Virus record (IMG/VR): IMGVR_UViG_3300025162_000622
Coordinates: 1 to 31,239 of that record
Source of the DNA: a virus
Reading direction: 5' to 3' (one strand)
DNA: 31,239 nucleotides
This document shows positions 1 to 31,239 of this stretch, piece after piece. The notes under the pieces are model-generated. The model was not told the DNA's origin. It saw only the letters and a list, made by a program, of their open reading frames with translations, and searched no databases. The translations under genes were made by a program, and so were the position numbers. Within the stretch, counting starts at the first letter, position 1; the number at the start of each line of letters is the position of its first letter.

Positions 1-1652
1 GTAGAGCCATTCCCACACAGGATGTCCATGAACACACCCCCTGGGGGAATGATGAGTTTGATGAACCATCGTAGAAGTGCTACAGGGGGATGAATACCCC
101 CTGTCCCATACAGATGTGAGATTACATCCCTGACTTCGTACCCTGCATCTTCAACGGCTAGACTAGACCAGTGGAAAGTTTTGGAGCAACTTCCTAGGAC
201 AAGGTGTGCTCCTGGTTTCAATACCTGGAATAAGGCACTGAGCCGAGCTTCCAGCCAGGGCATCCATTCCGACCTGGGTCTATCTGCCGGGGCATAGACC
301 ACAGCCCCATCCAGGGAGTTAGGGGGGATGGATTGGATAGCCTCCAGGGCATCAGCCTGGATGATTGCCCACCGTCCATTCCCCTCCAGGACATCACTGA
401 AGGAATTCTTTGGGGGTGTTGATTCAGGTACAGGATAGAAGGCAGACCCTAGAAGGGTGGGGTCATAAGCGAACACCGGGAAGAACCTACTAGCCCCACC
501 TGTGTCTCCATAGGAGGCCCTGGGCTCCCCGGCTCTATCCCGCATGATGAACGTGCCCATGTTCCCAGGATGAGGGTTCTTATGGTGGGGTTCTATCTTA
601 CCTGTGGGACAATCCCCACTTTGGGCATTCATGGTTGCTACAGGGCAACCCTCTGTACAAGCCCAGTCCTCGACAGTCTCCTTCCCTACAAGAGTCTCTG
701 GCCCGGTCCCTTGGACTTGTTTGTGACCCAAGAGTCTACAACCCGGAGAATGGGTGAGCATCAGGTTGCTGGGCCATCTACCTGTCTGAACCACAGCTTC
801 ATGGGGGTGTTCTACTGCATTCCCAAAGTACTTGGCACCATCCGTAAACCGATAGGTAGTGACTTTGGCATCCCCGATTCGACAGGCATCAACGTGTAGA
901 GCACCCACACCCCATTTGAGGATGTTCTCTACTACAGTAGATTCCGAGAGGGGTTTTCTGCCTAGAATCCATATCTCTTGGTTGGGCTTCATGTCCCTGT
1001 CCAAGTCACTCCAAGAGAACGTAGGAAAGAACCTACTAGCACCACCATTGTCATCGTACCCCTGACTCCCTGGGTGCCCCATGGAGGGCATGAACTCTCC
1101 GCTACGGTTATTCGCATGGTGTGGAGCTACATAGGTAGTCTTCCGCTCCCCACTCTGGGCATCTATCTCAGCTACGGGGCATCCTTCGGCACACTCCCGG
1201 GACTCGACCGTCTCCATGCCATCTCTATCCGCATGGTGGATGGAAGGCGTTCCAAGAGGGTTGCCAATAGAACCAAGGGCAACACCGGCATAACCACCAG
1301 TCCGGGTACCTGCCAAGTAAGTGGAAGGCCCACTCTTGACCCTCTTCTGCCCGTGGTACTGGCATTCAGCAGAATGTGTCAGCACTAGGTTGCTGGGCCA
1401 TCTACCCGAAGGTTGCTGGAACTCCCCAGCACCCCCTAGTCTCTTGTATCTCCAACCTTCGTAACCATCACTCCGATCTTCTCCTTCTTTGGCATAAGCC
1501 CCGCCAATGAGATTCTCAGAGGTTGCCACCCTGGTAGCATCTATGTTGATCCCACCAACTCCCCACTTGACTACGTTCTCAGCCACGGTTCCTTCGGACA
1601 AGGGTTTCCGAGCGAGAATCCAAGTCTCCTGGTTAGGTGTACCGCTTGCCAT
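1..1652 (-). CDS. Permuted, duplicated DNA methyltransferase-like protein (3' end cut by window edge)
   Basis: The frame is open from the ATG at 1652 to position 1 (550 codons) and continues past the edge. An in-frame ATG at 1685 is an alternative start. Residues about 6-212 and 223-394 are two copies of one module. Each runs PNQExWIL.RKPLSE, KWGVG, GRWPSNL, EGCPVA, AQSG and GASRFFP. This resembles the central region of phage adenine/cytosine methylases (LARKPL..., GRWPAN, CPV..LDxQSG, ASRFFY). Residues about 430-550 follow the order of the methylase core: ADALEAI (434), LKPGAHLVLGS (478), AVEDAGYEVRD (499), then directly HPPVALLRWF (521) and FMDILCGNGS (541), like HPTVKP and DPFxGSGTT. The middle module therefore precedes the core instead of lying inside it. 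At the motif IV position (DPPY) the protein reads VVYAPAD, so catalysis is doubtful. The start overlaps the end of the upstream gene. Family assignment is firm; activity is not. Confidence 0.8.
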   Translation of the reverse strand, partial: MASGTPNQETWILARKPLSEGTVAENVVKWGVGGINIDATRVATSENLIGGAYAKEGEDRSDGYEGWRYKRLGGAGEFQQPSGRWPSNLVLTHSAECQYHGQKRVKSGPSTYLAGTRTGGYAGVALGSIGNPLGTPSIHHADRDGMETVESRECAEGCPVAEIDAQSGERKTTYVAPHHANNRSGEFMPSMGHPGSQGYDDNGGASRFFPTFSWSDLDRDMKPNQEIWILGRKPLSESTVVENILKWGVGALHVDACRIGDAKVTTYRFTDGAKYFGNAVEHPHEAVVQTGRWPSNLMLTHSPGCRLLGHKQVQGTGPETLVGKETVEDWACTEGCPVATMNAQSGDCPTGKIEPHHKNPHPGNMGTFIMRDRAGEPRASYGDTGGASRFFPVFAYDPTLLGSAFYPVPESTPPKNSFSDVLEGNGRWAIIQADALEAIQSIPPNSLDGAVVYAPADRPRSEWMPWLEARLSALFQVLKPGAHLVLGSCSKTFHWSSLAVEDAGYEVRDVISHLYGTGGIHPPVALLRWFIKLIIPPGGVFMDILCGNGS

Positions 1653-2205
1653 CCCACACCCGGTTACGGAGAATATCCCTGACATCCTTCTGGAGAGTCT
1701 CCAGCGGGAACTTGTGGACCAATCTCAGATGCTTCTTGATAGCAGGCTTGGATTTTCCTCTCACCCCACGGGCTAGACCATGCTTCTCACAGATAGCCTG
1801 GGCTTCCCTTCTCCACAGGAGATTGAAGAGAGGTACCCAGTTCACCCTGGGGTTGACCCCTCCAGGACGGACCTCGGTGATGGAGACCTCTGTATCGACC
1901 GTTTGAGCCACCCAGACGGCCACCCAGGGCTCTAGGAGAGCCACAGCCTTGTCCAAGTGCCTACCCCCTACAACGAGGGTTACACGGTCGCAAGTTTGCC
2001 GGTAGGACTCCATCTGTTTCTGGAGTCTCGTCAGGGAGTCCACATCAGACTTAATTTCGTAGGCATGAATCTCAGTGTCAGAGATGGTGAGGACATCTAC
2101 AATCGACCTCCAAATAGGCATCTCTTCCCTAATCCAGAGACCCTGCACTTCAGACAGGCAGGCCAGGAGAGCCTTCCTGATAGCAGGGTCATCCAGGGGA
2201 GACAT
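1633..2205 (-). CDS. sce7726-like protein, putative PD-(D/E)XK nuclease fold
   Basis: 190 residues, ATG start. The segment around residues 28-54 contains E28, D37 and E50-I-K52, with the sequence VDVLTISDTEIHAYEIKSD. This fits the E...D...(D/E)xK pattern of the restriction-endonuclease-like fold and is characteristic of the sce7726 family seen in phages and prophages (recognised from memory). The helix after it (LTRLQKQMESYRQ) is also typical. The C-terminal third is basic (KSKPAIKKHLRLVHKF), possibly for nucleic-acid contact. The gene sits between an unknown gene and the methyltransferase-like gene on the same strand and overlaps the latter's start. Role unknown; an endonuclease or DNA-associated function is an inference. 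Confidence 0.75.
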   Translation of the reverse strand: MSPLDDPAIRKALLACLSEVQGLWIREEMPIWRSIVDVLTISDTEIHAYEIKSDVDSLTRLQKQMESYRQTCDRVTLVVGGRHLDKAVALLEPWVAVWVAQTVDTEVSITEVRPGGVNPRVNWVPLFNLLWRREAQAICEKHGLARGVRGKSKPAIKKHLRLVHKFPLETLQKDVRDILRNRVWDGKRYT

Positions 2206-2218
2206 ACGGGGGTTTACT

Positions 2219-3139
2219 CTATTGGTTGGAAATGACGGTAATTGTAGCTACGTTATCTTCGATGACCAGCTTCGTGAAGTAGAGACTCTCCAGAGGGTTG
2301 TCATCCCAGACTCCCCAACGATCCTTCTCCCGGTAGACCTTCCGGTACACCTTTGCCAGTGTCCAAAGAAAGTATCCTAGGGTCATCTTGGGATGAGGGG
2401 GTGCTAGCTTGTGACTCAAATAGGGAGAGACCGTGACCCTAGCTGTCTTTGAGAAGGGGTACCGAAGGTCAACCGTAAGATCCCTGACAGGGAGAAACCA
2501 ACTAGTACCATGAGGAATGATAGGATTTTCTTCCCAAGTCCTATTCAAATAGGTTCCAGAGATTACCTCTGTAGCCTGAGCTAGCTTCATCTTCCCCAGG
2601 GAAGCTACATTGACGTTCAGGTAGATGGTGAAGAATCTGTATGGATAAGTCAAATCCTTCGGGAAGTCTCTCCTGATAGGCATTGGCTTGTATCCACACT
2701 CCCTGATGGTTCTTTTCCAGGAGTAGGCAATCTTGGTAGGTTTCTTGAGCTTCGGTTCTTCCATCCCAAATAGGACTGATTGATTCACTTGTTCTGGGAT
2801 CACCTTACCTGTATCAAGGCTAACAGGGAGTCCAAGTGTTTCTACCTTGGTGTTGAGTGTGGGTTTTAGTCTCTCAATTTCAGATAGGATGGTTCTACTT
2901 ACTTCTTCTGGATTGGAGGTACCCACACTGATGTTTACACAAACAGGGAGTATGATCTCCGTTGAGGTTCCTGTTGGAACCTCTGGGATTTCTACTTTGG
3001 TAGGTTCTTCAGGAGGAACCTCCGAGACACCTTTGAAGGAGCAATTGAAAGTATCTCCTTCAATTCCTTCTACCTCTACTACAGGAGGATTCCCAGTAAT
3101 GTTCATTCCAGAATTCAACAGTCTATCTACTTCGTCCAT
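2219..3139 (-). CDS. Unrecognised 306-residue protein
   Basis: First gene of the leftward unit. The ATG at 3139 is preceded on the minus strand by AAGGTGTAGG, a reasonable ribosome-binding site. I do not recognise the family. The N-terminal half (residues about 1-135) is acidic and rich in Pro, Thr, Val and Ser (for example VPPEEPTKVEIPEVPTGTS) and looks like a low-complexity linker. The C-terminal half (about 136-306) is basic and aromatic, with segments such as YPYRFFTIYLNVNV and MTLGYFLWTLAKVYRKVYR, and looks like a folded domain. No signal peptide or transmembrane segment is evident. It ends 13 bases before the sce7726-like gene, so the three leftward genes probably share a transcript. 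A perfect TTGACA lies at 3205-3200 on the minus strand, but no good -10 box follows it. Confidence 0.8.
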   Translation of the reverse strand: MDEVDRLLNSGMNITGNPPVVEVEGIEGDTFNCSFKGVSEVPPEEPTKVEIPEVPTGTSTEIILPVCVNISVGTSNPEEVSRTILSEIERLKPTLNTKVETLGLPVSLDTGKVIPEQVNQSVLFGMEEPKLKKPTKIAYSWKRTIRECGYKPMPIRRDFPKDLTYPYRFFTIYLNVNVASLGKMKLAQATEVISGTYLNRTWEENPIIPHGTSWFLPVRDLTVDLRYPFSKTARVTVSPYLSHKLAPPHPKMTLGYFLWTLAKVYRKVYREKDRWGVWDDNPLESLYFTKLVIEDNVATITVISNQ

Positions 3140-3249
3140 ACCTACACCTTACACCTATCATGGGATTGTGAGTTCTGAATCTGGTTTCTGATATCCGTCT
3201 GTCAATGTCTCCCGATCCTTGTTAATAGTAGTAGTTAATGTTGATTGGG

Positions 3250-3265
3250 GATACCTTTAGGTATC
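3250..3265. repeat. Small inverted repeat next to the first 79-bp element
   Basis: GATACC and GGTATC form a perfect 6-bp inverted repeat around TTTA. It abuts the left end of the first 79-bp element. It could be an operator half-site pair or part of an RNA hairpin; too short to be sure. Confidence 0.4.
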
Positions 3266-3343
3266 ACCATCAACGAACACTTAAGCATCTACATCTACAT
3301 CAACATCTACTAGAGTGTCAGCAACTACTAGAACTAGTAGTAG
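3265..3343 (+). repeat. 79-bp dispersed repeat, copy 1, with four hexamer iterons
   Basis: It aligns without gaps to 4224-4302 with about nine mismatches. Inside lie four tandem hexamers at 3287-3310, ATCTAC, ATCTAC, ATCAAC and ATCTAC (consensus WTCWAC), followed by TAGAG. An inverted repeat CTACTA/TAGTAG with a GAAC spacer sits at 3325-3340. Related hexamers ATCAAC-ATTAAC occur on the opposite strand just upstream, around 3234-3245. Tandem short repeats near a palindrome are typical of initiator or regulator binding sites; the actual role is unknown. Confidence 0.75.
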
Positions 3344-3349
3344 GGCTGA

Positions 3350-3386
3350 GACACCTATCCGGGATACTGACAAAACCATAGGTGTC
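3350..3386. other. Hairpin with 9-bp perfect stem
   Basis: GACACCTAT (3350-3358) pairs with ATAGGTGTC (3378-3386) across a 19-base loop. No T-run follows, so it is not a standard intrinsic terminator. It lies directly right of the first 79-bp element. Confidence 0.5.
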
Positions 3387-3587
3387 AGTCTATGTGTCCT
3401 ATCAGGTTTCTATGTAGGTAGGTGTGTCTACAAAATCAAAAATCGACAGACTCGGTAGGTTGGCTGTTAGCGTAACAGAGGTTGAGAGCCCCTCTCCCCT
3501 GTCCTGAGACGAGGAGTGAGACCGACGCCCATTAGCAAGGAAGACCGACGTAACGGAAACCTGAAAAGGTGAATGTTGAAGGTCCAA

Positions 3588-3622
3588 GATGAAGAACTTC
3601 AATCTGTGGGAAGTTCTTCATC
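3588..3622. other. Hairpin with 12-bp perfect stem
   Basis: GATGAAGAACTT (3588-3599) pairs perfectly with AAGTTCTTCATC (3611-3622) around an 11-base loop. This is the longest perfect stem I found in the window. It has no flanking T-tract on either strand, so an RNA structural element or protein-binding site is more likely than a terminator. A second hairpin follows 23 bases later. Confidence 0.55.
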
Positions 3623-3645
3623 GAGGGTGGTCTAGCTGAGATGTT

Positions 3646-3668
3646 GTAGTCCCCCAGTAGGGGACTAC
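3646..3668. other. GC-rich hairpin with 9-bp stem
   Basis: GTAGTCCCC (3646-3654) pairs with GGGGACTAC (3660-3668) around CAGTA. It is very stable and close to the preceding 12-bp stem, supporting a folded RNA or compact control element. No T-run follows. Confidence 0.5.
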
Positions 3669-3942
3669 CTGGGGCTCTTGAACACAGGGGATACGAAAGT
3701 TGGATCTGGGTTGTCTCTGGTTGAAACCATGACAGTGCAGAACTTCATTGATCTTGACCTTCAAGGGCCGAAAACCCGCTGGGAAGGCACGGTAATGAAG
3801 TTTGTTGATTGTCATTGGGGAACAACCAAAGCCTACTTGGATTCTTCTGACTTGTTTCCGTGTGTTCAAAAAAATGCCCAAATTCTCGGAGTTATGAACC
3901 GAGAAGGAGGGATGGGTCAAATACCAAGCTTCACCCGCCCAT

Positions 3943-3979
3943 CGACCAGACCCGCACGCAAAGATGCCTTGTCTGGTCG
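3943..3979. other. Hairpin with 9-bp stem
   Basis: CGACCAGAC (3943-3951) pairs with GTCTGGTCG (3971-3979) around 19 bases. A possible neighbouring stem, GATGGG with CCCATC just upstream, partly overlaps it. This part of the region is richer in G+C than its flanks and reads like structured RNA rather than protein-coding sequence. Confidence 0.45.
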
Positions 3980-4223
3980 TCGGAAGGGGCTAGGGGACGG
4001 GTCAGTAACGATTGGGTCCCCCCGGCAGGTAACCTCCCGCTTCGACCACAGAATCTCAACCGAGATGCCCTATCGAGGGCTGCGAAGTCTCCAGAGCGGC
4101 ATATCCAAGGACCGGAGCCCCAGGGCCTCCGGGTGTAGGACTTCCGCTATCTGGTTCAGGGGTCGGGTGCCAGAACTAACCTCTTGCCGGTGCCCTCAAA
4201 TTCAACTGCTATCACTACCAGTA

Positions 4224-4302
4224 CACCATCAACCAACGCTTAAGCTTCTACATCTACTTCAACTTCTACTAGAGTTTCAGCAGCTACTAGTACTAGTAGT
4301 AT
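4224..4302 (+). repeat. 79-bp dispersed repeat, copy 2, with hexamers and perfect palindrome
   Basis: Second copy of the element at 3265-3343. The four hexamers are at 4246-4269 (TTCTAC, ATCTAC, TTCAAC, TTCTAC). The palindrome is perfect here, CTACTAGTACTAGTAG at 4284-4299. Differences from copy 1 fall mostly at the W positions of the hexamers and in the palindrome centre, so the pattern is kept more strictly than the exact bases. About 880 bp separate the copies. Confidence 0.75.
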
Positions 4303-4358
4303 CAACACTGACGTTGGCCTACACTGTAGGACTGTCAGTAACCCCGGTGATTGGAGGT

Positions 4359-4471
4359 CATCCGTCCTGAACCAACGGATGATACGGGAAGGTCTGGGGA
4401 GTGAGGCTCGGGAGCTTCCCTAGGGGTTTTGACCCCAGAGATCACCTAGTTGAAGGCTAAGACCAACTAGG
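4359..4471. other. Cluster of three hairpins before the rightward genes
   Basis: Three consecutive inverted repeats: CATCCGT/ACGGATG at 4359-4381; TCTGGGG/CCCCAGA at 4393-4439, which may hold smaller stems inside; and CCTAGTTG/CAACTAGG at 4445-4471. A T5 run at about 4483-4487 follows the last stem at a distance, so a weak rightward terminator is possible but unproven. They could equally form a leader RNA ahead of the first rightward gene at 4558. Confidence 0.45.
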
Positions 4472-4557
4472 CTCCAATCGAGTTTTTGGATGGATGATGT
4501 ACCTCTGGAGGCTAGGTCTCCGATAGGTGTTCTTTATCCTACAGGGGTAAGAGGCAC

Positions 4558-4869
4558 ATGGAGATACCAGCTAGGGGTACGCCCAACTTGAAGGGCCTTG
4601 CGGAGGATTGCTGGGCGATCCTCTTAGGGCAGGGTTATGTCATTTTTCCGGCTTCGGATCATGCAGCCCCAGCCCCCAGGGCAATTTTCCAGGGTCCTAG
4701 GAATTTCTCCCGGAGTTGGTCTGGGGATGTATGGGAACGGTTGGCAGTCCCTACCCTGGATTCCTTCCAGGCTCCTTGGACATCCCCAATCCCGACTCCT
4801 ATCCAACCCCCGACCTTCGATCAGGTCTATGCCCAGGTTCTCTACTTCAACCAGTCGATTTCAGGTTAA
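4558..4869 (+). CDS. Small unrecognised protein, first rightward gene
   Basis: 103 residues from ATG 4558. The start is preceded by GTAAGAGGCAC, close to the AACAGAGGC leader used before two later genes (22817 and 23804), which supports a true start. Codon choice resembles the neighbours. The protein is rich in Pro, Trp and aromatic residues (for example NFSRSWSGDVWERL) and has no recognisable domain or membrane segment. It ends 31 bases before the metallophosphoesterase gene. Function unknown. Confidence 0.55.
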   Translation: MEIPARGTPNLKGLAEDCWAILLGQGYVIFPASDHAAPAPRAIFQGPRNFSRSWSGDVWERLAVPTLDSFQAPWTSPIPTPIQPPTFDQVYAQVLYFNQSISG

Positions 4870-4900
4870 GAAATGACTCTCCCGTGGTAAACAGGTTACC

Positions 4901-5548
4901 ATGATCATCGGGCATTTCTCAGACCTACACGGGCATCTTGATCCCTTGCTGGAGAGCAAGGGAAATCCTGACCTGTGGGTCGCAACGGGAGACATCTTCC
5001 CAAATTTCACACGGGGTCATGCCCAGGTTGAAGTTGGATACCAAACCAAGTGGTTTTCCCTCCATGCACGGGATCTACTTCTCAGGTTGGATGGTGTCCC
5101 CCTCTTGTCCGTCCCAGGGAACCATGACTGGGTAGACTTTGCCAAGCTGCTCTCTCGGCATGGTCATCCAGCGTACTCAGTGACTCCCAAGGGAATTTAT
5201 CTCATGGGTCACAAGTTCGCTGGGTTCCCCAATATCCCAATCATCGCTGGTGAGTGGAACTATGAAGCACCCTCGGTGTACCTCGCTGCGTTGGTGAAGA
5301 TGACCATGGCAAGTAAACCAGACATTCTTGTCACTCATGCACCCCCGGATGGAATCTTGGATATGGGTGGTCCAGAGGGCCATACCGGAGGGATTGCAGC
5401 CCTGACTGGTGCTTTGGCTTATACTCACCATAACGTCAAGGTTCATCTATTCGGTCACATACATGAGGCGGGACAAGAGAGTGTGGAAGAGATGGGTATT
5501 CAGTTCTACAATGGCTCGATGGGGGTAAGATTCATCGAGATACCTTGA
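4901..5548 (+). CDS. Calcineurin-like metallophosphoesterase
   Basis: 215 residues, ATG start. It shows the full set of metal-binding motifs: SDLHG with D8 and H10, GDIFPN with D31, GNHDW with N74, H75 and D76, TH at 145-146, and GHIH at 185-188. These coordinate two metal ions in phosphodiesterases of this superfamily. It is much shorter than the SbcD-like protein at 23804 and lacks its C-terminal cap, so it is more likely a small phosphodiesterase or phosphatase. The substrate is unknown. Its stop overlaps the next start (ATGA), suggesting translational coupling to the clamp-loader genes. Confidence 0.9.
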   Translation: MIIGHFSDLHGHLDPLLESKGNPDLWVATGDIFPNFTRGHAQVEVGYQTKWFSLHARDLLLRLDGVPLLSVPGNHDWVDFAKLLSRHGHPAYSVTPKGIYLMGHKFAGFPNIPIIAGEWNYEAPSVYLAALVKMTMASKPDILVTHAPPDGILDMGGPEGHTGGIAALTGALAYTHHNVKVHLFGHIHEAGQESVEEMGIQFYNGSMGVRFIEIP

Positions 5549-6162
5549 TGGAAACCTCTGTTATTCTGTTTCACGGTCCCAATTCCAACAACATCTGTGT
5601 GAGTAGTGCTGAAAAGTACGGTCCACAGGTCTGTCCTCCATTAGGAGCCGAAGGGCTTACACGGCAGGAGGCAAGGGACGCTGTGAAGCTTCTCATGTCT
5701 CCCTCTGTAGGGGGCAAGGCTTCACTTGTTGTAGGCCCCTTGGAGGACTCCACACTGGGGAGTACCGACGTGCTCCTGAAGATTCTGGAGGAACCCTATC
5801 CTTCGGCCCCTCGGCTTTTCCTATGGACACGGGACTTGGGCTCAGTGTCTTTCACTATTCGCTCCCGGTGCCTGCATCAATGGTGTCCTGGAGTAGATGC
5901 AGTCTCGGACCTCACTGATGTAGCAACTGAGATGATAAGTTCTCTCCTACGGGAAGAGATTGCATCCATTGTGTTCATGGTCCTGGATGCCAAGGGAAGA
6001 GAAGAAGACCTACTCCGGGAGTGTGTTCGGTTGGTATCAGAGAAGGATTTTGCAAATCTCAAGGTCTTTTCATTCTGGGCAAGGGCCCGGAAACTTTTGA
6101 GGTCCGAAGCCAAGCTCACGGCTTCACAGGTGGTGTCCTGTTTCCTGGGTGATGGTCTATGA
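5548..6162 (+). CDS. holB: Clamp-loader delta'-like subunit (HolB-type)
   Basis: 204 residues from ATG 5548, overlapping the previous stop by one base (TGATG); a TTG codon at 5545 is in frame but the ATG is preferred. Residues around 75-110 hold the delta'/DnaX hallmark LLKILEEPY followed by FLW and TIRSRC, matching the LLKxLEEPP...TIxSRC segment of clamp-loader AAA+ domains (sensor 1/SRC). There is no Walker A, as expected for delta', which is a non-hydrolysing stator. At about 200 residues it is shorter than bacterial delta' (about 330) and probably keeps the AAA+ core and lid only. It precedes the delta gene. The call is firm as a clamp-loader subunit, less so as delta' specifically. Confidence 0.8.
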   Translation: METSVILFHGPNSNNICVSSAEKYGPQVCPPLGAEGLTRQEARDAVKLLMSPSVGGKASLVVGPLEDSTLGSTDVLLKILEEPYPSAPRLFLWTRDLGSVSFTIRSRCLHQWCPGVDAVSDLTDVATEMISSLLREEIASIVFMVLDAKGREEDLLRECVRLVSEKDFANLKVFSFWARARKLLRSEAKLTASQVVSCFLGDGL

Positions 6163-7133
6163 GCGAGGCTCCTCTTCTTCTGGTTTCCGGGTCAGATGAC
6201 TTTCGGAGAGAGCGTCTAGTACGTCAGGTACTCAAGCGACGGGTCTCTACAGGTTGGAATTCTGAAACCATCCAGGGGGATGACCCTGGATTGGAAACAG
6301 CACTGGCAACAATTGGTGTTCTCTTCGCTGAGAAGCGAGTGATCGTTGTTCAGCATCCTGAGAAGGCGTCCCTACCCATTCTCCGGGATCAGTTGGACAA
6401 CCCTAACCGGGATGTTCTCTTGGTGTTGAACCATGAGGGTGAAATCAAATCATCTTCTCTGTTCCACAAGAACTTCGTATCCAAGCTTCCGTCTGGGGTT
6501 ACCCAGAATTTCACTGAAGTACCTTCATACAAGGCAACCGAGAGTGCCTACCAATTCGTACAAGAAGAGGTCAAGTCTCTTGGCTACCAGATTGGAGAAG
6601 ATATTGCTCTGATGCTGGTACTGAGGATGGGCTCTGACCTTGGGATTCTCTCGTTCGAAATCCTGAAGGCATCTTTACTCACCAAGCCCGGTGAGTTTCT
6701 GACAATAAATACCTTCAAAGCTACCATGGCACCCCTCTTGGATCTGGGTGGGCAACCTCTCATGGATGCTATCTCCAGTGGGAACCTCAAGGTGACTCTG
6801 GCAGAGTTGAGACGTGTTCAACTCTATGGTGGGTCGGACCCAACCATTCGTATCTGTGGGGCATACCTAGCACCAGCATTCTTGAGATGGTTAGCTGCGG
6901 TACATCTCCATCAGTCCGGTGTGTCTTCCAAGAGTGCCGCCGAAAGAGCTTCGGCTAACCCGTGGTACTGGGAGAACAAAGTGCTCCCTCCTGCCCTCCG
7001 TTGGGGGTACAAGGGGTGTAGAATGCTAGTGGAGTCCGTAGCTGAAGCGCAGTCGTCTGTGTTCCGGGGGGCGTTGTCACCGTGGAACCTCCTAGAAACT
7101 GGGCTGATAAGGGCTTTTCGGGCCAAAGCATAG
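6159..7133 (+). CDS. holA: Clamp-loader delta-like subunit (HolA-type)
   Basis: 324 residues, ATG start overlapping the previous stop (ATGA). The N-terminus LLLVSGSDDFRRERLVRQV matches the start of bacterial HolA (LLYGxExFLxxE). ATIGVLFAEKRVIVV (about 50-64) lies where HolA has its clamp-opening loop (SLF in E. coli); here V54-L55-F56 would insert into the clamp. The middle and C-terminal helices (ISSGNLKVTLAELRRVQLYGG) fit the HolA collar region. Length is near that of bacterial delta. Known role: delta opens the sliding-clamp ring during loading. Its likely partners here are the delta'-like protein, the DnaX-like protein at the right edge and the clamp at 26120. Confidence 0.85.
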   Translation: MSEAPLLLVSGSDDFRRERLVRQVLKRRVSTGWNSETIQGDDPGLETALATIGVLFAEKRVIVVQHPEKASLPILRDQLDNPNRDVLLVLNHEGEIKSSSLFHKNFVSKLPSGVTQNFTEVPSYKATESAYQFVQEEVKSLGYQIGEDIALMLVLRMGSDLGILSFEILKASLLTKPGEFLTINTFKATMAPLLDLGGQPLMDAISSGNLKVTLAELRRVQLYGGSDPTIRICGAYLAPAFLRWLAAVHLHQSGVSSKSAAERASANPWYWENKVLPPALRWGYKGCRMLVESVAEAQSSVFRGALSPWNLLETGLIRAFRAKA

Positions 7134-7151
7134 AGGTTAGACCCCTCTCGT

Positions 7152-7235
7152 TGCTTCCCTTATTGACTCCGAAGGGGTAATCCTCGGAAGCATAGTGGTC
7201 TTCCGTGGTGTGGGTTTATGGGGGATGCACCCCCA
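7152..7235 (+). promoter_or_regulatory. Leader hairpins upstream of the reductase gene
   Basis: In the 140-base gap before the reductase, TGCTTCC (7152-7158) pairs with GGAAGCA (7186-7192), with a possible inner stem TCCGA/TCGGA. Further on, TGGGGG (7219-7224) pairs with CCCCCA (7230-7235) around ATGCA. No T-run follows the second stem, so a terminator is not clear. The elements could control reductase expression or separate it from the clamp-loader genes. I saw no recognisable cobalamin riboswitch core. Confidence 0.35.
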
Positions 7236-7273
7236 CTTCCACCAATCACCACTTTCAAATCGCAGGTAGTCTC

Positions 7274-8359
7274 ATGTTGAGAACTGGCGAAGTCGCCCCT
7301 CTATCATCTGAAACCATGTCTGAAAGACATTCCTCAAGCTACTTGAATACGTATGAGTTCCCTAATGTGCTTAGTGAGTTCGTCTACGTCAGAACCTACA
7401 GTAGGTGGATGGAAGAAAAGGCTCGACGGGAGTTCTACCCAGAGTCAGTTCGAAGGTATACCAGTAACATCTTCAAGGGAAAGCCAGTTCCCCCCAGTAT
7501 CACACAGGAATGTGAGCAAGCTATCCTGGATATGGATGTGATGCCATCCATGCGAGCTCTCTGGGCAGCGGGCACAGCGATGGAGAGGGATAACACGACT
7601 GGCTACAACTGTCTCGGGTCAGAGACAGAGTTCATCACACAACAAGGTGTCCGTAAGTTCTCTGACTTTAGGGACGGGGATAGTGTCACTGTTTTAACAC
7701 ATACAGGGTCTTGGAAGCCTGCAATTGTTCACAGTTATGGGCAACAGCAGTTGTTCAATATCACATTTGTTCGTGGACGTTCAACCTACACTGTTCGTGC
7801 TACACAGGATCACCAGTGGATTCTGGAAGATGGGGGTAGGACAAATAATCTCAAGGTGAAGGATCAGATCCTACGCACCCCTAAAATGGTTGAGGGGTGT
7901 TGGGACTGGGATGCTTTCACTGTGAAAGATATCCAGAAGTCCTCGGTCGAGACGGTGTGGTGCCTGGAAGTGGAAGACGACCATTCCTTCGTCCTTCCCA
8001 ATGGTATTGTGACCGGGAACTGTAGTTTCTTACCCATAGACAACCTGAAGGCATTTGCAGAAGTCCTTTACATTCTCATGTGTTTCCACCCGGACACAAT
8101 GGTCAAGACCAAGGTTGGGGACAAGAGGATCTCTGAGATCACTCCCGAGGATGAGGTTGCCACCTACATCTTGGAGACAGGCAAGACTACCTACATCAAA
8201 CCAGAACATATCATGTGTAACCCCACCATTACATCCCCTAAGCTCCGTCTCACCTTTGATGATGGGCATGATGTGACGTGTACGGAGGACCATCTATTTT
8301 ACACACATAACAGGGGGTGGGTGAAGGCTGTTGATCTCACTGAGGATGATGAACTGTGA
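7274..8359 (+). CDS. nrdJ: Class II ribonucleotide reductase, N-terminal fragment with intein 1 and split-intein N-half
   Basis: 361 residues from ATG 7274 (CAGGTAG lies upstream; GTG 7205 and ATG 7316 are alternatives). Residues 1-112 match the N-terminus of monomeric adenosylcobalamin-dependent reductases of the Lactobacillus RTPR type (VLSEFVYVRTYSRW, MPSMRALWAAGTA, TTGYN). Residues 113-249 are a mini-intein. Residues 250-269 resume the extein (CSFLPIDNLKAFAE...), whose Cys corresponds to the first redox-active cysteine of the family. Residues 270-361 are the N-half of a second, split intein, which ends at the stop. The stop overlaps the GTG of the endonuclease gene (GTGA). An active enzyme would need cis-splicing of intein 1 and trans-splicing with the product of 9141-12038. 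Confidence 0.9.
   Translation: MLRTGEVAPLSSETMSERHSSSYLNTYEFPNVLSEFVYVRTYSRWMEEKARREFYPESVRRYTSNIFKGKPVPPSITQECEQAILDMDVMPSMRALWAAGTAMERDNTTGYNCLGSETEFITQQGVRKFSDFRDGDSVTVLTHTGSWKPAIVHSYGQQQLFNITFVRGRSTYTVRATQDHQWILEDGGRTNNLKVKDQILRTPKMVEGCWDWDAFTVKDIQKSSVETVWCLEVEDDHSFVLPNGIVTGNCSFLPIDNLKAFAEVLYILMCFHPDTMVKTKVGDKRISEITPEDEVATYILETGKTTYIKPEHIMCNPTITSPKLRLTFDDGHDVTCTEDHLFYTHNRGWVKAVDLTEDDEL
7610..8020 (+). mobile_element. Intein 1: mini-intein at the redox cysteine of the reductase
   Basis: 137 residues. It starts with Cys (CLGSETEF), has a block B-like TVRATQDHQW, and ends with block F-like VEDDHSFVLPNGIVTGN followed by extein Cys. Removal joins TTGYN to CSFLP. There is no endonuclease domain. 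The penultimate residue is Gly instead of the usual His, which occurs in some active inteins but can slow Asn cyclisation. The boundaries follow from the extein alignment and are clear. Confidence 0.88.
8081..8356 (+). mobile_element. Intein 2, N-terminal half of a split intein (IntN)
   Basis: 92 residues beginning with Cys after extein ...YILM: CFHPDTMVKTKVGDKRI is block A, and DDGHDVTCTEDHLFYT is block B. It ends with GWVKAVDLTEDDEL, where contiguous inteins normally enter the endonuclease domain. The frame then stops. The matching C-half lies at 9141-9251 behind the endonuclease gene. The insertion point is the conserved LM/CGTGVGFS of reductases. Confidence 0.88.
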
Positions 8360-9144
8360 ACAGCAGGGTTTGGAATTACTCTGTCTATAGGCTTACCTGT
8401 CAGGAGACAGGCAAAGCTTATGTAGGGGTGACTCGAAAGCATCCTGAAAAGCGATGGCAGGAACATCTCTATGCTGCCGCTCGTGGGGCATCAACCATTC
8501 TTCATCGGGCGATTCGTAAACACGGTTTTGATTCATTCTATCAAGAGGTACTTCATACGGGTACCGGAACACATGAAGAGATGTTTGCTGCTGAAGTGGC
8601 ATACATCTCTCAGTGTAATACCCTAGTACCTAGAGGATACAACCTCACAAGAGGGGGAGAGGGCACTTCTGGTCACAAGATGTCGGCTGAAGGTAAGGCA
8701 CGTTTGTCTGCCCTCCACAAGGGCATGAAAGCATCTCCTGAGACTCGGGCCAAGATGAGCCAGACCCGTAAGGGTCGTCCATTTTCAGAAGCAGCTAAGT
8801 TGGCATCTTCGGAATCCCAACGGGACTCCAAGAATCACCGTTATGGGAAGCACAACACGGAAGAGTGGAAGGCTGTCCTACGGGAGAAGAACTCTGGGGC
8901 AGGAAACCCATTTCATGGATGTCATCATTCTGAAGAATCCAAAATTCAGATTCGTCAGTCGTTACAAGCCCGTGATTTTTCAGGGTCTCACAACCCTTCT
9001 GCACGCACCGTGGTTGCTCATGGTGTGACCTATTCAACTATGAAGGATGCAATGACGGGTCTTAACCTTAAAGGTTACGGTGCCCTCTATCGTTTGTTGT
9101 CTGATAACAATTCCGGGGTTTCCATCGTGGAGAAGAATCAATGA
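8356..9144 (+). CDS. Free-standing GIY-YIG homing endonuclease inside a split-intein gap
   Basis: 262 residues, GTG start at 8356 overlapping the stop of the reductase N-fragment (GTGA). Its own stop overlaps the ATG of the C-fragment (ATGA). The N-terminus SVYRLTCQETGKAYVGVT is a GIY-YIG module (VYR...YVG variant), followed by the basic KRWQEHL helix and AEVAYISQ with its Glu, then GYNLTRGGEG. The middle has NUMOD3-type DNA-binding repeats (MSAEGKARLSALHKG, SPETRAKMSQTRKG, SEESKIQIRQSL). The C-terminal part resembles a NUMOD1-like segment (VVAHGVTYSTMKDAM). Such enzymes cut intein- or intron-free alleles and spread the element. Here it occupies the normal endonuclease position of the intein but as a separate protein. 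Confidence 0.9.
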   Translation: MNSRVWNYSVYRLTCQETGKAYVGVTRKHPEKRWQEHLYAAARGASTILHRAIRKHGFDSFYQEVLHTGTGTHEEMFAAEVAYISQCNTLVPRGYNLTRGGEGTSGHKMSAEGKARLSALHKGMKASPETRAKMSQTRKGRPFSEAAKLASSESQRDSKNHRYGKHNTEEWKAVLREKNSGAGNPFHGCHHSEESKIQIRQSLQARDFSGSHNPSARTVVAHGVTYSTMKDAMTGLNLKGYGALYRLLSDNNSGVSIVEKNQ

Positions 9145-9251
9145 GACTTGTCAAGAAGGAAAAGATCGAACAGGATGGGCTCCGTTACTGGGACCTTTCT
9201 ATTCCTGGTACACACAATTACATCCTCTCCAATGGGGTAATTGTACACAAT
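9141..9251 (+). mobile_element. Intein 2, C-terminal half of the split intein (IntC)
   Basis: 37 residues with its own ATG. YWDLSIPGTHNYILSNG followed by VIVHN is a textbook block F/G ending in His-Asn, followed by extein Cys (CGTGVG). With the 92-residue IntN it makes a 129-residue intein lacking an endonuclease domain. The start codon overlaps the endonuclease stop, so IntC would be translated by coupling. Trans-splicing with IntN is strongly implied because both exteins are conserved up to the junctions. Confidence 0.88.
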
Positions 9252-12038
9252 TGTGGGACAGGGGTTGGGTTTTCTGTTGAGAGAACATTCGTGAACAATC
9301 TTCCTGTTGTTGCCTTCCCTACTGAAAACATCCCGATCACGCATATCATCGAAGACTCTACTGAGGGTTGGGCTGATGCTTTGTATGTAGCAATGACGGA
9401 AGCTCACAGGGGGAACAGGGTTCATTTCGACTATTCCCAGATTCGTGAGAAAGGTGCAAGGCTGAAGACCAAAGGAGGAAGGGCATCAGGCCCCATGCCT
9501 CTCAGGAAGGTCTTTAACTTCATTCGTGATACCGTAGGTAAGGCAGCAGGTAGGTGTTTGAGGCCCATTGAATGTCATGACATTGTCTGCATGGAAGCAG
9601 AGATTGTCATGGTGGGTGGTTTCCGCAGGGCCTCCCTCATCTCTTTCTCCGACCTGGATGATCTGGAGATGCGTCAGGCCAAGGACTTCACCAAGGGAGA
9701 TGTGCCCAAGATTCGGTACATGGCAAACAATTCTGTGTACTACGAAGGTAGGCCGACAGAGGAACAGTTCTGGACAGAGTGGGATTCCTTAGCCAAGTCT
9801 GGTTCTGGGGAACGGGGTTTCTACATTGCTTCTGACTCTTCCATCAAGAAGCGTGGGGGACACAAGTTCCGGTGCAATCCGTGCGGGGAGATCAAGCTTC
9901 GTTTCCGCAGGGCCTTGGACCCCTGGACTGGTGCCGGTGGGGCCGGGCAGTTCTGCAATCTTACCGCAGCCGTGATGCGAGCCAACGATACGATTCAGAC
10001 AATGGCTCGGAAGATTCGGTTGGCTACATGGTTGGGTTGTGTCCAGTCAACCTATACTCATTTCCCGTACCTACGTTCAGGTTGGACTGAACTCTGTAAT
10101 GAGGATCAGTTGATCGGAGTAGACATCACGGGTCAGTGTGACAACCCAAAGCTGTCCAACAACCCTACTGCGATGCTCTATTTCAATCAGGTTGCTAGAG
10201 AGACTGCCAAGATCGCTTCAGATACCCTTGGAATCAACTACCCGGCAGCAATCACCTGTGGGAAGCCTTCTGGCAACTGCCGACCCTGGTATGCCCTGAC
10301 CACAACAAATGTAGGATTGCTTACACTTCAGGATCTTTTTGAGCACCACCCTAACGGCCAGGATTGGGCACCTTTGCAGCAGGACATTCATGCAATTCGT
10401 CCTGGTGAGGATGCACAGAAGATCCTTCGCACCTATGATAATGGGGAAAGCCCTCTGGTTAGGTTGAATCTCCTTTATGGGCTGTCAGTGGAAGCCACAC
10501 CCAACCACAAGTGGTTTGTTAAATACAGGGTCGGTCCAGGCAGGAAGACCACTGACGTTCATGACTGGGTGCCTGCTAAGGACATCCGTCCGGGAGACGT
10601 GCTGGAAGTCAAACTGGGTACTTACACACGGGAGGACCATGCCAAGCTGTCTACTTTCAATTCTCGTGCGTGGCACATGGCAACCAGTGCCAAGCCTATC
10701 CGTACCCCAGGGGAACTGAACGAGGACATGTGTTGGTTCCTTGGGTACTTGTGGGGAGATGGGGCAATGTCCCCTGGGGGTTTCCGTTTCCGGTTCACTG
10801 ACGAGCATGTTTGGAATCTTACCAAGGTCCAACGTGTGCTCATGGATCAGTTTGGGCTGGAGTCCACCCTAGCAAACCCCAAGGGACGCAAGGACTATAC
10901 GTTGGACTTTGCATCCGTGCATTTGTGGCACTGGTTGCTGGAGAATGGGGTGTTCAAGTATAATGCAGAGGGTGGTGTGGATATCATTCCTCGGGTGGTG
11001 CGGTCTTCCTCCAGAGATGACATCATTGCGTTTATGGCGGGTATGTTGGACTCCGATGGATGGGCTGGATACAAGCGTCAAGGGCTTGGGTCTTTCACGT
11101 TCACTACTGCAAGCTCTCTGTTGGCACGGCATCTTCAGGATGTGGCTTGGGCCGTAGGGTTGGGGGTTGGCCGGTCCCTGAACAGTCTCGGGTCTAGTTT
11201 TCAGACAAGACGGGAAATGTATCTATTGGGTTGCAGTTCCCAGGTTGATCCCGGAGCGTTTGATGTGTTGCTGCGGAACAGTAACAAAGTTCAACGGGTA
11301 GCAGAGGGTGGACGGTTCAAGGACTGGGAATGGCGTCAGGCCAAGCGGGAATACCACGTTGGTCGGGTGGTGTCTGTTGAGGAAACCCTTCCGGTTCCTA
11401 CATTTGATATTGAAGTGGATGCAGACCATTGGTACTACGCTGGATCAGTGAAAAGCCATAACTCCTCCCAGTTCCTTGACTGTGCCTCTGGGTTCCATCC
11501 TCGGTATTCCAAGTACTACTTCCGTCACGTTCGGATTTCCTCCAAGGACCCCCTCTATCATCTCATCAAGGCTCAGGGAGTACCTCTCTACAAAGAGAAC
11601 AATCAGGAGCACCTACCGGATGATCAGGTGGATGTGTGGGTAGCTCGGTTCCCTGTCAAGGCACCCGAAGGTGGAATGACTAGGAACGATGAGACTGCTA
11701 TCCAGGAGTGTGAGAGGTATCTTCATGTTATGAGGACGTGGTGTGGGGAGCTTGGACACAACCAGTCTGCCACGATCTACGTCAATGATGATGAATGGGG
11801 TATTGTTGGGAAGTGGGTATGGGAACACTTCGATGAGATTACGGGCCTTACCTTCATGCCTCACGATCCGTCTGCATACCGTCTAGCTCCTTATGTGGAG
11901 ATTACGGCAGAGGAGTATGAACAGGCGTTGTTTGAGATGCCCAAGATTGACTTCTCTCTTCTCTCTCAGTATGAAGCAGAGGACAATACTGAGGGTGCCC
12001 AAAGTTACGCTTGTGTTTCAGGGGCATGTGAGCTTTAG
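9141..12038 (+). CDS. nrdJ: Class II ribonucleotide reductase, C-terminal fragment with split-intein C-half and intein 3
   Basis: 965 residues, ATG start. Residues 1-37 are the C-half of the split intein. The extein starts at CGTGVGFSVER. NPCGE with C248 is the thiyl-radical cysteine motif, and FCNL with C272 supplies the second redox cysteine, both as in RTPR-type class II enzymes. GKPSGN ends at residue 379, a full LAGLIDADG intein spans 380-774, and the extein resumes with SSQFLDCASG. The C-terminus YACVSGACEL carries the cysteine pair that re-reduces the active site. The combined extein of both fragments is about 665 residues, slightly shorter than RTPR. Function: reduction of ribonucleotides to deoxyribonucleotides with adenosylcobalamin, supplying dNTPs for phage replication. 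Confidence 0.92.
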   Translation: MRLVKKEKIEQDGLRYWDLSIPGTHNYILSNGVIVHNCGTGVGFSVERTFVNNLPVVAFPTENIPITHIIEDSTEGWADALYVAMTEAHRGNRVHFDYSQIREKGARLKTKGGRASGPMPLRKVFNFIRDTVGKAAGRCLRPIECHDIVCMEAEIVMVGGFRRASLISFSDLDDLEMRQAKDFTKGDVPKIRYMANNSVYYEGRPTEEQFWTEWDSLAKSGSGERGFYIASDSSIKKRGGHKFRCNPCGEIKLRFRRALDPWTGAGGAGQFCNLTAAVMRANDTIQTMARKIRLATWLGCVQSTYTHFPYLRSGWTELCNEDQLIGVDITGQCDNPKLSNNPTAMLYFNQVARETAKIASDTLGINYPAAITCGKPSGNCRPWYALTTTNVGLLTLQDLFEHHPNGQDWAPLQQDIHAIRPGEDAQKILRTYDNGESPLVRLNLLYGLSVEATPNHKWFVKYRVGPGRKTTDVHDWVPAKDIRPGDVLEVKLGTYTREDHAKLSTFNSRAWHMATSAKPIRTPGELNEDMCWFLGYLWGDGAMSPGGFRFRFTDEHVWNLTKVQRVLMDQFGLESTLANPKGRKDYTLDFASVHLWHWLLENGVFKYNAEGGVDIIPRVVRSSSRDDIIAFMAGMLDSDGWAGYKRQGLGSFTFTTASSLLARHLQDVAWAVGLGVGRSLNSLGSSFQTRREMYLLGCSSQVDPGAFDVLLRNSNKVQRVAEGGRFKDWEWRQAKREYHVGRVVSVEETLPVPTFDIEVDADHWYYAGSVKSHNSSQFLDCASGFHPRYSKYYFRHVRISSKDPLYHLIKAQGVPLYKENNQEHLPDDQVDVWVARFPVKAPEGGMTRNDETAIQECERYLHVMRTWCGELGHNQSATIYVNDDEWGIVGKWVWEHFDEITGLTFMPHDPSAYRLAPYVEITAEEYEQALFEMPKIDFSLLSQYEAEDNTEGAQSYACVSGACEL
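10278..11462 (+). mobile_element. Intein 3: full-length intein with LAGLIDADG endonuclease at the GKPSGN site
   Basis: 395 residues, from Cys after GKPSGN to KSHN before SSQFLDC. The two LAGLIDADG helices are FLGYLWGDG (intein residues about 154-162) and FMAGMLDSDG (about 252-261). Each keeps its acidic residue, so the endonuclease may be active. Block B contains EATPNHKW; block F is FDIEVDADHWYYAGS. The GKPSGN/(S/T)SQ position is a recurrent intein insertion site in reductases. Confidence 0.92.
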
Positions 12039-12073
12039 ACCCCGATTCTGTCCATGATGGGGTAACTTAGTGA

Positions 12074-12541
12074 GTGCCCCTACCTATCCTCCAAGCTGAA
12101 GGTGTCTTTCTTCACAATGCTGGGATTTTCACCATTGAGAACAATGGTGAAACCCAGACACTCAATCCTATTCTGGATGTCCTGGAGAAGTATGAGGAAG
12201 TCTTTGTACTGACTTCACACGTACCTTCTTCTATCTCTGGGCAATTCCCTATACTGTGGGGTTTTGGTTGTTGTAAGTGGCAACCTACTGGTAACTGCCC
12301 GTATGGGCATCACTTGAACCCCTGTAACCTCTACTTCAGAGAATCCAAAGGTAAACTCTCACTCACAGATGGTGTGTGGTTGTTGGACTCTAAGCCTGTT
12401 TTTGATCTTCAGGCAATGTCAGGTCATGTCTGTAGAGTAATGCTATGTCCGTCCAAGTGGAGTTCCACGATGCCTGTAGAGGGGGGTGAAGGACTCGTGG
12501 AAGACCTCATGCAGATGCTTAGTACTTTCGGTCATCAGTAG
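12074..12541 (+). CDS. Unrecognised Cys-rich protein
   Basis: 155 residues, GTG start at 12074, 35 bases after the reductase stop. The TAG stop is eight bases before the helicase start. I do not recognise the family. The middle holds a Cys/His cluster, GCCKWQPTGNCPYGHHLNPC, which could bind zinc. The first 70 residues contain alternating beta-like stretches (VFLHNAGIFTIENNG, EEVFVLTSHVPSS). It has no membrane segment. The position between reductase and helicase suggests a role in nucleotide or DNA metabolism, but this is only context. Confidence 0.7.
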   Translation: MPLPILQAEGVFLHNAGIFTIENNGETQTLNPILDVLEKYEEVFVLTSHVPSSISGQFPILWGFGCCKWQPTGNCPYGHHLNPCNLYFRESKGKLSLTDGVWLLDSKPVFDLQAMSGHVCRVMLCPSKWSSTMPVEGGEGLVEDLMQMLSTFGHQ

Positions 12542-12548
12542 GTTGAAG

Positions 12549-15500
12549 ATGTACTTCTCAGGCAAAGTCCACAGTGTAATCTTTGAGAACATAGCTCAGG
12601 ATTTCTACATCCTACGCATGATTCTCGACCGATCTCAACCGGAAGGTCTCAATTTGGAGGGGGTCAAACAACCTACAAATATCGTCCGGGGGTATGTCCA
12701 TGGGATGCCTGTGAAGGTGGGTACTTGGTTTGGCTTTGAAGCCGAATGGGGGGAACACCCTCAGTACGGGAAGCAGTTGGGGGTCACCAAGGCACCCGTC
12801 CTTCCCCAGGGTTGGGATATAGACACAGCTTCCAAAGTTTTGATGTCAGCCGGTGTGGGGCCGAGAATCATAGAAGACATCCTGAATTACTATGGTGATG
12901 ACTTCCTGGAGGCACTCAATGATCGGGAGAAGATTCAAGCTGTTCCTGGTATGTCTCCTTTTACGGCTGCGTATGTAGTCCAGAGATGGCAGACCACTAG
13001 GGCACAGTTCCTCACCCTAGACTTCCTGAATGACCTGGGTGTACCCCAACACCGTATCCGGCAGATATGGTCTGTCTTCGGGGATACAGCACATGAAGTT
13101 CTAGCAAACAATCCATGGGAGTTGGTTCGGTTAGATGGCTTCACCTTCCAGGAGGGGGATGCTATCGCAGAGAGGCTCAAGCTTCCTCTCACGGCAGAGA
13201 ACCCCTTGAGGGTCCGGGGAGCGGTGCTCTATGCTGTCCGGTCTGCCAAGGGTCATGGGCATCTGTTTGTGACTACTTCTGAGATCCTGTCCCAGGTCCG
13301 GGCCATGATTGAGGGTGTGGAAGACCGTGTGATTGCCAAGGCGATCCTGAGTGCCAAGGAAGACTCCCTGGTAATCCTGGACAAGACTACCCGACCGGGG
13401 GTTGTCGCTCTGTATGAGCCCTGGTTCTACTCGATGGAGAGCAAATCCGCAGAGTTTGTCTTGGAGCGTAAAGTTTCGGCCAAGGGGTCTAGGTCTGTCC
13501 AGGCTATGTTGAGGTTCTGTCAGGATGTTCTTCCAACCACAGAGTTGAATCTTAGGGGCAACCTTGAGAATATCCTTGCATCTCCAGAGTTGGTTGGGAA
13601 AACACAACTTTCGGCTACACAGATTACGGGGGTTGTGAACGCACTGATAGAGCCAGTCTCGGTTTTGACAGGTCTCCCAGGTACAGGGAAAACTACCTCG
13701 ATGGTTCTGATGGTTCGGGTGCTTCAGGAAGCTGGAGTTAAGTTCCTGCTACTGGCACCTACCGGGATTGCAGCAAAGAAGATTTCATCTATTACAGGGT
13801 CCCCTGCCTACACTATCCATCGAGCTTTCCAGGCCGAAGGTGTCAAAGAGGAAGAAGAATCTGGGTATGTAGGGGTCAAGAGGAAGCCAGGAGAACGGAT
13901 TGTCACAGATGGGTCTGGTGAACGCTGGGGGTATGATGAAGCAAATCCTCATTCGGCCGAAGTTATCCTTGTAGATGAGTCTTCAATGGTGGACCAACAT
14001 CTGATGTACAGGATTCTTTCTTGTACTAGAAAAGATGCAAGGTTGGTTTTCATTGGGGATGCCGCACAGCTACCTTCAGTGGGTCCTGGAAATGTTCTGA
14101 GGGACCTGATTGCTAGTAACCTTTTCCCTACAGTGGCCCTCACAGAGATTTTCCGACAGGAAGATACCTCGGATATCATCCATGCGTCCCATGACATCTT
14201 CAACGGAAGAATCCCTAAGACAGATGTACGCTCTGACTTCTCTCTGGTGGATATGTCTGGGTCATCTTCTATAGAAGAGGCAACTCTCAAAGCTATCGTT
14301 CGGCTAGTGCGTGCGTTGTTTGAGAAGAAGGTCAATTTTCAGGTCTTGTCTCCTCGGCACGCTGGAGATGTTGGGGTTACAAATCTCAATGCAAACCTCC
14401 GGGAAGAGATCAACCCTAGAGCAAGGGGTTTGCATGAGATGAAGATAGGGGTTGAGGTACTTCGTGAAGGGGACCGGATCATGGTTGTGAAGAACGACTA
14501 CGATCTAGGTATCTATAATGGGGACATGGGGAAGGTGAACCGTCTGGACAAGAAGAATGGGGAAGTGGAGATAAAGGTCTACGGTCCCCCAGTCTTGCAC
14601 GTCAAAGTACCATTCAAGAAAGTCCCAACCGTACTTCGGCTTGCTTATGCTGTCACTGTCCACAAGTGTGTACACCCTGACACCATTGTTGAGACACAAG
14701 AAGGAATTCTACCGATTAGAGATATCTGTCCAAACGGTGTGATTGCCACACCTAGGGGGAAAGCATACTATAGGGGGAAGACCATAAATCCTGTGTGTGA
14801 GGCTGTAAGGGTTACTACGGAGGATGGTTATTCTCTGGTTGTCACCCCAGAACATGGTTTGGATGTATGGGACGGTGTGGGGTACTCTCGTAAAGAATCT
14901 GGGGCTATCCTTCCGGGTGATATACTCAGGATGCCTTATGGTGTGGGTTGTGACGTGGATACCCTAGCTCGGCTTCCAGACCCCACATCCGGTGATGTTA
15001 GAGAACAAGTTTTTTGTGTCCCACCTGAAGTGACAAGTGATGTAGCAGAGTTCCTGGGTTTGTTTGTCGCAGACGGAACTCTCTTTGATCGTGGGTTCAG
15101 GTTGTCTAAACGTCATGAGGACGTAGCTAATCGTTTCTCAGAGCTATCCCAACAATTGTTTGGGGTAGAGCCAAAACGGTTCTTCACGCTGGGGGCACAC
15201 CATGTTGAGGTAAATTCAACCTACCTCGCTCGGTGGCTACGTTCCATAGGGGGCCTTGACCCCAATGCAAAGATGATCCCGAAATGTGTACTCAGGTCCC
15301 CAGAGGTCATTCAGCGTAAGTTTATTCGGGGAGTCATTGAAGACGGAACAGTAAATGTGAAGAATGGGTCTCTCGACCATATTGAATGGTCTACGGGTTT
15401 CGCAGGCATAGCAGAGTACCTATCCGTGATGTTACTCAGGGCAGGCATCTCTGTTTCCATGTGTTCCCGTAAGGGGTTGAACTACCTCTATATTTACGGC

Positions 15501-16112
15501 TACAGAGCCGCTTTGTTTGGTGAAAGGGTAGGGTTTATCTCTTCTTTCAAACAGAAGAGATTGCAGGACTACAAAATTCCCCGTAATGACCGTGAGTTCA
15601 TTCCTGTTTCCGAGACTGAAGCTCGTGCCTTGCGGAAAACCTATCGGCCTCTCCTTGGGGAATCCTCTTGTGGCAATCTTCTCACTAGGAGAAGAATGAG
15701 TGCATGGTTGCTTTCTCAGCTTGAGGGTCAGTCCTCTGACTTGTTGCTGTCCCTCCGAGACCGGGCAGTAGCTTTCCATCACACGGTTGTATCTTCCGTC
15801 ACACCAGAAGAATGTGAATCTATGTGTGTGGAAGTCCCGGAAGGTCACCAGTTCAGACAGAATGGTTTTGCTGGATGGAATAGTCAGGGAAATGAGTGGG
15901 ATGTTATCATCATGCCCATTGTTGACAGTTTTGCTCATCAGTTACAACGGAATCTTCTCTATACAGGTGTGACCCGAGCACGTCAGAAGGTTATCCTTCT
16001 AGGAACTCCTTCGGCACTTTCCCGTGCTGTGATGAATGACAAGGAAGGTCTCCGAAACACGTTCTTCCTAGACCGTCTATTACAAGGGCAGAACTCGCTT
16101 CCGATGGGGTAA
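12549..16112 (+). CDS. recD2: RecD2-like SF1B DNA helicase interrupted by an intein
   Basis: 1187 residues from ATG 12549, chosen because MYFSGKVHSVIFEN matches the start of the RecD2 N-terminal domain; an in-frame ATG at 12486 would overlap the upstream gene. Residues about 130-240 are the helix-hairpin-helix region (IEDILNYYGDDFLEAL, NNPWELVRLDGFTFQEGD). Motif I is TGLPGTGKTT (G375-T383). Motif II is VILVDESS with D476-E477. Later come GDAAQLPSVGPG (motif III) and ALTEIFRQ (motif IV). Motif V is split by the intein: AVTVHK then SQGNEWD. Motif VI is LLYTGVTRARQKV. Extein length is about 780 residues, normal for RecD2. Likely a 5'-3' helicase acting in recombination or replication restart. 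Confidence 0.92.
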   Translation: MYFSGKVHSVIFENIAQDFYILRMILDRSQPEGLNLEGVKQPTNIVRGYVHGMPVKVGTWFGFEAEWGEHPQYGKQLGVTKAPVLPQGWDIDTASKVLMSAGVGPRIIEDILNYYGDDFLEALNDREKIQAVPGMSPFTAAYVVQRWQTTRAQFLTLDFLNDLGVPQHRIRQIWSVFGDTAHEVLANNPWELVRLDGFTFQEGDAIAERLKLPLTAENPLRVRGAVLYAVRSAKGHGHLFVTTSEILSQVRAMIEGVEDRVIAKAILSAKEDSLVILDKTTRPGVVALYEPWFYSMESKSAEFVLERKVSAKGSRSVQAMLRFCQDVLPTTELNLRGNLENILASPELVGKTQLSATQITGVVNALIEPVSVLTGLPGTGKTTSMVLMVRVLQEAGVKFLLLAPTGIAAKKISSITGSPAYTIHRAFQAEGVKEEEESGYVGVKRKPGERIVTDGSGERWGYDEANPHSAEVILVDESSMVDQHLMYRILSCTRKDARLVFIGDAAQLPSVGPGNVLRDLIASNLFPTVALTEIFRQEDTSDIIHASHDIFNGRIPKTDVRSDFSLVDMSGSSSIEEATLKAIVRLVRALFEKKVNFQVLSPRHAGDVGVTNLNANLREEINPRARGLHEMKIGVEVLREGDRIMVVKNDYDLGIYNGDMGKVNRLDKKNGEVEIKVYGPPVLHVKVPFKKVPTVLRLAYAVTVHKCVHPDTIVETQEGILPIRDICPNGVIATPRGKAYYRGKTINPVCEAVRVTTEDGYSLVVTPEHGLDVWDGVGYSRKESGAILPGDILRMPYGVGCDVDTLARLPDPTSGDVREQVFCVPPEVTSDVAEFLGLFVADGTLFDRGFRLSKRHEDVANRFSELSQQLFGVEPKRFFTLGAHHVEVNSTYLARWLRSIGGLDPNAKMIPKCVLRSPEVIQRKFIRGVIEDGTVNVKNGSLDHIEWSTGFAGIAEYLSVMLLRAGISVSMCSRKGLNYLYIYGYRAALFGERVGFISSFKQKRLQDYKIPRNDREFIPVSETEARALRKTYRPLLGESSCGNLLTRRRMSAWLLSQLEGQSSDLLLSLRDRAVAFHHTVVSSVTPEECESMCVEVPEGHQFRQNGFAGWNSQGNEWDVIIMPIVDSFAHQLQRNLLYTGVTRARQKVILLGTPSALSRAVMNDKEGLRNTFFLDRLLQGQNSLPMG
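14667..15881 (+). mobile_element. Intein 4: LAGLIDADG intein in the helicase, at TVHK/SQG
   Basis: 405 residues. It begins with Cys after AVTVHK (CVHPDTIVETQEG, block A) and has block B VVTPEHGLDVW. The LAGLIDADG helices are FLGLFVADG (intein residues about 129-137) and FIRGVIEDG (about 219-227). Block F is CVEVPEGHQFRQNGFAGWN before extein Ser. The penultimate residue is Trp instead of His. Excision restores the conserved TVHKSQGNEWD motif, which is essential for helicase function, so splicing must occur for activity. Confidence 0.92.
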
Positions 16113-16138
16113 GTACCTTGGAGAGCGAGGGACAACCA

Positions 16139-16573
16139 ATGCCCATGTCGGATACTGAGATCAAAGAGTACGTCAAGAAGATTCGGTCTAAGATCACGGT
16201 AACAAAGGTAGTATGTACTAGGTCAGTCAAGGGTCGGAACGGGGACTCATTCGCAGGGTTTTCGGCTACCTGGAACTCTACTCAAGAGGATGGGGGCCAA
16301 GACCTAGTGGAAGCTGGAGATCCCCAGGATCAGGCTCAGGCAATGGGTAACATGACGTTGTCGGAGGCTATCGTGGCTTCTCATATCATGGCCCGTGAAG
16401 CTGACATCGCAGCCTACCAACATGCTTTGGCTGGGGGTACAATCACTCAGGAGTTTGCCACGGATGCCATCAGGTCTGCCAAGGCAAGCTATTCTTCCCT
16501 GATTGTGGCAGTCCTGCAAAGCATGAATAGGAATGATAATGGATCAACACCCCCCGCAGGCACCAACGGCTGA
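16139..16573 (+). CDS. Unrecognised 144-residue protein
   Basis: ATG 16139 is preceded by GAGGGACAACCA, a good ribosome-binding site. An in-frame TTG at 16118 and an ATG at 16145 are alternatives. The N-terminal part is basic (EIKEYVKKIRSKITVTKVV). The middle resembles a small beta region (GDSFAGFSATWNSTQEDGG). The C-terminal half is helical and alanine-rich (LSEAIVASHIMAREADIAAYQHAL), and the tail is low-complexity (NRNDNGSTPPAGTNG). I recognise no family. It overlaps the next gene slightly and is in the recombination cluster. Confidence 0.7.
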   Translation: MPMSDTEIKEYVKKIRSKITVTKVVCTRSVKGRNGDSFAGFSATWNSTQEDGGQDLVEAGDPQDQAQAMGNMTLSEAIVASHIMAREADIAAYQHALAGGTITQEFATDAIRSAKASYSSLIVAVLQSMNRNDNGSTPPAGTNG

Positions 16574-17420
16574 TCCTGACCTGTCTCCAGGTCGGTTCGA
16601 TTCCATCTATGAGGAGTTGGCAAGGATGACCTGTGTCCTGGATGCCGACCCTCTTCAGTATGGGCCGAAGAGACTGAACGGGAAGGTTGCTGAATGCCGA
16701 GGTCATCTTTCCCGATGTGAAAGAATCTTCCTGGACTTGGCACAACACCTTCACAAGCTCCGTAGAGAACACCTACGGACAACGGAAGACTACGATCTAC
16801 AGTTCAAGGACCTTCTTGCAAATGACCCTGAGACTCGTGGAGGACGGAACGTAGCAGATAGGGATGCTACGGCTTCCTACAAACTTCGGGCACTGAAGGA
16901 GAAGATCAACGCTCTGGCACTTACGATCCAAGACCTGGAGACAGTCATTACAATCGTGAAAGCCAAGAGAGTTGATCTGAAGGACATTCAGAATCGGATC
17001 AAGGATCAGTTCAAGATTTGTCAGGAAGAAATCGGGTTAGGGGGAAGGTGGAGCACACGGACTTCCCTCCCTCCTACAGGGAATGCTCCTGTACAGGCTT
17101 CGGCACAGGCCCCTGAAGATGCCTCGATGGATTCTCTTGTTGAGGATGCACTAGGACTCATTGGGAAGCCTGGGGGTGCTTTTGACAATGTTGGGATCAA
17201 GCCCTCTCATCTCATAGAAGAGCTTTCATCCCATCAGTTCCCTACCAAAGTGCAGCCAGTTGAACAGCCGATGGAGACTGTAGGGGAAGTCACTGTAGAA
17301 ACGGTACATGAGCCCAAGGTACCGGATATTGATAGTTTGCTGGAGGGTATCGTTGAGGACACTGGGGAAACATCTCAACAGCTAGCTTCGGCTGTCAGCA
17401 TAAATGATCTTTTCGGCTAG
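16539..17420 (+). CDS. Coiled-coil protein with acidic tail ending INDLFG
   Basis: 293 residues. ATG 16539 is chosen because AGGA lies six bases before it; ATG 16533 is the alternative. Residues about 40-165 are strongly helical and charged (RTTEDYDLQFKDLLAND, LKEKINALALTIQDLE, KAKRVDLKDIQNRIKD), consistent with a coiled coil. The C-terminal 120 residues are acidic and disordered-looking with short hydrophobic islands: MDSLVEDALGL, IDSLLEGIVED and the final SINDLFG. Similar tips end the ssDNA-binding protein and both methyltransferases. No family recognised; a scaffold or adaptor in the replication/recombination machinery is inferred from position and tail. Confidence 0.75.
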   Translation: MDQHPPQAPTADPDLSPGRFDSIYEELARMTCVLDADPLQYGPKRLNGKVAECRGHLSRCERIFLDLAQHLHKLRREHLRTTEDYDLQFKDLLANDPETRGGRNVADRDATASYKLRALKEKINALALTIQDLETVITIVKAKRVDLKDIQNRIKDQFKICQEEIGLGGRWSTRTSLPPTGNAPVQASAQAPEDASMDSLVEDALGLIGKPGGAFDNVGIKPSHLIEELSSHQFPTKVQPVEQPMETVGEVTVETVHEPKVPDIDSLLEGIVEDTGETSQQLASAVSINDLFG

Positions 17421-17523
17421 ACGATTTTGTCTCTCGGTAGTCCTTCAAAGGCGTAACAGAGTGTGATAGGGACTGTTCAGACCGTTGCGTCAATAACTAG
17501 TCCCAATCCAGAAAGCAGGAGTC

Positions 17524-18252
17524 ATGTCGGAGTATAAAGAGTTTGGTTTCGGTGAGAACGATGACGATATCGTATCGGGCTCCAAGAGGTTCAAGGCCAA
17601 GGAAGGTGAGATGTACCGGGCGAGCTTCGTCTGGTGGCCCGGGTCGGAAGACCTGAAGCCCAATCTCGCCGCTGCTACCCCGAAGTTCATTGGGTGCAAG
17701 AGGCTCTATCTTCCGGGAGTAGGCTACTTCCTGGACAAGGGTCCAGAGTATCGGAAGCTGGCAGGCACCGAGCCGAAGATCACGGTAGCCACCATCATCT
17801 GTGTGTGGCCTATCGACAAGAAGGGCAATATCATCACTTCCAAGCTTGAAGCTGGGGAGTATGCAGTACAGCCCTGGATGTTCAGCAATGACAAATACAA
17901 TGCCATTGGGCAGAACCACACCCAGTTCCCCCTGAACGACCATGACATCACCATGTCATGTACTGACACTCAGTATCAGAAGATGACCTTTGCTCCTTGC
18001 AGAGAGTCTCTCTTCAAGATGATGATGGACAAGAACTCCACCAAGATTCAGAAGATTCTGACTGAGGTCAAGGAAGTTGCTGCTACTATCGCAACTGAGC
18101 TTGCACGGGATCTGAGCGTTGACCAGATTCGTGCGAAGCTGGCTGGTGGTGGTGGTGGTGGTGGTGGTGGTGGCAAGGGTGGTGGTACGGGTGCCAAGCC
18201 CAACATGCCCGATGCCCAGGCTATCAATGACCTCTTGGATGTCATTTCCTAG
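17524..18252 (+). CDS. Putative ssDNA-binding protein with poly-Gly linker
   Basis: 242 residues. ATG follows a strong CAGGAGTC ribosome-binding site and a 103-base gap containing a GGGACT/AGTCCC inverted repeat, so it may have its own promoter. Residues about 25-185 form a beta-rich domain with many aromatic and basic residues (EMYRASFVWWPG, KRLYLPGVGYFLDKG). A helical part follows (TEVKEVAATIATELARDL), then ten consecutive glycines (208-217) and a short acidic tip, AINDLLDVIS. A globular domain, Gly-rich linker and acidic hydrophobic tip are typical of phage SSBs, and the neighbours are RuvC and RecA. Sequence alone does not show an OB fold, so the role is probable, not certain. Confidence 0.6.
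   Translation: MSEYKEFGFGENDDDIVSGSKRFKAKEGEMYRASFVWWPGSEDLKPNLAAATPKFIGCKRLYLPGVGYFLDKGPEYRKLAGTEPKITVATIICVWPIDKKGNIITSKLEAGEYAVQPWMFSNDKYNAIGQNHTQFPLNDHDITMSCTDTQYQKMTFAPCRESLFKMMMDKNSTKIQKILTEVKEVAATIATELARDLSVDQIRAKLAGGGGGGGGGGKGGGTGAKPNMPDAQAINDLLDVIS
18145..18171 (+). repeat. GGT trinucleotide repeat (9 units) in the putative SSB gene
   Basis: Nine uninterrupted GGT codons followed by GGC encode ten glycines of the linker. Pure trinucleotide runs are prone to slippage; length changes would be in frame and would only alter linker length. Confidence 0.9.
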
Positions 18253-18258
18253 AGTCAT

Positions 18259-19002
18259 GTGATTGTTTTAGGACTCGACCCTTCGCTTACTGCGTTCGGC
18301 TGGGCCCTTCACGATACATCCATCCCTTCCGGTCCTGGACGGTGCCTAGCCAAAGGGCTATCCGGCACCACCAATGATGCGGTGTTTGTAGATCGTTACA
18401 TACACCAACGGGAATTCCTCCGTACTCTTCTCAAAACTCACCGACCGGACAAGGTTGGGATAGAATCCTCTGTCTTCAAGTCAGACTATTCAGAGGGGAT
18501 GTACGGACTTTTCCTGTACTGCAATGAAGCTCTCAGGATGGAGAAGGTGGATGTTCTTTATCTATCCCCTGGGCAGGCTAAGGCTCATGCACGGGAATCC
18601 CTCAAACGGCCGAAGGGCTGGAAGATGGACAAGCCCGATATGGTAGAGGAAGCCAAGAGGGATACGGGCATCAAACGCTGGAACCACAATGAAGCTGATG
18701 CGTACTTGATCGGAAGGCTTGCAGGACGGTTCTGGTTGCTCCTGGAGGGGGTAATAGACCGAAGCACCCTGACTCCTGTGGAGGCTCATCAGTTCGCTGA
18801 GATTCACAAGTATGTGAGGGGTAAGAAGGCAGGCAGAGTCGAGAATCGTGGTTTGCTCTACAGAGAAGAAGATCGGTTCTTCAGATGGTCCGAGTTGGAG
18901 GATACTAATGGCTCCCAAGAAGTCTCAGCCTACACCGAATCCGCAGAATTCTTCGGCCCTAACCAGGGCACGAACGGCAATGACCAAGGTTCTCAAAGGT
19001 GA
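18259..19002 (+). CDS. ruvC: RuvC-like Holliday junction resolvase
   Basis: 247 residues, GTG start six bases after the SSB-like gene. The RNase H-like resolvase motifs are present: MIVLGLDPSLTAFGWA with D7, VGIESS with E69, and HNEADAYLIG with its acidic residues near 147. These form the metal-binding site that cuts four-way junctions. RuvC is usually about 170 residues; here about 70 extra C-terminal residues are charged and low in hydrophobics (GKKAGRVENRGLLYREEDRF...). The last 95 bases overlap the recombinase gene in another frame, so the tail may be poorly constrained. Adjacent SSB and RecA-like genes fit recombination-dependent replication or branch resolution before packaging. Confidence 0.88.
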   Translation: MIVLGLDPSLTAFGWALHDTSIPSGPGRCLAKGLSGTTNDAVFVDRYIHQREFLRTLLKTHRPDKVGIESSVFKSDYSEGMYGLFLYCNEALRMEKVDVLYLSPGQAKAHARESLKRPKGWKMDKPDMVEEAKRDTGIKRWNHNEADAYLIGRLAGRFWLLLEGVIDRSTLTPVEAHQFAEIHKYVRGKKAGRVENRGLLYREEDRFFRWSELEDTNGSQEVSAYTESAEFFGPNQGTNGNDQGSQR

Positions 19003-20152
19003 AGATCCGACTGTGCAGTTGGATACAAGTCTCCTGAAGGAATCCATCCCTCATATCACGACTGGCTCTTTTGTGATTGACTTCCTGATTGGTGGGGAGC
19101 TCAATGCACATGGGATCGCTCCTTGTCCCGGTTGGCCCCGTGGACGTATAGAGAACCTCTATGGAACTCCCGGAGCCGGGAAGACGACCCTGGCACTGAC
19201 CTCCTGTGCAGGAGTCTGTGCTAAGGGGGGTACGGCAGGTTATATTGATTGGGAACATGAAGTAGAACCCAGATATGCAGCAACTCTGGGGGTGCCTATT
19301 GGGGATGCTTCCAAGTTCGTGCTGTACCAGCCGGATACCTTGGAAGAGGGACAGAAGATCATGGTCACCCTTGCTGCCGAAGGGGTTGACTTGGTAGTTC
19401 TGGATTCTGTAGGTGCCGCAGTTCCCAATTCATACTTCACTCAGGACTTGGCTGATGAAGAGAAAGAACAGCGGGTAGGTCACGTTGCCCGTATTTGGTC
19501 CCGGTTCGTCCCCAAGTTCAAGGGGATCATCTCCAAATCTGGGACAAGTGTCATTGCAATCTCACAGCTTCGGAAAGCCATCAACAAGACGGGGCATGGT
19601 CCTGATACTGATGCCCAGGGTGGAGAGGCGTGGAAGTTCTATTCCAGCATCCGTATGGGTCTTCGGGTACTCCAGAAGGAGTCCATCAAGGCCCGTAATC
19701 CTCTCACACAGGAAATCATTGACAAGGTTATTGGGACCAAGGTCAGGGCCCGTCTGGATAAGTGCAAGGTCAGTGACTCCGTACACAGTGAGCTCGATTT
19801 CTATCTCCGTTCCGGGAGAGGCATTGACAATGCACGGACGGTCCTGGAAATTGCTATTGCTCTCAATGTAGTGGTTAAAGGTGGGGCTTGGTACTCCTGG
19901 ACCATGCCGAATGGTACTGAGATTCGGGGTCAGGGGTTGGACAAGTTCCGTCAGGGTATGGCAAACATCCCTGGCTCAGTGGATACTCTCTTCTCTGTCA
20001 CTATTCCCAAGCTCACAATCCCGAAGACTGACACTGACCTCACGGGCACTGAGCTTGATGAGAACCCCCCTCTGGAAACCATCATCGCTGATGTGATGGG
20101 AGAGATTGTAGTAGAAACTCCCCAGGACGAAGCTGCACAGGAAATGTCCTAA
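18908..20152 (+). CDS. recA: RecA-like recombinase
   Basis: 414 residues from ATG 18908, with GGAGG six bases upstream. An in-frame ATG at 18848 lies inside the RuvC-like gene and is less likely. Motifs: Walker A GTPGAGKTT (G86-T94, K92), AGYIDWEHEVEP around the RecA catalytic Glu region, Walker B VDLVVLDSVGAAVP, and loop/sensor region SGTSVIAISQLR. TDAQGGEAWKFYSSIR corresponds to the RecA segment GGxALKFYxSxR. The C-terminal tail is acidic (VMGEIVVETPQDEAAQEMS), as in RecA. It would form filaments on ssDNA and promote strand exchange together with the putative SSB just upstream. Confidence 0.9.
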   Translation: MAPKKSQPTPNPQNSSALTRARTAMTKVLKGEDPTVQLDTSLLKESIPHITTGSFVIDFLIGGELNAHGIAPCPGWPRGRIENLYGTPGAGKTTLALTSCAGVCAKGGTAGYIDWEHEVEPRYAATLGVPIGDASKFVLYQPDTLEEGQKIMVTLAAEGVDLVVLDSVGAAVPNSYFTQDLADEEKEQRVGHVARIWSRFVPKFKGIISKSGTSVIAISQLRKAINKTGHGPDTDAQGGEAWKFYSSIRMGLRVLQKESIKARNPLTQEIIDKVIGTKVRARLDKCKVSDSVHSELDFYLRSGRGIDNARTVLEIAIALNVVVKGGAWYSWTMPNGTEIRGQGLDKFRQGMANIPGSVDTLFSVTIPKLTIPKTDTDLTGTELDENPPLETIIADVMGEIVVETPQDEAAQEMS

Positions 20153-20181
20153 CCCTACCTTTGGCTGGGTAAGGTGTCCCT

Positions 20182-21399
20182 GTGCCTTTCCGTGTAACCG
20201 TCAAGAACTTTCAAAGCATCGAGGATGCTACCCTGGATGTTGAGGCTTTTACTGCTGTAACAGGCCCCAACAACTCAGGTAAGTCTGCTCTGTTCAGAGC
20301 CATCTTCGGAATCTTCTCCAATACCCGTGGGGCTCGATTTGTTCGGAACGGGGCAGATTTCTGTTCTGTGAAGATCGAGTTCCCTGATGGGAAGTCAGTG
20401 ACATGGGAGAAGGGGCCCAAGGTCAATCGGTACTACATAGGGGACAGGCTCATTGACAAGGTGGGCCAGACGGTACCTGATGAGGTACTGGAATTGGGCA
20501 TTGCCCCAATGGAGGCTGGGGGTCGGGAGCTATGGCCCCAGGTAGCCCCTCAGTTCGATGGGCAACTGTTCCTGGTGAACCAACCTGGGACGGTCCTTGC
20601 CGAAGCCTTGGCAGATATGAACCGGGTTGGGATGCTGAATGAGGCACTTCGGCTCAGTCAGTCTGACCGGCGTACACAGTCTGGAGAACTCAAGGTACGG
20701 GAGACTGACCTACTCAAGCTAGAGTCTAATCTAACTTCCTATGAGGGTCTGGATACAGTTTTGGCAACAGTCCATGATGCCGAGGGGCTAGAGAAGATAC
20801 ATGATTCTTTAGCACAGGAGTTTGAGACTGTACGGGGAGTCAAGGATCGTAGGGAGATGGCTCTTGATGTTCTTCATTCCCTGGATGGTGTTCGGCTCCT
20901 GTCTATCCCCTCTCAAGAAGTCCTATGTTCCAAGTTTGATGGGCTCTCAGAAGATGTTACCAGTGTCAAACTCCTTCGTAGGAGATTGAAAGACATTCGG
21001 GTAATACTGACTTCTTTGGGTGGAGTGCGGGAATTGTCTTTGGACGTGAAGACAGAGGATCGTACCAAGAAGTTGGCTACTGCTGTAGAGTTCGTGACAT
21101 CTCTCAGTGCAAGGTGGGATCGAGCCAAGGATGACCTGGAAACCCTTCAGAGTGTCCCTGACCCAGCACTCCCCTCTAAGCAGGAGTTCGATGACCTGAG
21201 AGGCAAGAACACCCTGTTGGTAGACACCAGGGCACTCAAGACACGTTTGGCTCAGGTAAGAAGCACCATCAAGACTGCCCTCTCTGAGATTGAACAAGTC
21301 CATTCGGAGTACGATGGTCTTTTGGTGGAAATCAGAAGCATTCTCGGTGAAGCACAAGAGTGTCCGGTCTGCGGGACCGTCACGAAGCATGAGGAATAG
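20182..21399 (+). CDS. Rad50/SbcC-like ATPase, N-terminal half ending at a zinc hook
   Basis: 405 residues, GTG start. VTVKNFQSIEDATLDVE and GPNNSGKSA (G28-S35) form the SMC/Rad50 N-terminal ATPase lobe with Walker A. LFLVNQPGTVLAEAL lies near the Q-loop region. Residues about 170-390 are a long helical, charged coiled coil. The protein ends ECPVCGTVTKHEE, with C394-x-x-C397: the CxxC zinc hook found at the apex of Rad50/SbcC coiled coils. The chain stops here, so the returning coiled coil, signature motif and Walker B are missing; a matching C-terminal half is at 27272-27901. Its stop lies directly before the next ATG. Confidence 0.88.
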   Translation: MPFRVTVKNFQSIEDATLDVEAFTAVTGPNNSGKSALFRAIFGIFSNTRGARFVRNGADFCSVKIEFPDGKSVTWEKGPKVNRYYIGDRLIDKVGQTVPDEVLELGIAPMEAGGRELWPQVAPQFDGQLFLVNQPGTVLAEALADMNRVGMLNEALRLSQSDRRTQSGELKVRETDLLKLESNLTSYEGLDTVLATVHDAEGLEKIHDSLAQEFETVRGVKDRREMALDVLHSLDGVRLLSIPSQEVLCSKFDGLSEDVTSVKLLRRRLKDIRVILTSLGGVRELSLDVKTEDRTKKLATAVEFVTSLSARWDRAKDDLETLQSVPDPALPSKQEFDDLRGKNTLLVDTRALKTRLAQVRSTIKTALSEIEQVHSEYDGLLVEIRSILGEAQECPVCGTVTKHEE

Positions 21400-22809
21400 A
21401 TGGAGCCCCTAGTCCTTTCACACCATCCCCGTGGGGGCAGACCTGTACAATCTACTCTGTACTACGGGTGTGACGTTTTGGCTGGTTTACTTCTTTTGGA
21501 TAGCAAGTCAGTCCATACTGTAGTGACTTCCCCTCCCTACTGGGCCCTCAGGGACTATCAAACTGGAAGGTGGGAGGGTGGGGACCTTGAGTGCGAGCAC
21601 TCCATAGGAAATCAGGTTACACCTACCAAGTATCAGGGAGCCGAAGTAGCATTCTCTACTGGAGTACGGCCCGGTGTGGATGCCTCTTGTTGTGCCAAGT
21701 GTGGTGCCAAGAGGATAGATGAGCAGTTTGGGCTGGAACAGACCCCCCAGGAATACACCGCACGTCTGGTGGAAATCTTCAGGGAAGTGTGGAGGGTACT
21801 TCGGGATGATGGGACTGTATGGCTGAATCTTGGGGATAGCTATGCAGGTAACCAAAGTGGGTACCTTGGGGATGATTGCCCCAGTAATGCTAATAGCCCC
21901 AGCAAGAGAAATCGAGGGGCAAAGCAACTAGGAATCACTCACAAGATGGGGGGTAACCTGAAGGGGGGTGACCTTGTGGGTATCCCTTGGATGGTAGCTT
22001 TCGCATTACGGGATGACGGTTGGTATCTTAGGGCTGAGAACATCTGGGATAAAATTAATTCGATGCCTGAATCAGTGCATTCCAGACCTACTCGATCCCA
22101 TGAGCAAGTTTTCTTGCTCACTAAGAGGCCCAACAAGTACTTCTACGATGACATAGCTACCCTGGAACCTGCTAAGTATGAAGCTTCCGGGAATTCCCGT
22201 AGGTTCATTGCTGATGGTGAAGAACGTGATAGGTTGAATACTCATTTGGGGTCCAGCATCCCTTGGGAGAATGACGGTCTAGGCCGGAACAAGAGATCGG
22301 TTTGGCATGTAAGTACTAAACCCTACAAGGGAGCCCATTTTGCAGTATTCCCTACGGCCCTAATTGAAGATTGTATCAAGGCAGGGGCATCCCTGAAGGG
22401 ATGTTGCCCCAAGTGTGGCAAGCCTTGGGAACGAGATATTGGCCGTAGGGATGATGTTGAGGAACTAGATGTTGCCATAGGGGGTTACCCGGAGAGATAT
22501 GATGGGGGTACACGGGAGAGATATCCTGGGGGTGGGACCCAGCTTGCGACCCGCAGGATTTCTTTGGACTCATGGAAGCAGGGTTGTAGGTGCCCATCAC
22601 AAGAACCAGTACCTTGTACGGTCCTGGATATCTTCTCTGGGTCTGCCACAACTGGATTTGTGGCAAACCAGTGGGGTAGTAACTACATTGGGATTGACCT
22701 CAATCCTAACTACCTAGGTCTAGCACAGTCACGCATCCTTGGGATGGTGCCCCCATCTGACAAGGAAGAGTATCCGTTCATGTCTGTACTTTCTCTCTTG
22801 GGGGAGTAA
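21400..22809 (+). CDS. DNA methyltransferase A (N4-cytosine/N6-adenine type, beta-class order)
   Basis: 469 residues. ATG immediately follows the previous stop, with GAGGA upstream. Motif IV is VVTSPPYW (S44-P45-P46-Y47-W48); motif I near the C-terminus is VLDIFSGSATTG (around D410). This IV-before-I order is the beta class, and SPPYW is common in N4-cytosine enzymes but does not prove the target base. Two Cys clusters, SCCAKCGAK (about 95-105) and GCCPKCGKPWE with CRCP later, look like zinc ribbons in the inserted region and may help target recognition. Paralogue of the next gene. Likely protects phage DNA or modifies it; no cognate restriction enzyme is visible. Confidence 0.9.
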   Translation: MEPLVLSHHPRGGRPVQSTLYYGCDVLAGLLLLDSKSVHTVVTSPPYWALRDYQTGRWEGGDLECEHSIGNQVTPTKYQGAEVAFSTGVRPGVDASCCAKCGAKRIDEQFGLEQTPQEYTARLVEIFREVWRVLRDDGTVWLNLGDSYAGNQSGYLGDDCPSNANSPSKRNRGAKQLGITHKMGGNLKGGDLVGIPWMVAFALRDDGWYLRAENIWDKINSMPESVHSRPTRSHEQVFLLTKRPNKYFYDDIATLEPAKYEASGNSRRFIADGEERDRLNTHLGSSIPWENDGLGRNKRSVWHVSTKPYKGAHFAVFPTALIEDCIKAGASLKGCCPKCGKPWERDIGRRDDVEELDVAIGGYPERYDGGTRERYPGGGTQLATRRISLDSWKQGCRCPSQEPVPCTVLDIFSGSATTGFVANQWGSNYIGIDLNPNYLGLAQSRILGMVPPSDKEEYPFMSVLSLLGE

Positions 22810-22819
22810 CAGAGGCATG
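22804..22819 (+). promoter_or_regulatory. Shared leader/RBS, copy 1
   Basis: The 16-base sequence GAGTAACAGAGGCATG contains the end of methyltransferase A and the start codon of methyltransferase B. An identical 16-mer precedes the SbcD-like gene at 23791-23806. AGAGG would be the ribosome-binding site, unusually close to the ATG. Confidence 0.6.
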
Positions 22820-23788
22820 ACTAGCAACCTCGCTCTGGCTTCCGAATTCAACACCCCTACTCCTGTCACAGTGAAGGCAAGACTTCGAATTGGTCTTCCC
22901 GATGTCAGGTCAGACTTGTATTACGGGTGGGATGTCCTGGAGAGTCTGAGGGTGTTGGAGGACAAGTCTGTTCAGTGTGTGATGACGGGCCCTCCTTACT
23001 GGAGACTACGCTCCTACTTGAATTCACAGAATCCTTTGAAGAGTGGGGAACTAGGGTTGGAGTCAACACCTGAAGAATATGTCGAGAACCTAGTTCTGGT
23101 TTTCAGGGAGGTTCGGCGTGTACTCAAAGACAGGGGTACTCTTTGGGTGAATCTCGGGGATACCTATGTGAAGAAGGAACTTCAGCTTATTCCCTCTAAG
23201 GTGGCTGATGCCTTGTCAAAGGATGGGTGGTTTCTTCGAATGGACAATATTTGGAGAAAACTTGACCCCATGGGTGCTGGGAACATCAAAGATCGCACAA
23301 CATCAGCACATGAGCATGTCTATATGTTCGTGAAGAACACAGAAGATTATGCTTATTACAAGGATGCTATATCTGAAGACACCATTTCGGACAAGCTGCG
23401 GAATGATAAGTTCTGTGGTGTCAAGACACCTAAGCAGCATAGGGCACCTGGGGCTATCTATCGGGGCGGTAAAAGGAAGAAGAATTGTCTTTCTGTGTGG
23501 GACTTTCCTACGTCAAAATATAAGGGTTCACATCCTGCTCCTTTCCCTCCTGAATTGGCAGAAAGAGGGGTTCTTGCTGGCTCTGCCGTTGGGGATACTG
23601 TATTGGATTGCTTTAGCGGTAGTGGTACTACGGGTCTGGTGGCAAATTATTATGGTAGGGACTACATTGGTATCGACTTGAATCAAGAGTACCTTGATGA
23701 AGCTATGGTACGCATCAGAGGTCTGAAGCCCTGGAAAGAGAAGCCAGCCGGTGAGCCAGAGGATATGTCCGTGCTCGACTTGCTGTGA
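22817..23788 (+). CDS. DNA methyltransferase B, paralogue of A
   Basis: 323 residues from ATG 22817, preceded by AACAGAGGC; an upstream in-frame ATG at 22739 lies inside gene A. Motif IV is VMTGPPYW (G58-P59-P60-Y61-W62), and motif I is VLDCFSGSGTTG near residue 270, again beta-class order. It matches A along its length (LYYGxDVL; FREVxRVL; NLGDxY; SVWxxxTxxYKG; YIGIDLN), but lacks A's zinc-ribbon-like insertions. The start of motif IV is Gly instead of Ser/Asp. The C-terminus is MSVLDLL, like MSVLSLLGE of A. Tandem duplication followed by divergence is the simplest explanation, possibly giving two target sequences. Confidence 0.9.
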   Translation: MTSNLALASEFNTPTPVTVKARLRIGLPDVRSDLYYGWDVLESLRVLEDKSVQCVMTGPPYWRLRSYLNSQNPLKSGELGLESTPEEYVENLVLVFREVRRVLKDRGTLWVNLGDTYVKKELQLIPSKVADALSKDGWFLRMDNIWRKLDPMGAGNIKDRTTSAHEHVYMFVKNTEDYAYYKDAISEDTISDKLRNDKFCGVKTPKQHRAPGAIYRGGKRKKNCLSVWDFPTSKYKGSHPAPFPPELAERGVLAGSAVGDTVLDCFSGSGTTGLVANYYGRDYIGIDLNQEYLDEAMVRIRGLKPWKEKPAGEPEDMSVLDLL

Positions 23789-23790
23789 AA

Positions 23791-23806
23791 GAGTAACAGA
23801 GGCATG
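23791..23806 (+). promoter_or_regulatory. Shared leader/RBS, copy 2
   Basis: Identical to the 16-mer at 22804-22819 (GAGTAACAGAGGCATG), here ending in the ATG of the SbcD-like gene. The identity may be a relic of the methyltransferase duplication, carried in with the second copy. Confidence 0.6.
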
Positions 23807-24877
23807 GACTTCGATGAGCTTCTAGCTGGACTCAGTGTAGATCACGCACAGATATTGGAGAAGTCAAGACCGAGACCTGTTACCCTGGTATGGAGAACTG
23901 ACATCCATCTATCTGACTATGCTCCCCAGTCTAGGTTGGATAACTGGACGGATACAATTCTGGAGAAGATCCGTCAAGTAGGGCAGATTGCCTGTGAGGT
24001 ACAGGCTGATGCCGTGATTGATGGTGGAGATTTCTTCTCAATCAAGTCTCCAACCAAGAACTCTCACTCATTGGTCCGTCAAGCCATCGAAGCTCACAGG
24101 GGTTACCCATGTCCTGTGTATGCCACCGTTGGGAACCATGACTGCATCTACGGGAATTATAGTTACCTTGACCAGCAACCTCTGGGGGTGCTTTTTGCCT
24201 CGGGAGTGTTCAAGAGGTTGTATGACCAGCATGAGGCTAGGTTCCTGGGGTCGGATGGGACAACTGTCAGGGTAGTTGGCATCCCTTACCATGGAGCCAA
24301 ATATGACATGTCCAGGTTCACTGACCTCAAACGGGATGGTGAGGATTACTTGATGGTAGCTGCTCACCTACTAGCTTCCAGAGTAGGGGGTTCACTCTTT
24401 GAGAGTGAGGATGTCCTCAAGTATGCAGACCTGGAGGCAGTACCGGCAGACGTGTTCAGTTTCGGTCACTGGCATAAGAACCAGGGTATCTATGAAATTC
24501 CCAATAGTGACAACATTGATACCTTTGGTTTGGGCAGGAAGATTATCAACATAGGTTCCCTGTCTCGGGGGTCTATCTCTGAGGATGACACAACCCGTAT
24601 TCCGAGTGTAGCCATCCTACGCTTCTACCCTGAAGGGGTAGTGGTAGAGGAGAGGAGACTGGTAGTATCTCCTGCCGAGAAGGTCTTTGATCTTGCTGGC
24701 AAGAATTACGATGAACTCAAGAAGGTCGCAACCGATGAGTTCATGGACAAGTTGAACACGTCTCTTACCAGAGACAATCAGAGACCCCTCCAGGATATCA
24801 TCAGGGATATGATTCTTCCTGAAAATGTCCGTGAGAGACTCTTGGTATACTTGGAGAAGGCACGGCCGAATCCGTGA
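23804..24877 (+). CDS. sbcD: SbcD/Mre11-like nuclease
   Basis: 357 residues, ATG start. Metallophosphoesterase motifs: RTDIHLSD with D33 and H35, DGGDFF, GNHDC, VAAHLL and FGHWHKN. Length and motif order fit the SbcD/Mre11 nuclease, which pairs with the SbcC/Rad50 ATPase to process DNA ends and hairpins. The C-terminal part after about residue 280 is a charged cap-like region (VVVEERRLVVSPAEKVF, DELKKVATDEF). Both halves of the Rad50-like ATPase are nearby, at 20182 and 27272. The N-terminus MDFDELLAGLS resembles the short hydrophobic/acidic tips seen at other termini in this cluster. Confidence 0.88.
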   Translation: MDFDELLAGLSVDHAQILEKSRPRPVTLVWRTDIHLSDYAPQSRLDNWTDTILEKIRQVGQIACEVQADAVIDGGDFFSIKSPTKNSHSLVRQAIEAHRGYPCPVYATVGNHDCIYGNYSYLDQQPLGVLFASGVFKRLYDQHEARFLGSDGTTVRVVGIPYHGAKYDMSRFTDLKRDGEDYLMVAAHLLASRVGGSLFESEDVLKYADLEAVPADVFSFGHWHKNQGIYEIPNSDNIDTFGLGRKIINIGSLSRGSISEDDTTRIPSVAILRFYPEGVVVEERRLVVSPAEKVFDLAGKNYDELKKVATDEFMDKLNTSLTRDNQRPLQDIIRDMILPENVRERLLVYLEKARPNP

Positions 24878-24887
24878 TGAGGCAACC

Positions 24888-25838
24888 GTGAGAAGATTGT
24901 ACTGGTCTACCCTTGAGACCTATGAGGCTTGTCCCCGCAAGCTTCTGTGGTCCTGGGGTGTTGACAACATTGATGTCGGGGGTGGTCCTGGAAAGCCGAA
25001 GCCTTCTCCAGTGAAGTCGTCGGAGCACCATGCCTTCATGGGCACTGTGCTTTCAAAGGTGATCGAACACCTGTACAATGATGAGCTCTGGAGAGACCCC
25101 AAGAATCTAGCAGAGAAGATCCGAGAGGTTACACACAAGGAGTTCATCTTCTGTCAGAACGGTAGGTATATCGACTGGCAACACACTCCCCCTAGAAGTG
25201 AACTTCTGGACATTTGTTTGAAGGGTGCCCTTGGTTACCTCTCTACCATGAAGCACAACAAGCTTCTGGGTACCTATGCTCGGTCGGAGGTAGATTTCAC
25301 AGGGAAGGTGGGGGACTATTATCTAGCAGGACGCCCAGACATTGTGATCCGTAGGGAGGACACAGGGCTTATGATCCTGGATGGTAAGAACTCACAGAAT
25401 CCAGGTAAGTACACCAACCCTGACCAGTTGAGATGGTATGCTCTCTGTCACAAGCTGGTGACTGGGGAAGTACCTAACAGAGTTGCCTTTGTCTACTTCA
25501 GGTTCCCCTACGGGAAGCCCCCAGAGGGGCAGGACCCGGCAACGTGGACGGGTCTTGTAGAAGTATCCTTTGACATGGAATCCCTGGTTCTTTTGCAGAA
25601 GCGTGGGTTGGCTACGTTCGAAGCAATTTCCAACCATCAGTTTGAGCCCACTCCTACTTCCGATGCCTGTCACTTCTGTGACTACCAGACGGTGTGTGAT
25701 GCCAGGGTTGAACAGAAAGCAGCCAGGGCACGAAAACCCCGTGGTTCTGAACCTGCACAAGAGGGTACATTGAGTAGCCTTCTGGATGAGACTCAGGGAA
25801 TTTTGACCTTTGGTTTTGAACGTCCAAAGGGTAAGTAG
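24888..25838 (+). CDS. Cas4/RecB-like PD-(D/E)XK nuclease with Fe-S cysteines
   Basis: 316 residues from GTG 24888, ten bases after the SbcD stop and preceded by GAGGCAACC; ATG 24825 is in frame but lies inside the upstream gene. Nuclease motifs: GRPDIVI with D151, LMILDGKN with D165 and K167, and DQLRWYAL with Q180 (the QxxxY motif). Cysteines are C15 (YEACPRK) and C261, C264, C270 (CHFCDYQTVC), the one-plus-three pattern of Cas4 and AddB 4Fe-4S nucleases. Phage Cas4-like enzymes act as ssDNA exonucleases in recombination. No CRISPR array or Cas1 is present, so a replication/recombination role is likelier than adaptation. An 'SSLLDE' patch lies near the C-terminus. Confidence 0.88.
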   Translation: MRRLYWSTLETYEACPRKLLWSWGVDNIDVGGGPGKPKPSPVKSSEHHAFMGTVLSKVIEHLYNDELWRDPKNLAEKIREVTHKEFIFCQNGRYIDWQHTPPRSELLDICLKGALGYLSTMKHNKLLGTYARSEVDFTGKVGDYYLAGRPDIVIRREDTGLMILDGKNSQNPGKYTNPDQLRWYALCHKLVTGEVPNRVAFVYFRFPYGKPPEGQDPATWTGLVEVSFDMESLVLLQKRGLATFEAISNHQFEPTPTSDACHFCDYQTVCDARVEQKAARARKPRGSEPAQEGTLSSLLDETQGILTFGFERPKGK

Positions 25839-25849
25839 GGTAGAATTCA

Positions 25850-26110
25850 ATGGACTACAGAGAGCGATTGGAAGCCCTTCTGAAACGAAGGGATGAAGCC
25901 GCTGCCAAGATCCAACGTCTTCGTGGACGTTTGGAAGAGGCAGAAAAGAATCTCTCTACGATTGAGGCCGAGTGTCGAGCCAAGGGTCTTGATCCTGAGA
26001 AGTTGGATACGATCCTGGCTGCACTAGAGAGTAACCTAGAGCAAGCCTTGGTTGAGATGGAAAGTACAATCAAGGCGGCTGAACTCGCACTGGTCAAGTA
26101 CAACCTGTAA
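25850..26110 (+). CDS. Small coiled-coil protein
   Basis: 86 residues, ATG start 11 bases after the nuclease gene and with AGGGTAG upstream. The entire chain is charged helix: LEALLKRRDEAAAKIQRLRG, a turn at AKGLDPEKLD, then LAALESNLEQALVEMES. This is a helical hairpin, similar in shape to a short piece of an SMC-type coiled coil. It has one Cys and no CxxC, so it is not the missing zinc-hook half. It is just upstream of the sliding-clamp gene and 1.2 kb before the Rad50-like C-terminal half. Function unknown; it could bridge the split Rad50-like protein, which is speculation. Confidence 0.8.
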   Translation: MDYRERLEALLKRRDEAAAKIQRLRGRLEEAEKNLSTIEAECRAKGLDPEKLDTILAALESNLEQALVEMESTIKAAELALVKYNL

Positions 26111-26119
26111 GGTGGAACC

Positions 26120-27268
26120 ATGAAGTTTTCGATCCTCAAGACTGATCTGGAATCTGGTCTCAAAGTCGCATCTGCAACGGTGTGTTCTAGTGGGAGTGAT
26201 ATCACTACCCATTATCTCTTCCGGCCTGATGCCAAGTTCCCGGACTATATTGAGATCCTCTCGCAGAATGCCAGAGTGTTCTCTGTGAGCCCCGTGAAGG
26301 TGAAGTTTGATGGTGAAGAGCGTTCTGTCTTCACCATCGAAGCCAAGAGGCTCGGCCAGCTTCTTTCGGCAGTCAAGTCCGACACTCTCGAATTTGACGT
26401 GAATGCCGAAGGGGAAGTGAAGGTCACGGTTGCCAGAGGTTCCAACCTCTTCTCTAGCCTGGACCCCAATAACTTCCGATGGGAAGAACTAGCTTCTCAG
26501 GGCACTGTGACTGCCAAGGTTCCTGCTAGGAGGCTCCATGATGCTCTTACGGTAGCCAAGCAGTTCGTCTCAGACCAGGAAGCCAGGGCACCCCACCTGT
26601 GCGTAGCAGAGTTCAGGAATGGATGCCTGTACTCGACGGATCAAGCTGCGGTGTCTGTGGTGAGAGTTCCTGGGATGGAGAACTCCAAGCTCCGTCTCCA
26701 CAACAAGGACATCTCCCCTATCATCTCCTTCTTGGCTACCTTCAAGGATAAGGAAGAAGTAGAGGTCATTGAGTGTGAACGTGCCGTAGTTTTCCGCAGG
26801 GAGGATCAGGCACTCACTGGGTCCATGCTATTCCAGTCAAAGTTCCCGGATTTGGCGGTGGACTGGAACATCGAGGATGATCATTGGTGGGATGTTTCCA
26901 AGTCTGACGTGAAGGAAGGCGTTGACTTCTTGGTAGCAGGAGCCAAACAGGACGATAACCGTCTTGTCCTGGAGGCTATCTCTGATACTGAGGTCAAGCT
27001 CAGGATGAAGTCTGTAGCTGGCAAGGATATCTATGTGTCTGCCAAGCTCACTGGCAGGGGTGACAAGACGGGGATCACCAATACCCTTCCTGAAGGTGGC
27101 TTCCCTCTGGCTCATACCTACCTCATCAACGTCCTGTCCTATTACAAGGATGACAAGGTGAGAGTGGGCATCACGGCAAAGAACAAGGGTGGTTGGGTCC
27201 GTCTCAAGGATACTAGGGATGGGAATGACTACCTGATCATCCTTGCATGGCTGGTTGCCAAGGCATAG
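26120..27268 (+). CDS. dnaN: DNA polymerase sliding clamp (DnaN-like)
   Basis: 382 residues. ATG is preceded by GGTGG. MKFSILKTDLESGLKVASATV is a typical DnaN start (first helix of domain I). Three repeated alpha/beta domains fit the length, close to the bacterial 366-380. VPARRLHDALTVAKQFVS begins domain II, and HTYLINVLSYYKDDKVRVGIT in domain III corresponds to the usual YLxDAL segment. The C-terminus WVRLKDTRDGNDYLIILAWLV replaces the classical (I/M)PM(R/K)(L/I) ending. The dimeric ring tethers the polymerase to DNA and would be loaded by the DnaX, delta and delta'-like proteins encoded here. No polymerase gene lies in the window. Confidence 0.85.
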   Translation: MKFSILKTDLESGLKVASATVCSSGSDITTHYLFRPDAKFPDYIEILSQNARVFSVSPVKVKFDGEERSVFTIEAKRLGQLLSAVKSDTLEFDVNAEGEVKVTVARGSNLFSSLDPNNFRWEELASQGTVTAKVPARRLHDALTVAKQFVSDQEARAPHLCVAEFRNGCLYSTDQAAVSVVRVPGMENSKLRLHNKDISPIISFLATFKDKEEVEVIECERAVVFRREDQALTGSMLFQSKFPDLAVDWNIEDDHWWDVSKSDVKEGVDFLVAGAKQDDNRLVLEAISDTEVKLRMKSVAGKDIYVSAKLTGRGDKTGITNTLPEGGFPLAHTYLINVLSYYKDDKVRVGITAKNKGGWVRLKDTRDGNDYLIILAWLVAKA

Positions 27269-27271
27269 CTC

Positions 27272-27901
27272 GTGGGCGATGCCACGGTACATCTAACTTC
27301 TCTGGCTTCCCGTATTCAGGGAAGGCGAGACCTTATCCGGCAGTCCGTTGTGGTGACCCGAAGCACCATCCGACAGTTGGAATGGGACATAGAGGAGCTA
27401 GACTTAGTAGCCGTGGCACTTCGGGCCCTCTTGGATGCCGAAGTCCTGGATGCTGTGAAAGTGGTAGAGACCCTCCAGACCGAGGGACTGCGTACTGTCT
27501 TCCATGATCAGGACATCTCAGTTCGGGCCGAAGTGGAAGAACTTAGGGGGAAGATATCGGTCAACCTTGTTACCCATCAGGTCAAGGATGGACAGATCAT
27601 CGAGGGTGCCAGTATAGATGGTTTTGGTGGGGCAGTTTCCACTGTCCAATCAATCCTTCTTCGGCTCATTGTGATCCGTCAACGGGGGTTGCGTCCAGTG
27701 CTCTTCCTGGATGAGACTCTCCCTGCTTTCGATGATAGGTATGTCACGGACATGTCTAGGTTCTTACAGTCTCTTTGTCATAAACTAGGAGTAGACCTTC
27801 TTCTTGTGACGCACAATCCTGCCCTGGTGGAGGCTGCGGATAAGGCATACAAGATCAGTAAGCTAGGGAGTGCAGCTACATTCAAAGAGGTTACCCGATG
27901 A
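27272..27901 (+). CDS. Rad50/SbcC-like ATPase, C-terminal half
   Basis: 209 residues, GTG start three bases after the clamp stop. Residues 1-95 are a short coiled coil (RIQGRRDLIRQ, EWDIEELDLVAVALRALLD). GASIDGFGGAVSTVQSILLRL (113-132) is the ABC signature helix, with FGG in place of SGG. PVLFLDETLPAFDD (142-155) is Walker B with the catalytic Glu and D-loop. LLLVTHNP carries the H-loop His. These complement the Walker A lobe of 20182-21399, giving a two-chain Rad50. This half has no CxxC and only a short coiled coil, so it cannot form a symmetric zinc hook with the other half in the classic way. Confidence 0.85.
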   Translation: MGDATVHLTSLASRIQGRRDLIRQSVVVTRSTIRQLEWDIEELDLVAVALRALLDAEVLDAVKVVETLQTEGLRTVFHDQDISVRAEVEELRGKISVNLVTHQVKDGQIIEGASIDGFGGAVSTVQSILLRLIVIRQRGLRPVLFLDETLPAFDDRYVTDMSRFLQSLCHKLGVDLLLVTHNPALVEAADKAYKISKLGSAATFKEVTR

Positions 27902-28386
27902 TGACCGAGAGAGAGTGGGCAATGTTCCTTGCCAAACTCAATGATTTGATGGTTGGGTGGAGGGTCGTGAAGGTAGAGAAGGGTGAAGGTAGTGAGACTG
28001 TGTGCTCCTTCACTGTCATCAGGGGTAGCACACAGAAGAAGTTTGATCTTGGGGCAACGGACCTAGGATGTTGGGTAGGCCCAATCAAGACCATATCTTG
28101 TGGTAGGGATCTATATGACAATTTTGAGTCTCTCATCAGTGATTTGAGAACTTACCTTGATGGTTTCGACCCTGAGAATGATGAGAACCCTTTGATACCC
28201 GTGGAAGATGTGAAGAGACGATATCTCGGGTTCAAGTGCAAGAAGTCCGGTCTTGAGTGGTGGGCCACTTTTGTAGCTATCAAGAATTCATCCTGGTCTA
28301 AAGTGATGAGTACTCCTGATAGCAGACTCAAGGTAATGAACCTTCTTTTCCGAGACCCTTCTCCGTCCCCTGAGAAGATCACATGA
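27898..28386 (+). CDS. Unrecognised 162-residue protein
   Basis: The ATG overlaps the previous stop (ATGA) and its stop overlaps the next start (ATGA), so it is translationally coupled on both sides. The protein is mixed alpha/beta by eye (WRVVKVEKGEGSETVCSFTV, RRYLGFKCKKSGLEWWATFV), acidic in the middle (DPENDENP), with three scattered cysteines and no clear motif. No membrane segment. I do not recognise it. Confidence 0.75.
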   Translation: MMTEREWAMFLAKLNDLMVGWRVVKVEKGEGSETVCSFTVIRGSTQKKFDLGATDLGCWVGPIKTISCGRDLYDNFESLISDLRTYLDGFDPENDENPLIPVEDVKRRYLGFKCKKSGLEWWATFVAIKNSSWSKVMSTPDSRLKVMNLLFRDPSPSPEKIT

Positions 28387-28856
28387 AGACCGAATCCCAG
28401 ATACGGCATAAACTCCAACAGGTGAAGTACCGTCACCTGAAGAGGGAGATCCGTACCGGGGTATCCCGCAAGCCTTGTAACTGCATGAACAATGGTCTTG
28501 TGAACATGGAGAATGGGTCCACTATAGGGGTATGTCTCCTTGGGGCGGTACAACCTGGGGATTGGCAAGGGATTCTATGTGATGAATCCAGAGGGGGCCT
28601 TCGGGTTGCCGAGGGATGTGCTGAATTCTGTCCATTGCGTACTCCCGAAGGTATCCGTCAGGAGTTTGATAACTTCTTGAAGCATAGCTCTAGGGCTGTG
28701 ATTGCGGAACAGTACCCAGACATAGCTGCAATCTTGTGGGTACTGGATGAGGAAGTAGACTCTACGGGAGCCGAAGACTTGGATATTCAAGAAGAACTCC
28801 CCAAAGGGGTAGTAGTGGATGTCAAGGTAATCCCTTCCCCGTATGAGAATGAGTAA
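28383..28856 (+). CDS. Unrecognised Cys-rich protein, possible metal binder
   Basis: 157 residues, ATG start coupled to the previous stop. A basic N-terminus (RHKLQQVKYRHLKREIRTG) is followed by cysteines in the order PCNC, GVCLL, ILCDE, GCAEFCPL. The CxC, two single Cys and CxxxC pattern could hold zinc or an Fe-S cluster. The C-terminal third is acidic (DEEVDSTGAEDLDIQEE). Family unknown. It lies in the coupled block leading to the primase. Confidence 0.75.
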   Translation: MKTESQIRHKLQQVKYRHLKREIRTGVSRKPCNCMNNGLVNMENGSTIGVCLLGAVQPGDWQGILCDESRGGLRVAEGCAEFCPLRTPEGIRQEFDNFLKHSSRAVIAEQYPDIAAILWVLDEEVDSTGAEDLDIQEELPKGVVVDVKVIPSPYENE

Positions 28857-28859
28857 GCC

Positions 28860-29375
28860 GTGGCTGATTTCTTACCCACCATCCAAATGCCTATCAAGAG
28901 GGAACCTCTTTTCATGGAGTTCCCTGTCAATCCTGAGTCAGCCCCTTTCCTGATAAGTTCCACCCGTAGTGTCCTCTGGATTGAAAGGGCACATGATGGT
29001 CGAGTCAGGGTTGCAGCCCGTAAAGTTGAGGGGAATTCCCTCATGTTGGAAATTGTTCGGGCTGTACAGAAGCGTGGAGCCGAAGAGGCTTGGGGCAACA
29101 GTTTTCCCCTTACTATGGAGGGTTTCACCCAGGCCAAGGACTACCTGAGTTACTTCGGTATACCTGAAGTAGAAGTTCTCTTGAACGCCGAGAATGACTT
29201 GTGGGAGGCACAGCAAGGTCCAGTCAGGACGTTGATCCCGTGGCTCCCTGCGGGGCTTGGTGTGGTTGTCCCTCTGGACCGTGCCTATCTAGGTTTCCAG
29301 TCTCGTACCCCAGCTAATAGGCTCCTAGCCCTGGTTCACAACCCCAGCCGGGGTATGGCAATTCTGGGGATCTAG
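28860..29375 (+). CDS. Unrecognised 171-residue protein
   Basis: GTG start four bases after the previous stop. The chain has alternating beta-strand-like and helical parts (SVLWIERAHDGRVRVAARKV, LMLEIVRAVQKRGAEEAWG) and ends with a hydrophobic stretch (LLALVHNPSRGMAILGI) that is too short for a confident membrane segment. No motif is recognised. It ends two bases before the primase start, so it is likely co-expressed with it. Confidence 0.75.
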   Translation: MADFLPTIQMPIKREPLFMEFPVNPESAPFLISSTRSVLWIERAHDGRVRVAARKVEGNSLMLEIVRAVQKRGAEEAWGNSFPLTMEGFTQAKDYLSYFGIPEVEVLLNAENDLWEAQQGPVRTLIPWLPAGLGVVVPLDRAYLGFQSRTPANRLLALVHNPSRGMAILGI

Positions 29376-29377
29376 TC

Positions 29378-30091
29378 ATGGAAGCGTGGCTTCTGGCTGC
29401 TCTCAGGACGTGTGGCCTGGGTGAGAATGTTGAGGCTTATGTTCTCTCCAGGGGTACCTCTGAGAAACAGATGGGGGAGTTGGGGCTGGTGGAATGGACA
29501 GCCCCTTCGGTAGCTGCCCCTGATGCCGAGTTTCGGGAACGCTATGGCTCTTGTGGAGAAAAGCTCAACGGGAGGCTGATCTATCCCTTCTGGTCTCCCC
29601 ATGGGAAGCTTCTTGGGGTTGAAGCCCGATCTATCACTGAGAAGAAGGTGACTAGCTTTCGGCTTCTCTTGAGTAACTGGAACCCAGCTTGGCTGGGGAT
29701 CAACACGGGGATGACTGCTATATGGGAAGGGGCAGACATCTGGATTGTAGAGGGCTTATTTGACTTGGTAGCTCTCAGGAGAGTTCTTCCTTCTGGTCAA
29801 GTGGTATTATCTTCCATGAAGGCTGGTTTGTCTAAGCACCATATCTCCTTCTTGTCTCGTTTCAGTAAAGGGACTGTTTGGGTAGCGTATGATAATGATG
29901 AGACAGGAAGGAAGATGACCTTTGGTTGCTTTGACCCAGCCAAGGGTATCTATCGGAAGGGTGCTCTACAGAAATTCAAGGAAGCCGGGGTGAGGGCTTC
30001 ACACTTTTCTTACGTTGGGGGTAAAGATCCTGGAGAGATTTGGTCTAGGGGTGGAGACACCGCTCTGAGACGTGCATTTGGACTGGAGTGA
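29378..30091 (+). CDS. TOPRIM primase, DnaG-like but short
   Basis: 237 residues, ATG start. NGRLIYPFWSPHGKLLGVEAR (about 63-84) is the DnaG segment preceding TOPRIM (R...P......G...G...R). IWIVEGLFDLVALRR gives the TOPRIM Glu (E125), and VWVAYDNDETGRK gives the DxD (D172, D174), the metal-binding residues of primase catalysis. GKDPGEIW is the conserved KDPxE-like motif. The usual N-terminal CHC2 zinc finger and C-terminal helicase-binding domain are absent, so the protein is about a third of DnaG length. The template-recognition zinc module may be on a separate protein; the Cys-rich product of 28383-28856 is one candidate. Confidence 0.85.
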   Translation: MEAWLLAALRTCGLGENVEAYVLSRGTSEKQMGELGLVEWTAPSVAAPDAEFRERYGSCGEKLNGRLIYPFWSPHGKLLGVEARSITEKKVTSFRLLLSNWNPAWLGINTGMTAIWEGADIWIVEGLFDLVALRRVLPSGQVVLSSMKAGLSKHHISFLSRFSKGTVWVAYDNDETGRKMTFGCFDPAKGIYRKGALQKFKEAGVRASHFSYVGGKDPGEIWSRGGDTALRRAFGLE

Positions 30092-30093
30092 AA

Positions 30094-30585
30094 ATGGCTG
30101 CATCATCAAGTGATCTGTGGGAAGCGGGACAGGACGTTCGGGAAATCATGCTCAAGCTGATTTCTCAGTACCATCCCCATCTGGCTCTGGTGGATAGCGA
30201 AATTGCTATCATCTTCAAGGCGAAGGCATCCAAGAGCAAGGGTCAGGTGGTTCTGGGTAGCCCCAAGAAGGCAGGAGCCATCCTGAAGGTTCTCGGCAAG
30301 GGTGAGTACAAGTTCATCTTGGAGATTGCAGCAGATGAATGGCAGTCTCTCTCTGATACACAGAGGATTGCTTTCATGGATCATCTTCTCTGCGGCTGCA
30401 AAGTCGAGGAGAATGAAGAAGATGGGACAATCAAGTGTTCCCTGGTGTCTCCTGATGTTCAGTTCTACTACCAGGAACTTGAGCGTCATGGTGACTGGAG
30501 ACCTCGTCCCCAGGAACAGGGTCAAGTCTCCATGTCTGTAGAGGAGATGTTGGGTAGCACCCCTACTCCTGAGACTGTCCCGTAG
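30094..30585 (+). CDS. Phage metallopeptidase-like protein with lost HExxH site
   Basis: 163 residues from ATG 30094, preceded by GGAG at five bases; a GTG at 30088 overlapping the primase stop is an alternative. The pattern (EIAIIFKAKASKSKGQVVLG; FILEIAADEWQSLSDTQR; IAFMDHLLCGCKVEENEEDG; SPDVQFYYQELERHGDWRP) matches the putative phage metallopeptidase family, which normally carries DHELxH. Here the segment reads D96-H97-L-L-C-G101: both the catalytic Glu and the second His are gone. The protein is probably a non-catalytic relative. The C-terminal tail SVEEMLGSTPTPETVP is acidic and disordered-looking. Confidence 0.75.
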   Translation: MAASSSDLWEAGQDVREIMLKLISQYHPHLALVDSEIAIIFKAKASKSKGQVVLGSPKKAGAILKVLGKGEYKFILEIAADEWQSLSDTQRIAFMDHLLCGCKVEENEEDGTIKCSLVSPDVQFYYQELERHGDWRPRPQEQGQVSMSVEEMLGSTPTPETVP

Positions 30586-30587
30586 TC

Positions 30588-30881
30588 ATGGGCTTCTACA
30601 CTGATCCAGAGCCCCCTCTGACACCGGGCCGATACAAGCACTTCAAGGGTGGGTTCTATGAAGTGTTTGGGGTAGCTCGGTACTCTGAAGGTGATGAATG
30701 GGTGGTGATCTACAAGTCGGTAGATCACCCCAGGATTGTGGTTCGGCCTCTCAGGATATTCATTGAGAGAGTGTCTCTTCCTGATGGCACTGAAGTCCCC
30801 AGGTTTGAGTTGCTTTCTCCATCCATGCCTGGGCCTGCCACTGAACTAGAAGAAGTCATCCGTCGGCGTTTACCCCGTTGA
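30588..30881 (+). CDS. DUF1653-family protein
   Basis: 97 residues, ATG start two bases after the previous stop. LTPGRYKHFKGGFYEVFGVA, followed by WVVIYKSVDHPRIVVRPLRIF and VPRFELL, fits DUF1653 (PGxYxHFKGxxYxVxGxA...VxYxxl...W.RP...F). The family is a small beta-barrel-like domain widespread in bacteria and phages, of unknown biochemical function. A C-terminal helix (ATELEEVIRRRLPR) is added. Recognised from memory of the family pattern; confident. Confidence 0.85.
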   Translation: MGFYTDPEPPLTPGRYKHFKGGFYEVFGVARYSEGDEWVVIYKSVDHPRIVVRPLRIFIERVSLPDGTEVPRFELLSPSMPGPATELEEVIRRRLPR

Positions 30882-31105
30882 GGGGTTTCAATCTGCTCGG
30901 ACGTTCCGAGGACAAACAGATTAAACCGAAAACTCCCGTGAAGTCGGTGAAAGCGATGCTGAGAGAACGATACCGTTTCAGACGGAACAGTTCCTTGGGA
31001 TCTCCGTCCGTAGGAGCCTGTACCGTCAGGCCCAGAGCTTACTGTGAGGGGACTAGGATTCCTAGCACTCGCACAGCCCTAAAGTTGGTTACCCCAGTTT
31101 ATTGA
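30878..31105 (+). CDS. Possible small basic protein (weak)
   Basis: 75 codons from a TTG that overlaps the preceding stop (TTGA). The first part is lysine/arginine-rich (KPKTPVKSVKAMLRERYRFR) and could be a DNA-binding peptide, but the second half looks like untranslated sequence and the start codon is weak. A perfect stem CTCGGA/TCCGAG (30897-30911) and an inverted repeat CTAGGA/TCCTAG (31053-31065) lie within it. The 259-base stretch before the DnaX-like gene may instead be a leader region. Confidence 0.2.
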   Translation: MRGFNLLGRSEDKQIKPKTPVKSVKAMLRERYRFRRNSSLGSPSVGACTVRPRAYCEGTRIPSTRTALKLVTPVY

Positions 31106-31140
31106 GGTTCCAATGAACGGTAGCATGGGGTAAGTACCTC

Positions 31141-31239
31141 ATGTCCCTAGACACAACCTACCGTCCTAGAATCTACGATGACGTGCTCGGACAAGAGGGC
31201 ACGATCAGGGTGCTCCGTCAGTTCGTGCATACGGGCAAG
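31141..31239 (+). CDS. dnaX: DnaX-like clamp-loader ATPase, N-terminus only (cut by window edge)
   Basis: 33 codons from ATG 31141 to the edge, with GGGGTAAG ten bases upstream. The sequence TTYRPRIYDDVLGQEGTIRV followed by LRQFVHTGK matches the highly conserved start of DnaX/RFC small subunits (KYRPxxFdDvvGQexvvxxLxxal..g). The Walker A would lie just past the edge. Together with delta (6159), delta' (5548) and the clamp (26120) it completes a bacterial-type clamp-loading set. Confidence 0.85.
   Translation, partial: MSLDTTYRPRIYDDVLGQEGTIRVLRQFVHTGK

What the first reader, a model, noticed from the sequence alone, without database searches (positions are those of the whole stretch)
8081..9254. 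Fractured ribonucleotide reductase: split intein with a coupled GIY-YIG endonuclease gene in the gap
The reductase frame stops after an intein N-half (blocks A and B), and a GIY-YIG/NUMOD3 endonuclease gene follows. A new ATG then begins an intein C-half (block F ending HN) that leads into the conserved CGTGVGFS extein. The start/stop pairs overlap at both joints (GTGA and ATGA), so three proteins come from one transcript and two of them should trans-splice. Split inteins in fractured phage genes with an endonuclease in the gap are known from metagenomic work, but the pairing of a GIY-YIG enzyme with a split reductase intein at this site is, to my knowledge, uncommon. The arrangement preserves homing without an in-frame endonuclease.
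Basis: partly seen in the sequence, partly recalled or inferred. Interest (0 to 1): 0.85.

Follow-up and report, generated by a model that had tools for sequence, protein, structure and literature searches.

The report
Split reductase intein with GIY-YIG gene
An uncultured phage makes its DNA-building-block enzyme from two separately encoded pieces that should be stitched together by a split self-splicing protein, with a DNA-cutting gene parked in the gap; related phages show that this kind of cassette jumps between phages as a unit and exists in split, partly fused and unsplit forms.

Summary
A class II ribonucleotide reductase gene (nrdJ) is broken by a split intein: IntN 8081-8356, a GIY-YIG/NUMOD3 endonuclease gene 8356-9144, and IntC 9141-9251. 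All splicing residues are present, and the joints overlap as GTGA and ATGA. The two halves match complementary parts of one intein profile. The endonuclease model matches the I-TevI catalytic domain. All 24 close IMG/VR relatives have an empty site.

This is not a one-off. Seven other viral contigs carry an intein at exactly this site; the gap is visible in six, and all six carry GIY-YIG. In five the endonuclease is fused in frame to IntN and only IntC is separate. Two codons downstream is a sister family. There the split cassette is 98.9% identical between phages whose exteins are about 79% identical, a homing footprint. One phage has the same intein uninterrupted and without the endonuclease.

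The organisation itself is known: fractured genes, and AceL NrdHF with GIY-YIG (PMC7891396). The window is therefore a new member. The IntN-GIY-YIG fusions and the natural split/unsplit pair are the new part. Splicing and cleavage are inferred, not shown.

The parts
7205..7609 (+). nrdJ N-extein part 1 (GTG start; alternative ATG at 7274)
   Evidence: RNR_Alpha Pfam 2.7e-9; tblastn to 24 viral relatives
7610..8020 (+). cis mini-intein 1 (137 aa), inserted before the Cys of NCSFLPID
   Evidence: intein_Cterm 6e-8 at residues 251-273; absent from all relatives
8021..8080 (+). nrdJ N-extein part 2, CSFLPIDNLKAFAEVLYILM
8081..8356 (+). split intein N-half (92 aa, CFHPDT...TEDH...EDDEL), stop TGA at 8357-8359
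   Evidence: Intein_splicing profile 10-90, intein_Nterm 2e-8, NrdJ-1 in the PDB 1e-5
8356..9144 (+). GIY-YIG homing endonuclease gene (262 aa)
   Evidence: TIGR01453 7.9e-24; Pfam; Foldseek to I-TevI 1mk0, TM 0.86 over the target
8377..8622 (+). GIY-YIG catalytic domain, with Y11, Y22, R34, E80 and N96 retained
8773..8871 (+). NUMOD3 DNA-binding motif (best stretch)
9129..9132 (+). GGAG Shine-Dalgarno-like site 8 nt before the IntC ATG
   Evidence: -6.4 kcal/mol; 15% of background positions are as good
9141..9251 (+). split intein C-half (37 aa, MRLVKK...THNYILSNGVIVHN)
   Evidence: Intein_splicing profile 123-155; intein_Cterm 7.5e-10
9252..10277 (+). nrdJ C-extein part 1, starting with +1 Cys (CGTGVGFS)
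   Evidence: TIGR02505 RTPR 1.5e-40 for the ORF, PDB 1L1L 1e-11
10278..11462 (+). cis intein 3 (395 aa) with LAGLIDADG motifs, PSGN|SSQ site
   Evidence: LAGLIDADG_3 1.6e-4; absent from all relatives
11463..12038 (+). nrdJ C-extein part 2, ending CVSGACEL

Best explanation
This is a mobile, fractured class 1 split intein in a phage class II reductase gene. One transcript is read as three coupled ORFs by termination and reinitiation at GTGA and ATGA, helped by a GGAG site before IntC (inferred). IntN and IntC associate into one HINT domain and trans-splice M-C to rebuild the reductase (inferred from motifs, intact residues, empty-site relatives and a natural uninterrupted version of a sister intein). 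The GIY-YIG enzyme in the gap cuts intein-less nrdJ near the GTGVGFS codons, so that repair copies the whole IntN-endonuclease-IntC cassette into the recipient (inferred for the window; footprint seen in sister cassette L052/L054). Intein halves and endonuclease can be exchanged separately over time (suggestive).
For: Complementary halves of one intein profile, with C1, TxxH, D, HN and +1 Cys intact. 24 of 24 relatives have an empty site, with the reductase contiguous through it. Six same-site inteins with a visible gap from unrelated contigs (GC 32-58%) all have a separate, ATG-started IntC and a GIY-YIG enzyme. A Shine-Dalgarno-like site precedes most IntC starts. Natural cis version L055: 139 aa, one frame, about 5 base differences from the L052 halves, endonuclease gene missing. 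Its model is a HINT fold (pLDDT 94; top Foldseek hit NrdJ-1 split intein 8ubs). L052 and L054 cassettes are 98.9% identical over 1198 bases against 78-80% in the flanking exteins, with edges at the intein ends. The endonuclease fold and catalytic residues match I-TevI.
Against: No splicing or cleavage experiment exists for any member. The window is a 31-kb fragment with no near relative of its own cassette, so its own mobility is not shown. The Shine-Dalgarno signal in the window is only moderate. A single indel at 8356 would turn the window into the IntN-GIY fused form, so the first joint rests on one contig.
Confidence: 0.88

Rival explanations
1. The reductase works as a gene in pieces: the two fragments associate without splicing, as reported for a phage reductase split by a homing endonuclease insertion (Friedrich et al. 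2007, as summarised in PMC10448857).
For: The gene is in pieces, and non-spliced two-piece phage reductases exist.
Against: Both pieces end or begin with complete intein halves with all catalytic residues. The natural unsplit sister version keeps the same intein. An unspliced product would leave 92 and 37 foreign residues in the GTGVGFS loop, next to conserved sequence.
Confidence: 0.05
2. Assembly or sequencing indels have broken one continuous bifunctional intein.
For: Metagenomic contig. One indel at the first joint would yield the fused form seen in L026, L028, L030, L031 and L036.
Against: The second joint (separate ATG IntC overlapping the endonuclease stop) recurs in all six independent same-site contigs with a visible gap. 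L029 and L052/L054 also have a separate endonuclease ORF.
Confidence: 0.04
3. RNA-level removal: a group I intron carrying a GIY-YIG gene sits inside a contiguous intein.
For: GIY-YIG/NUMOD3 enzymes are typical of group I introns, and TIGR01453 is named for them.
Against: No Rfam intron match anywhere in the window. The endonuclease ORF overlaps the flanking ORFs at both ends, so there is no room for a ribozyme core outside the coding sequence. IntC has its own conserved ATG and start region in every member.
Confidence: 0.02
4. A decaying parasite: the intein no longer splices and the reductase is a relic.
For: The gene carries three inteins, and a helicase next door a fourth. NCBIfam RTPR score is below its cutoff.
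Against: All intein and endonuclease catalytic residues are intact and the exteins are open throughout. The reductase Cys motifs NPC, FCN and CVSGACEL are retained.
Confidence: 0.04

Closest known systems
AceL NrdHF split intein (PMC7891396, PDB 6ZGQ)
   Same: Fractured phage-like reductase gene, split at the canonical endonuclease site, GIY-YIG gene in the gap; trans-splicing was shown there.
   Different: There: class Ib beta-subunit gene and a class 3 intein (Ala1, MCT motif). Here: nrdJ and a class 1 intein (Cys1, +1 Cys). Weak sequence match (E 0.007).
Fractured genes of Dassa et al. 2009 (NAR 37:2560; cited in PMC3653736; full text not held)
   Same: Split intein with a free-standing endonuclease gene between the halves, in phage DNA-metabolism genes including nrdA and nrdJ.
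   Different: From memory of the abstract, about half of those loci carry Vsr-like endonucleases. I could not check whether any has GIY-YIG, or this site.
NrdJ-1 split intein (PDB 8UBS, 9OMB)
   Same: Nearest solved intein by sequence to IntN and nearest fold for the L055 unsplit intein.
   Different: From general knowledge it sits at a different nrdJ site (NPC|SEI).
Klebsiella phage KP13-7 nrdA (OP617745, locus L037)
   Same: Isolated phage: IntN ORF, GIY-YIG ORF, then an IntC ORF overlapping the GIY-YIG end; not annotated as such.
   Different: nrdA rather than nrdJ, different site, IntN 31% identical to the window's.
I-TevI / Seg GIY-YIG homing endonucleases
   Same: Catalytic fold (1MK0, TM 0.86 over the target) and NUMOD3-type tail.
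   Different: Those are intron-borne or free-standing; here the gene lies between intein halves. A 2006 survey (PMC1564403) found none in inteins.

Membership tests
Naturally split class 1 intein | N-half with Cys1 and block B TxxH | tested here: met
   CFHPDT and TEDH; intein_Nterm above cutoff
Naturally split class 1 intein | C-half ending HN followed by Cys, Ser or Thr | tested here: met
   NGVIVHN|C; intein_Cterm above cutoff
Naturally split class 1 intein | Halves complementary, broken at the canonical endonuclease site | tested here: met
   Profile positions 10-90 and 123-155; the break follows the same DDEL segment as in NrdJ-1
Naturally split class 1 intein | Trans-splicing activity | not testable with these tools
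   Needs co-expression
Fractured gene (Dassa type) | Conserved enzyme broken by a split intein, intact in relatives | tested here: met
   24 of 24 relatives contiguous at the site
Fractured gene (Dassa type) | Endonuclease gene between the halves | tested here: met
   8356-9144
GIY-YIG homing endonuclease | Catalytic motif residues (GIY, YIG, Arg, Glu, Asn) | tested here: met
   Y11, Y22, G24, E80 and N96 invariant, R34 present
GIY-YIG homing endonuclease | I-TevI-like catalytic fold | tested here: met
   Foldseek 1mk0 E 2.9e-5, TM 0.86 over the target
GIY-YIG homing endonuclease | Site-specific cleavage of the intein-less allele and homing | not testable with these tools
   Footprint seen only for sister cassette L052/L054
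Class II RNR (RTPR/NrdJ) | NCBIfam TIGR02505 equivalog score | tested here: inconclusive
   139 bits for the C half and 27 for the N half, cutoff 340; best family, and PDB 1L1L is the only solved relative
Group I intron | Ribozyme core | tested here: not met
   No Rfam hit

The most novel reading that the evidence does not exclude
A site-specific family of nrdJ inteins has adopted GIY-YIG endonucleases and occurs in three convertible states: uninterrupted mini-intein (L055), three-ORF fractured intein (window, L029, L052, L054), and a form in which the GIY-YIG enzyme is an in-frame extension of IntN while only IntC is separate (L026, L028, L030, L031, L036). The cassette moves between phages as a unit, and intein and endonuclease histories can part. 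This would be the first natural intein with a fused GIY-YIG domain, and a natural series for how split inteins arise or revert.
Probability: 0.6. Interest if true: 0.62.

Novelty: new member of a known kind. Interest (0 to 1): 0.47.

Why it matters
Split inteins are key protein-engineering tools, and how they arise is debated. This locus and its relatives offer natural split and unsplit versions of nearly the same intein, a direct footprint of whole-cassette transfer, and IntN-GIY-YIG fusions. A 2006 survey reported no GIY-YIG enzymes in inteins, and the only published GIY-YIG split-intein gap I found is AceL NrdHF. The pairs give testable new split inteins and a test of whether an endonuclease inserts into, or is lost from, a working intein.

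Tried and rejected
Single-protein scans of IMG/VR with the window endonuclease or IntN found no relative; degenerate DNA patterns for the HN|CGTG and LM|CFHP junctions were needed. L033-L035 matched the looser pattern by chance. The same pattern in 84,980 GTDB genomes gave only chance matches, none in nrdJ, so no bacterial home for this intein was found. Nucleotide searches of 50,697 phage records found no near copy of the window gene or of the L052 cassette (only 128 bases of segB). A group I intron was rejected. A -1 frameshift fusing IntN to the endonuclease in the window was considered; no slippery heptamer is visible and an overlapping GTG start is present, so reinitiation is preferred. 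GC content does not mark the cassette as foreign (about 49% for IntN and the endonuclease against 50-52% for most extein parts). The Dassa 2009 text is not in the library.

Full report
WHAT IS THERE. The window is an IMG/VR virus record of 31,239 bases. Its genes include DNA-metabolism proteins (RecD2-like helicase, methyltransferase, exonucleases, polymerase processivity factor, primase). The reductase runs from 7205 to 12038 in two pieces. The N piece (7205-8359) ends with an intein N-half of 92 residues that begins CFHPDT, has block B as TEDH, and stops after EDDEL. The C piece (9141-12038) begins MRLVKK and reaches NGVIVHN, followed by CGTGVGFS. The two pieces match positions 10-90 and 123-155 of the same Pfam intein profile, and NCBIfam intein_Nterm and intein_Cterm above cutoff. 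Between them, overlapping both, is a 262-codon gene for a GIY-YIG/NUMOD3 endonuclease (TIGR01453 8e-24). Its AlphaFold model (pLDDT 82; 92-98 over nearly all of the first 100 residues) matches the I-TevI catalytic domain 1MK0 (TM 0.86 over the target), and the catalytic Tyr, Arg, Glu and Asn are kept.

THE GENE. The exteins are related to L. leichmannii class II RTPR (1L1L; TIGR02505 1.5e-40 but below its 340-bit cutoff). The same gene holds a mini-intein (7610-8020) and a LAGLIDADG intein (10278-11462). All three are absent from the 24 nearest IMG/VR relatives, whose exteins join without a gap at each site. At the split site the relatives read YILM|xGTGVGFS (or a close variant) with x = Q 15, C 5, M 2, A 1, N 1. 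The Cys that the intein needs at +1 is thus a tolerated, minority residue.

SAME-SITE INTEINS. A degenerate DNA pattern for HN[C/S/T]GTG found six further viral contigs with an intein ending at the same codon, and a pattern for LM|CFHP found another (L036, completed as L050). In the six with a visible gap, IntC is always a separate ATG-started ORF overlapping the stop of the upstream frame, and the enzyme is always GIY-YIG. L029 has three ORFs, like the window. L026, L028, L030, L031 and L036/L050 have the GIY-YIG enzyme fused in frame to IntN. L027 shows only the IntC end. These contigs range from 32% to 58% GC, so this is not one phage seen repeatedly. Sequence before the IntC ATG pairs with anti-Shine-Dalgarno better than most background positions in most members; in L026, L028 and L030 the site lies within the last codons of the fused endonuclease.

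A SISTER SITE SHOWS MOBILITY AND AN UNSPLIT FORM. Two codons downstream (LMNG|TGVGFS) another split intein has a separate GIY-YIG-type gene (L052-L054, L056; weak family score, TIGR01453 1.5e-9 below cutoff and one catalytic Arg replaced). L052 and L054 are 98.9% identical across the 1198-base cassette, but only 78-80% identical in the flanking exteins, with the change at the intein ends and a short tract beyond. This is the footprint expected of homing. In L055 the same intein, differing by about five bases in the shared halves, is one 139-residue frame with the endonuclease gene missing and a remnant matching its 3' end kept. The direction, loss or gain of the endonuclease, is not settled, though the retained remnant favours loss. 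The L055 contig begins at the IntN start, a typical assembly break at a shared sequence, but its private base differences argue against a chimera. Its model is a confident HINT fold nearest to the NrdJ-1 split intein.

HISTORIES. The window's intein halves are closest to L031 (IntN 57%, IntC 75%), yet its endonuclease is only 32% identical to L031's and groups weakly with the separate-gene enzymes of L029 and L052 (89/91 support). Forcing the window and L031 enzymes together is disfavoured (p 0.02). Forcing the fused inteins into one clade is also disfavoured (p 0.022). This suggests that the endonuclease has been exchanged while the intein stayed. The tests were chosen after seeing the trees and the proteins are short, so it is suggestive only.

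HOW IT LIKELY WORKS. Shown by sequence: intact split intein, intact endonuclease, overlapping joints, empty sites in relatives, transfer footprint in the sister cassette. Inferred: translational coupling, trans-splicing, cleavage of the empty allele and copying of the cassette by repair. The enzyme lies outside the intein polypeptide in the window but is part of IntN in five relatives, so the split intein apparently tolerates both.

COMPARISON. Fractured genes with split inteins were described in 2009 (Dassa et al.; text not held, known from citations and memory). AceL NrdHF is a published split intein with a GIY-YIG gene in its gap (PMC7891396). An isolated Klebsiella phage, KP13-7, has an unannotated example in nrdA. 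The window is therefore a new member of a known kind. I found no report of a GIY-YIG domain fused to an intein half; a 2006 survey stated none were known in inteins (PMC1564403). The library searched is partial, so this is a lead rather than a proof of novelty.

Noticed in passing
window 14667-15881 (within ORF 12486-16112): A RecD2-like helicase carries a 405-aa intein with LAGLIDADG-like motifs at VHK|C...WN|SQGNEW, a fourth intein in this fragment.
   Followed up: partly
L086 3251-3790; L084 2909-3457; L074 3233-3910: In three viral contigs, continuous terminase- or helicase-type inteins contain a nuclease gene (DUF559, E 1e-11 to 1e-12) in an overlapping alternative frame, so an endonuclease is encoded out of frame inside an open intein frame. 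This deserves its own study.
   Followed up: partly
L037 (Klebsiella phage KP13-7, OP617745) 1029-6559: nrdA of an isolated jumbo phage is fractured at least twice: one split intein with a GIY-YIG gene and a second with an unidentified gene at 5050-6021. The record annotates these as hypothetical proteins.
   Followed up: partly
L073 3001-6288 and L076: A split intein at the GVGFS site of a distant reductase has a different gap gene, Vsr-like by eye with no Pfam hit, so the site attracts other endonucleases too.
   Followed up: partly
L052 3305-3370: Before the GIY-YIG gene lies an inverted repeat (CTGTTCCGTT...AACGGAACAG) with TATAAATA in its loop, resembling a T4 late promoter in a hairpin; the window lacks this.
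   Followed up: no
L018, L023, L024, L025: Related nrdJ genes carry LAGLIDADG inteins at the catalytic NPC and FC cysteines, so the reductase active site is a repeated intein target.
   Followed up: no
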